64,000 nucleotides of DNA from Lampris incognitus (lineage: Eukaryota; Chordata; Actinopteri; Lampriformes; Lampridae). The DNA lies in NCBI RefSeq assembly GCF_029633865.1, contig NC_079216.1, positions 64,661,329 to 64,725,328 on the forward strand, read 5' to 3'. Positions 1-64,000 of the stretch are shown in pieces; position 1 is the first letter of the stretch, and each line of letters begins with the position of its first letter. The position numbers and the translations under genes are program-made. Under the pieces are notes generated by a model that worked only from the letters and a program-made list of their open reading frames with translations, searched no databases and had not been told where the DNA came from.

Positions 1-3000
1 GATCGTGTCTATTTCGGTTTCTTTGTTTCTGTCACTTTCCTCCGCTCCCTCTCCGTCCCCCTCTCCGTCTTCTCTTGCCGTCTCTCGCTCAAACATCCCG
101 TTCAAGTGCATCCCAAACCAAGTGACGTTGAAACGGTTGAACCCGTAACGGTTGAAACCGGACATGTCATATCCGTCTCTGTCTATGAAATCGCGATTAA
201 AACCGTCCCTGTCGTAGCCCCACTTGTCCCAGCCACTACAGTCATAGCCATCACGGTCGTAGCCATCATGGTCGTACCCATGTGAGTCGAAACCACCGCT
301 GTCAACGACACTGCCACCTAAACTACCGTGGTATGAATTTTGCTTATTGGAACCATTTTTGCCTTGTGTAAAGTTGTTGCTCATATAGGCACTCCCCTGT
401 GGGCGTGCCCGAAGTGATGTAATATTGCAAGGCGCACCGATGGTTATGGGCACATACACCACACAAAGCTGGTCCTGCAATGACATTACATCATCGGGGG
501 TGACGTCAAATGGCTTCATCTTCACGTATCTCTCTTTGGCCGGGTAGTAGACGTCCCCCTGGGCGTGGCTGTCTCTAGGCGTTTCCCTGTCTTTTAAAAT
601 GTACCTTACTGTGTCTACGTGCTGATGCTTCTCCTGCCACTGAGTCCAGAGCTTGTCCATAAACGCTATGTGTGAGAGGTAGAGAGGGTCGTAAGCAGCA
701 AGAGGAGTGGCCATGTGGCCACCCACCCACAGCCTGAAAAGCCCAGAGAAGGCCCGCAGGGATTGGGAGAACAGCTGGAAGTCTCCCTGGTTCACAATCA
801 TCTGGACGGTCACCGCATCCGGCAGCCAGACCTGAGGGGAATCATTGAAAACAGTCAAAGAGAGGCTTAACATCGGTAACAGCGATACAGTCCAAAATGA
901 GATCAGCTAAAATGTTGTGATCTCTGCATACAGATTTACTCGGTGTAATACAGGCTGTTGAATGAATATAAATCAGTCAAACCGAGGAGTTGAAGCGCCG
1001 TCTGAGACAAGGGGACCAATGGGAGTGGGGGGTCCCACCCTGGAAGGGATTGTGGGGGACACAGCCCAAACCTGGCTCACCATCTCCCCCAAATAGCCCG
1101 GCCTGCCAGGCAGCTGAGGAGTGCATCGCCCCAGAGTCCACTGTCCACTCGAAATAAGGAACCGCAATTTGGCATGACGACAATGACCGTAGCTCTCGCT
1201 CCACTAGCTGCAGGAAGTAGCGGTGCCAGGGGAGAAAGTAGGCATCGCCCCCTGCCTGTGGGGAGAACTCAGCTCTCAGCTGGGCGAAGCCCTCCCACAT
1301 AGCTGCCCAGAGATATGCGGACACACACATACATACGTACACACAAAGACATACAGAGATAGACTCACAAACAAACACAACCATGCAAGCACACATACAC
1401 GCAAAAAAGTAAATGCACAATCAAAAATGCAAAGATAAACATTGGAAATTTGAAAATTGTGACGAAACAAAACAAAGCATTTGTAACACTGAAAATGACA
1501 GTTGTACCTTGCTTGGATTGGAGCTTTCTGATTGCCCGTTGGTACAGTTTCCTCTCTCTCAGCGTGAGGTCTCTAATCTCTTTACGCTGGGTCAGGTGTG
1601 TGCAAACACACTCAACCTTGCCGCCATGTGTACATACACACTTTTCACAGCCTCGCTTGAGCCTCTCCCCCTGTCTCCTGTGGCTGCGTTGAGAGACACA
1701 GCCGCAGCCGCAGCCTTCGCCACAGCTCGTGTTAGAGCACTTGGTGCCTGGGGAGAAGCTAATTACCTCCGCTCCGTCTGGGACATCCTTCACCAGAGCC
1801 TGGCACTGGGTTTGGGACATGTATTCACAGGTATAAGTGAAATGCAGATCCTTGCGGGAGTCTACCTGTGCACCATCGCTGTCTCTCGCATCTTCCAGCT
1901 GAGTGAGGTTAAAATCTACGTCGTTGTCCCACCCGTCATATGTCAAGTCATGTCCCCCAGGTGTTCTGTCCACATATGGTATGTTGTATCCATGTATACT
2001 GTTGTTCCCGTGGGCAATAGGAAGGCCCTTGTTTGATTTGCGGAAGCAGCAGGCCCCCAGTTCACACTGGTCCCTGCAGGCATTGAAGGAAAGGAAGTTG
2101 TTGTTGCCGTTTCCAGTGCAGTAGAGGAATTCCTCACAGAGGCCAGAGGTGGGATTAAAGGCCCAGCGGCGTTGAATTTTCCGCCCACCCTGACACTTTT
2201 TCTCTGGCTTGGGCTCCCAACACGCCTAGAGGTGGGGAGGGGGGAGAAAGAGGGGCCTCTTACCCAGCCTGCTCTCCCATTTCACAGCTGAAAGTGACGG
2301 GGGTGCAAAAAGACAGGCAGCGTTGCTCATGGACAATCCTCACAAGGGAAAGAAGCATAGCTCCGCACTGCTATTGGGCTGGCCCAATACAGCAGGCTAA
2401 AACTACCTCTAAGTAAAACGGGAAGGACAAGAGGCAGCCACAATTCACATCAGCTAGGAACTAGCTAACTAGCTAGGAAGCCACTACTGGCTAGCACAGA
2501 GCAACTATCCTTAGAACACAAAGCAAAGCACTGAGGCAAACAAAAACACACGAAGAAGAGCACTACGCTTCGTGTCGATCTAAATACAGTGACACAACAC
2601 TTAGATGTGGGGGCTGGGGGGTTCCCCACATCTGACCCACCTCAAGCATTTCAAATGGTCTGGAGACCTGTCAGGTTACCAAACATATAATCAGCAATAA
2701 CCTCAAAACCAAAACATGACATACCAACCTACAACTACACAATGCAAAAACATACTCACACGTACAGTGCATCTGGAAAGTATTCACACCCCTTCACTTT
2801 CCCCACATTTTGTTATGTTACAGCCTTATTCCAAAATGGATTAAATTCCTTTTTTTTCTCATCAATCTACACACAATACCCCATAATGACAAAGTGAAAA
2901 AAGGTTTTGTAGAAATTTTTGCAAATTTATTAAAAATAAAAAACTGAAATATTGCATGTACATAAGTATTCACACCCTTTGCTATGACACTCAAAATTGA

Positions 3001-6000
3001 GCTCAGGTTCATCCTGTTTCCACTGATCATCCTTGTTTCTACATCTTGATTGGAGTCCACCCGTAGTAAATTCAATTGATTGGACATGATTTGGAAAGGC
3101 ACACACCTGTCTATATAATGTCCCACTGTTGACAGTACATGTCAGAGCAGAAACCAAGCCATGAAGTCAAAGGAATTGTCTGTGGCCCTCCAAGACAGGA
3201 TTGTATCGAGGCACAGATCTGAGGAAGGGTACAAAAAAAATTCTACCGCTTTGAAGGTCCCGAAGAGCACAGTGGTCTTCATCATTCGTAAATGGAAGCA
3301 GTTTGGATCCACCGGGACTCTTCCTAGAGCTGGCCGCCCAGCCAAACTGAGCAATCGGGGGAGAAGGGCCTTGGTCAGGGAGGTGACCAAGAACCCGATG
3401 GTCACTCTGACAGAGCTCCAGCGTTCCTCTGTGGTGATGGGAGAACCTTCCAGAAGGACAACCATCTCTGCAGCACTCCAGCAATCAGGCCTTAATAGTA
3501 GAGTGGCCAGACGGAAGCCTCTGCTCAGTAAAAGGCACATGACAGCCCGCTTGGAGTTTGCCAGAAAGCACGTAAAGGACTCTCAGACCATGAGAAACAA
3601 GATTCTCTGGTCTGATGAAACCAAGATTGAACTCTTTGGCCTGAATGCCAAAGGTCACGTCTGGAGGAAACCAGGCACCTCTCATCACCTTGCTAATACC
3701 ATCCCTACAGTGAAGCATGGTGGTGGCAGCAGCATCATGCTGTGGGGATGTTCTTCAGCGGCAGGAACTGGGAGACTAGTCAGGATCGAGGGAATGATGA
3801 ATGGAGCAAAGTACAGAGAGATCCTTGATGAAAACCTGCTTCAGAGCGCTCAGGACCTCAGAGTGGGGCAAAGGTTTACCTTTCAACATGACAACGACCC
3901 TAAGCACACAGCCAAGACAACGAAGGAGTGGCTTCGGGACAAGTCTGTGAATATCCTTGAGTGGCTCAGCCAGAGCCCAGACTTGAACCCAAGTGAACAT
4001 CTCTGGAAAGACCTGAAAATAGCTGTGTAGCGATGCTCCCCATCTAACCTTACAGAGCTTGAGAGGATCTGCAGAGAAGAATGGGAGAAATACCCAAATA
4101 TAGGTGTGCCAAGCTTGTGGCTTCATACTCAAGAAGACTTGAGGCTGTAATCGCTGCCAAGCGTGCCTCAACCAAGTACTGAGTAAAGGGTGTGAATACT
4201 TATGTACACGCAATATTTCAGTTTTTTATTTTGAATAAATTTGCAAAAATTTCTACAAAACCTTTTTCGCTTTGTCATTATGGGGTATTGTATGTAGATT
4301 GATGAGAAAAAAAAGGAATTTAATCCATTTTGGAATAAGGCTGTAACATAACAAAATGTGGGGAAAGTGAAGGGGTGTGAATACTTTCCGGATGCACTGA
4401 ATGCAAACACACAACCAAACGCTCACAACACACAATGAAAAGCTCAGACATAGACCTCTAAAGTGTTGTCACCATTTCCGGGCTCTCAGACTACATCTGG
4501 ATCCACTGGTGTAAAAGAATGGGCTTTTTGGATCCTATTTGCCAGTCATTGTGCTTTTAAAATATATTGGGTAATATACGTAGAAATGAGCATACAACAA
4601 GGTTATTACATATTTTAACACGATAGGGAATTTTCAGGGGTGCAAAAAAAATTTTTTTTTCTTTTTTTTTTTCTTTCATTTTTTTCCTCCCAAAGTATCT
4701 GTGTCTCAGAAACAGTAAGACCAACAGTCACCAAGCTTGGCAGGTAGGCTTCAGATCTCATCCACTACTCAGGCAAAAATAAAATAAAAACAAAAACGCA
4801 ACAGCAACAATCGGCCAGATGGTGGTATAATAAACAGATTTACAGTTTTGTTTATAACTTCTGAACCATATGGTCTAGAAGGAAAAAAAAAACTTTTTTC
4901 CAGATGTTCTTTGGGACCAGATACATACAGGCCATGATACAGGCCACAGCAATTTCTGTCTCACTACACTTTCCGCTGTTTCGATTAAAAAAAAAAAAAC
5001 AACCCTATTTTTGCAAGTCCAAACCGTCACCAAATGTGGCATTTGTCATCTCTAAAATCTCATGACCAAAACTTGTACAGAGAATTTTGGAATTGGAATT
5101 TTCTTAACTGTAGGCTATTAAAATCCAGGGTCTGGCACTTATTTCACATGTTGAGCCACAACTCATGATTGAAAATTCCAACTCATTAAACATCACATAT
5201 GGACTTGAAATTAGCATCCAAAATGTAGGCTATCTTGGCCTATAAGGGGTGCTACAGTGGAAAAATGTTTATAACTCATCAACAGTTTGACAGATTGTAG
5301 TCAAATCTGGAATGTTTTAGGGGGCGTCTGGATGGCATGACGGTCTATTCCGTTGCCTACCAACACGGGGATCACCGGTTCGAATACCCGCATTAACTCC
5401 AGCTTAGTCAGGCATCCCTACCCAGATAGCATCCGGATGTGGGCCACTTCATGCAATGATGCAGCACTGATGGCCTTCTTCTGGCACCGATGGCCTTCTT
5501 CTGGCACTGACAAAATGGATGTGAGCCTGAAGTGGTCCACATGCGTAATAGCAAATATAGTCCAAATCAAATGTGGACCTTTTTTTGGCGAAGATGCGGT
5601 GCTCTCGGCAACATGTAATCTGGATGTGACCCTGAAGTGGCCCGTGTGGTATATAGTGAATATGGCCCAAATATCACAAAACAAATATGGGCCACCTCTG
5701 GCAAATATGTGGCACATGTGGCATTGCTATGGCTTGGTTCTGGCCCTGATCTGGCAAACAGGACCAGCCCGCCCAAGTGCCATCATTCCACATGATACAT
5801 GGGCCGGATGAAAGTGTCGTGTGTGGGACGGGTCCGGGCCACAGCAATTTTGCTATCTGGGTGTGTATCTTGAGTTATACATCTGGGTACAGACACAACT
5901 GGCCACGTCTGCAGGTGGGAAGCCAGTTGTGGGTATGTATCCTGGTTGCTGCACTAGCGCCTCCTCTGGTCAGTCGGGGCACCTAATTGGGGGGGAGGGG

Positions 6001-9000
6001 GAACTGGGGGGAATAGCGTGATCCTCCCACGCACTACGTCCCCCTGGTGAAACTCCTCACTGTCAGGTGAAAAGAAGTGGCTGGCGACTCCACATGTATC
6101 GGAGGAGGCATGTGGTAGTCTGCGGCCTTCCCCAGATCAGCAGAGGGGATGGAACAGTGACCGGGACAGCTCGGAAAATAGGGTAATTGGCCAAGCACAA
6201 CTGGGGAGAAAAAAGGGGAAAAATACAAAAAAAAATTGGAATGTTCTGTCTTGGACAAATGCCACAACAGAATCCACAAGGTCAGCCTGACTGATGGAAA
6301 ACATGGCCAATGACATTTCAACAGCCCTTTCATGCTCCCGAGTATACCCAATCCTCTTGAAACTTGATATCTATCCATCCATCCATCCATCCATCCATCC
6401 ATCCATTATCCAAGCCGCTTATCCCAGTCAGGGTCGTGGAATGCTGGAGCCTATCCCAGCAGTCACTGGGCGGCAGGCGGGGAGACACCCTGGACAGGCC
6501 GCCAGGCCATCACAGGGCACTAGCGACAATTTAGTTCAGCCGATTCACCTGACCTACATGCCTTTGGACTGTGGGAAAACCGGAGCAATCGGAGGAAACC
6601 CACGCAAACGCCACACAGAGGACGACCTGGGATGACCCCTAAGGTTGAACTACTCCGGGGTTCGAACCCAGGACCTTCTTACTGTGAGGCGACCGCACTA
6701 ACCACAGCACCACCATGCCACCTCTTGACATCTGTTGTATTTATATCAATACTAAGTCTCTCCTACAGGTATGATGATATCAGAGACCAAAAATGCCACA
6801 GGCGTCATATACTGGCACACAGATCCACATCACGTACACACCCCACTGGTCACCAGGTGCTTGGACCCCGCCAATTACCACTAGCGGCTATAGTTAAGAA
6901 TGATCTTACTAATGACCGTGGTGCAGATGTTGCATCAACCAGGCTACGAGAACGCAATTTTGTCTAATCTGCCTTTGTCAGCACTATCATCAGGTGCAAA
7001 TACAGTTTATGCTACGTTCACAATTGCAAGTGGTTTCTTAACGCAGCTCTAAAATCAACCCAAATCCATCTTGACCTATTTAGAAATGCATAAAAGCAGA
7101 GGACAGCAGTCCTCAAAAGTGAAAAGTCAATATTACAGTTGGACACAGTTAAAGGCAATTATTTTACACCCCAATTGTGTTTTTACATTGGACTGAAACA
7201 GGGTTGGATCTGGAATCCCTTATTTGAGCATAAAATTTGCATCACGCTTTAGAGGTCTATTAGACATTGCTTTATGGGCAGTGTAGCACCAAAGCCTCTT
7301 CTAAGAATTCTCTAATAGTCTACCTATGTAGTCTATTCTACTTTTCTAGTCTGTCATCGAGGTACCTTTCTCAGCTGTCTGTGACACACTGGTCCCTTAG
7401 TGTTGGGGGGACAGGAGCAGCGAAACCCCGCAGGGTCAGATGTCAGGACGAAACATACACCTCCATTATGACAGGGGGTAGACAGACAGGGGTCTGGGAG
7501 AGGGGCGGCCATCTGCAAACTAGCTACTTAACATACAGGTTGTTGTGCATATTAGTGTTTGCTTGTTAGGAGTGTATTTACGATCTGTGTGTTTGGGTGT
7601 GACAGGAAAAGAGAGAATGAAGAGAGTTATAAAGAAGGATCAAGAGAGAGAAGAGAGAAAGGGCAGACAAAAAGAAAAGCTGAGATGAGCTCACCTGTAA
7701 CAGGAGCCTCGCATGTGACCTTCCCTGATGTGCAGGTGCAAATGGTATTCAGGTGAGTCTGCCAGTGCTGGCCGTCCTCGACTTCACGCCCCTCCCAAAC
7801 ACAGTGTCGCCTTACACACTCACAGCCCTCCAAGTGCTGCACACGTGACTGTAGGTCTGCATTCTATACAGAAAACCCCAACGTCATATCGTATCATATC
7901 ATATCATATCATTTCATATCACATCTTGTCATATCATGTCATATCATATATCATATCATATCATTTCATATCACATCTTGTCATATCATGTCATATCATA
8001 TATCATATCATATCATATCATGTCATATATCATATCTTGTCATATCATACGTATCATATCATATATTATACGTATCATATCATATATCATATCATATATA
8101 ATTTCATATCACATCATACGTATCATATCATATCATATATCATCATATCATATATAATTTCATATCACATCATACGTATCATATCATATATCATATCATA
8201 TATCATCATATCATATATCATCATATCATATTATATCACATCATATCATATCATCACATCACGTCACGTCACATCATATCATATATCACATCACATCACA
8301 TCACATCATATCACGTCAGGTCATGTCATGTCATGTCATATCATATCATATCATATCATATCATATCATATCATATCATAGTTGTGACAGGGCATGGTTC
8401 GGGCATTGGTTTGTAAAGGAGTATCAGAGGTAGTTCATTTTGGCCAATGATGAACTCCTTTGACCAGAAAACCTCTCTTACATGTCTTGTGTATTTGAAC
8501 CGGGGGGGGGGGGGGGGGCTATGTACTGTGTCACTCTGAATATATGCGGGTATACGTATGTGATGATTAGACACAAGTATGCACTGTTGTTTGAAGCACT
8601 GGTTAAAGAGAACAGTGAGTGGTCTTTACCTAGAAAGGGGATTTTTGATTGAGTGTGGTACCTATTATCTGACTGTTTGTTGATAATTAATTACACACGA
8701 CGACCCTTGGACGCTCCTCTTTCAACGTGTCCTTCCTTAACCTGCCTAACCCAGTCATGTTATACCTCCAGTTGTTATGCCTTTGAGATCAGGAATCAGG
8801 AACACTGCCATTTCACACGAAACGAAACGAAATATCGTGTCCCCCCCCCCCAGCCCAAAGCAGTGCAACACAAAGACAAAAACACACCCCAAAACTACAA
8901 GAACACACATACTAATGTAAGCGGGTATTTTGTTGCCCGGTGCGGGATTCGATACGAGGTATACTGTACCACAAGGCGACATCGCTAACCGCTCGGCTAA

Positions 9001-12000
9001 AGGGTCAGACCCGTTAGCTAGGGGCTAACGTGTCTTATTAGTAGTTTACACTAACACATATATCGAAGCTAATAAATAAACAAATAAACAAACAAGTAAA
9101 CAAATACCTAAATAATCGGGATGACTGTCGGTCTGCATGGGCTAGCAGTTAGCTTAGCCTGCCCCGCTTCTGCGTCCTGTCAGACCGCCCTCGGTGTTAC
9201 CTCCCTCGGTCGCAGCTCCAGGCAGGGGCCGTGGTCCCCGGGCCTAAGAGAAGCGGCGCACCAAGCTCTCCCCGCCCATCCGGCGCCAGCTCTCCCCGCC
9301 ATCAAACGGAGACAAAACTCAAACGCAGACATGGACAAAGACACTGCACGGGCGGCACTGGGCGAGGCCGCGGCGAACGTGAACTCGCGCCGCCATCTTT
9401 CCACACCGGAATCGGAAAATCCGCGTGCGCGCAGGAGGGGTTCGTTCCTGCTAAACGCGATACCAGCTAATTTCAATAATTAGCTTTCCCTGTTGTTAAA
9501 TGTGAGCCAGTTACCGGAGTCCTCTTGGATATTTATCTCACTGCAGTATCCTCTGTTTTTGTGTGATCTTGTTGTAAACTACTAATACCACCACCAACCG
9601 AAACCCTCACGTGAAAGACAGAAAAAACCCCGCCTTCAGAACAAAGTGGCGGCATGTGTCTGCACATGCGCAGACACTGGACAGTATGTGGAAATTAAAC
9701 TGCATATTTTTTTCTAATTACTTTTAATTAAGTGAAATTAACTTGTTTTAAGCGAGGGCAGTGCGTTCTGAAATTAATTGAAAAAAATTAGTAGTGTAAA
9801 CTACTAATAAGACACGTTAGCCTCTAGCTAACGGGTCTGACCCTTTAGCCCCTAGCTAACGGGTCTGACCCTTTAGCCGAGCGATCAGCGACGTCGCCTT
9901 GGGGTGCAGTACACCCCGTATCGAATCCCGCACCGGGCAAGTACATAACCGGTTACATTGTGTTCTCATTAATTCATTTGAGGTAACATTTCATAGCCAA
10001 AGTTCTCTTCCAACGCCGAAAACGGCAAGAGGTGACAACGACTGAAGTACCAAGATGTCATCTTCCATTTATGCAAGGGAGCGTCTGGGGATGACTTGCC
10101 AACGGGAATGGATTGGAAATCCCAGGATTCATTGCAAGAATGACGCTATGACAGACGAAGCGGTCCCGGGGCACAAGTGTGCATTTTTAATCGTCTTGAT
10201 TTTTTATTTCGCTCTTGAAATTTGAAGTGTGCGATCTTCACATTTTATCAACCTACTGTAAACTACTAATAAGACCCTTTCGCCGAGCGGTTAGTGATGT
10301 CGCCTTGTGGTGCAGTACACCCCGTATCGAATCCCGCACCGGGCAAGAAAGTAACCGGTTACACTACTTTACTAACGATCATCTGTAGCCTTTTGGGTGT
10401 GCATGCTTTAGTCAGTGTTTCTCAACCCAGTCCTCAAGGACCCCCTATCCTGCAGATTTTCATTGTAACCCTGCATAGGTAGCCCTGCCTGTACTTACTC
10501 AACCAGACATCTCATAGCACTTAATTATGCAAGGTGTGCAAACTCAGACATTCATTGCTGATTGGTCGAATAACTACAAACAGGTACCTATTCAGGATTG
10601 CAAAGAAAATCTGCAGGATAGGGGGTCCTTGACGACTGGGTTGAGAAACACTGCTTTAGATCTTTATTTAGTTCTCTCTCTTAAACATCCATCCACCCAC
10701 TATCCAAGCTGCTTATCCTGCTCTCAGGGTCACGGGGATGCTGGAGCCTATCCCAGCAGTCACTGGGGCGGCAGGTGGGGGGACACCCTGGACAGGCCGC
10801 CAGGCCGTCACAGATTACAGTCGTATTAAAACAAAAATAAAACAAGCCAACAGCATCATGTTGTCCCACACCCATGATGCACTGCACTCTTTGGGCCTTT
10901 GTTAGACCCCCAGCTTGTGGAAGACAAGTAGTTCTACAGTGTGATGAACAAACAAATTAACCACCAGGCAGAAGACAGGATCCACAGCCCCCCCCCCCGC
11001 CCCCTTTCAGATTTCATCAGGGTGGGCACAAAAAGATTAGTCCTTGGTCCAAAAAATAAATATTTGGCAGACTGGATTTTCTGTGTTTTACAGCCAATTA
11101 ATAACAAAATTCAGCTTATAAACCGGTTCAAAATGGACGTATTCTATGGAGGTGGGTTTGTTTCAAAACATAATAAATGTAGAGAAACAAATAAATGCAG
11201 TATGTCATGCAGTGTAATATATTTCAGGATTAGTTGGATACCTGGGCTTTGACCATGTCTAGCATACGAGCCAGTGCCTCCAGCTTCTCCTCCATCGCCC
11301 TCATCCTCTTGTCATCTGGGGTCTGTGAATCCGACTTTACCCCCTGAGGAGACCCCGGAGGCCCCAGGACCACGCCTCTCTGGACCCCCTGCGGATAAGG
11401 GCTGGTTTGGTCCCTTGGCTGGTGGGGGGGTTGGGATTTACCGCTGGAAGCATCCTGCTGGAACACTTCATGGCTGTCATCCAAGAAATCTGGGCTTGGG
11501 TTGTGTACAAAACGTGACGGAGGCAGAGTATCTAGACAAGAAGAGAGAAAACTGGCAGTCGGCGGGAGGGGATAAGAGGGTAAGCTTGACAAAGCCTGTT
11601 CAATAAACAAACATCCTGATGGACACTGTAAAAAAAACTTAACTAAGGAAAAAAAACCAAATAATCTTTTGGGGCTGTTTCCATCAGAGAGCCAAAAGAT
11701 TTGATCTCAGAAAAACATACCGTTGTGTGCACATATCAGCCAGGGTAGGCTAACTCCACGACTATAGTCTACAGCATAAGAATGTGAGAGGTGCCAAAGG
11801 TCATTATTTTAGGACGGATGTGCAAATTGAAGGGTTTTTTTTCAGTAACATTTTATTTGTCTTCATGCATTTCATTTCATGCACTTGCGTACATGAAATG
11901 AAATGAAATGCCGTAATTTTTCGATGCCTTACGCAGAAAATCCCGGCAGGAAAGCGTTCCCAGACGGTGGCAGAAACGGAATTCCACGGCTTGTCATATT

Positions 12001-15000
12001 GTGGCGCCCGGACAACTCTGAAAAACGATGCGGACGAGTGCACTGCGGGTGGTCAGCGAGTGAAGGCAAACACGGGAACGAGGTGGGGAGGAGGGTGAGA
12101 CGAGGACCGAAAAGTCCCTAACAACTGTAGCCTCCGGCACGCAGCGCAGCCGGAAATCCCCACAGCACGCTGCCGGAGACGCACACACAGGCGCTTACAT
12201 GCAAACACTTACATGCATAAGCATGGACACATACACACACATACAAACCGGTGTGCAGAACAAGCACAACACAGGTTAACAACTACATCCTATCTGCATA
12301 GATTTAGGCCCTCAGCATGGAGAAATACCAAAAAGCTTGCAGGCCAAAGAACTTTTGTCCTTTTTTTGAATTAATTATGTTCTCTGGGTATGATATATAT
12401 AATGCACAAAGCAGAAGCAGCTGGTTTTCTCTTCTTATTCGTTGGTTTTTTTTTCCCCTTTTGGTGTTGCACCTGTATGAAAACACGGCATACCTACCGA
12501 CTATCGTTCATATGACCTTCAGAGAGAAGACTTATTTACACTCAGCCCGTGCTCGTACCTGTAATGTTGGCACAGCTCCACGGACGACTCACATATGCTT
12601 TCATGGAGATCTCTGCCGTCTTCACAAACCCCTACAACCGATAAAGAAACACAAGTCCACACATCACTAATGCCCCTTTTCCACTGCATGGTACCGGCTC
12701 AACTCGACTCTACTCGACTCGCTTGACTTTTTGGAGATTTTGTTTTCCAGTGCAGATAGTATCCCCTCATGATCATTCGAGGGTGTGTTGACTAGTTTTT
12801 TTTTAAAGATTTTAATTTATATTTAAATAAATATACATGTATTTATATTTTATTTATTTATTTATAGAGGTATTTTCATGTCACCTTTTAGTATGGGCTC
12901 AGCTCACTTGGAACCTCAACGGAGGTGGCACCAAAAAAGGTACCTGGTACCAGGTACTATCCCTAACTTTTGCCCAATGGAGAACCAAAAAAGCGGGTGG
13001 AGCTGAGCTGAGTCGAGCCGGTACCATGCAGTGGACAAGGGGCATAAGATAGAAAGAAAGCCACTTTATTTTGCCATTGTATTCTTACAATGAATTTGTT
13101 TTCTGCTTTTAACCCATCCTATTGTACAGGAGCAGTGGGACGCTGCAGCGCCCAGGGACCACCTCCCAGTTCTTCTTCCCATTGCCTTGCTCAGGGGCAC
13201 AGGCAGGAGTATGAACCCTAACATGCATGTCTTTTGATGGTGGGAGGAAACCCACGCAGACATGGGGAGAACATACAAACTCCACACAGAAAGGACGTGG
13301 GGGGTTTGAACCCAGGACCTTCTTGCTGTGGGGCGACAGTGCCGTGCCGCCTCCAGCATGGTATTTATCTTACCGTTATCGACATTGTAAGAGGTTTTCA
13401 GCGTAAAAATTTAAGAGGCACACTGAGACCATGAAAATAAGAACATTTAATGAACGTGTCACTGAATACCATGTATACCACGCTCTCCAATTGTGCTAAA
13501 GTGTGAACTGTAACGTTCCCCCTCCTCTTCAGGTGAAGAGCTGTGAGAAAATGATGGGTGATTTGCCCCTCTTCCATTTCAGGCACAGGTTTTCAGCAAA
13601 AAAAAATTGAACAACTTTTCAGTTACGTGTGAGTTTAACCTGATTTTTTTTCCGTCAAATGTGGTAAATGTGATAAACCTACCCACCGGAATCCAATGAG
13701 TACAATTAGCACAAATAAAGATTACTGAAACGAAGAAAACATTCCAGACAGCGGTCAGAGACAATGACCCTTATCAACACGAGAAATATACTGGACCCTT
13801 TTGTCTAAAATGGCAGTTATGGGCAGCACAATGGCCCAGTGGTTAGCACTGTTGCCTCGCGGCAAGAAGGTCCTGGGTTCGAACCCCACGCCATCCCAGG
13901 TCAGCCAGTCAGCCAATTCTATTTGTATAGCCCAGTATCACAAATTAAAAATGTGCCTCAAGGGGCTTTACAGCAACACAACATCCTGTCCTTAGACCCT
14001 CGCATCGGCTAAGGAACAACTCCCTAAAAAACACTAAAAAAACAGGTCCTTTCTGTGTGGAGTTTGCACGCTCTCCCCGTGTCTGACATGACACAAAAGA
14101 CTTGTATGCTAGGGTTAATAATGTTGGGGTTGATACTGTCTGTATCCCTGAGCAAGGCATGGCTAAGAGAACTGGAGTTGGCCCTTGGGCGCCGCACATC
14201 GGCTGCCCACTGCTCCTAGCTACATGGCTAGGATGGGTGAAATGCAGAGGATGAATTTATCCATGGGGACTAATACACAGCGTAACTTCTTCTTCTTCTT
14301 CTTATGCTTAATGTGTTACTGGTATCAGTATACCTTGTCGGTGAAGGTGAGTGCACAGTATTTGTGTGAAACTCACCACAAACTTGCTGTCGGTGTCTCC
14401 CGGTATGCTGGCCAGCGTGACAACCAGGTCTTGAGGCAGCGCCAGACTAATCCTTTCTTCTCGTTTTCTTTCCAGGACCACAGCCTCACGGCAGTCTATA
14501 AACACAGCCAGTCTACTGGGCTCCAGACCAAGTGCCAGCTGAACCCAGTTTGCACCAGAGAAGGGGTTTCCCCCCGGCAAGTATACGCTACCGAGACCCC
14601 GAGCGCCTGGCCCAGCCTGGTAGTCCAAACGCAGCGTGTTACTGACAGTGGAGGAGAAGATCTGGAAAATCGTGGAGGACTTAGAGGAGAGAGACAGCAG
14701 GGTCGCTCTCGAGTCCGGTGCCTGACGCCCAACCAGGTGTACTCCCATGCTACCTTGCAGGGTGGAGAAGAGGAAGTGGGAGTATTCTCGAGGCAGGGTC
14801 AGGTGAGGTGCCTTGGAACGGAGTTTATATACGGAAGTCCCAGATGTCTCGCCCTGCAATCTGGACACACCTTTTATTGGGTGGGACATGTTTAGCGCAG
14901 CCAGAAGGTCAATCACTAGGGGACAGATAAAACACAAATCAGAGAATATACGACACACACACACACACACACACACATCCATGACCATTCATCCATATGT

Positions 15001-15145
15001 GTTTGGATAAATGTACTGGGTCATCCATCCATTATCCGAACCGCTTATCCTGCTTTCAGGGTCGCGGGGATGCTGGAGCCTATCCCAGCAGTCATTGGGC
15101 GGCAGGCGGTGAGACACCCTGCACAGGCCGCCAGGCCATCACACA

Positions 15146-15220
<75 letters not shown>

Positions 15221-16039
15221 ATACCTAAGGGCAATTTGGTTCAGCCGATTCACCTGACCTACATGTGTTTGGACCGTGGGAGGAAACTGGAGCCCCCAGA
15301 GGAAACCCACGCAGACACGGGGAGAACATGCAAACTCCACACAGAGGACGACCCCGGATGACCCCCCGGGGTTGGACCACCCCGGGCCTCGAACCCAGGA
15401 CCTTGTTGCTGCGAGGCGACCGCGCCGCATACTGGGTCATACCCCCCATCCAATGTTCAAGAGGGTGATTTCTGTGTCACGGTGAGTTCGAGTCTGTGCG
15501 AGAGTGGACCAGAATGAAGCCATTCATTAGGGCCTTCACACATGAGCGCCTCAGTGAGCTCAGACAGGACACCGGGGCATTACACAACACCTCTCGGCCA
15601 TCATGATAGGTCTGACCCGTCTGCACGTTAGTGCTACACAGGCTTTGTAAGAAACTCCCAGGTCTTAAAAAGAAAGAAAAGAAGAAGAAGAAGAAGAAGA
15701 GATGCCTCTTCACCGTTGGGCGCTGCAAAACGACACGGGGGGGACTATTTTCCTCATAACGTGGCAAACCTCAAGACGAGGAAAAGTTGGTCAGAAGGTG
15801 CAAAGGTAAAGGTTGCGCGCATTTCAACGAAAACCTGCAAAGCGATGGGAGATAAGCAAGGTCAGCATCGCCTGCGCGTGCGCAGCGCCTCTGAACAACG
15901 CGCCCCGCGCGCGCGCGCGCGTCTACCTACCGTTGTGGTGGCTCGGGGTAGGTTGACTCCGCACGGACAGCGGCGCGCTCCGGAGCGCGAGCAGACTCAG
16001 CTCCACGAGCAGCAGAGTCCCCAGTCCGCCGGTCCCCAT
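1..16039 (-). CDS. Secreted TSPN-VWC-EGF-Kunitz-tyrosinase-fold multidomain protein (3' end outside window)
   Basis: Nine minus-strand exons join in phase: 15931-16039, 14377-14915, 12559-12631, 11242-11531, 7695-7836, 7366-7493, 1508-2225, 983-1302 and 1-831 (open at the window edge), giving at least 1050 residues. The order is: signal peptide (residues 1-25), thrombospondin-N/LamG-like domain (about 37-240), a linker with a short coiled coil (about 315-337), VWC domain (340-384), EGF domain (385-420), Kunitz domain (429-481, six cysteines), a cysteine-rich VWC-like stretch, tyrosinase fold (about 640-900) and xxG(Y/F)(D/N) pentapeptide repeats. The N-terminal order resembles NELL proteins; the C-terminal half does not. 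The start ATG is followed by a leucine-rich signal core, and a GTAGGT donor closes exon 1. Seen: domains, phases and splice sites. Inferred: an extracellular matrix role. I cannot give a gene name. The donor of the 983-1302 exon (GTTTGA) is weak. Confidence 0.85.
1508..2225 (-). CDS. Exon 7: Kunitz domain, cysteine-rich VWC-like region, start of tyrosinase fold
   Basis: The acceptor at 2226 has a long pyrimidine tract ending CCTCTAG. The exon begins ACWEPKPEKKC and carries a full Kunitz pattern with six cysteines and the RRWAFN and GNNNFLSFNAC signatures. After a linker comes a cysteine-rich stretch with SCGEGCGCGC and CEKCVCTHGGKVEC, then the tyrosinase opening RKEIRDLTLRERKLYQRAIR. The donor is GTACAA. 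Exon 8 continues with FLPWHRYFL, the conserved CuA block. Confidence 0.85.
2765..4399 (+). mobile_element. Tc1/mariner transposon with IR/DR ends, 1.6 kb
   Basis: The element has near-identical terminal inverted repeats of about 220 bp (2765-2982 and 4183-4399), each beginning CAGTGCATC. The AAGTATTCACACCC motif occurs at both the outer and the inner end of each arm, which is the IR/DR layout of the Sleeping Beauty group. The left flank is TA; the right flank is AA, so one copy of the TA target duplication has mutated. It lies in intron 6 of the tyrosinase-fold gene. The arms are still very similar, suggesting a fairly recent insertion. Confidence 0.95.
3161..4150 (+). pseudogene. Tc1-like transposase with a premature stop
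   Basis: The reading frame opens MKSKELSVALQDRIV and has paired-like helix-turn-helix DNA-binding halves (residues 1-120), the GRPAKLS linker and a DDE catalytic domain: LWSDETK, HDNDPKHTAK and SPDLNPSEHLW, so all three acidic residues are present. A TAG at residue 290 (after DLKIAV) cuts the usual ~340-residue protein. The same frame continues to about 4150 with RCSPSNLTELE, so the gene is probably dead but only lightly damaged. Confidence 0.9.
4440..5319. other. AT-rich intronic DNA, no gene seen
   Basis: The stretch holds long A and T tracts (around 4645-4690 and 4985-5000) and no exon or clear repeat boundary that I can support. It lies in intron 6 of the minus-strand tyrosinase-fold gene. 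Confidence 0.5.
5320..6235 (+). mobile_element. tRNA-derived SINE (family 1), split by a MITE
   Basis: This SINE has RNA polymerase III box-A-like (ATGACGGTCTA) and box-B-like (GGTTCGAAT) motifs, a central conserved body and an A-rich tail. It is flanked by a degenerate duplication of about 11 bp (CTGGAATGTTT left, TTGGAATGTTC right). A MITE at 5421-5887 interrupts it. Further copies in the window are at 30716, 31509, 36513, 36916 and 39490. Confidence 0.85.
5421..5887. mobile_element. Non-autonomous DNA element (CCCAGAT termini) nested in a SINE
   Basis: The ends are CCCAGATAGCA and ATCTGGG in inverse orientation, and the element interrupts the SINE exactly between CCCTA and TACAGACAC, giving a TA target duplication (5419-5420 and 5888-5889). 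Comparison with intact SINE copies fixes the boundaries. Related copies lie at 20466-21117 and 23222-23649. No coding capacity is seen. TA duplication fits a Tc1/mariner-type mover, but the autonomous partner is unknown. Confidence 0.8.
6362..6720 (-). mobile_element. tRNA-derived SINE (family 2, GGAT tail), full length
   Basis: Read on the minus strand it begins GGCATGGTGGTGCTGTGGTTAG, has a box-B-like GGGTTCGAACCC, the widespread fish segment TGTGTGGAGTTTGC-like body, and a 3' part ending GCGGCTTGGATAATGGATGG with a (GGAT)n tail. Other copies or fragments are at 10689-10815, 15020-15430, 24219-24345, 35733-35960 and 54395-54525. Confidence 0.8.
7366..7836 (-). CDS. Exons 5 and 6: VWC domain and EGF-like domain
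   Basis: Exon 7695-7836 (acceptor GTGCAG, donor GTGAGC) encodes a VWC-type pattern, including GCECVRRHCVWEG and ICTCTSGKVTCE. Exon 7366-7493 (acceptor CTCTCCCAG, donor GTACCT) encodes one EGF domain: DPCLSTPCHNGGVC, then GFRCSCPPNTKGPVC. Phases agree on both sides: phase 1 into the EGF exon, phase 0 into the Kunitz exon. Both exons are too short to stand out as ORFs and were found by domain pattern. Confidence 0.8.
7888..8381. repeat. (TATCA)n pentanucleotide array, about 490 bp
   Basis: A long run of TATCA/ATATC units with variants (TGTCA, CGTCA, ACGTATCA). The open frames across it, which read as endless HIISYHI, are artefacts of the repeat. It lies directly beside the VWC exon (7695-7836) of the tyrosinase-fold gene. 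Confidence 0.95.
8788..9440 (-). repeat. Unclassified interspersed repeat X (with nested tRNA-like element)
   Basis: It shares a head (ATCAGGAATCAGGAACAC), a middle (CAGCAGTGCAACAC-like, then GGGCTAGCAGTTAGCTTAGC) and a GC-rich end containing the sequence complementary to AAGATGGCGGC with copies at 19350-20230, 20524-20748 (partial) and 40205-40850. The GC-rich end carries YY1- and ETS-type motifs. No protein frame is seen. A small tRNA-like element sits inside at 8926-9050. Confidence 0.6.
8926..9050 (+). mobile_element. Small tRNA-like element, TGTAA...TTACA ends, copy 1
   Basis: It begins TGTAAGCGGG and ends GTTTACA, flanked on both sides by CTAA. Its complement contains a tRNA-like promoter pair: TAGCCGAGCGG (box A) and GTATCGAATCCCGC (box-B-like). 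It is nested in repeat X. Copies 2-4 are at 9795-9957, 10257-10363 and 18902-19038. Confidence 0.7.
9795..9957 (-). mobile_element. Small tRNA-like element, copy 2 (with internal duplication)
   Basis: Same family as 8926-9050 in the opposite orientation, starting TGTAAACTACTAATAAG and ending CCGGTTACA. A segment of about 28 bp containing AGCTAACGGGTCTGACCC is present twice in tandem. The flanking 4-mers do not match, unlike in the other three copies. Confidence 0.7.
10257..10363 (-). mobile_element. Small tRNA-like element, copy 3
   Basis: It runs from TGTAAACTACTAATAAG to CCGGTTACA with CTAC directly repeated on both sides (10253-10256 and 10364-10367). The CGTTAGC-containing part near its left end is shorter than in other copies. 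Confidence 0.75.
10413..10653. mobile_element. hAT-type palindromic MITE (CAGTGTTTCTCAACCC ends), copy 1
   Basis: The two ends are long inverted repeats (CAGTGTTTCTCAACCCAGTC against its complement) around an AT-richer core of about 240 bp. Flanks CTTTAGT and CTTTAGAT are an imperfect 8-bp-type target duplication. Copies at 25262-25505 and 56629-56870 have clearer 8-bp duplications. Confidence 0.85.
12671..13044. mobile_element. PIF/Harbinger-type MITE, copy 1
   Basis: Inverted ends TGCCCCTTTTCCACTGCATG and its complement flank a 374-bp element with TAA duplicated at both sides (12668-12670, 13045-13047), the 3-bp TWA duplication typical of PIF/Harbinger. A second copy is at 43715-44101 with TTA on both sides. 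Confidence 0.8.
13053..13357 (-). mobile_element. tRNA-derived SINE (family 2, variant tail)
   Basis: A minus-strand copy with the box-B-like GGGTTCAAACCC and the 3' variant ending in a sequence complementary to CACTTTATTTTGCCATTG instead of the GGAT tail. It sits directly after the Harbinger-type MITE. Confidence 0.75.
13824..14282 (+). mobile_element. tRNA-derived SINE (family 2, variant tail) with an insert
   Basis: The SINE starts GGCAGCACAATGGCCCAGTG and continues past GGTTCGAACCCC; at about 13903-14041 it is interrupted by another fish repeat (the family with GCCTCAAGGGGCTTTACAGC, seen also at 44400-44515 and 52720-52905), then resumes with GTCCTTTCTGTGTGGAG. Confidence 0.65.
14377..14915 (-). 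CDS. Exon 2: thrombospondin-N-terminal (LamG-like) domain
   Basis: This 539-bp exon lies between a CCCCTAG acceptor and a GTGAGT donor. It encodes a domain starting VIDLLAALN, the hallmark opening of TSPN domains (compare the LLDLL starts in NELL and thrombospondins), with the GANWVQLALGLE and LAVFIDCREA strands. Exon 3 (12559-12631) gives the final strand (FVKTAEISMKAY followed by RPWSCAN). TSPN domains usually bind heparan sulfate or calcium; whether this one does is not visible here. Confidence 0.8.
15020..15430 (-). mobile_element. tRNA-derived SINE (family 2) with expanded CA array
   Basis: A nearly full copy on the minus strand (GGTTCGAGGC box-B-like at its head, ATAATGGATGG tail). A (CA)n run at 15143-15220 has grown inside it at the site where other copies carry a short GT run. 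It lies in intron 1 of the tyrosinase-fold gene. Confidence 0.8.
15931..16039 (-). CDS. Exon 1: signal peptide of the tyrosinase-fold protein
   Basis: The ATG at 16039 opens a 36-codon exon whose first 25 residues form a typical signal peptide (MGTGGLGTLLLVELSLLALR and on). The exon ends in phase 1 at a GTAGGT donor. The next exon supplies two bases to make a valine codon, so the N-terminus runs directly into the LamG-like domain. Upstream DNA (16040-16620) is CpG-rich, as expected for a promoter. Confidence 0.8.
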
Positions 16040-16620
16040 TCTGCACACGCCGCAAAGGAAAACCTGCACACGCGCGCACACGCACACACGCACACACACA
16101 CGCACACAACCCCTGTCTCGCTGCTGAACGAGGATCCTCGTTTACATCGTTTACAGACCCCTTTCGTTAAAATAATCATTAAAAAAAAGAGAAGGTCTCG
16201 TCCCGACCAACGCGCAACACGACTTCCCAAATGTTTCTATTCATTCCGAGAGGAGTTTTTTTTACCCCCCCCTCCTCTCTCTCTCTCTTCCCCTCCTCCC
16301 TCCCTCCCCTCCCCTCCCTCCCCCTGTCAGAGAGAAAACACGAAACATCTGGATACACGCGGGGTCACAAAGGGAGCGTCACTTCTTTGCGCGCGCGCGC
16401 GCGCACACATATTGGGAGGGGGGGCGGGCGCGCGCCGGCTTTCGCTCGTGCGGATGGATTTGAATGGTTTTCTCGTTTTTCGTGAGATACTCCCCCCTCC
16501 CCCCCGTAGTGGCCGGATCATGACGTTAATTATTATTATTATTAAAAAAAACAACAACAGGCGGACAGATACTTCAGGTGCGCGCGGCACTCTGCGCGTG
16601 CGTGGCTCGCTCCCTTTCGG
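16040..16620 (-). promoter_or_regulatory. CpG-rich probable promoter of the tyrosinase-fold gene
   Basis: Immediately upstream of the ATG at 16039, read on the minus strand, this stretch has many CpG sites, CG alternating runs (16391-16404) and pyrimidine tracts. No TATA box is placed convincingly. It is called from position and composition only. Confidence 0.4.
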
Positions 16621-16699
16621 CCCCTAATGGCTCTTTTGGATCCCCTGCTGTACCGAATCTTCCCTCGGTTTTCTTTTCTTCCCCTTGGGTCCCCTTTTT

Positions 16700-17110
16700 T
16701 TTGTTTGCATAAAAAAAAAACCCTCTGCTTCTCCACCCTTCAGTGTTCACAGTGGCGTTGATTCCTGAAGACCCTCGTGCGGTACTCAACTAAAACCTGG
16801 TCCGGAGCCTGGAGGGGAGCCATAATGGAGCGGCTCGGTGTGTCGTGCGTGAGTGTGTGCGTGAGTGTGTGTGTGTGTGTGTGTAACAGAGGGTGGTGGT
16901 GGTGGTGGTGGTGGTCATGTTTCACTGCATTTGAGACAGCCATGGTGTATGTCAATGCGCTCAGTCTTGTTTCCATAACTCCTCACCCCCCTCCCCCTCC
17001 TCCCCCCCCGCATGTCGCCTTATACAACTCAGCTTTGCTTGTCTTGTTTGTGTAATGTTCTCAGTGCACCCACATATATGTAGGATTGCTGTGACACGGT
17101 CTACGCACAC

Positions 17111-17150
<40 letters not shown>

Positions 17151-18897
17151 CAATTTGGGGCACGTTTGGCTTGAAAATTTGAAAAAAAAAAAAATTCTTT
17201 AAAATCTGTTTTTTTCCCCCAAAAGCTCTGTTAAGTGGTGTGGAACAACTATCTTAATGTAGCTTTGATCGTCCTACAAAAGAAGTGTGACGTCATAATG
17301 CTTTTTTCAAAGTTGCAACATGTGACGTCATGACACGTGATGGTCATGACCGTTTTCACTGTTCGGAGAAAAAGGGGGCCAAGTCTTAGACTCGCTAAGC
17401 TAACTTGTTAGCTAGCATACAATGTACAATGGATATAGGTGAATAAAGTGAAGTTTCTTATTTCTGAGCTAAAATACTCAGCTAGTAACGTGTGTGGTAA
17501 TGAGGCCTAATAACCATCCTGTCAGACCAGGACACATAAAGCTTATCATTACATTTGTGACATGAAAACCTCACGCTTCTGCCACGGCTGCTCACGCGCC
17601 TCTGGCACTTCTCGTTTCCATGGCAACCGCGTTACGTTATTGCTCTAAAATGTTGGGTGTGATGTAATGACAGATGCATGAGGGACAGCTGTGTTCAACT
17701 ATAAAAATGTGCAAACTGCACATCCACACGAATTTGAAATGTGTCTTTTTAAACTATTATGAGAAAATGCAAAGCAATTAAGGAGTTAATCAATACGTTA
17801 ATGAATTTGACCACTTTTATTACTTTATTATAGAGGGGGAAGTTAAAAGGTCTGGGTTGGGGACAAGCCCAAAGCAGTGAAATTCTGGCACATTTGAATT
17901 TTCAACATACTGATCAAGTATTAAAATGTCATCACCGAGACACAAGTATTTTTTTCACAGCTAACACAGCCTAACTCTAATAAATACAATAACTGGTTTT
18001 TTAAATGTGTGTGTTTTTTTAATCTACCCTGTGGATAGAAAAACTCTCTTAACTGAAGAATCACCCACATGTGCACATATCCACTGAACAAGAGATCTAT
18101 GCATGCATGCTTTTTGTCAACATTGTGAGTTTGTTTGATGATAGGCAGTTCCACGTGTTTTGTTTAATGGCGGAGCCAGACAAAGTCCTTATCATCCTGA
18201 TGCCCTGATGGAATGGTGTGTGATTGTACTGTTCCCTTTTGCAGAGACGCCAACAATTTTTTGGGGGGGGGCTTTATCCCCCCTTTAGAAAGTCAGTAAC
18301 TATTTTTTGGGGGGGGCTTTATCCCCCCCCTTTACACAGTCAGTGATAATATCTCTAAGAGGGAGCCGAGCTCGACTCAAATCTGCAGCAGTTCACCAGG
18401 GAGAATGAGATGCCGTGACATCGCACATCTAAAGAACACCTGATTTTAGATCAGACTCTCCCAGCTCCCCCCCCCCCATGCCAAACCAATTGTTTTGCAT
18501 GACTCATGCCTGCTACTCTGTAATAAGGACACTTCTCCCACAGTGTCGGGTATTCCCCCCCCCCCCACACACATTCCAAGTTCCTTGGGATAATGGGATA
18601 TCATTGCTCCTCTAATGTAAGATGCAGACAGATAAGGGGGTTTAATGGAATTGCTCTTGGAAGTGTGTTGGAATAATCCAGGGAGCGGTTTTAATATAAA
18701 TGCTAAACGAGGAGTGACGTGAAAGAGTTGTGGGGATTCCCCCTCATTAGTTTTGGGCTCCGCCACTGGGTTGTGGTGGAGAACGAGTCGGCCTCCCTGC
18801 TGCTTTTGACTCGCCATGCTTTATCTACGCATCTTGCTGGAACAATGCCGGAGGGACAGGATGCCATCGCACCCATTTGAACTAATTAGCCTCGATC
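16700..18897. other. Intergenic DNA, no gene seen
   Basis: It contains GT, GGT and CA runs (16862-16915, 17103-17148), AT-rich DNA, and a tandem duplication of a palindromic G-tract unit at 18251-18342. No exon could be supported on either strand. Confidence 0.5.
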
Positions 18898-18901
18898 CTA
18901 G

Positions 18902-19038
18902 TGTAAGCGGTTATTTTGTTGCCCGGTGCGGGATTCGATAGGAGGTGTACTGTACCACAAGGCGACGTCACTAACCGCTCGGCTACAGGGTCAGACCCGT
19001 TAGCTAGGGGGGCTAACGTGTCCTAATAGTAGTTTACA
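18902..19038 (+). mobile_element. Small tRNA-like element, copy 4
   Basis: It begins TGTAAGCGGTTATTTTG and ends AGTAGTTTACA, with CTAG directly repeated at both flanks (18898-18901 and 19039-19042). It has the same inner tRNA-like boxes on the minus strand as the other copies. Confidence 0.75.
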
Positions 19039-19349
19039 CTAGTGAACTAGAAACACCAACTGCGCATTAGACGGAAACTGATTCATATGAGATAGAAGGA
19101 GACCTAAATTTAATTAAACTCCTTGAATTTAAATCAAACATTAGCCTTCACAGACACACCGGCACGCGACACGTTGACCGCGCGCATACACACGCACGTG
19201 CACGCACGCGCGCCAACGCGCGCGCGCGTGCACACATACACACAAATTAGGATGAATAACATAATTCTGTAGTCCAATTTGTGAACATAAAAAAAAAACA
19301 AAGTTGAAAACGTAAAAACTACGACGTTTATTCTAGGCCAAAGGGATGC

Positions 19350-20230
19350 TCTGTAACCAAAGTAAACCAACCAAACCGGAAACGGCAAGCCGCTTCCGGT
19401 GTGGGAAGATGGCGGCCTCGCCCAGAACCGTCCATGACGTGGCTTTGTCCACGTCTAAGTCTGTGGCTTCGTTTGATGGCTGGGAGAGCCTGGTCTGCTC
19501 GGTGCTGTGGGCCCAGGGACCACGGCCCTGCCCGGAGCTGTGCCCGAAGAGGAAACGCTGAAGGCGGTCTGAAAGGAGGCGGAAGCTGGGCGGGCTAAGC
19601 TAACTGCTAGCCCATGCAGACCGGCAGTTCCGACGGTCAACCTGGCTGCCGTTCCTTCTTATGTGTTAGTTTGGGTATGTGTGTTAGTTTAGACATATGT
19701 GTTATTTTGGATATGTGTATTAGTTTGGGTATATGTGTTTAGTTTGGGTATGTGTGTTTAGTTTGGATATGTGTTAGTTTGGGTATACGTGTTAGTTTGG
19801 GTATAGGTGTTAGTTTGGGTATAGGTGTTAGTTTGGATATGTGTGTTAGTTTGGGTGTAGGTGTTAGTTTGGGTATAGGTGTTAGTTTGGGTATAGGTGT
19901 TAGTTTGGGTATAGGTGTTAGTTTGGATATGTGTGTTAGTTTGGGTATACGTGTCTCTTGTAGTTTTTGGATGTGTCTTTGTGTTGCCCTGCTGTGGGCG
20001 GGGGGGGGGGGACGATATTTCGTTTCTGTTGTCAGAGTTGAATTGTGCAGCGATTCTGGCGTGCATACCCAGTGCTAGACCGCCACACAGTACCCGTATG
20101 TACTCATGAGGTTTGCCTGTGTTAATACAAAATTAAAGATTTACTTCTACAGTTAAGAGCACACATTTCATATATGTCAACAGTTTCATTTCATGGAAAA
20201 TGATAAATAAAGTGTTCCTGATTCCTGAAA
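19350..20230 (+). repeat. Repeat X copy with 18-bp minisatellite
   Basis: This copy is in the opposite orientation to 8788-9440. It opens with CTTCCGGTGTGGGAAGATGG (adjacent ETS- and YY1-type sites) and ends at GTTCCTGATTCCTG. Between about 19665 and 19955 an 18-bp unit (GGTGTTAGTTTGGGTATA) has expanded in tandem. Confidence 0.6.
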
Positions 20231-20465
20231 AACAAAAAACAAAACAATTGTATGTACGTCCCCTTATTAGCTGCCCTGATTTTTAAGCGTTCACTTGGGT
20301 CCCCAATCACCAGTGAGGACAGCATCTCTGCATTTGGTTGCAAATGCGATCTAATGGAAACAGGAAAATAACAACATTTTGTGCACCAAGGTGTTTTCTT
20401 CAGGAGAAAAAGTAAACTAAGACCTGTATTAACAGTGTGGTTGTGTCCTCAAGCACATCATCAGT

Positions 20466-21117
20466 CCCAGCTAGCCTCCGGATGTGGGCCACTTCAGGCA
20501 GTGATCCCGCATTGATGGCCTTCATCACAATTTCCTGAATGGACTGTTGTTGACTGTTTGTTTGTTTTTTGCTTTGTTCTCTCCGTTTTTGTATGTTTTT
20601 GGTGGTGTCGTTTTCTTTTGGATATGTTTTTGTTTTTGGTCTTTTGTGTTACACTGCTGTGGCCGGTGAGAAATGGAATTTTGTCTCTTTTGTGTATGAA
20701 AATATACGATTGAAATAATAATACATTCTTTCTGATTTCTGATTTCTTCTGGCCCTGACAAAATGGATGTGAGCCTGAAGTGGCCCACATGTATAATAGC
20801 AAATATGGCCCAAATATGCCAAATCAAACATGGGCCTTTTTTTGGCAAAGATGCGGTGCTCTGGGCAACATGTAATCTGGATGTGACCCTGAAGTGGCCC
20901 GTGTGGTAAATAGTGAATATGGCCCAAATATCACAAAACAAATATGGGCCACCTTTGGCAAATATGTGGCACATGCAGCATTGTTATGGCTTGGTTCTGG
21001 CCCTGATCTGAAAAATGGGAGCGGACCGCCCAAGTGCCATCATTCCGCATGGTATGTGGGCCGGATGAAAGTGTCAGTGTGGGACGGGTCCAGCCCACAG
21101 CAATTTTGCTATCTGGG
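20466..21117. mobile_element. CCCAGAT-ended MITE, copy 2, carrying a fragment of repeat X
   Basis: The element runs from CCCAGCTAGCCTCCGG to GCTATCTGGG. About 225 bp (20524-20748), matching the 3' part of repeat X, interrupts it between GGCCTTC and TTCTTCTGGCCC, so repeat X moved after this MITE. Confidence 0.7.
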
Positions 21118-21493
21118 TGTGGATAACATCTCTTCACAGTGCAAAGCGCTTTGCCCACAATGCAATCCCCAAGGGAGCTCTGTGCACAGCTCAGATCACC
21201 ACATTAGCTCTTTTACATTATTACATGAAGATTGTTGTGATTGGAGCAAATAAAGCTACTCTGTGATTTAGTATGTGGAGTGAAATGTCACGACTGGTAC
21301 TACTTTACCTAACATAAAACAGATTTTCATTTTGACTTTGACTTTATTCACATGCTGTTTTGTTTTAGTCCATTATGGTTCATAAGGGGCATCCTGTCCC
21401 TCCGCTTGGATGGCAGCAAATGTTGCTCCAAAACCTGTATGTACCTTTCAGCATTAATGGTGCCTTCACAGATGTGCAAGTTACCCATACCAT

Positions 21494-22059
21494 ACCGGGC
21501 GCGGCCAAACATCGGTACACAAAAGAGCCACTCATATCTATGGCTCTGTTAGCGACGGGCGTTGGTAAACATCGGATCACAAAGAGCCACGCATATCAAT
21601 AGTTCTGACAACGACTCCTAGAGGATAAATTCTGAGTCTCATCAGCAGCCAGTCAGACTAGCTTGGTCTGAGTCTCATCAGCAGCCAGTCAGACTAGCTT
21701 GGTCTGAGTCTCATCAGCAGCCAGTCAGACTAGCTTGGTCTGAGTCTCATCAGCAGCCAGTCAGACTAGCTTGGTCTGAGTCTCATCAGCAGCCAGTCAG
21801 ACTAGCTTGGTCTGAGTCTCATCAGCATCCAGTCAGACTAGCTTGGTCTGAGTCTCGTCAGCAGCCAGTCAGACTAGTTTGATCTGAGTCTCATCAGCAG
21901 CCAGTCAGACTAGCTTGGTCTAGTCAGAAAGGCACGAACTGAGGAAGCCTCTTGGATGAGAGGCGAAACGTCTTCACGGATATATACCAAGTCCAGTTGC
22001 ACTTGATTCAACTCCTTTGGATAACCATGACCTGGATGAAGGAGAACATTCACAGACAT
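21494..22059. mobile_element. Retroposon-like insert with a 36-bp minisatellite
   Basis: The insert interrupts the Tc1 element and is flanked by an 11-bp perfect duplication, ACCCATACCAT (21483-21493 and 22060-22070). It contains eight tandem 36-bp units (21631-21918, core CATCAGCAGCCAGTCAGAC) and the common fish segment CCTCTTGGATGAGAGGCGAA. No coding frame is seen. Confidence 0.75.
21631..21918. repeat. 36-bp minisatellite, 8 units
   Basis: Eight near-identical 36-bp units head to tail with a few substitutions in units 6 and 7. There are no unique spacers between units, so this is not a CRISPR array. Confidence 0.95.
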
Positions 22060-23039
22060 ACCCATACCATGGGCACTAACACACCCCCATACCGTCACAG
22101 ATGCTGGCTTTTGAACTTTGCGCTGATAACAATCTGGATGGTCCTTTTCCTCTTTAGCCCGGAGGACACGACGTCCATGTGAAATGTGGACTCGTCAGAC
22201 CACAGCACACTTTTCCACTTTGGGTCAGTCCATCTCAGATGAGCTCGGGCCCAGAGAAGCCGGCGGCGTTTCTGGGTGGTGTTGATATCTGGCTTTGGCT
22301 TTGCATGGTAGAGTTTTAACTTGCACTTGTAGATGTAGCGACCAACTGTGTTAACTGACGATGGTTTTCCCAAGGGCTCCTGAGCCCACGTGGTCATATC
22401 CTTTACACAATGATGTGGGTTTTTAATGCAGTGCCGCCTGAGGGGTCGAAGGTCACGGGCATTCAACGTTGGTTTTCGGCCTTGCCGCTTATGTGCAGAG
22501 ATTTCTCCGGATTCTCTGAATCTTGTGATGATATTATGGACTGTAGATGATGAAATACCCAAATTCCTTGCAACTGTACGTTGAGAAACGTTGTTCTTAA
22601 ACTGTTGGACTGTTTGCTCACGCAGTTGTTCACAAAGTGGTGAACCTCGCCCCATCCTTGCTTGTGAACGACTGAGCCTTTCGGGGATGCTCCTTTTATA
22701 CCCAATCATGACACTCCCCTGTTCCCAGTTAACCTGTTCACCTGTGGAATGTTCCCAACAGGTGTTTTTTGAGCATTCCTCAACTTTCCCAGTCTTTCGT
22801 TGCCCCTGTCCCAGCTTCTCTGGAACGTGTTGCAGCCATCAAATTCAAAATGAGTGAATATTTGCAAAAAACAATAAAGTTTATCAGTTTGAACATTCAA
22901 TATCTTGTCTTTGCAGTGTATTCAACTGAATATAGGTCGAAAAGGATTTGCAAATCATTGTATTCTGTTTTTATTCACGTTTTGCACAACGTCCCAACTT
23001 CCTTGGAATTGGGGTTTGTATATGCTAACCACATGATGA

Positions 23040-23808
23040 TGGGTGGCACGGTGGCCCAGTGGTTAGCACTGTTACCTCACAGCAAGAAGGTGCTGGGTTC
23101 GAACCCCATGCTTTCCCAGGTCTTTTCTGTGTGGAGTTTACATGTTCTCCCTGTGTCTGCATGGATTTCCTCCGGGTGCTCCGGTTTCCTCCCACCATCA
23201 AAAAGACATGCATGTTAGGGTCCCAGACAGCATCTGGATGTGGGCCCCTTCAGGCAACGATGCAGCACTGGTGGTCTTCTTCTGGCCCTGACAAAATGGA
23301 TGTGAGCCTGAAGTGGCCCACATGTATAATAGCAAATATGGCCCAAATATGCCAAATCAAATGTGGGCCTTTTTTGGCAAAGATGCGGTGCTCTGGGCAA
23401 CATGTAATCTGGATGTGACCCTGAAGTGGCCCGTGTGGTAAATGGTGAATATGGCCCAAATATCACAAAACAAATATGGGCCACCTTTGGCAAATATGTG
23501 GCACATGTGGCATTGTTATGGCTTGGTTCTGTCCCAGATCTGACAAACAGGAGCGGACCGCCCAAGTGCCATCATTCCACGTGGTATGTGGGCCGGATGA
23601 AAGTGTCAGTGTGGGACGGGTCCGGGCCACAGCTATTTTGCTATCTGGGGTGAATACTCCTGCCTGTGCCCCTGAGCAAGGCAATTGAAAGAAGAACTGG
23701 AGTTGGTCCCCGGGTGCTGCAGCTGCCCACTGCTCCTATACAATAGGATGGGTTAAATGCAGAAGACAAATTCACTGCAAGAACACAATGGCAAAATAAG
23801 GTGGCTTT
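23040..23808 (+). mobile_element. tRNA-derived SINE (family 2, variant tail) split by a MITE
   Basis: It starts GGGTGGCACGGTGGCCCAGT, has GGGTTCGAACCCC, and runs to ATGCATGTTAGGG, then resumes after the MITE at 23222-23649 with AATACTCCTGCCTGTGCCCC and ends in the AATGGCAAAATAAGGTGG type of tail. Confidence 0.8.
23222..23649. mobile_element. CCCAGAT-ended MITE, copy 3, nested in a SINE
   Basis: Runs from CCCAGACAGCATCTGG to GCTATCTGGG, about 428 bp. It is very similar to copies 1 and 2 and again interrupts a SINE. Confidence 0.8.
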
Positions 23809-24218
23809 GGCTTTAAAGACCCATCTTTCTCACCTTGAACAGAGTCAGACAGCTGAACCAAAGTTAGTGAGGTAGTATGGAGAGGGGTGGTCCCGCATTG
23901 CACTGTTGTTGTCGTGTTGTGTACTGGATAATGGGTTTAACATAAAGCTGATGGTAGTGTAATGTCTGGCTCCCTCTGGTGTCTGAGGTGTCAGCGAGCC
24001 TCTTCCCCCACAAGGGTCCACATCTCCTCTTTTACACGCTACTCTGGCATGGAGAACATTCAACGCCAATGTCAAATGGCAAATAGCAAACACTGCAGGC
24101 TACACACCAAACAGCAAATGCGAAATACATCAGAAAAATGCGAAAACAATTTTTTTTTTCCCATTTCAAGTTTAAATGACCTTTTTATGATTTTACTCTT
24201 GCATCTTCAGTTTTAGCC

Positions 24219-24345
24219 CCGTGTGATGGCCTGGCGGCCTGTCCAGGGCGTCTCCCCGCCTGCTGCCCAATGACTGCTGGGTCTAGGCTCCAGCGTCCCC
24301 GCAACCCTGGTAGCAGGATAAGCGGTTCGGATAATGGATGGATCT
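24219..24345 (+). mobile_element. SINE family 2, 3' fragment
   Basis: The 3' part only: GTGATGGCCTGGCGGCCTGT to GGATAATGGATGGAT. Confidence 0.75.
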
Positions 24346-25107
24346 TCAGTTTTATTGTGTTATGATCATTTCAGGTGTTGCAGATGATGACAAAGCATTT
24401 ACCATTTAGTTCTGGCATTTTAGGTCAGGCATGTTTAACTGTCCTTAAAATTTGCCTCAACAACTTCAAGTAAAAAAGTCAACCAGTGGGGGGTTTCCCT
24501 ACACTTAAAAGATTTGAGCGAAAGTATTTCCATGAGCACATTCACATAAAGTTGCTTGACAATTGAAAATCTCACAATGTTGGCACCGGCTAATTGTCGC
24601 CCACTGACTAGCATCGACACGAGTGGCCTCTCGGGGGTCCTCTTTTGTCTGTTTTCTTGAACCGACTGTTACAGTTGTTCATTAGCTTTCCCCGGGATAA
24701 TGAGCCGCTTGTGTCTGAATAGCTTTTCGCCCTGGGGTTTTTTTTTTTTCATGCCATGGAAAACCCTCACCGGGGCAGACTTGGCACCGGGGCAAAAACA
24801 TTTCAGAGTAATTATATTTGCAGACTCGTTGCTTTTGGTGTATGTGTGTGTGTGTGTGTGTCGTCTGCGTGTGCGTGCACGTGTGCATGCAGCCTGCCTC
24901 TGCTTCCAGGATGTGGGCTGATCCACATGAGACAAACAGGTGATGTTTGATAGGTAATCCCCTGTCAAACCCCATTAGCTGCTATTAGCCAGCAGGGATT
25001 TCTAATCGAGCGAACCCAAGGACGTAAACAGGTAGAAGCTACGTAGGCAAAGCCTGCGCCCTTCAACTCTTTGGACACGAGTCTGAAACGCTGTATACAA
25101 AATAAGG

Positions 25108-25735
25108 GTGTAAGAAAATATCGACACACTAGAGTATCGCGATATTGTCTTTTGTGGTACTGTATCGATTCTCAAAGCCACTGTATCGATTTCTAATTGT
25201 TAACATGGTAAAGGTTTGTGACAAACATTTTGTGTTGTGTGTAACCCCGCGACCGCTAGACCGGTGTTTCCCAACCCAGTCCTCAAGGACCCCCTGTCCT
25301 GCAGATTTTCTTTGCAACCCTGAATAGGTACCTGTTTGTCGTTATTCAACCAATCAGCAGTGAATTATGTCGGGTGTTGCACACCTTGCATAATTAAGTG
25401 CTGTGAGATGATTGGTCGAGTCAGTACAAACGGGGCTACCTATGCAGGGTTACAATGAAAATCTGCAGGATAGGGGGTCCTTGAGGACTGGGTTGGGAAA
25501 CGCTGCGCTGGACAACAGTGTCGCAATCCATCTTCAGCCATGTGACTCTTCCGCTCCAACCTGACAACGTAAACCGAGACAGGAAGTAGCATAAGCACAG
25601 AAAACACAGGCCTATGAAATCGCGCTAAATCACCCTTTCTTACAGTATCACGATATATATCGCGATATATTGAATTGTAACCCCCTGTATCGCGATACGC
25701 ATCGTATCGCCCGATGCTCGCCGATACACAACCCT
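25108..25735. repeat. Interspersed repeat with TATCGCGATA motifs, interrupted by a MITE
   Basis: The outer ends are loosely inverted (AGGGTGTAAGAAAATATCG and the complement of GCCGATACACAACCCT), with many TATCGCGATA motifs inside, a type seen across fish genomes. A hAT-type MITE at 25262-25505 has landed within it. Its family is not resolved. Confidence 0.45.
25262..25505. mobile_element. hAT-type palindromic MITE, copy 2
   Basis: Inverted ends (GTGTTTCCCAACCCAGTCC and complement) with an 8-bp target duplication, CGCTAGAC left and CGCTGGAC right, differing at one base. Confidence 0.85.
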
Positions 25736-25739
25736 GATA

Positions 25740-27290
25740 CAAACTGTGCGCACAACTCTGTAAACCGATATAAAAAAAGAGGAGACGTGCGCGAGAGAAA
25801 GCGAGTTATCGACACGCTGACTTGTGAATTACGGCTGGCTGTCGAGTCCTTTAGCGCCCTGCCGGACAAATCTCTGAAAGTGACTCACTCCTCCGGTCCC
25901 TGACTTCCGCCCCTGCCAAGTTCCGGTCCCTTCTGTAACGTAATCTGATTGGCCACCACTTTTGTCCCCAGCCAGGTAAACCCCACCTTCCATCTTTAGT
26001 CCGAGGTGACACTGATCCCAGGACACCGAGCATAAGCCGCCGTCTGCTTTTTGAACGTACGTGGGGGGTGGGGGCGGGGGGTGGGGGTGTACGTGCGTGT
26101 GTGTGTGTGTGTGTGTCTGGGTGTGTGATTAGCACTGTCCACTTTCCTTCCTCTGTTGATTTTCATACGTTTCCACCTGGATTTACGAGTGGCCTTTTTT
26201 TAATGGGGCGTGTTTCCAGCGGCTGAGATCCGTCTGTTATGGTGCAGATCTGCGTGTAGGTGAGGGTGGAGTGTCCACGGGCAGGGATGCCGCGTCCACG
26301 ACACGCCGGGGACATGTAAGGAGACTTACAGACGGCCTGCTGAGGACTTGGTAAACAACAGGTCAGTTGATTGAGCTCAACAGTATGTGGTCGTCTGTGT
26401 CTGCATGTAAGGTTGCCGTGTGTCATGTGCAACATATAACCGCTTCTTCTCGCGTCATGCTAATGAGCTGTTTGCTAACTGTGGAATTATTGTTCTGGAA
26501 CTAAATAGTGTACCTGCCCCCCCACCCCCTCCCCCACCCCACCCCAGCCACCCACCCACCCACAGACAAAATCATACGCAGGTATACACACACACACACA
26601 CACACACACAGACTGCTATACGTACATAAATGTATTCGGAGAAACTGTAAAACTCTATAAAGTTCTGACCCACAGCCCGTTTTTAACACATTACACCCAA
26701 ACCATATGTCCATATTTCCTCAGCTCGTCCGTATGCCGAGCTTTATTTATGTGGCGTTCATGTCTGCAGAAGCACTTGGTTGTAGGGACACAGCACACAG
26801 ATTTAGCCACGTCGAGTCGAGCAGCTAAAGAGGATTCATTAGTTAAGGTCACCGGGCGGTTGCCCCGTCACACTTTTCCTCGTGTTTGGGCCTTTTCATC
26901 TGTGCGGTACCTGCAACGTCCCGCTTAACCGCTCGCATCGGAACATATTCTGTTAAATTTTCAGTAAATGAAAAAACAAAGTCAACAACGGGCATCCCTA
27001 AGAGTTAACAGAGTACACCTGAAGCGAGTGTGACGACGTGAAGGGAGAGGGAGAAAGGGAGGAGCAAGGTGGAGGAGAGGTGAAGTGGGGATGACTGGTG
27101 GTGCTGATTTACTGGTCTGCTTTCCAAGACTGGGACCAGCCAAGAGGAAACTCATTTACAGGGGATTTGAGGGATTTATTGGACAGAGTGTAGTGTGTGT
27201 GTGTGTGTGTTTGTGTGTGTGTATTTCTTTGCACGGTTGGAGGCATTTGTCTGCACGGTTGGAGGGCAGTTGGGGGTTTTATCCTTGTAC
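25740..27290. other. Intergenic DNA, no gene seen
   Basis: It holds CA/GT runs (26098-26117, 26585-26612, 27195-27222) and a C-rich tract at 26515-26560. No exon or classifiable element could be supported. Confidence 0.45.
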
Positions 27291-28006
27291 CAGTGGCGGC
27301 TGGCCAGTACAGGGCACTGGGGCGCCACCCCCTTCAAACATCAAGAGATGAAAATCTAATTTAGTTGTATAATGCAAATAATAATGAAATAAAAGTGTTT
27401 TCAGTCTGTGAGCGCCTGTCAGCAGCCATTAAATACTGGTTCCAAATGGTGTTTGGGTGATTTCTGTCTGAATACATACACTTCCTGTCTGAATACATAT
27501 ACTTCCTGTCTGAATACATATACTTCCTGTCTGAATACATATACTTCCTGTCTGAATACATATACTTCCTGTCTGAATACATATACTTCCTGGGTGAGGG
27601 GCGCCGGCCAAACCATACCTCATGTAAGCCCTCAAACTTGTGGCGAGCAGGTGACCTGAGGCTGCTGTCTGATTGGTTTCTTGAGATTTTCCAGGGGGCG
27701 CCGTTCTGTGCTGCCCCAGACACCCCCACTTTTATTGGCAGTGAATTGGTATTGTTTCAATGTTTTTGATCTAATGTGATTGGACAATTCTCATGGCTGT
27801 CAATCATGTTCACACCCACCATGATGCCTCGTCTCAACTGTCAATCATCCACCGTCTACCAACCCTTATAATATCTATAGGCTACATTGTCCTTCTTAAT
27901 AGCTCTGTGACTGTGTGGACATTAAAGCAGCTATCAGGTGTGCTGCGCCAAGGAAAATTGTGCCCCCCCCCCCAAAAAAAAATTTTTTTAGCACCGGCCG
28001 CCACTG
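27291..28006 (+). mobile_element. hAT-type non-autonomous element (CAGTGGCGGC ends), copy 1
   Basis: Ends CAGTGGCGGCTGG and complement of CCGGCCGCCACTG; the 8-bp target duplication is CCTTGTAC left and CTTTGTAC right. No transposase frame is seen. It carries an internal 21-bp tandem array (27462-27591) and ends only 167 bp before the cdhr5 start codon. Other copies are at 33637-34261 and 35223-35479, both inside cdhr5 introns. Confidence 0.85.
27462..27591. repeat. 21-bp minisatellite inside the hAT element
   Basis: Six tandem copies of CTGTCTGAATACATATACTTC. The copy of the same element at 33637-34261 has a single unit at this place, so the array grew after, or only in, this copy's lineage. 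Confidence 0.95.
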
Positions 28007-28173
28007 CTTTGTACTGATACTTTGGGCCACATTATCTTCTGGTTAAAGCTAGCTCTTGGACTTTTTAATTCAACTTTTAAAGACATTTTTTTTCTCTTTT
28101 TCAGCAGATAGAACAGATTTCTGAGGCCTGACTGAGTCTAGGGCCGGCCCTAAAGCCCCTTTTAGGCCAAGGA

Positions 28174-31100
28174 ATGGCTGTCACTGAGCTAAAATCATGG
28201 CGGTTGTCTCTAGGCAGGGCTCTCATCTACTCCCTGGTACTCTTTGTCTGTCTGCACACAGCCACAGGTATAACCATTTTAATTCACACTTATTACCCAC
28301 ATATTTAGTCCCCATTCACAGTTTACCTCTTTCCCTCACAGTTAATACATGCACATGTGTGTGTTTGCGTGTGTGTGTTTGCATGTGTGTGTTTGCAGGC
28401 ATGTCTGGATGGGGTGGATGTTTGGATGGTCAAGACATATTTGCGACGATCAGAGAAAACAGCCTCAGAGGAGAACTCATCACTGAGCTCATCGCAGACA
28501 CCACAGGAGAATGGGTTCAATGGAGGCTTGAAGGGAAAGATGCCGACTGGTTCTTCCTGGATGGGCGAAACCTTCGTCTCAACACATCGTCGGAGAAGGT
28601 CCTAAACCGTGAGGTAAATGCGTCAAGACATTTCCCTGTGCCTATTTATCTATAATGTAGCTGCAGTATTTCCACTGTAAGAAAGTTGTTCAGCTTTATC
28701 ATCAACCCTGTCTGAGGTCTCAAGATCTCTTCTCATCTCATCATCAGTCGCTTCTCCGGGGTCAGGTCGCGGTGGCAGCAAGCTAAGTAGGGCACTCCAG
28801 ACGTCCCTCTCCCCAGCAACGCCCTCCGGCTCCTTCTGGGGGATTCCAAGGTGTTCCCAGGCCAGATTGGACATGTAGTCCCTCCAGCGAGTTCTGGAAC
28901 TACCCCGGGGTCTCCTCCCAGTTGGACGTGCCTGGAAAACCTCCAAAGGAAGGCGCCAAGAAGATCAGATGCCTGAACCACCTCAACCTGCTCCTTTCGA
29001 CATGAAGAGCAGCAGCTCTACTCCGAGCTCCCTCCGGATGTCTGAGCTCCTCATCCTGTCTCTAAGGCTGAGGCCAGACACCCTACGGAGGAAACTCATT
29101 TCAGCTGCTTGTATCTGCGATCTCATCCTTTCGGTCACTACCCAAAGCTTATGACCATCGGTGAGGTTTGGACCGACTGGTAAATTGAGAGCTTTGCCTT
29201 CCGGCTCAGCTCCCTCTTCACCACAACGGTCCGGTACAACATCCGCCGGTCAATCTCCCGCTCCATCCTACCCTCACTCGTGAACAAGACCCTGAGATAC
29301 TTTACTTGAACTCCTTCACTAGGGGCAACAACTCATCCCCAACCCTGAGGGAGCATTCCACCATTTTCTGGTAGAGAACCATGGCCTCAGACGTGGAGGT
29401 ACTGACTCTCATCCCGGCCATTTCACACTCAGCTGCAAACCACCCCAGTGCACGCTGGAGGTCGTGTTCTGATCAAGCCAACAAAACCACATCATCTGCA
29501 AAGAGCAGAGATGCAATTCTGAGGTTCCCAAAACCGGACACACTCCTCACCTTGGCTGCACCTTGTCCATGAATATCACAAACAGAATCGGAGACAAGGG
29601 ACAACCTTGGTGGAGTCCGACACCCGCCGAAAACGTGTTTGACTTTGTGCCGAGAATGCGGACACAGCTCGCACTTTGGTTATACGAGGACCAGATGGCT
29701 TGTAGCAACTGCCCCGGTATCCCATACTCCCGCAGTACCCCCCACAGAGTGTCCCGGGGTACATGGTCGTAAGCCTTCTCCAAGTCCACAAAACACATGC
29801 AGACTGGCTGGTCAAACTCCCATGTCCCCCTCAGCACTTCCGCAAGGGTAAAGAGTTGGTCCGTTGTTCCATAGCCAGGACGGAATCCGCATTGTTCCTC
29901 TTGGATCCAAGGTTCGACAATTGGTTGGAGCCTCCTTTCCAGCACCCTAGAGTAGACTTTCCCAGGGAGGCTGAGCAATGTGGTGCCCCGATAATTGGAG
30001 CACACCCTCCAGCCCCGAGATCTCAAGATGTCTCATCTTTTCTTCCCAGTGTGAACAGTAATAAATTTACCCCATGATTTTCCCCTTAGATCAAACCCAT
30101 CCTCTCTCACTGTCATCCTCTTCCCAGTGTGCAGCCTTTGACCATCACTGCTGGTGAATCAGATCAGTAATCTCCGTTTTCCTCTTTCTCTCTCTCTCAG
30201 GTTCAGGGCCCTGTCCTAATGGCTGAGCTTGAATGTTACGAAGAGGAAATGCTTCAGGTATTGACAGTGCATTCATTCATCCTTCCCCGTGTCATTAGTG
30301 TCCCCCTAGATGTCTTTTTTTTCATGTTTTTATTCCTTTTTGTTCAAGAGCGTGTACAACATCATGGTGGAGGTTCTCAACGAGAACGATAATTCACCAG
30401 TGTTTGCAGAGAACACGGTCCAATCTCTTATTGTCACCGAGGTAAGACACCGAAATACAAACATACGCACTTACATATGGGTAGATTTACACATGCACAT
30501 ACTCGCATATGCATCTGAGCCCAAAAATACTGACGTCAAATAAATCTCTGTGTACGTCAGCATGGCTGCTTGTGTTTTTGTCGTACAGCTGACACCTGTG
30601 AATACAGTGGTGTTTACTGTCCAGGCCACGGATGAAGATGATGACAAAATCATTTACTCTATTGACCCAACATCTGTAAGTTCAGCCATTATGTTCTTTA
30701 AGTAAGCACACATCAGGGCGCCCGGGTGGTGTAGCGGTCTATTCTGTTGCCTGCCAACATGGGGATCGCTGGTTCGAATCCCCGCGTTACCTCCGGCTTG
30801 GCTGGGCGTCCCTACAGACACAACTGGCCATGTCTGCGGGCGGGAAGCCGGATGTGGGTACGTGTCCTGGTCGCTGCGCTAGCGCCTCCTCTGGTCAGTC
30901 AGGGCGCCTGTTCAGGAGGGGAGGGGGAACTAGGGGAGGGACTAGCGTGATCCTCCCACGTGCTATGTCCCCCTGGTGAAACTCCTCACTGTCAGGTGAA
31001 ATGAAGCAGCCGGCGACTCCAATGTATCAGAGGAGGCATGTGGTAGTCTGCAGCCCTCCACAGCGACCGGGACGGCTCAGAAGAGAGGGGTAATTGGCCA

Positions 31101-34100
31101 GATATAATTGGGGGAGAAAAAGGGGTAAAAATCAACAAAAAAGAAGAAGCTGACATCAACTCTACGATCGGTTGCCTATTTATTTGTTTTTGTGTACACG
31201 TCTGTGTTTTCTGCAGCCTGATGCAGAGTATTTCAAGGTAGATCTCCCCAACAGCGGAGAGATCATGCTGTCAAAACCTCTGGACTATGAGACTAAAACC
31301 CTGCTCACAGTCACGATCCACGCCTCGGTAGGTGATGAGTGCGTTTCAGTGGAATCTGTACGTCGTGCATCTTTACAGCTAGCTTTTAAAATCAGTGTTG
31401 TTTACTTCACTGTGTTTTCCATCATGTTACTATACGGATAGCCATGTACTACAGTATTTCTACAGCGCTGCTACAGGTCATTCTATACTACAGAAATACA
31501 GTATTTCTGGCATCCGGGTAGCGTGGCGGTCTGTTCCGTTGCCTACCAACATGGGGATCACCAGTTCGAATCCCCGTGTTACCTCCGGCTTGGTCGGGCG
31601 TCCCTACAGACACAATTGGCCGTGTCTGCGAGTGGGAAGCCGGATGTGGGTGGGTATCCTAGTCGCTGCACTACCGCCTCCTCTGGTCAGTCGGGGCGCC
31701 TGTTTGGGGGGGGGGGACTGAGGGGAATAGCGTGATCCTCCCACGCGCTACGTCCCCCTGGTGAAACTCCTCACTGTTAGGTGTAAAGAAGCGACTGGCG
31801 ACTCCACATGTATCGGAGGAGACATGTGGTAGTCTGCAGCCCTCCCCGGATCGGCAGAGGGGGTGAAGCGAACAGATGGCTCGGAAGAGTGGGGTAATTG
31901 GCCTGATACAATTGGGGAGAAAAAGGGGGGGAACCCCCCCCCAAAAAAAGAAATACAGTATTTCTAATGTATATTTTCTTCCACAACAGTAATATGATTT
32001 TTTAAAAAAATCAGACAGGAAATACTGTGTATAGTACTGGCTATAATGTTTGTATAGTTATGTGACCAAAAAACAACAACTAAAGAATACTACAGTAATT
32101 TCTATGGATTTATTATAGTCAGTGTTCATATGTGCTTCTAACTTGCGTGGAAATTTGAAATCTGGATTGATCCAGGAGATGAGCACCGCTGAGCACTTCA
32201 ACGCCAGCACCACGGTCACCATCACGGTCCTGGACGGAGACGACCAGTACCCGCAGTTCGTGCCCTGCACACTGCTCTTCCAGGACAAGTCCAACCGCAT
32301 CTGCACCAACCCCGTGTACACAGTCAACGTCACGGAGGGGGAAGAGGTCTGTTGCACAGGACACATGCTAGCAGTGCAGTGTTGAAATGTTAGCGACTGA
32401 CCTCTCCTGATCTTGTGACTGGCTGAACCCTGCTCGTGTGCACGCCGTCGGCCTTGTTGCATTTTGCACCGCTTTTGTACCCGTTTTTAAGCATTTTCAG
32501 CAATGTAGCGAGTTGTACTTTCCACATTAACTACAACCGAACACGTCGCTGCTGAAACAGTTGCAGGCTCTGAATGCATCATCTCTCCTTTGCTTCTTGG
32601 TATGAGGTGCTGTTGTGTTTGGCTGCACATCTGATGTTTTACTCCTTTATTGTTTTCTCGTTTCTTGCACTGTGTCAGCACCAACAAGGTCACATTTTGT
32701 AGAGTGCGCTATTGTTCTCCAAGAATAAAATAAATTCTGATTCATATAGCTCATTACCATAGGTGAGGGCTGGAATGAAGATTGACTGGTAAATTGAGAG
32801 CTTTGCCTTCTGGCTCAGCTCCCTCTTCACCACGATGGTCCAGTACAACGTCCGCATTACTGCCGATGCTGCACCAATCCGCCTGTCTGTCTCCCACTCC
32901 ATCCTATCCTCACCTATGGTCATGAGCTTTGGGTAGTGACCGAAAGGGTGAGATCGCGGATACAAGCGGCTCCAGTGAGGGTGTCTGGGCTCAGCCTTAG
33001 AGATAGGGTGAGGAGCTCGGACACCCGGAGGGAGCTTGGAGTAGAGCCGCTGCTCCTTCGTGTCGAAAGGAGCCATTTGAGGTGGTTCGGACATCTGATT
33101 AGGATGCCTCCTGGGCGCCTTCCTTTGGAGGTTTACCAGGCACCTCCAACTGGGAGGAGACCCCGGGGTAGACCCAGAACTCACTGGAGGGACTACATGT
33201 CAAATCTGGCCTGGGAACACCTTGGGATCTCCCAGGAGGAGCTGGAGGGCGTTGCTGGGGAGAGGGACATCTGCAGTGCCCTACTTGGCTTGCTGCGATT
33301 GTGACCCGACCCCGGAGAAGCGGCTGAAGATGAATGAATGATTCTTATAGCCCTCTGAACCGCTGACAAGTTCTCTGTTTAACCTACAACACAGGCAAGA
33401 TGGGCTCATAGGGTCACCACTTGAGTCTCAAAAATGCGCAGATGTGTCAAGTCAGGAAAGTGTGATTTGAAACTGCAGTTTGAGGAGCTCTAAACGTGCC
33501 TTTTGCTGCCGCAGGACATTGTTTTGGACTTCTCTCCTGGTCCTATTCATGCTGTGGATGGGGACAAAGGAATCAGCTCCCCACTCAGTTACACCATTCT
33601 CTCAGGTACAACACACACACACACACACACATACACATGTGGCGGCTGGCCAGTACAGGGCGCTGGGGCACCGCCTCTTCAAATATCAAGAGATGAAAAT
33701 CTACTTAAACATGTTAAATATAATTTAGTTGTATAATGCAAATAATTATAAAATAAAAGTGTTTTCAGTCTATGAGCGTCTGTCAGCAGCATTAAATATT
33801 GGTTCAAATGGTGTTTGGTTGGTTTCTGTCTGAATACATATACTTCCTGGGTGAGGGGCGCCGGCCAAACCATACCTTATGTAAGCCCTCAAACTTGTGG
33901 CGAGCAGGTGACCTGAGGCTGCTGTCTGATTGGTTTCCTCAGATTTTCCAGGGGGCGCAGTTCTGTGCTGCCCCAGACACCCCCACTTTTATTGGCAGTC
34001 AATTGGTATTGTTTTAATGTCTTTTTGATTTCATGTGATTGGACAATTCTCATGGCTGTCAATCATGTTCACACCCACCACCACGCCTTGTTTCGACTGT

Positions 34101-37100
34101 CAATCATCCACCGTCTACCAACCCTGATAAAATCTATAGGCTACATTGTCCTTCTTAGTAACTCTGTGACTGTGTGGACATTAAAGCAGCTGTCAGGTGG
34201 GCTGTGCCAAGGTAAATTGCGACCCCCCCCCCAAAAAAATGTTTAGTACCAGCCGCCACTGACACACACCCACACACACACCCAGGACAGCTCCCTGTGC
34301 AGACAAGGCAGGCGTTATAGATACTGTTACTGTCCATTATTGTGGTTTTGTTTGAGCTTCGTCTCCGTGGAGCGGCTGGTTGTGGGAAGTGATGTACTTC
34401 TATCAATGCTAGGGGCTGACGATGGGCGTTTCCTGATGGACGGGAAGACAGGAGAGGTGAGGCTGACCCGCGGGGTCAAGGACAGACTTACAACTCCAAC
34501 GCTGCGTCTGCAGGTCATGGTGAGACTCACAGCATCATCATAAGGGTTCGGCATGGAAAATATCACATTTCTAACAAACCTACTGATGCTCTGTCTGTAT
34601 GTCTCTCTCTCTCTCTCTCTCACTGTCTCTCTCTCCCAGGCCTACCAGGATGACGACCCCAGGAAGTACACGGTCGCCACGGCTCTGGTGCACATTTTGG
34701 CTGTGAACCAGTTTCAGCCACGGTTCGACAGGACTGAGTACCACGGCTTTGTGACCGAGGGCAAGAACCCCGCCGCTCTTATCAACACCTACGGCAGCAA
34801 AGTGCTGATGTTACGTGTGCAGGACCACGACTTTATGCACGTATGCATACATGCACCACACGCACACCCAGCTAAATCACCACAAGCGATGTTGACTTTC
34901 TCCTCATTATCTTTTCTTTCTAACTCCACTGACTGGCAGGGATTCAATCCAATGATCTACTTCACCTTCAGTCCTGCGTCCAACCACTCAGACGCTTTCC
35001 AAGTCACACAGGAGGGACTCGTAATTGCCAAGACCAGCCAGCTCAAACCAAAGCAGAAACACATCCTGGAGGTGAGCTTTCAGAGCACGCATGTGTACAC
35101 ACCTCGCACCAACACAATCCACCGGTAGCTGTTACAGTCAACTTGAAAATCCTGCCCCTTCACATCAGAATACTGTGTCATCAACTCCCAGATATACTGA
35201 GCAGCATTTATAGGTTGTACACCAGTGGTGGTTGGTGCTAAAAAATTTGGGGGGGAGGGGCAATTTACCTTGGCGCGCACACACACAGAAATCCACCAAA
35301 TACCATCTGGAACCAACATTTAATTGGCTGCTGACAGGCGCTCACAGACTGAAAACGCTTTTCTTTCATCATTATTTGCGTTATACAACTAAATTATATT
35401 TAACATGTTTAAGTAGATTTTCATCTCTTGATGTTTGAAGGGGGCAGCGCCCCGGCGCCGTGCTGGCCGGCCGCCACTGTTGCACACCGCCCTTTGAAAT
35501 GTATCCTTCTTCATCATCATGCTCGACTCTTTTACCCAGAAACCACTATATCAGAACAGTGATGACAAAAATGGTGTTGTGGCAATATGCAGGTGGCAGC
35601 TGTAGACCAGGAATCAGGTGATGCTGCCTTTGCAAGTATAGTAGTGGAGGTGCTGCCCAAAGGACAAGCAAGTAAGCACACACACACACACACACACACA
35701 ATGTAGATAAAGAGGACATAATTACAAGATGGTGGCACGGTGGCGCAGTGGTTAGCGCAGTCACCTCACAGCAAGAAGGTCCTGGGTTCGAGCCCCGGGG
35801 TAGTCCAACCTTGGGGGGCGTCCCGGGTCGTCCTCTGTGTGGAGTTTGCATGTTCTCCCGGTGTCTGCGTGGGGTTTCCTCCGGGTGCTCCGGTTTCCCA
35901 TGTAGGTCAGGTGACTCAGCCATACTAAATTCCCCCTGTGAATGTGTGTGTGTGTGTGTGTGTGGGGACATTGCAGTCCCTCTAGGTCCTTCAGGAAGTG
36001 ACCATCTGACAAGCTGTACAGTGGGCAAAGCGTTGGCACTGTGTGTCTTGTTCCTTACTATACTGGGAGGTATGACGTACGCCATGTCGTGGCTGACCCG
36101 CAAACACAAGGGGAAGAAAGACCCACTGGAGAGAGGGTGTGTGGCCCAGGGCAAACATCCCAATGTGGTGAGCCAACTAACTGTCAAGTCAGTTTCTCCT
36201 CATTCAGTCTTGCCCCCTTTTTGAATTTGTGTTTCTGATTTGTTTTTTTCTCCATTTACACCTGCAGAGCTTAAGGTGGTTCCAGCTGGTGAGTTGTGTG
36301 CCCGCCACTTCCTCCTTTATTTTCTGCTTGTACTCCTCCTCACCCTGGTCCTCACTCTGGTCCTCACCCTGGTCCTCACCCTGGTCCTCACCCTGGTCCT
36401 CACTATGGTCCTCACCCTGGTCCTCACCGTGGTTCTCATGTCCCAACTTTTTCATTTATGCGGTTTCACATCTGTTCTCCATTGTAGCAGTTCCTTAGAA
36501 GAGTTACCATTTGGGGGGCGTCCCGGTAGCGTGGCGGTCTATTCCGTTGCCTACCAACACAGGGGATCGCCGGTTCGAATCCCTGTGTTACCTCCAGCTT
36601 GGTCAAGCGTCCCTACAGACACAATTGGTCGTGTCTGCAGGTGGAAAGCCAGATGTGGGTATGTGTCCTGGTCGCTGCACTAGCGCCTCCTCTGGTCAGT
36701 TGGGGCACCTGTTCGCAGGGGAAGGGGAAATTGGGGAGAACAGTGTGATCCTCCCATGCACTATGTCCCCCTGGTGAAACTCCTCACTGTCGGGTGAGAA
36801 GAAGCGGCTGGCGACTCCACATGTATCAGAGGAGGCATGTGGTAGTCTGCAGCCCTCCCCGGATCGGCAGAGGGGGTGGAGCAGAGACCGGGACGGCTCG
36901 GAAGAGTGGGGTAAGTTGTACTTGGCCAATTAACCCATTCTGTCGAGCCGTCTCGGTCGCTGCTCCACCCCCTCTGCCGATCCGGGGAGGGCTGCAGACT
37001 ACCACACAGTTGCTAGCCGCTTCTTTTCACCTGACAGTGAGGAGTTTTGCCAGGGGGATGTAGCGCATGGGAGGTTCACGCTATTCCCCCCAGTTCCCCC

Positions 37101-38524
37101 TCCCCCTGAACAGGCACCACCACTGACCAGAGGAGGCGCTAGTGCAGTGACCAGGACACATACCGACATCCGGCTTCCCACCTGCAGACACGGCCAATTG
37201 TGTCTGTAGGGACGCCCGACCAAGCCGGAGGTAACGCGGGGATTCGAACAGCTGATCCCCGTGTTGGTGGCAACGGAATACACTGTTACACCACCCGGAC
37301 GCCCAAGAGCTACCATCTTAACCTGATCAAAAATCTGTCGAGACTGATTTGTCGTGGTTTTACTACAGCTTTGCGAACTCAGTTGACTTTTAGGGTGATA
37401 CTCCAAAGGTTGACCTGCTGATTGTTGTCCATCTCTAGGTCAGTCACCATTCCGCCATGGCACAGATGGATGAAGTACCCTCTAACTGCGAGGACCTCGG
37501 TACCTACAACCCTTCCTTCAGCATCCAGGACAAACCTGGCATCTACATCCACCAAGACCTGCCCCCCTGCCGAGGCCCTACCCCACCCAGCACAACCGCT
37601 GCACCCGACACCAGTTTTATCCCCACAGAATCGGCGTGCAACCCTGTGATCTTCAACAGCGATGTTTCTGTACCAGTCAAAAGCTCCTGCAACTCCCCCG
37701 CCATGCATCCGGCTGTTTCTGAAGTAAAGCCTGCAGATAAGGCTGAAAACGCGGCCTCACCCAAAGACAACCCTGGCTCACCCAACCCACCTTCCGACAA
37801 AGCCTTAGACCCTACAGTGGCTTCTGATGACCTTGCACCACCTAGCCCTAGCCTTGTGTCCGAAAATGTTATTTCTACTCCACCTGTCCTTTCTCCTAAC
37901 ACAGAAATGAAACCACCTAACATCAGCCGTGACACTGTAAACCCTGTCACCAACCCGTCTTCTTCTGCACCTTCTTCTCCTACTCCTTCATGTCATCCCA
38001 CGATCGCTTCAACAGATACCGACACACCATATCACACACCTGGTACTGACAGCCTGCCAGATCCCTCGTCTGCCCAGCAAGAAGCACCTTATCCAAAAGA
38101 GATTAACAACCCTCCACCCACACCCGAGAACGCTCCTCTTAAAGTCGCATTAGTCCGCGTTGACATGTCCTCCCTTGCCACAACTACAATGACACCAGAG
38201 CAAACGTCCGTGACTTTATCTACAGACATGCCCAGTCAGGTGGACTTGCCCTCCACCTCTACCTCCACCTCAGACACAACACACACCGATGGGCATCCGG
38301 AGGAACCAGGGGACACCACCGCCTGTCCACCTCAAGAACGAAGTGCCTCGACGACCTCGGGAAACACCCAGGACAGCAGAGGAGAGGGTGAGGAAGACGA
38401 TGACGGCTTTCTGGGAGACGAAGACGCGGACAAGAACAGTGACGGCGAATTAGAGTCTGACGAGGAAGAGCTGTTGAGAGTGCTCGCTCGTTTGAATCCC
38501 ACTTTTATGCTAATTAGCAAGTGA
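28174..38524 (+). CDS. cdhr5: Cadherin-related family member 5 (mu-protocadherin)
   Basis: Exons: 28174-28267, 28399-28613, 30201-30257, 30349-30441, 30589-30675, 31217-31327, 32176-32346, 33515-33605, 34413-34519, 34640-34840, 34940-35071, 35593-35671, 35977-36167, 36268-36288 and 37439-38524 (880 codons). All have AG/GT borders and consistent phases. Residues 1-31 are a signal peptide (ALIYSLVLFVCLHTATG); cadherin repeats follow (NENDNSPVF, ATDEDDD, DYETKTLLTVTI, FVPCT, PGPIHAVDGDKGI, RVQDHD). The transmembrane helix is about 467-488, then RKHKGKK, then a 390-residue Pro/Ser/Thr-rich tail ending very acidic. The PGPI-A-DGD-GI and F-PCT motifs match CDHR5 as I remember it; CDHR5 acts in the intermicrovillar adhesion complex of brush borders. 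The GTCTGT donor of exon 7 is weak. Which fish paralogue (a or b) this is cannot be told. Confidence 0.9.
28731..30020 (-). mobile_element. Rex3-like (RTE clade) LINE, 5'-truncated, in cdhr5 intron 2
   Basis: On the minus strand a reverse-transcriptase frame (29547-30026) has CSNYRGTTLLSLPGKVYSRV, EEQCGFRPGYGTTDQLFTL, FVDLEKAYDHVPR and GLHQGCPLSPILF, followed by decayed sequence and the 3' frame GRRPRGSSRTRWRDYMSNLA. Flanking TCTCAAGAT at 28718 and 30021 is the target duplication. The FADD catalytic block is not readable in frame. Non-functional. Confidence 0.85.
30716..31140 (+). mobile_element. tRNA-derived SINE (family 1), cdhr5 intron 5
   Basis: Full-length copy with GTGGTGTAGCGGTCTA and GGTTCGAATCCCCG promoter boxes and a short A-rich tail. 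No clear target duplication was found. Confidence 0.85.
31509..31948 (+). mobile_element. tRNA-derived SINE (family 1), cdhr5 intron 6, with 17-bp duplication
   Basis: The copy is bounded by a perfect 17-bp target duplication, AGAAATACAGTATTTCT, at 31492-31508 and 31949-31965. The duplicated site is itself a palindrome around its central base. The intact duplication suggests a comparatively young insertion. Confidence 0.95.
32753..33340 (+). mobile_element. Rex3-like LINE 3' end with 5' inversion, cdhr5 intron 7
   Basis: The forward part (about 32917-33340) has the Rex3-like 3' frame (GRRPRGRPRTHWRDYMSNLA) and a short GAATGAATG tail. The left part (32753-32916) is the adjoining upstream LINE segment in reverse orientation. 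Imperfect target duplications ATTCATATAGCTC (32740-32752) and ATTCTTATAGCCC (33341-33353) enclose both, so they arrived as one insertion. Confidence 0.85.
33637..34261 (+). mobile_element. hAT-type non-autonomous element, copy 2, cdhr5 intron 8
   Basis: Matches 27291-28006 along its length, from GTGGCGGCTGGCCAGTACAG to CCAGCCGCCACTG, with one 21-bp unit instead of six. It inserted in a CA run, so the 8-bp duplication is hard to define. Confidence 0.8.
35223..35479 (-). mobile_element. hAT-type non-autonomous element, copy 3, internally deleted
   Basis: Reverse orientation; ends CAGTGGTGGTTGG and GGCCGCCACTG with an 8-bp duplication TTGTACAC/TTGCACAC. About 460 bp of the interior are missing relative to copy 1. 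It lies in cdhr5 intron 11. Confidence 0.85.
35733..35965 (+). mobile_element. SINE family 2, 5' part ending in GT run beside cdhr5 exon 13
   Basis: Starts GGTGGCACGGTGGCGCAGTG and keeps GGGTTCGAGCCCC; it ends in a (GT)n run only about 11 bp before the exon 13 acceptor. Almost all of the 305-bp intron 12 is this SINE. Confidence 0.8.
36338..36436. repeat. 12-bp minisatellite in cdhr5 intron 14
   Basis: About eight tandem CTCACCCTGGTC-type units. It gives misleading open frames (LVLTLVLT in one, PHPGPHPG in another). Confidence 0.9.
36513..37304. mobile_element. Inverted pair of SINE family 1 copies within one target duplication
   Basis: A plus-strand SINE (36513-36915) meets a minus-strand SINE (36916-37304) tail to tail. 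The outer flanks AAGAGTTACCATTT (36499-36512) and AAGAGCTACCATCT (37305-37318) form one target duplication around the pair. At the join the plus copy stops within its 3' end and the minus copy starts in the equivalent region. Confidence 0.8.
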
Positions 38525-38960
38525 CCTCGCTCTAACATTGCAGGCGTCGAGAGCGAAGGAGCGGACGACAGACCAGCGGAATTAAAAGCGGAGAGACGGC
38601 AGGATTGAACGGCGGGCGACAGAGAGACATTACAGTGTGACGCCGCGGTGCTGTACGACCTTCTGAAGAAGCGAAGAAGACAGAATACATAAATGCTACA
38701 CGCAGCACAGTCATCGAACAGAAGAAGCCGAGCACACGTGCGGACATGTATGTGTGTATATGTATTTTCAGTGTATAACATACAGTTAAGGTGATATATC
38801 AACATACCAAATGCAGTTATAGGCCATTCGTGGCTCGCAGTTTGTTTAGGGATGATGGACTTTGACAGCAATGTTATAAATGTGATTCCTGCTGTTCTTT
38901 TCTATCACACGTATGACTGCCTATGTTACAATAGACTGAAGAATAAAACATAATATATAC
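38525..38960 (+). other. cdhr5: 3' untranslated region of cdhr5 with polyadenylation signal
   Basis: The region after the TGA at 38522 has no further exon. An AATAAA hexamer at 38942-38947 is the best polyadenylation signal and would give a 3'UTR of about 440 bases. Confidence 0.6.
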
Positions 38961-39489
38961 ACCGAGTATCAGCTTATCAGGAAGTATAGCCACTCGTCAT
39001 GACTAATAATAATGTTCAAATGTTTAAAAATAAGAGTTAATTTTCATAAATAGCTGCAAAAATGAAGGTCGAAGCTCAATTTAGTGCACAGCGGCATTGT
39101 GAGGCTGTTTTGTGTTATACCTGCTCACTGTACAAGCTGTTTCAGCTTCTGTTTGAACGTGTAAGTAAAGTCATTATCTGACTGACTCCAGGAACTGAAG
39201 TCCTTTTTATGCACCCTGCACGCACACAAGCACAAAACTTGCTAATGGGATTCGAGTGGATGGACCTGCCCGGCCTAAACTACAAGTTGCCAACAGTGCT
39301 GTTGCGCCACACGGTCCTTGTGACTATTTGTGTACGTCATTCAGTTAGCGATCTCTCTTAGCTAATAGGAGCTGACAAGGGATTAGCTATCAAACATCGG
39401 CTTTTCACCTCCTGTAGATCAACTCCCGTCCTCTAACAGCCATGCACGTGTGTGCTGTATATGCACAAAACCAAGAATACACACGTAAG

Positions 39490-39930
39490 GCGTCCGGGTG
39501 GCGTGGCGGTCTATTCCGTTGCCTACCAACACAGGGATCGCCGGTTCGAATCCCCGTGTTACCTCCGGCTTGGTCGGGCGTCCCTACAGACACAATTGGC
39601 CGTGTCTGCGGGTGGGAAGCCGGATTTGGGTATGCCTCCTGGTTGCTGCACTAGCGCCTCCTCTGGTCAGTCGAGGCACCTGTTCAGGAGGGAGAGGGAA
39701 CTGGGAGGAACAGCGTGATCCTCCCACGCGCTACGTCCCCCCTGGTGAGACTCCTCACTGTCAGGTGAAAAGAAGCGGCTGGCGACTCCACGTGTATGGG
39801 AGGAGGCATGTGGTAGTCTGCAGCCCTCCCCGGATGGGCAGAGGGGGTGGAGCAGCGACCGGGACGGCTCCCAAAGAGTGGGGTAATTGGCCAAGTACAA
39901 TTGGGGAGAAAAAGGGGGGAGGAAAAAAAA
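39490..39930 (+). mobile_element. tRNA-derived SINE (family 1) downstream of cdhr5
   Basis: Full-length copy between direct repeats AAGAATACACAC (39473-39484 and 39931-39942), a perfect 12-bp target duplication. Confidence 0.95.
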
Positions 39931-40204
39931 AAGAATACACACAAAGGATTGTAGGCCAGTGTGTGTGTGTGTGTGTGTGTGTGTGCACAAATACCTCTGG
40001 TTTTGATGGAAGGGCACTAGGCACTGAGGTTTGTGCTGTCGGGGTCACACTGTCTTAGAAATCCCGGGTGGCAGCGGAGTCACATCCTTTTCACCCTCAA
40101 CACCAACAGCAGAGATGAGCTCCCCACTTGACCTCCACTTTCTCCAGTGAAGCTGCTCTTGCCCCAAGGAGAAAACTGTTAGTTTCTCACAGAGAATGGG
40201 TGGA

Positions 40205-40850
40205 CGAATCAGGAATCAGGAACACTTTGTCATTTCACAAATCCCGTTTCCCCAAAGCCCACAGCAGTGCAACATACACAGAAAAACACGTTTAAAAACT
40301 ACAAGAACACACATTCAAACTAACATATACATCCAAAACAAACAACAACAAAAAACGCCCCCCGTGTTTCCTCCTCGGGTGCAGCTCCGGGCAGGGGCCG
40401 TGGTCCCCCGTGGCAACCGGACGAAGCAGACCAAGCCCTCCCAGCCGATCCAGCACCAGCTCTCCCAGCCAGACACCCTTGACACACCTCCTCGCACTCC
40501 ACACGACGACATCAAAAACACCACAGTCAACGCCAGGTGAGGCCGCCACCAGACCGCCCTCGGTGTTATCGGAACTGCCGGTCTACATGGGCTAGCAGTT
40601 AGCTTAGCCTGCCCTGCTTCCGTGCCCTGTCAGACCGCCCTCGGCGTTACCTCCTCGGGTGCAGCTCCGGGCAGGGCCGTGGTCCCTGGGCCCACAGCGC
40701 AGCCGATCCAGCGCCAGCTCTCCCAGCCAGCAAACCAAGACAAAAAGTTAAGACGTGGACAAAGACACTCCATCGACGGTACTGGGTGAGGCTGCCGCAA
40801 ATGTGAATTCGCGCCGCCATCTTCCCACACCGGCTTCCGGTCTTCCGGAA
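40205..40850 (-). repeat. Repeat X copy with partial internal duplication
   Basis: It has the ATCAGGAATCAGGAACAC head; the segment with CAGCTCCGGGCAGGG and CCAGCTCTCCCAGCCAG occurs twice (about 40380-40480 and 40655-40735), with AGACCGCCCTCGG also repeated. It ends near CTTCCGG at 40845. Confidence 0.55.
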
Positions 40851-41465
40851 TGAGACGTAGCGTGCACAGGGTCAGCCCAAGGCATGCATGAGCAAACTAA
40901 ATGGCTGCTTAGGGTCACCGTCATGTGAGCACAAAGTGGTGCTGGGGTAAGAGGCAACAATATCCTGCTTAGGGTCCTAAAAGGGCTTGGGAATGGCCCC
41001 GAGTGTACAAAACCACCAACGCCAACCTAGAAGGTAAGACAAACGTGCAGAATACAAGGGTGCTTTATAGCATCAGCAATAAAGCACGTCGGTGATGCAA
41101 TTAAAAAAGACCAACAGACACTGGGAGCCGTTACAGATAAAAATAAGAGCCATACTTTATTTCACCATTTATCTCACATGGGGATCAGAGGGCAAATATT
41201 GGTTCAGAAGATGTATTTTAGTGTTCAGCGATCAGGTTAGTAACTTTCTTCCAAGATCCGTTGCCTAGCGGGACCCAGGATTGCAATACCATTTCTTCGC
41301 AAATTGCTTCAGTGCTTTTGATGTATATCCAGTTATTTTCCACAGCTCTGCGGAAAAACAAAGCTCGTAACTTTATCTGGAATTGACCATCTCATACTCG
41401 ACGAGAAAAGAAATGGAGAATTGTGGAGGAAAAGGGACCCGGAGAACTTTATATGATATTATAAT

Positions 41466-42530
41466 TTGCTTTCCATCGTTGCGGCTTTAGAGAAAGCATA
41501 TGACAGGGTGCTGAGAGAGGAGGTGTGGTATTGTATGAGGAAGTCGGGAGTAGCAGAGAAGTATGTAGGAGTGGTGCAGGATATGTATGAGGGAAGTGTG
41601 ACAGTGGTGAGGTGTGTGGTTGGAATGACAGATGGGTTCAAGGTGGAGGTGGGATTACATCAAGGATCGGCTCTGAGCTCTTTCTTGTTTGCAATGGTGA
41701 TGGACAGGTTGACGGACAAGATCAGGCAGGGGTCTCCGTGGACTATGATGTTTGCAGAGGACATTGTGATCTGTAGTAAGAGTAGGGTGCAGGTTGAGGA
41801 GAGCCTGGAGAGGTGGAGGTATGCACTGGAGAGAGGAGGAATGAAAGTCAGTAGCAGCAAGACAGAATACCTATGCATGAATGAGAGGGAGGACAGTGGA
41901 ATGGTGAGGATGCAAGGAGTAGAGGTGACGAAAGCATAGGAGTTTGAATAATTGGGGCCAACTGTCCAAAGTAACGGGGAGTGCAGGAGAGAGGTGAAGA
42001 AGAGAGTGCAGGGAGGGTGGAGAAGAGTGTCAGGAGTGATTTGTGACAGAAGGGTACCAGCAAGAGTTAAAGGGAAGGTTTACAGATGGTTGTGAGACCA
42101 GCTATGTTGTATGGTTTGGAGACAGTGGCACTGATGAAAAGACAGGAGGTGGAGCTGGAGGTGGCAGAGTTGAAGATAAGAAGATTTTCATTGGGAGTGA
42201 CGAAGAAGGACAGGATTAGGGTCAAGTATATTAGAGGGACAGCTCAGGTTGGAAGGTTTGGAGACAAAGCAAGAGAGGCAAGATTGAGACGGTTTGGACA
42301 TGTGTGGAGGAGAGATGCTGGGTATATTGGGAGAAGGATGCTGAATATGGAGCTGCCAGGGAAGAGGAGAAGAGGAAGGCCAAAGAGGAGGTTTATGGAG
42401 GTGGTGAGGGAGGACATGCAGGTGGCTGGTGTGACAGAGGAAGATGCAGAGGACAGAAAGAGATGGAAACAGATGATCTGCTGTGGCGCCCCCTAATAGG
42501 AGCAGCCGAAAGTAGTAGTAGTAGTAGATT
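41466..42530 (+). mobile_element. RTE-type LINE, 5'-truncated and decayed
   Basis: The frame 41466-41939 has reverse-transcriptase blocks (LEKAYDRVLREEVWYC, GLHQGSALSSFLFAMVMD, MMFAEDIVICS, where the usual ADD is AED). After a stop and frame changes the C-terminal frame 42086-42496 reads RRFGHVWRRDAGYIGRRM and RRRGRPKRRFMEVVREDM. The 3' end is GGAGCAGCCGAAAG followed by (TAG)n. Confidence 0.85.
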
Positions 42531-42539
42531 ACCATGTGC

Positions 42540-43313
42540 TTTCCAAACGAAGTTAAGTTGGGGAGAGGGAAAAAAAATTGGAGGAAAGATAGTTCGGGTC
42601 TGAATCAAGGAAGATAAACATCCTGTCATTCTACTTAACATCTGAATCAACTAGTTCCTGTGAAAGTTTAATAAAACACAAAATTATGAAACAAAAAAAT
42701 GACTTTAATAATAACTCCTGAGCAGAGAACATGTATAACTGGCCTTCAGAGTTAGTATGTGTGCATTATGTGAGCTCTCTAACAGTCTATGTAGCACAAT
42801 AACAAGTGAAACTATACGACCCACTCAACAGTCCAATTTCATTTTTTATTGAGAAATTCTTCTCAATCACCAAACTCTTAACCTGATTGTTAGTGCTCAC
42901 CATCTGCTTCTTCTTATTTCCAGTAAAGTCACTAGTGAGAGGCGTGTCGCTGCAGTGAGCATGGTCCAAACACAAAATATAGCAAAGCATTACACTTAAA
43001 CATATCGTAGAAATTACCAACAGTGGTTATAAATGGTGGTAGGGATAAAACTAGTGTTATAGAAAGGTTTTAGACAGCTCCAGACGCCTCGACGAGGAAG
43101 GCAAAAATGTTAAAAGTAAAAAGCTGTTTCTCGAAATACAAAAGCGGACAGCGTACAAAAGAGGACATGTTCTTTTTGCTCGGCACACAAACGGGTTTTT
43201 GTTGTACAGTCGAGCCACACAAAATGTCCAAAATGTCAAAAAAAAAAAAGAAAAAAAAAAGAGCAGAGGTCAGTCAATTAAAGGAGACACAGATTTGTTC
43301 TTGTTTACGCAGG

Positions 43314-43355
<42 letters not shown>

Positions 43356-43711
43356 GGTGTTGGGGGGGGGGCAGCCATCTAGGGCAAACAACACGGTCAT
43401 CCCTTCGGCATGAGCACATTATACACACCTTCAGTCGGCACATGACAACCAACACACAAAGGGGGATCACAACCTGTGCAAAGTGACGGGGTCTGCAGAC
43501 CTGCGCTGAGCTCACAGTGTCATCGTTGATACCGTATTGCACTCGTCCAAACAGTCTTCATTGGCATCTGACTATGTACTCCTCCTTCACGACATCCTAC
43601 GCTCCTACATTTCTAACCTACAGCGGTAAACAGCAAGTAGAGGAAACGTGAGTACAGGTGAATCAGTAACTAGCGTTTGATAGCAGGGCATTTGTTCGGG
43701 TTTGACCACAT
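42540..43711. other. Intergenic DNA, no gene seen
   Basis: AT-rich sequence with a (CA)n run at 43318-43350 and a G9 run. No exon or element border could be supported. It might include distal 3'UTR of the minus-strand calumenin gene, but I see no proof. Confidence 0.4.
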
Positions 43712-43714
43712 TTA

Positions 43715-44101
43715 TGCCCCTTTTCCACTACGCGGCGCCGGCTCGACCCGACTCGCCCTTTTTTCGTTTTCCGTTACTGGAAAGAACCGGCATTTTGATA
43801 ACCGTTGCCACTTCTCTGGTACCGCCTTTGTTGAGGTCCAAAAAAAATAACTGGAGCGGGTACCAAAATCAATGCAGCCCTCTGATTGGTCAGAGAGACG
43901 CGTCACCGCGTCATCAATGCGTGCATGGGATACCACCTGGCATTTTTAAATACCAAAGCGGTTGAAGCGGAGTACATTTTGAAACTGAAAACCAGGCGTC
44001 GCTATGACGACCAGCTACACTGAGGGGCCACTGTCACGGTAATGGAAAACGACACAGAAGCGAGTGGAGTCGAGCCAGTATCATGTAGGGGGAAAGGGGC
44101 G
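43715..44101. mobile_element. PIF/Harbinger-type MITE, copy 2
   Basis: Begins TGCCCCTTTTCCACTACGCG and ends with a decayed complement (GTAGGGGGAAAGGGGCG); TTA at 43712-43714 and 44102-44104 is the target duplication. Confidence 0.8.
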
Positions 44102-44389
44102 TTAGATGGAGAAGTAAAACTCAGTTTCGCTAGTTATGGTCCAGTGCATAGCAGAAAACATCGGTTCTGTTTAACATAGACCTAAAAACATTCTAACAAG
44201 ACTACTACCACAAAATATGGCTATTCATCACACTATTCTTAGCCCCGCCCCGCTTGGGAGCAGCATGAATCCCTGCGCAGGCGCCATTCCCATGCAAATG
44301 CATTGACGGGTTACCGGAAAACTCATGCTGTGCACTTTTGACCTCGGTTGGGCGAGGTTTCCTGACCCCCATATGCCAGTCTGAGTAGC

Positions 44390-46190
44390 CTTCTGAAATG
44401 CCTGAACCCTTCTGATACAGGGTCTACGGACAAGATGTTGGGGTTGTTGTGAAGCCCCTTGAGGCAGATTTGTAATTTGTGATATTGGGCTACGCAAATA
44501 AAATTGACCTTACTTATCCAACTCAACATTCAAATGCATCTCTCCCTACAGACCCTCCTGCTCTTCCACACCTCTTTACTGTGCACCTGGAAAATGTTGA
44601 GCTCACTTGTTCGTCATCACAGTGGACATCATACCGGGCGACATAAAAATACGTCCTTGAAGAAGAGCAGAGAATGGAAGTAAGTCTCTGTGCTGGGAAG
44701 AACATGCTCGGTGTTCTTCCTCCAGCTTTCAGAATAACAGGAGTGTCCACAGTGACAGATGCATTTTAAAATATACCTGAACAAGCCAACAAATGTGAGG
44801 TTTAATAATTTATTACAAATAATGTGGTGGTGGGGTGTTGGTTTAGCCTCAGCTGCATGCCGAGAGGGGGGGGGGGGAGCCGACTCCATCATGAGACTGA
44901 CTAGTGATCAGCTTCAGGTGCCACCTAACAAACTGCCCTTTGTATTCGGCAGTGAAGCCGGGTCCTGGCAGACACCAACTGACCTGGACACGGATGCAGG
45001 TGGAACAAGGCACGACAGAGAGAGAGAGAGAGCAGCCGAGATCGCTTGGAAGAAGAAAGCGTGACAGCGGCTCCAGCACCTGAGCACACCGGCCCGGGTG
45101 GGGTGAAAAGCATTCAAGTCTAACTTCTCCCCCTGGGCTGAGCCAGACTCCACCCACTGCATAATTTTGAAAAATGTTAAAAAAGTGAGCAAGGGGCTGA
45201 GGAGGGGGCGGGGTGGGGTGTGGACGTGTGAGGCAGGAGTAGCTGGGGAGATCTGTGAATAGGGCCCAGCATGCGTCCAGTTGCCATCGCCACAGTCCCC
45301 TCCACCAGCCCACCTTCCGCAATGGCGTCGAACACCGCCCCGCAGACGCCCCATCCGCTGCAATGCGGCTGGGCCGCAGACAGAAGGGGGTTGGTGGGTC
45401 GCCCACCTCTGATTAGAGGGCTTCAACTTTTTTTTTAAAATTTCCTGACGTAGATAAGTCCCAACTGGTCGACTCCAAGTCACCATTGGCCTTGCAAGGT
45501 TCAGGGCTGATTTAAACGCTATATAAAATGCAACTTGATTGATTGATTGATAGATGGCATGTGGTGCCATTTTCAGCCCATGAAATGCTGATTTGTATAA
45601 ACTTGGTGAGAAATGTCAATATTAACACCAGCACTGATGTGTATCATCACCACACATATCACGCCAGCAGCCATACCAGCATGCACCCTGGTGCTACTGC
45701 AGGACAGATGCTAAGCAGGTGTGGGCATGGCCAGTACTTGAATGGAAGACCTCTGGGGAAAATGAGTTGCTGCTGGAAGTGGCGTTAGTGGGCCAGTAGG
45801 GGGCGGTCTTCCCTCTGGTCCCAAAAAAAAAAAAACAATGCCCCAGTGCAGTGATGGGGACACTGTGCTGTAGGAGATGCCGTCCTTCAGATGAGACGTT
45901 TAACCAAGCTCCTGACTCACTGTGGTCATTAAAGATCCCATGGTACTTATCGCAAAGAGTAGGGGTCCCCCGGTGTCATTGCAAAATTCCCAACTTGGCT
46001 CCCTCCATCTGTAACTCGCTCGATGGTTCCTCCCTCCCCACCTCAAGCTGATGTGTGGTGAGCATTCTGATGCAAAATGGCTGCCGTGCATCACCCAGGT
46101 GACGCTACACATTGGCAGTGGTTGAGGCGAGTTTCTCCCCTTCAATGTGAAGCGCTTTGGGTGTCTAGATAAAGCGCTAAATAAAAAAAT
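44390..46190. repeat. Cluster of LINE-tail-like fish repeats between cdhr5 and calumenin
   Basis: Three pieces can be seen: about 44400-44515 (GATATTGGGCTACGCAAATA), about 45480-45555 (CGCTATATAAAATGCAACTT followed by TTGA repeats), and about 45820-46185 (GAAGCGCTTTGGGTGTCTAG). Each ends like the 3' tails of fish SINE/LINE families. TTTATT near 44811, read on the minus strand as AATAAA, is a possible distal poly(A) signal for calumenin. Confidence 0.45.
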
Positions 46191-46904
46191 AAAAAGTAAT
46201 CCATTACATCATTAAGTTCACACAGCTCAAAAGACACGTTTGAGCGTCTAGCGCCTATTTAAAAAAAAAAAAAAAAGCCTGCGTTTCCGCTTAACCCCTG
46301 TCCGCCCTTCCATCTCAGACCTTCCCAGTGGCATGGCCTCGCCATGAGCAAGTTCCACTTGAGTAACAGAAAAGGGTTCAAGGCTTACAGAAAGCTTATA
46401 AGACAGGCAAATTTCAGTCTGAAAACCTATTTAAAAGTGCCGCAAAGTATGGAGAACGAGTTTTCCAGGAGATGGTAGCGTATTTCTGTAGGACAAGCTC
46501 CCACAGGATTTTGTGCTTGTTCCAAATGGGGCTACACTTTTCTTGGAGTCAACCATTAAAAAAAAAACGAAAACAAAAAACCCCTCCATATAGGTTTAGT
46601 TAACACTGTTTACCCCTTAGTTAACACTGTTTACCCAGGAGAGGCGAGGGTAGTGATGGGAGCAGAGTAGAAGCTGGCCATGTATCCAAAACTTATGTTC
46701 TACTGAGGTTAAAAACACATTGGTCACACACGTACATACATTACTGAGAATGCAAGTGTGTTCAATAGGACACATTCAAGATATCAAATAAATTATTGTC
46801 CGTGGCATTGGAGCGGTTTGGCTCATCTCACTTGAAACACACCCAGTCCCCACTGAGAGCTGGGTGGCACTGGAGATGTGCAAAGTCTTTCGGTCATGTC
46901 AACG

Positions 46905-47703
46905 TTAGAACTCATCGTGTCGCGCGAGGGCCTCTCCGAAGTCAGTTGCCTGGCTGCCCACAAATAGGTCGTACTTCTCCACAATTTCCATCTTAGTTAG
47001 ACGGCCGTCCTAGCAGAGAAGGGAGACAAGGTTTGAATTTATACCAGAATAAAAACTCAGAACAAAACAAATCCACATTCACGTGCAGAATAGGCAGCTA
47101 CACCGAGTAAAAATACACACACAAACCAGGGCTCGAGACTAACGGTGTCCCGTCGTCCTGGGGACGAAAGAAAATGTGTTTGGGGTGGAAAGGGATCTTC
47201 CCTGGGATGCTTCTGGGACAAAAGGGGTTTTACATATGATTATTTTTTAACTATCGCTTAGCAAATGACAAACTGAACCGAAGACTGACTACAAGGGGGC
47301 AAATCCTCTTAGCTACCATCACTGGCTGCTACTCAGCACAAGACCTGAAATGCACCTGTGGTACTGGTCAAACTAGCCCCTCAGCCACAAACGGCTTGTT
47401 GCCAGGACCTTGCGACTAGTTAAACAGAGCACAGATCGAGCACCAAGAGGGCGCTGCATCGCCCCGATCGAACACGAGTAGGCCCATGAACCCCGAGTCC
47501 AAGGACAAATTCAAATGTATATATTTTCTGATTAGTCATTGGATTCAAACAGTTTAGCCAACTGCTTGCTACTAGCTAGCTAACTTTAGCCAGGTGCTCT
47601 AATTAATAGCAGATGGGTCACGGGTGGTGAAATAATGCATTAATGAGGAAAATATTAATTATGTTCTCTAAAATGTGAGCGTAGCAGAAGTACGCTGCCC
47701 CAC

Positions 47704-47735
<32 letters not shown>

Positions 47736-50700
47736 TTAATTTCACTCTCAGACAGTTAAGATTTCTCTCGTGACATCTAGAGCAGGTGGTATCCTGGACA
47801 CACGGTGAATTAAACACTCAATATATGTAGGCTAATAGTTCAATTTGTAGTAGCTCTTCAAACAAAGTTGAATCAGTTCATCTGGACACAGCATTTGAGC
47901 GAAACGTTTCATCACACACCTAAGCGACCTCTTCAGTCTAAACTGACTGCAGGTATCTCCACCCTTAAACCAGAGTTCCTTGGGAGGAACTCTGGTTTGA
48001 ACGGGGAGTCAGAGGCCATCTACGTGAAGAGGGAACGACCATCAAGAATTCTTGATTGACTGATTCTGGGCTGATTCTGTTCCGAGACGGTGGTGAAAAA
48101 AGTTAATCTGGAGCCCTGTTACATGTTAACATTACATGTTACATGTAACAGGGAGGTTGTTAACGTTAATGCAACATGTTACATTAACATTACATGTTAA
48201 CTTCCCAATCCCTCGCAACATAAAAGATGGATATTTTCCATTAATGAGAAGATCTGTAAAAACGTGTAGATATGTAACAATCGGAAATAATTCAAAACCT
48301 CAAAAAGGACCAACTCTTTGCAAACAAATGCACACACTTACTTTGTCTTCATCTGACTCGTAGACCAGATGCTTTGCCTCAGCCTCTGCATGGTCATAGT
48401 GGCTGGGCAGAATCCAATCTCTGGTTTCGTCTTTGTCCATCTTCCCATCTTTGTTTTTGTCTCTGAATTCTGTGAACTGCTCCCTCTCGGTCTTCACCCA
48501 CTCAGGTTCGGTGGGATCCCCCTCCTGGTTGTACATATCACCTACAGAGACAAGACAGGAATAGGTTGTGATGACGATGACAACGTGCTATCCCATTAGT
48601 GATGGCTTTACATAATATCAGGCAGGCACGCATCACGTTTGTTTTCCAAACTAATACTACGCCGCATAAAAAAACCTCATTCTTTATCATTTGGCTCTTC
48701 TTTTACTACTGCATGTTCTCTGTCAACCCTGATCTGCTACCACCAACAACCCAAAAATCTGTGGGAACCACCGATGGTGATGCCAAGCACACGAGATGAT
48801 ACAGCTGCAGGTCTTCTAAAGAGGGCAGCTACCTGGGGAAATTCTCAGACGATGCCACACTTTTCTCTTCTTCAGGGCTCGGAGTCAGATCACGGTTGTA
48901 CCCTACATGCCTTTGTTGATTGGTGTGATGAGAACTTCCCTGACTTTAATGTGTCAAAAACTAAGGAACTTATGATTGATTTTAGGAAGAACAGTGATAA
49001 ACACAGAGCTAGCACTATACATGGCGAGGATGTTGTAATTGTTGACACTTATAAGTACTCGGGAACTGTGTTCAACTCCCAACTCAAGTTCGATGTGAAC
49101 ACAGATTTAATTGTCAGGTGTGGGCAACAAAGAATTCACTTACTGCGGAAGCTGAATTCCTTTAATGTCTGTAACACCATCTTATGTATTTTCTACCAGT
49201 AATTTATTGAAATTCTTTTAACTTTTTCCTCTATTTGTTGGTTTAACGGGTTGACTGTGAAGGACAGGAACAGCCTAAACAATATGGTTAAAGTCTGCTC
49301 CAAGATAATCGGAGTCCAGCAGAGACTTGTGCTCCCTCTGGGAGAAACGTGTGGCCCAGAAAGCAAAAGGAATTATTAGCCAATCTGACCACGTCCTGTC
49401 TAGTGAATTCACTGTAATGCCCTCAGGCCGGCGCTATAAAGCGCCCCCCTAGGAAAACGAATCGCTATTCTAGGTCCTTCATTCCTTCTGCTATCAGGCT
49501 GTTAAATGCCAAGATTAGTCATTTTAAATAAATGCTTTATATTGTTTTAAACCACAACAGTTGGTTTATACCTTGTCTGTTATTTGTATGGCTTGTGGGC
49601 CTGTATGTTCACTGACTGTAGTGGTGGAATGTAACGTGCGATGCATCTTAGAATGCTTCATCTATTTATTCTATTCTTGTAACATGTGAATTTTTATCCT
49701 CCGCCTGGTCCTCGTGTGAGTCTGCATGCAAGGCCACACGAGGGTGACAGTGTGCATCTCTTGCCCATGTACTGATCTGTCCATTGTCTCTGACATACTG
49801 AGGATTGCCACTTGTCTGTGAGTTTGTGTATGGTCTGGGCAGATTGTGGAACTGAACTGCCCTTCTGGGATGAATAAAGTTGTCTGAATCTGATATACGT
49901 ACTGTTCTGGTATAACTCACCTATGTATTCATCCAGGTCGATTAAACCATCTCCATTCTTATCGATGTCTTCCATAGTTTCCTACAGGACGGGAAGAGAG
50001 TGGAGGGAAATGAGGGGGCATAGACAAGATAAAGAAGTCAGGGACAATTTTCAGTACCTAATCAGGTGTGTTTGTGCCCATCACTCACCAGCACTACAAT
50101 GTCTTTCATGTGGTCATACTCCTCGGGGTGAAGGAATGCTGTGAACTCTTCCTTGTTGGCTTTCATGTCTGAGTCCAGGTCAGCCATTTTGAACCTCCTT
50201 TCATCACGGGCCATCATCTGTCTATAGCTGAAGCCATCTTCAGGGTCAGGGTCATCTGCAGGTCAGAGGTCACAACATTGTAGGGTATGTGTGTGCATGT
50301 GTTGCCAATTACAATTAACGTCAATGCTTCTTGCGTGTGTACTGATTTACAAGGAACACAGTTTATCAAATGTGGGAAAACTGTCAACATCCATACCAAG
50401 AATGTATCCGTATGTGGCATTTTTATACTCCTCCCAGGACACCATTCCATCCCCATTCAGGTCATGACCTTTCCACTGCCGGTCCACGTCATCATAGATC
50501 CATTTCTTCTGAGCATGCTTAATCCACGTCTTCATTTCCTCCACAGTCACATAACCATCTTTATCCTCATCTATACGTTCTACCAACATACTGTAGGGAA
50601 AAGGAGAGAAAACCTGCTTGGTAAACTCTAAAATATACAGTTTTAACTTTCTAAATTTGGAAAAACATACACCAAGTTTTTTTTTCATTATCCAAATGCT

Positions 50701-51178
50701 CTGGTGTGTGTGCATAACATAAGCTCCACTGAGCTCAGAGGAAAACCTATGATGATAAAGAATAAAGAGCAAATAGGTATTTAGTGATAATATGAAATAA
50801 AGCTGAAAATCTACAAACAAAATGTTACTTACTATGGTTAAAGTAATATTTTCTAAAATGATGGCTATTGACATTTGCTTGTGGTTTACAAATAAGTAAT
50901 GTTCCAGAAAAATTTGTGAAGACCATCTAGGTAACATCTTGCTGACAAATGCATTACCCCAGCCTCTCCTTGCTCTCCTCTGGAGTGAGCTGGTCGAAGG
51001 TCTTCGCCTCATCTTGTCCCAGGAAGGCTTCGTGATCATAATCAAAGTTCTCCGAGTCATCGTGGTCTCGGTTACTGAGTGGTTCATCATGGTGAACCCG
51101 GTCCTTCTTCTCAGTGGGTTTACTGGTTGCATAGACAGCGCAGAGTGCAAAGCACATGATAAGAGGTCGCAGCTCCAT
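46905..51178 (-). CDS. calu: Calumenin, six-EF-hand secretory-pathway calcium-binding protein
   Basis: Coding exons on the minus strand: 50958-51178, 50397-50590, 50089-50255, 49921-49981, 48342-48541 and 46905-47009, with matching phases and AG/GT borders, giving 315 residues, the usual calumenin length. The signal peptide is [19 protein letters not shown]. Six EF-hand loops are readable ([60 protein letters not shown] and [11 protein letters not shown]); the third lacks its usual glycine. The C-terminus is HDEF, the calumenin ER-retention signal. Family role: calcium binding and chaperone-like regulation in the ER. The fish a/b paralogue is not resolved. Intron 5 (before exon 48342-48541) carries a dead LINE. 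Confidence 0.97.
48810..49898 (+). mobile_element. Decayed CR1/Rex1-like LINE 3' end in a calumenin intron
   Basis: A frame to about 49200 has [40 protein letters not shown] and [15 protein letters not shown], typical of the C-terminal part of fish CR1/Rex1-type reverse transcriptases. After stops the pieces [16 protein letters not shown]-like (about 49470-49505) follow. The 3' end is CTGGGATGAATAAAGTTGTC. It is antisense to calumenin. Confidence 0.75.
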
Positions 51179-51239
51179 CTTTTGTAGGCATAAAAACCGT
51201 CTATGGTAGAGCAGAGAAAGTGTTCTACAATCATTACTA

Positions 51240-52043
51240 AAGCATCGAGTTCATTTGAAAATATAACCTACCTGATCTACATGAATTGATGGACAATTCT
51301 ACAAGTAAAAAAATATGAATTGTCCTCCAGAAAATTATTTTTGGAAAGAAAAGGTTATTCTACTTTCATCTTGTTAACATTTAAGTTTCAAAGTAAAAAA
51401 AAGAAAAGAAAAAAAAAAGAAGCCAGGTACAGTGGAAACGACATCGACAAGGTTTTTTTTAACCTTACTGAGTTTTGACTTGTGTATACGCAGACAAACT
51501 TTTCTACATCATAAAAAATTTGTTTTATGTTATATACAATGATGCCTAACAAAAAAAAATCATTAGCATACCAATTTCTTTGCCAATATTAGCTGTTTTG
51601 TCATTGCCACAAATCATTCCCAACACAAATTCATATAAAAAGTCTTAATACAATTATATCAAAATTTTCCACCCACGTCATTCTACCTCACATATTTATA
51701 ATACAGTATAATTAATCTTTTATAATAAAAACAACAACATGGTGGTTTAAGGGGTTTCAGTTTTCAGGAACTCAACAGTGGGTGATTCTTTCAGCGGACT
51801 GGTCTGATGAATAATGTTTATAAATGCTATTCATATATCCAAGATTTGAACGTTTGTAACACTCAAGAGGCTCATTAATTAGTGTTACACTAAACCCATT
51901 CCTTCAACCAAATCTATATTAGGAGCACAGCATTTCATGTGAAATTACTCGGTTTACTCCCTGCTCCATCAAATGAATATCTGCGTGGCGATCCCCTCGT
52001 CACATTTTCTTATTATATATCTTATGAAACCAGATAATTTTTT
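51240..52043. other. AT-rich DNA in the calumenin first intron
   Basis: Long A/T runs and no recognised element or exon. It is intronic if the noncoding first exon near 53324 is real. Confidence 0.45.
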
Positions 52044-52503
52044 GGTAACACTTTAGTATGGGGAACATATACACCATTAATTAGGTGCGTATTAGCATGC
52101 AATTAGCAACATATTGGCTCTTCATTGGTCTTTATTAAGCACTTATTAATGCCGTATTCTGCGTGGCCTTATTATACAACCAGTAAGCCATTAACTATGA
52201 GTTTTCCCTCTATAACCTCAGAATTATTGCTTATTAGTAGTACCATCTCAATATGCTTCGCTTAGTATGGCCTTTATAAGGTGGTAGTACCACAAGAGTT
52301 ATTCTCCCTTACTAACACGTAATGGTCTGTTCTTACATAACAACACACAAAACTACAAGTGTTCATAGTGTTAAATGACTCTAAATTAAGTTTTTGTTAC
52401 TTAGCATATGTTCCCCATACTAAAGTGGCATCTTGATCATTACTAATTCACTAGTAATTACGTTTTTTTACTTAGAATATGTTCCCCATACTAAAGTGTT
52501 ACC
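52044..52503. mobile_element. MITE with GGTAACACTTTAGTATGGGG ends
   Basis: Inverted ends GGTAACACTTTAGTATGGGG and its complement flank AT-rich DNA of 460 bp. The right terminal segment (ATATGTTCCCCATACTAAAG) occurs twice, about 80 bp apart. Flanks are T/A runs, so the target duplication cannot be defined. The superfamily is not resolved. Confidence 0.75.
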
Positions 52504-52719
52504 AAATTTTTTTTAACATTTTTACAGGATGATGCTGGTCACGTGGCTCGGGTCCTGGACTGTTCCGGTGGCGCGTGGACACTGCTTGGCATCCTGCGCA
52601 TCATATTCTTCACACATTGTATAAGTCCATTATAACTGTGCTTATCCTCTTTCAATGTTGTTTTGTATAAATTGTGTAAACACAACATGCATTGCACGTC
52701 GTCCATCTTGGGGGGAGAG

Positions 52720-52905
52720 GTCCCTCCTCTGGTGCTCTCCCTGAGGTCTCTTCCTATTTTTTCTCCCTGTTAGAGGGTTTTTTTTAGGGAGTTGTTCCTC
52801 ATCCGATGAGAGGGTCTAAGGACAGGATGTTGTGCTGCTGTTAAGCCCACTGAGGCACATTTGTGATATTGGGCTACACAAATGAAATTGACTTGACTTG
52901 TCCAA
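52720..52905 (+). repeat. Fish repeat with GGGCTACACAAATGAAATTG tail
   Basis: Contains GAGGTCTCTTCCTATTTTTT, TAGGGAGTTGTTCCTCATCC and GATATTGGGCTACACAAATG and ends in TTGACTTGACTTG, a common 3' tail of fish retroposons. Relatives are inside the SINE at 13903-14041 and at 44400-44515. Confidence 0.6.
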
Positions 52906-53059
52906 ACTGTACTTAAACAAATGTGCACGTTCTGTCCGCCGCAATTGTGGCGGGTTTGGGGCGGTGGAGATACCGGCGGTCACTTCAGCATCGGTACCGA
53001 CTAGAAGTGGGTTTAAACGACCAGTAGACCCCGGGGGGGGGGGGATGAGCCACGTTTCG

Positions 53060-53094
<35 letters not shown>

Positions 53095-53323
53095 CCTCAT
53101 CATATTTTGCGTTACCAGTCAAACCCAAGGTGAATACAGCTACTACGCTAGCTTAGCGGTACAGTTAGCCGGCAATCGCCGTTTCGCAGTTTTAGTCCCG
53201 GCGAACGAACACACGACACAAATCAGAAAATTGCCCACAACGCGCAGTTTCACACAGCGTAAGAAACAACACAACCGTGACATTTTAACTGCCAAACTTG
53301 ACGCAGTCGAGGGGGAAACTTAC

Positions 53324-53500
53324 CGTTTTGTTCGAGAGGGCTTCGGTTTTAATTTAGGCCCGCCCCCGGAAACACGCCCATGCGCTTCCCGCGCCTTAAA
53401 CGTTAGCGAGCCAATCGGATTTCGAGGAAGCGAGTGCGATGTCGCCCTTTCATTGGTCCCACTTGAGGGCGACGTCGGTTATTGGATTGGTCAAGAATCG
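53324..53500 (-). promoter_or_regulatory. calu: Probable calumenin promoter and noncoding first exon
   Basis: On the minus strand there are CCAAT boxes (near 53409-53415, 53451-53456 and 53480-53490), a GC box (CCGGGGGCGGGCC near 53358-53370), and then a consensus donor CG|GTAAGT with the exon end at 53324. No ATG precedes the donor in a coding context, so this fits a noncoding exon 1 joined to the exon holding the ATG at 51178. It is inferred from motif order and position. Confidence 0.55.
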
Positions 53501-53864
53501 CCACGTCCTCAGTGTCAACAAACTCTTAACTCATTCATAAAAGTCCTGGAGCAAATCTGCAGTAGCCGAGCGGGTGGATGTGACTTTTCCTAGCTTAGCA
53601 TTACCCCCCCCCAAAAATTACTTTTTGTTTTGAAAAGGGACAAAAACACGATACTGTGGTACAAAAGTCATTTAATTCATTTAAAGGTTTGTTCAAAGTA
53701 AAACAGATATTGCCTCTGACAAAAACAAAATAACTTACATGAAAAAAGTGTTAAAGGCAAGTCCTGCTTCCAAAACATCAAAATTCCAAATGTTTAGTTT
53801 TCTTGGATAACTCGTGCTAAAACTGTGCTAGTATTAATAATTCTAATTGGTATAAACCGATTTA

Positions 53865-54020
53865 ATGTTAAGCAGATTCATGAAATCACCCCTGTCCCTG
53901 TCAAGAGTGAAAGTGATGAACAGAAACCTCACTCCTCACAGCTTCATCAAAGCCAAACAGGTAGAGCCTTCAGACTGCCCCCAAACATAGAGGCTGGGCC
54001 GCCAGAAGAAGCATCACCGC
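53865..54020 (+). pseudogene. Fragment resembling the N-terminal region of fish C2H2 zinc-finger genes
   Basis: One frame reads PVPVKSESDEQKPHSSQLHQ then SQTGR, very close to the PVPVKSEDDEEKPQSSQLHQ segment recurrent ahead of zinc fingers in large fish ZNF families. No zinc finger, splice site or start belonging to it is seen nearby. Probably a gene relic. Confidence 0.45.
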
Positions 54021-54394
54021 CTGCAAATATCCACTCGATGCCATTGCGATGCAAACGTCTAATCGGAACAGTTACCCGGGATAGGAAGACTACAACTCCT
54101 TACAATGACCTGAAGAGAAACCATAAAATGAAAATAAAAATGTGATTGTCCAACACTTCAATCACAATGCCTAGCTTTGTCCAACATTTTTGGCCAAATA
54201 ACCGTGTTTGAATAAAACATCTTAACAAATAGTCTACAAAGATGAATTTTTATCACAAATGCACTCACAATCGAGGATATTTTGCAGAAAAAGACCAACA
54301 CGAGATTCACACCTGGAAAGAATTGTATTAACGAGCCACAGTGAATGCGCATGCGCATTACACTAAAATCCAATTCCGCAAATGGGAATCTGAC

Positions 54395-54525
54395 TGGGCC
54401 CTGTGATGGCTTTGTGGCCTGTCCAGGGCGTCTCCCTGCCTGCCACCCAATGACTGCTAGGATAGGCTCCCGCATCCCCACGACCCTGACAGCAGGATAA
54501 GCGGTTCGGATAATGGATGGATTCA
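54395..54525 (+). mobile_element. SINE family 2, 3' fragment
   Basis: CTGTGATGGCTTTGTGGCCT to GGATAATGGATGGATT; only the 3' third is present. Confidence 0.75.
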
Positions 54526-54769
54526 TGAAATACCTTCACTTTTCTACTGACTTTGCATCATTCATCCACCGTACTACTCTTAATCCCTTTTCACAAGGAG
54601 TATTGGTTGAGGAAAAGTTGTAAACCGCGGATAAAATTAGACATTTTTTAAGTAAAGACCCCAAAGAAATGGGGTTGGTATAAGGCTGGCACAATGTCAT
54701 AGCTACTTCCTCACCTACCCAGATCCATATCATGTGGCTCTGAAAGAATTGGGATTAAGTGTTAGTGTA

Positions 54770-55112
54770 AATTCATGCCTTCCATCCAGGTGTAGGTGTT
54801 GCTTTGTCTATTGAATATGTGGCATTCATATTTAACCTTCAGATTGGCGACAGGCATGGGCGCAAGTCCATGAAGACTGGGATGGATCCAGTGCTTTACC
54901 TGTACCCCCATCAACAGGGCTATTGATTGTGTCAGGAAGGGCATCTGACCTAAAATTTTGCCAAATAAGTATGCAGCTTGACAAGGCCATACCGAATTGG
55001 GCGAGGCTCAGGTTAACAACGGTCACCATTGGTGCTGTACCCTCACAGGGTACCGATGTAAACAATAAAATCAACTGTGGCAACCCCTGAAAGACAGGGA
55101 ACAAGCTGAAAG
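54770..55112 (+). repeat. RTE-type LINE tail-derived repeat
   Basis: Contains ATTGTGTCAGGAAGGGCATC and AACTGTGGCAACCCCTGAAA and ends in AGAAGAAG, matching the 3' end style of RTE-type LINEs such as the one at 41466-42530. Confidence 0.6.
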
Positions 55113-55267
55113 AAGAAGATATTTAACCTTACGAATCAGGTAGAATGGAGGCAAGGAATTTTTCTGAACAGGGCCCCTGCCCATATAACACTTCTTCTTA
55201 GCTGCCTCTAAGTCCTCCAGAGACTAATAATGTTCCTCACAAGGCATGTTTGCATAGCCTTCATTTC

Positions 55268-58118
55268 TCAGCCCACTGTCATTTCTTCCGCATCTCCTTG
55301 TTGATCTTCACTGGTTGTCTGTTCTCTTGTCTCTCCCTGACGGTTGACATCGTTTGGGTCTGGACTGGAGTGAGATGTGTCTTTTTGTCCAGCAGTACCA
55401 CTGCCACCTGAAAATGCATCATAAAAGGCACTTGTAAATACTTGAACATGGTATTTTAAATTGAAAATCCAATTGTGGGTCACGCTTGACGTAAACAACA
55501 AACTACAGTCAAGCTGCTTGTACAAGACAAAAACAAGAGGGAGTGAACGTGTGTGCAAGTATGAGTTATAGCAACGGTGACAGATTTTGTGTCAAGCAGG
55601 CTGTGGCCATTGTATCCGACCTGTGTTTGTTTCCTCTTCTTTCTTATCAGTGAGAAAGGTGCGCTGCATCATTAGTTTTTTCACAGTATGACACTTGTAC
55701 TTGAGGTCGGGACAAGCTGTTTCTCCTGTAGACACACACAGACAGAAAGATTCATAAAAGAGTCCCCGATAGCCATTTTGAAACTAAATGGAAAAAATAT
55801 GAAGCAGAAACTTACCACTTGGTGGACTTTCCTCAAAAAGCACACAAGTGCCCAGAGCGTCTGTTAAGAGGGCAGAGGATAAACCGATATTTAGCTGCTG
55901 CTGAAAATGTAATTTTTACACACCTCAACTGACTTAATATGCTGTTTGAAATCACTTCATTGTACGCACTGGATCATATTTTACAGGCAGTAATTTAGCC
56001 TGTTGATAATTAAAAATGAGGGTTAAATAAGCTTAAATACCCTATAGTGATAGCAGGTATGATGAACATGGCTGTTCATGGGGAAGGAAGAGCGAGACTC
56101 AATCAATCAATCAAGCTGCATTTTATATAGTGCTTTTCTAGCTGCAACAATCACTCAAAGCAATTCAAAATTAATTCACACACGATTTAAGATTTTGTGA
56201 GAAAATACAGGATTAAATGCAAGCAGTGATGTCGTTTTATTTATGCAAGTTAGAAATGGGAATGCCCTGAAGAACCCATGAACCATAAACTTCACCATAA
56301 AGCACCCTAAACGTCACCTCTCTGTGAAAGGTGTTTGTCGAGCTTACCGAGGAGACACTCGTACCTGGTGTAGTTACCCTCAATGACCAGTTGGTGTCCT
56401 CACATTCACATTGAGAAATAACTATTTTCTATTTCAGTCAAAACGCTTTCATTAGCAAGAACACCCAGTGAGTTAAGTGTAATGCCTTCTCTATCAGTAT
56501 TTTACACGTCGCTTATCGCGCAAACCTGCATATTGGTTTGTTCGTACTGAAATGCTTTGAGTTCACGGTCTCGCGTGTCTGTACATACCCTGTGGAGGTT
56601 GAGAAAGTGCCATTTCATTATTCTAAACCAGTGTTTCTCAACCCAGTCCTCAAGGACCCCCTATCCTGCAGATTTTCAATGCAACCCTGCATAGGTAGCC
56701 CTGCTTGTACTTACTCAACCAAGGACCTCATAGCACTTAATTATGCAAGGTGTGCAAACTCTGACATTCATTGCTGATTGGTTGAATAACTACAAACAGG
56801 TACCTATTCAGGGTTGCAAAGAAAATCTGCAGGACAGGGGCTCCTTGAGGACAGGGTTGAGAAACAACTGTTCTAAACCCTTTCCTCCCCAGCTGCCACG
56901 TGGATGGCTTGTTCATACCTTCATACTCCCCCACAAATACGTACGGTCCAACTTGCATCATCGGCTTTTCACTGTCAATTTCCTGCAAAACGAAAGGATG
57001 GGTTAACCGAATCAGATCACCGTGGAGACAAACACTGGCGCCACGACCGCTTCGTCCCGTCCCGCCTCTACACCGCTTACACCCTTTCTCCATTTCGTAA
57101 TCGCTTCACACACATGGCAAAACAAACCCCACGTCGACACAACGCCCGTCAGTGGTAACCGTGGAAACAGTCAGCCACGCTTCACGCGTCCCACTCTTAA
57201 AAAGGTCCGTGTGGAAACAAGCACCGCGTAACAATACTACTGTTACAAAAACCCATGGACAGCGTTGCTAGCCATGGACAGCGTTGCTAGCCATGGACAG
57301 CGCTGTTAGCCATGGACAGCGCTATAAGCCATGGACAGCGTTGCTAGCCATGGACAGCATTACTAGCCATGGACAGCTCCGGTAGCCATGGACAGCGTTG
57401 CTAGCCATGGACAGTGTTGCTAGCCATGGACAGCGCTGTTAGCCATGGACAGCACTGTTAGCCATGGACAGCACTGCTAGCCATGGACAGCGTCGCTAGC
57501 CATGTACAGCGTCGCTAGCCATGGACAGCGTCGTTAGCCATGGACAGCGTTGCTAGCCATGGACAGCGTTGCTAGCCATGGACAGCGCTGCTAGCCATGT
57601 ACAGCGTCGCTAGCCATGTACAGCGTCGCTAGCCATGGACAGCGTCGTTAGCCATGGACAGCGTCGCTAGCCATGGACAGCGTTGCTAGCCATGGACAGC
57701 GCTGCTAGCCATGTACAGCGTTGCTAGCCATGGACAGCGCCGTTAGTCATGGACAGCGTTGCTAGCCACGGACAGCGCTATAAGCCATGGACAGCATTGC
57801 TAGCCATGGGCGGCGTTGTTAGCCATGGGCGGCATTGCTAGCCACGGACAGCGTTGTTAGCCACGGACAGCATTGCTAGCCCATCTTTTATAATTTCGGG
57901 GCCATAAAGACGGAAACTCACCAGTATTTTGCACGTGCCCCGGCAGCTGGACAGAAACTCGTTGTTTATTACGCCGGAGAGCTCCGCCACCACCAGCTGC
58001 TCCTAAACACACACGCCCAAGTTAGCATCCCCCGTATTAAAAGCAGGCGAGATCGAGCGGGCACGTCCGGCTAACGCCTGTTAGCTTTTCTTACCTCCTC
58101 CTCCCATTCGTCCTCCAT
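55268..58118 (-). CDS. gtf3c6: General transcription factor IIIC subunit 6 (TFIIIC35)
   Basis: Minus-strand exons 58095-58118, 57922-58002, 56919-56982, 55816-55860, 55621-55725 and 55268-55407 join in phase to 152 residues. The protein starts MEDEWEEEEQLVVAELSGVI and contains EIDSEKPMMQVGPYVFVGEY, EDALGTCVLFEE and LKYKCHTVKKLMMQRTFLTD, lining up with the triple-barrel core of human GTF3C6 as I remember it, and ends with a short acidic, hydrophilic tail. It is shorter than the 213-residue human protein, mainly in the tail. Role: a small subunit of the TFIIIC complex that recognises box A/B promoters of tRNA genes for RNA polymerase III. Its exon 1 is eight codons. Intron 2 holds a 19-bp minisatellite and a hAT-type MITE. 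The GTCGGA donor of exon 5 is weak. Confidence 0.93.
56629..56870. mobile_element. hAT-type palindromic MITE, copy 3, perfect 8-bp duplication
   Basis: CAGTGTTTCTCAACCCAGTC and its complement at the ends; TTCTAAAC is duplicated exactly at 56621-56628 and 56871-56878. It lies in gtf3c6 intron 3. Confidence 0.95.
57252..57885. repeat. 19-bp minisatellite (TAGCCATGGACAGCGTTGC), about 33 units
   Basis: A tandem array filling most of gtf3c6 intron 2, ending 37 bp before the exon border at 57922. Units differ mainly at the GCG(T/C)(T/C)G positions. It contains an NcoI-type CCATGG in almost every unit. Confidence 0.95.
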
Positions 58119-58258
58119 ACTGCGGTCCGTGCAGATGACGAGGGGCGGCGAAGCGATTCGGGACGTCGGTTAATGCCGCAAACGAAATGGCCGGTCACGC
58201 GGCTCTTCCGCTGGCTAGCGCAACTTCCGCCGACGCGCGGCGCGCGAGAAGCACGTGG
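58119..58258 (-). promoter_or_regulatory. gtf3c6: gtf3c6 promoter region
   Basis: CpG-rich sequence directly upstream of the ATG at 58118, with two ETS-type sites (CTTCCGC at 58206 and 58223, i.e. GCGGAAG on the minus strand) and a CACGTG E-box near 58252. This TATA-less housekeeping layout fits a basal transcription factor gene. Confidence 0.5.
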
Positions 58259-58376
58259 CCTTTATCAGTTACACACCATCGCCTCCCTGGGGCGCTATTG
58301 GTCAGTTTTGCTTGGGCGTATTTCAGCTGAGCTCACTCATTAAGATCTCGAAATACACGAAATACTGCAGAATATC

Positions 58377-58534
58377 CATCCATCTCTCTATCTATCCATC
58401 CATCCATCCATCTCTCTATCTCTCTATCTATCCATCCATCCATCTCTCTATCTATCCATCCATCTATCTATCTATCTATCTATCTATCCATCCATCCATC
58501 CATCCATCTCTCTATCCATCCATCCATCCATCTA

Positions 58535-58600
<66 letters not shown>

Positions 58601-58856
58601 CATCCATCCATCTCTCTATCTATCTATCCATCCATCCATCTCTCTATCCATCCATCTCTCTATCTATCCATCCATCTCTCTATCTATCCATCCATCCATC
58701 CATCTCTCTATCTATCCATCCATCTCTCTATCTATCTATCTATCCATCCATCTATCTATCCATCCATCCATCTCTCTATCTATCCATCCATCCCTCTCTC
58801 TCTCTATCCATCCATCTCTCTATCTCTCTATCCATCCATCTCTCCATCTCTTACTT
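58377..58856. repeat. (ATCC)n/(TCTA)n/(CT)n microsatellite, about 480 bp
   Basis: A compound array of ATCC, TCTA and CT units. The long frame across it (SIHPSIHPS) is not a gene. Confidence 0.95.
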
Positions 58857-58860
58857 ATTC

Positions 58861-61397
58861 ACTCAACAGGAGTTTAGTCTACTTGATGGAGAATGGTTTA
58901 TTCACAACATGAACGTTAATCACCCCTTTTCCCCTGCACGAGACCACGGCTGAGGTGATGGGATGTGCAGCAATTAGGTAATATTGTTTATTGATCACCG
59001 AGGGGAAACCCCTCAGCCAGAGAGGCAGCACAGTGGCAACAAAACACAAGGACACACGTCAAACACACCCAAGCAAAACAAGAAACACAACCGAATAGAC
59101 GACACGTTATCAAAAGGGATGCAACCAATATCAAAAGGGATGCAACCAATTTTAATCAAACTAGAAAAGGGAAAAAAATCAAATCACAATTAAAGGACAC
59201 TGTGAAGATATGTCTTGTGCCACAAAACATAAGCTCACAAAATATAGGTATTAGACAATGTGTGGTATGGCTATATATCAGTGTTTGGGTGGGGGTGTCA
59301 AGCTAGCCTCCTGCTGTACAGGCCTTTATTTGTGTGTCTGTAGTCTGTGAAATAATGCAAAAGGACGAGCACCTGGGAGCAGACGACACGACTTATAAAA
59401 GGCTCCGCTGATCCGTCGTCCACGAGGATGAAGAGATGTGGAGACGTTTCTTATGTTGGTCTCGACCACGACTTGGCTGCAGAGTTACTACACCATTAGA
59501 GGTACGCATATATCGGTAGAGAAAAGCCCACATCCTTGACTGGATTTGCAATTGCTATTGACGTTATTTGTTTATTTGAAGTACTGTGCACTCGTCTTGC
59601 ACTTCACTGCCTTGCTCGGGCATCCTCCAGCCAGTCGGAGGCTTGCTGACGAAGGGCAAGAACAGCAATATTCCAACCACAAGGCCACCTTGCAACCCAA
59701 TCATCGTGTTTTATTTCACTTTCATTTGGCATCATCAAGCCACCACTTATTCCATCAGTTGCAAGTTGGGTCCCATTAACAGCAAGCCTAATAGCTAAAC
59801 GGTGTGTTCTGCAGAAGAAAGCCATACTGCTACTCATACAGCTAATAACCCGCTTTTCTGTAGAGACCAACACATTAATTGGTACCCGGACAAAGTCTTT
59901 AAATTTACGGTACGGTGGTTGGAGAAGAGCGCAAATGCAACACCCGTCTGCATCCGCACAAAAACCTGCAGCCGGGTTTCCAAATAACAGAATTTACACC
60001 AAGAGTATTTCGCCGGTTTGTGCCGGGAAATAAATAAAGGGCTGCGTGTGTAGCGCTCAGGTGCAGCAAACTGTGACGAGAAGAAAATTCCCCTGCCAGC
60101 TCACCTACAACATCACATTAACTATAGAGAAGATGAGCTCTGCTGTTCCCTCTGAGTCCATCTTTAGGACGTGTGATTTGGAAATAATATAGTACTTAAT
60201 TGCTTCATTGATATTATTATTATTATTATTATCATTGCTTTTGCTGACTGTTCAAGTGAGATTAAGAATAAATTTAGGTCAAATCATGCGCTCCATTTTC
60301 TCAAAAATATCTTTCTAGGGTTCTTTCTATTCGGGCTGCAGGAGAAGACTCGGGGTTCAATCCAGCAGCGCCTGTGTATTTATGTGTGTAACCGTATTGG
60401 TGCGATGCTGGACAGTGATTACAAACAGCACGCGAGCCCAGTCAACTTATATTATAAAAAAAAATATATATTTTTTTTTTACAAAGGGTTTTCTTATTAA
60501 ACACGGTATTTTCCCCAACGTCCCTCCGAATCACACAGGCGAACAAACACGAATGAATAAAATAAAAACAGAAAGATACAAGGGTGCAAATCCACCGTCT
60601 CACCCCTCATTTCCCTCGTGGCTTCTGGACGATCATCTATCTCTGGACCACGGCGGGGTTGTCATGTCGACTAGCCCACAAGTTACTATGACAACGGCTC
60701 AAGGGGAAGCACTTGCCAGGGAGGTTATTGCCTCCTTGGGGACAGAGAAAGGACAGAGGGAATGTGAGCGGAGACCAGGATGAAGGGACCTTAGGACACC
60801 AGAAGGGTTAGGGTGAAGAGAGGAGGTCAAGTGTCCTATGCTTGGGTGTGTGTGTGTGTGTGAGCACGTGTGCATATGAATGTGTGTGTGTGTGTGTGTA
60901 CATGTGACTTGATGCACAGGCCAGCTTACATGCAAAACGACGACATTCATAACAGAACACAATGGCAGTTGGGGCTTAGCGGAGTTACCCCCCCCCCCCG
61001 GCAAAAAGCTTTTAGACAAACAGTGCAAAGTTTTCCTCTTCCATCCGAGGCCCTCGCCTCGCCTCCCCTGCACATGTGATGTATTACGGCTCCTGCTCAG
61101 TGCCGTGCCCTGGAGCAGAAAGGGGAGGTGGCAGGGGAGGGAGTGACATTAAGGACCCTCCAAGGTGTCAGATGGGCCCCCTGCTACCCCCACATTTTGT
61201 CACATAAATGTCATAAAGACAAGTTCAGTGTTCGGGTGCTTTGGCTCTCCTGCCTGGGGGGGGTAGTGCAGTGGTTAATTGCCCCATTAGCAATGACAGG
61301 GTAAATTGGTGGAAGGGCTAACTATATATTACAGTGAAAACAACAACCCCTGGCATGTACCTCAGGGCATGTTAAGTGTGGTGCATGTTACAGTATG

Positions 61398-61433
<36 letters not shown>

Positions 61434-63590
61434 TTAAGTGAGTGAGGGAGACGGGACATGAAGAGAGAGAATATGACACTTACATGAGACCAGCGATATG
61501 AGCAAAATATAATATTCCATTTCTCATCTCGTAAATGATCTTGCATCGCAGGTGGGGCTCCTCTCGCACTGTGACTACAGCGTCTCGTGGTATATTTTCA
61601 ACCAGAGAGACGTGGCCCAGTTCTATTCTCCTCTATTGTTTCACTCTTATTTACGTACGGTGTGGAAAGCACTGGGACGAGTTTCCAGTGGACACTGGCC
61701 GGTGCTGTTATGGGGGGGGGGGGGGGGGGGGTTGTTGGTACGGAGCTGTTGGTTGTGGTCAGTGTTTCCTGTGTAAAGAGTGTAAAGCACAAGTTCTCAT
61801 GGGGAAGGTTAGTGGTATGCAGAACAACACACACACACACACACACACACACCTTTTCTCTGTACGTCGATGCTGCTGAAGTGTGTGTGTGTGTGTGTGT
61901 GTTTATCCCAATTTCAGACTGACAAAAAAATTCAAGAGGACAGCCTGATAACCTAATGCGGGAATTCAATCGGTTCTTCCCCGACGCTCCGGTTATCAAA
62001 TATCAATTAAGGTGAATAAAATGAAAATGGTCTCTTCTTTTTAAATTTTCCTAAATAAAACCCCTTCAGCGTTCTGAACGCGGGTCATCTTCTCTTTTCC
62101 CCTCCGATACGGACGACAAAACCCACGGCTACCGCAGGATGAAGGGCGGCGCGGTGCAAAACATTACGGATAACCGCCTCACCTGAAAACTGATTCCCAA
62201 TTCTGACAGATGAATTTAAAAACAAGTGTGCCTTTTAACACACACACACACACACACACACATGCACACCAAATTCATCGACTAAATCAATTTTTCAAAA
62301 CACACCTTTTAAACAGGTGCACAAACAGTACGCCGGCTCTTTTACACCGCCAATAAAAACGGTGGACTTTGGCTACGTGCATTTCAGTGTTTATGGAACA
62401 AACACACAACAGCTTATCAAACACACACACAACAGCTTTATCAAACACACACACAACAGCTTTATCATCAGCAGGCGCGACATATAGTCCCAGACTCGTG
62501 TCCTGCGATAAGGCCTGCATCGACTTGCTGGGCTATGCTAACAGGGAGGATTATTGGTTAACGTTTTAAAATGACCACGAGGTTATCAGTCACCTTAACA
62601 ACGCGGGGGTAATTACCGCCCGTGCACGCGGGCCTGCACTGAGGTGCCTAATTGAGGGTTTATTAAGAAGGCAATGAACACCCCCCCCCCCCCATATTTA
62701 TTTAGAAGCAACTGCACCAGAGTCAACCGGTCCAACTCGAGCGTGGCCACAGCACGAAACGCTGCGGTCGCCAGAGAGGCCGAGCGAGGCTCGCCTGCAG
62801 AACCCGAGACCGCTTCATTGGGGGGACGAGGGTGCAGTTGTGGCCGTCTCGACTGGTCTCGACTGTGGACGCCGGGGTCGGACAGACTGCACTTCAGCCA
62901 CAATGGAATTATCATAACAAAAGTGCCGAGTCGTATGCAGGAGATGGCTGGGGGGGGGGCACTCTCGGACATGCCATGCATAAAATGCTGCTCTCTGATT
63001 AGCAAATAATAATAATAATAATAATAACAACACTCACGTCCTGACTGCAGGTCTGCAAAAAATAATAATAAATATTCATTTCAACATTTAAGGGTTTGCA
63101 GTCAGATTTGATTTGAACATTTTTTGGGCCAACGAACATCTTTATTATTATTATATTATCATTATTGCATTATTTTACTCCGGTTTGTAAAATCTGTAGT
63201 TGGCTTTGACTGCAAAACCCAATGCAAAACAAACAAGAAGAGCGCGTGGCACACTAATCAAAGCTAAAAAAAAATAATCGCACCCCAAACTGCCCCGAAT
63301 AACGATGGACCCGCTTTTGGATCAACACCAAATCCATTTAAAAACGCAGTTCGACTTACAGTCATCATACGTGTGTGTGTGTGTGTGTGTGTGTAGGGCC
63401 GGGGTAGTGCGCAGGGCGCGCTTTGTTGGTTATTAATATTCAGCCTTTTTTTTTTAATAAATATTATTTTGCATACTTTTCAATATTTACGTCTCCTCAT
63501 CTCTCTGTGCACCCCCCCAACACCCCCCCCCAGCTCGTCATCCGTAGCCTATCCCCCTCCCTCTTCCTCTATCGCGGAATCCTATTGATC
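58861..63590. other. Gene-poor DNA; only microsatellites and one weak promoter candidate
   Basis: It includes GT and CA runs (60846-60900, 61402-61434, 61828-61852, 61881-61903, 62238-62262, 63369-63393), a G18 run at 61714 and ATT repeats. A TATAAAAGG at 59395 lies 30 bp ahead of a short frame that stops at once. No coding exon could be supported. Confidence 0.5.
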
Positions 63591-63926
63591 CAAACGGGCT
63601 AATTAGCGACGTCTGCGCAATTACGCACATGCGCAGTCGGGTAATCTCAGCCATTTTTTGAAGGAAAACTAATTAGCAGGAATAAAGAGCCAAGTGTGTC
63701 CCCCCCCCCCCTTCAATGATCAGAACTCTTTCTACCTCCGGAGCTCGCGCACACACACCCCTCCGTCCCCCATCTCCCGTTTACCCCACAGCCTGCATGT
63801 AGCTTTAATTACGCCTCGGTTTAAATGACGGCTTAACACCCCCCCCCCCGCCGCTGCTCGTCACTTGTTTTGCTTTTGTTTTGTTTTGTTTTTCGCTCGG
63901 GAAACGTGTCGGGTCCTCCGTGAGGA
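63591..63926 (+). promoter_or_regulatory. Possible promoter or enhancer near the right edge
   Basis: Contains two TAATTAG homeodomain-type sites (about 63599 and 63671) around TGCGCAATTACGCACATGCG (63615-63635), similar to NRF1-type GCGCATGCGC motifs, followed by CpG-bearing sequence. It is an inference from composition. Confidence 0.3.
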
Positions 63927-64000
63927 ATGAGCGGCCATCCTACACCACTGTTTTCGGGATTACTACACCACCTTCTGCGTACGGAGCGTTTGTGCCAGCG
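63927..64000 (+). CDS. Possible start of a gene cut by the window edge
   Basis: An ATG in the context GAGGAATGA opens a frame MSGHPTPLFSGLLHHLLRTE that runs to the edge without a stop (24 codons). I do not recognise it. A random open frame of this length is common, so the call rests mainly on the upstream CpG-rich stretch. Confidence 0.2.
   Translation, partial: MSGHPTPLFSGLLHHLLRTERLCQ

Follow-up and report, generated by a model that had tools for sequence, protein, structure and literature searches.

The window analysed here, a stretch of 64,000 nucleotides from Lampris incognitus (64661329–64725328 of its contig), contains at 1–16039, on comparison with other fish proteins, the 5′ part of a kcp locus, in which exons 6–10 form a cassette encoding EGF, Kunitz, VWC-like and tyrosinase-fold domains, G[YF]D repeats and a cysteine-rich end. 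Exons 1–5 match the starts of KCP proteins and VWC and VWD exons follow on the same strand, and the EGF–Kunitz–tyrosinase part is therefore placed as a cassette within kcp, between its exon 5 and the VWC/VWD exons. The locus would give rise to two secreted proteins with a common N-terminus, one of which carries a tyrosinase fold that is probably non-catalytic; for this reading as a whole we estimate a probability of about three in four.

Gene structure

Joining nine minus-strand exons, from 16039 to 1, gives a single frame of 1,069 amino acids that begins at an ATG at 16039, with GT–AG borders and end phases of 1, 0, 1, 0, 1, 0, 1 and 0 for the first eight exons, as the earlier note on this DNA had claimed. 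Its set of nine exons also stands but is incomplete, as exon 9 runs past the window edge to -418 (coordinates below base 1 are given as negative numbers) and a tenth exon closes the frame with TAG at -736 (Table 1). The ten-exon frame encodes 1,273 amino acids, contains zero internal stops and ends CHDW-stop. The flank was read in the organism's own genome as four 10-kb stretches.

A gene model from Boreogadus, P0001, aligns with 100% of the 1,069 amino acids at 53% identity, which is more than chance, and when placed in the Lampris genome (1.48 Gb) it has eight matching places, six in the window, one over its edge and one just outside. The gene part is real and conserved, and slightly larger than first described. 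A processed pseudogene is ruled out by the ten exons, the lack of an internal stop and the conserved sequence.

Table 1. Exons of the cassette-containing frame, in window coordinates with negative numbers past the edge
Feature	Coordinates	Strand	Content and remarks
Exon 1	15931..16039	-	ATG and signal-peptide-like N-terminus with hydrophobic core; end phase 1
Exon 2	14377..14915	-	TSPN domain (profile and model evidence); end phase 0
Exon 3	12559..12631	-	End of TSPN; end phase 1; 17/24 residues as in P0001
Exon 4	11242..11531	-	Linker and start of coiled coil (coiled coil by eye); end phase 0
Exon 5	7695..7863	-	End of coiled coil and VWC-like half; end phase 1; donor would serve both cassette route and kcp route
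Exon 6	7366..7526	-	EGF; start at 7526 or 7523 fits exon 5 phase, 7512 fits exon 4
Exon 7	1508..2225	-	Kunitz, cysteine-rich linker, VWC-like, start of tyrosinase fold; end phase 1
Exon 8	983..1302	-	Tyrosinase fold, CuA half; 1/3 His kept
Exon 9	1..831 (on to -418)	-	Tyrosinase fold, CuB half (0/3 ligand His), G[YFW][DN] five-residue repeats, C-terminal part
Exon 10	-544 to -736	-	Cysteine-rich end of frame; outside window

Several other features were noted in the window. Intron 6 holds, ahead of the Kunitz exon, a long open frame (3119–4030, plus strand) that by eye is like a Tc1-type transposase, and a minus-strand frame at 22098–22838 matches Pfam HTH_Tnp_Tc3_2 (3.1e-10). Frames at 29547–30032 (minus) and 41457–41939 (plus) look by eye like pieces of a retroelement reverse transcriptase. 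An EF-hand exon lies at 50350–50550 (minus), with a Pfam EF-hand match under the cut-off and PDB matches to calmodulin-type chains; it presumably resembles calumenin, which we take to be a neighbour of KCP in human.

Domain architecture

The single open frame holds, in order, a signal peptide, TSPN, coiled coil, VWC-like, EGF, Kunitz, VWC-like, tyrosinase fold and G[YF]D repeats, in agreement with the proposal that these domains share one chain. Pfam identifies Tyrosinase (1.7e-21) and Kunitz (5.1e-7) clearly in the whole model, both above their cut-offs, and EGF (0.0016) and VWC (0.0066) weakly, both under them; with single exons as queries EGF rises above its cut-off and VWC stays under. TSPN was not recognised by Pfam in the whole model, and its assignment comes from a profile built with kcp relatives over this part, which matches chicken NEL (3.2e-6) and thrombospondin-1 (2.9e-5), and from a predicted model of exon 2 (mean pLDDT 72, pTM 0.69), whose best PDB matches are again NEL (4.3e-9) and thrombospondin-1 (7.1e-9). 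By analogy with thrombospondin and NEL, the TSPN and coiled coil may serve assembly and matrix binding.

Exon 9 encodes ten G[YFW][DN] units, from about residue 970, spaced in five-residue steps with one ten-residue step. In the predicted model of a relative, P0016, the repeat region (residues about 390–450) has a pLDDT near 90, so the repeats may form a small, ordered fold rather than a flexible linker. After residue 40 the protein has no 19-residue window above a hydrophobicity of 1.6.

Placement in the kcp locus

Exons 1–5 match the starts of P0021–P0024, proteins from four other fishes that are named kielin/chordin-like or have KCP-type VWC arrays; for exon 2 identity is 120/179 with P0021 and 111/188 alignment columns with P0001. 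VWC exons begin at about -2623, on the same strand and ~1.9 kb past exon 10, and are followed by pieces that match the C-terminal (VWD) part of P0020, out to -23316. These downstream kcp pieces follow the order of P0020, P0022 and P0024, and the arrangement of tandem VWC repeats and then VWD is given by tblastn pieces of P0022 and P0020 that lie collinearly between -3264 and -23316, where VWD was identified through P0020, using the Pfam list precomputed for that protein. The 1,273-aa frame stops ahead of both.

The N-terminus had been described as NELL-like, which is right for the fold; the exons themselves, however, match kielin/chordin-like and KCP-type proteins, and kcp goes on downstream, on which grounds a NELL orthologue is rejected. 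The possibility that two unrelated genes had been joined is also rejected in that form, because the cassette sits inside the kcp locus on one strand. The arrangement suggests that annotations of kcp in fishes should be checked for exons that are split, missing or fused.

Two proposed splice routes from exon 5

Frames and phases point to two routes out of exon 5. Its phase 1 end is in frame with exon 6 when this starts at 7526 or 7523, and equally with a kcp exon at -3614, where the junction would read ...CEAPVTGCIHFGIKYDH, like P0024; the exon at about -2623 has a phase-1 acceptor too. Joining exon 4 to 7512, with exon 5 skipped, is likewise in frame. Splice sites were scored with a crude matrix against all AGs or all GTs of the stretch, by which 51%, 27% and 14% of AGs score better than the acceptors at 7526, 7523 and 7512, respectively, so that the better-scoring 7512 suits exon 4 and not exon 5. 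The residues that follow 7526, VASLQMAA, are similar to VASFQTAA in the cod model. The exon 8 donor (TCG|GTTTGA) is bettered by 49% of all GTs, and its junction is backed by homologues. An AATAAA occurs at -1090, 354 bases past the stop, though signals of this kind are common by chance.

Exons 1–5 would encode a secreted N-terminus made up of the signal peptide, TSPN, coiled coil and VWC-like part, and the locus would most likely yield two secreted proteins that have it in common, through a choice of splicing. One would end after the cassette, at the CHDW-stop of the 1,273-aa frame, and the other would skip the cassette and carry the VWC array. We infer that the cassette is exported through the kcp N-terminus, because exon 1 has a signal-peptide-like start and none was found in introns 4–6: a crude scan of these introns for a substitute signal-peptide exon, with thresholds that exon 1 passes, gave 0 candidates, the reverse-strand null giving 2.

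The tyrosinase fold and its copper site

The fold of type-3 copper proteins is present, as judged by Pfam and by the fold match of P0016, and the set of six ligand histidines is incomplete. The residues at the six copper-ligand positions are R, G, H, S, R and I, and because only 1/6 histidines is kept the domain is probably non-catalytic; the count includes an assumption on which histidine of the HH pair binds copper. Loss of ligands, which the earlier note does not mention, extends to the relatives, compared as 43 chosen family rows (5 not spanning all six sites) with 6 references. The CuB1 histidine is found in 0/43 family rows and that of CuA3 in 36/43, with 3 gaps. Among the 38 rows with all sites, two keep no ligand, 23 keep one, six keep two, six keep three and one keeps four, and the references have six ligands in 6/6 cases. 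The predicted model of P0016 (pLDDT 78) still matches bacterial tyrosinases. In the extracellular matrix the tyrosinase fold would probably serve, without catalysis, for binding or as a spacer.

The family profile finds hemocyanins at 2.3e-78 and bacterial tyrosinases at 1e-35, far above TYRP1 at 1.3e-6. Lampris itself has eight further Pfam tyrosinase matches on five other contigs, and four of these loci, when translated (L011, L014, L015 and L016), have an intact HxxxH copper motif. A PDB search with the stretch L009 gave no match, and L009 and L012 are not tyrosinase-like in the strand translated. The low rank of TYRP1 and the separate loci rule out a TYR/TYRP duplicate and uphold the view that this is a tyrosinase-fold lineage apart from TYR, TYRP1 and DCT.

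Relatives and distribution

The relatives are gene models, i.e. predictions, and this includes all those with the full domain order. Among the 26 matches listed in the first search, two have the full order, P0001 of Boreogadus and P0008 of the characin Metynnis, and 17 (15 of them assigned to fishes) are cassette-only, lacking the kcp N-terminus and starting at EGF, Kunitz or later. The same 26 include P0020 of the croaker Larimichthys, which passes from tyrosinase into VWC/VWD, the KCP-type P0021–P0024, with the N-terminus joined to VWC, the limpet P0026 and a bryozoan protein, P0025, with coiled coil–VWC–EGF–Kunitz–tyrosinase behind an unrelated N-terminal part.

A search at 1e-10 listed 52 matches, 27 of them organism-assigned, all to fishes, including Amia, Arapaima, eel, Albula and a shark. 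The shark protein, P0029, has coiled coil–VWC joined to EGF–Kunitz–tyrosinase and begins at the TSPN end, without signal peptide and TSPN core. Vertebrates with the same domain order, which the earlier note had proposed to look for, are thus represented by gene models in cod and characin, and by the shark for all but those first two parts. No organism-assigned tetrapod was among the matches listed in three word-based searches, 25/52 of the matches at 1e-10 carrying no organism assignment.

At 1e-8 the 94 matches listed add molluscs and a crustacean; many of those that have no Tyrosinase domain match just 13–24% of the query, probably its repeats, and were left out. In Octopus P0065 one chain holds TSPN, coiled coil, VWC (under its cut-off), EGF, Kunitz, tyrosinase and the repeats, and a fish-only TSPN profile scores it at 5.9e-5, the best value among 715 shuffled sequences being 0.31. 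The source name of Elysia P0063 is kielin/chordin-like, and in the shrimp Macrobrachium P0068 the tyrosinase part is followed by VWC repeats. A maximum-likelihood tree was built from 35 chosen rows (29 of the 43 family rows and the six references). Its branching of shark, Amia and teleosts agrees with fish kinship, the closest neighbours of the window are Centroberyx and Diretmus, and the molluscs group together; several of the deep forks are weak, and long branches lead to the bryozoan and to three reference rows. The earlier note's suggestion that a lineage of vertebrate tyrosinases turned into a matrix protein is unlikely, because the domain order is already present in molluscan models.

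Two details of the C-terminal end were also observed. In Elysia P0063 and Tegillarca P0064 a second EGF and the opening of a Kunitz-like stretch come after the repeats or C-terminal part, and molluscan proteins may hold several EGF–Kunitz–tyrosinase units in a row. The C-x-[GD]-W that precedes the stop in exon 10 is common to 20/27 listed models, and shark P0029 goes on there with VWC-like sequence; the teleost stop may thus have been acquired at what was once an exon border.

Alternative readings

The cassette could instead be an independent gene that lies within an intron of kcp, has a promoter and a 5′ exon of its own and is never joined to the kcp N-terminus. It has its own stop codon, the exon 6 acceptors compatible with the exon 5 phase score poorly, and the cassette-only models (17 of the matches listed), such as P0006 of Thunnus, which starts MKTKACW, are what such a gene would resemble. 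None of these models, however, has by eye a signal-peptide-like start, which would be unusual for a protein that is rich in cysteines and has N-glycosylation motifs, introns 4–6 gave no candidate exon to supply one, and models from cod, characin, shark and octopus join the parts, so that we regard a nested gene as unlikely. Another possibility is one giant protein that begins with TSPN, includes the tyrosinase fold and extends over the whole VWC array to VWD, an arrangement that may be ancestral. VWC repeats do follow tyrosinase in Larimichthys P0020 and shrimp P0068, and shark P0029 continues into a VWC-like start, but exon 10 here ends with TAG directly after CHDW and most listed models share its C-x-[GD]-W end, making a giant product from this locus very improbable.

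That the domain is still active, as an unusual type-3 copper enzyme, gains something from the kept fold, with the P0016 model matching bacterial tyrosinases at 9.4e-13 (TM 0.72 by target), and from the relative P0041, which has 4/6 ligand positions. Given the single ligand in the window and a CuB1 histidine found in no chosen family row, against complete sets in all six references, activity is barely credible. A secreted, probably non-catalytic cassette joined to the kcp N-terminus is the reading preferred here.

Comparison with known systems

The order TSPN, coiled coil, VWC, EGF is shared with NELL/NEL, as is the best TSPN fold match. NELL and NEL carry several VWC and several EGF domains, whereas the protein described here has one EGF, two VWC-like parts, a Kunitz domain and a tyrosinase fold, and its exons match kcp. 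KCP is described, in the accessible parts of one paper (PMC10315795), as a secreted protein that modulates BMP/TGF-beta and has a VWD in addition to 18 cysteine-rich domains; the locus, the first five exons and the downstream VWC array and VWD are the same here, but those parts mention no EGF, Kunitz or tyrosinase fold for KCP, and the cassette product would be without the VWC array.

For the tyrosinase-fold domain, molluscan hemocyanins and bacterial tyrosinases provide the nearest solved sequences and folds, from which it differs in having lost most copper ligands and in the other domains attached. Vertebrate TYR, TYRP1 and DCT have a distantly similar fold; they differ in their separate loci in the Lampris genome and weak TYRP1 match, and the present protein has no membrane-spanning-like C-terminus. 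Animal tyrosinase surveys, in their accessible text, give TYR and two TYRPs for vertebrates (PMC3334994, PMC3658974). A further parallel is Tuphoxin of ascidians, which the accessible text describes as secreted and matrix-associated, with a tyrosinase domain accompanied by EGF and thrombospondin-type parts (PMC9395347). It is unlike the fish protein in having a TSP1 repeat, not TSPN, and in its copper-binding histidines, which are reported as present; the word ‘kielin’ is absent from that text. No such protein was found in literature on tyrosinase with kielin, VWF type, Kunitz or EGF-like domains, or on inactive shark or vertebrate forms, a coverage that takes in few of the subscription papers.

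Our own reading is of an ancient KCP architecture of which fishes have kept a dead tyrosinase module. In its fullest form, to which we give even odds, the ancestor of molluscs and vertebrates had a KCP with TSPN–coiled coil–VWC–EGF–Kunitz–tyrosinase fold–G[YF]D repeats and a copper site already decaying, the module survives in fishes as an alternative ending of kcp, and its loss left the KCP of tetrapods. If true, KCP function in fishes would partly rest on a dead tyrosinase, which has not been considered in BMP work. If sharks and bony fishes have one more tyrosinase-fold lineage, apparently of pseudoenzymes and located within a gene for a BMP modulator, views of both the history of the tyrosinase family and the origin of KCP would change. 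The idea that a tyrosinase fold without catalysis can work outside the cell as a binding module thereby becomes testable.
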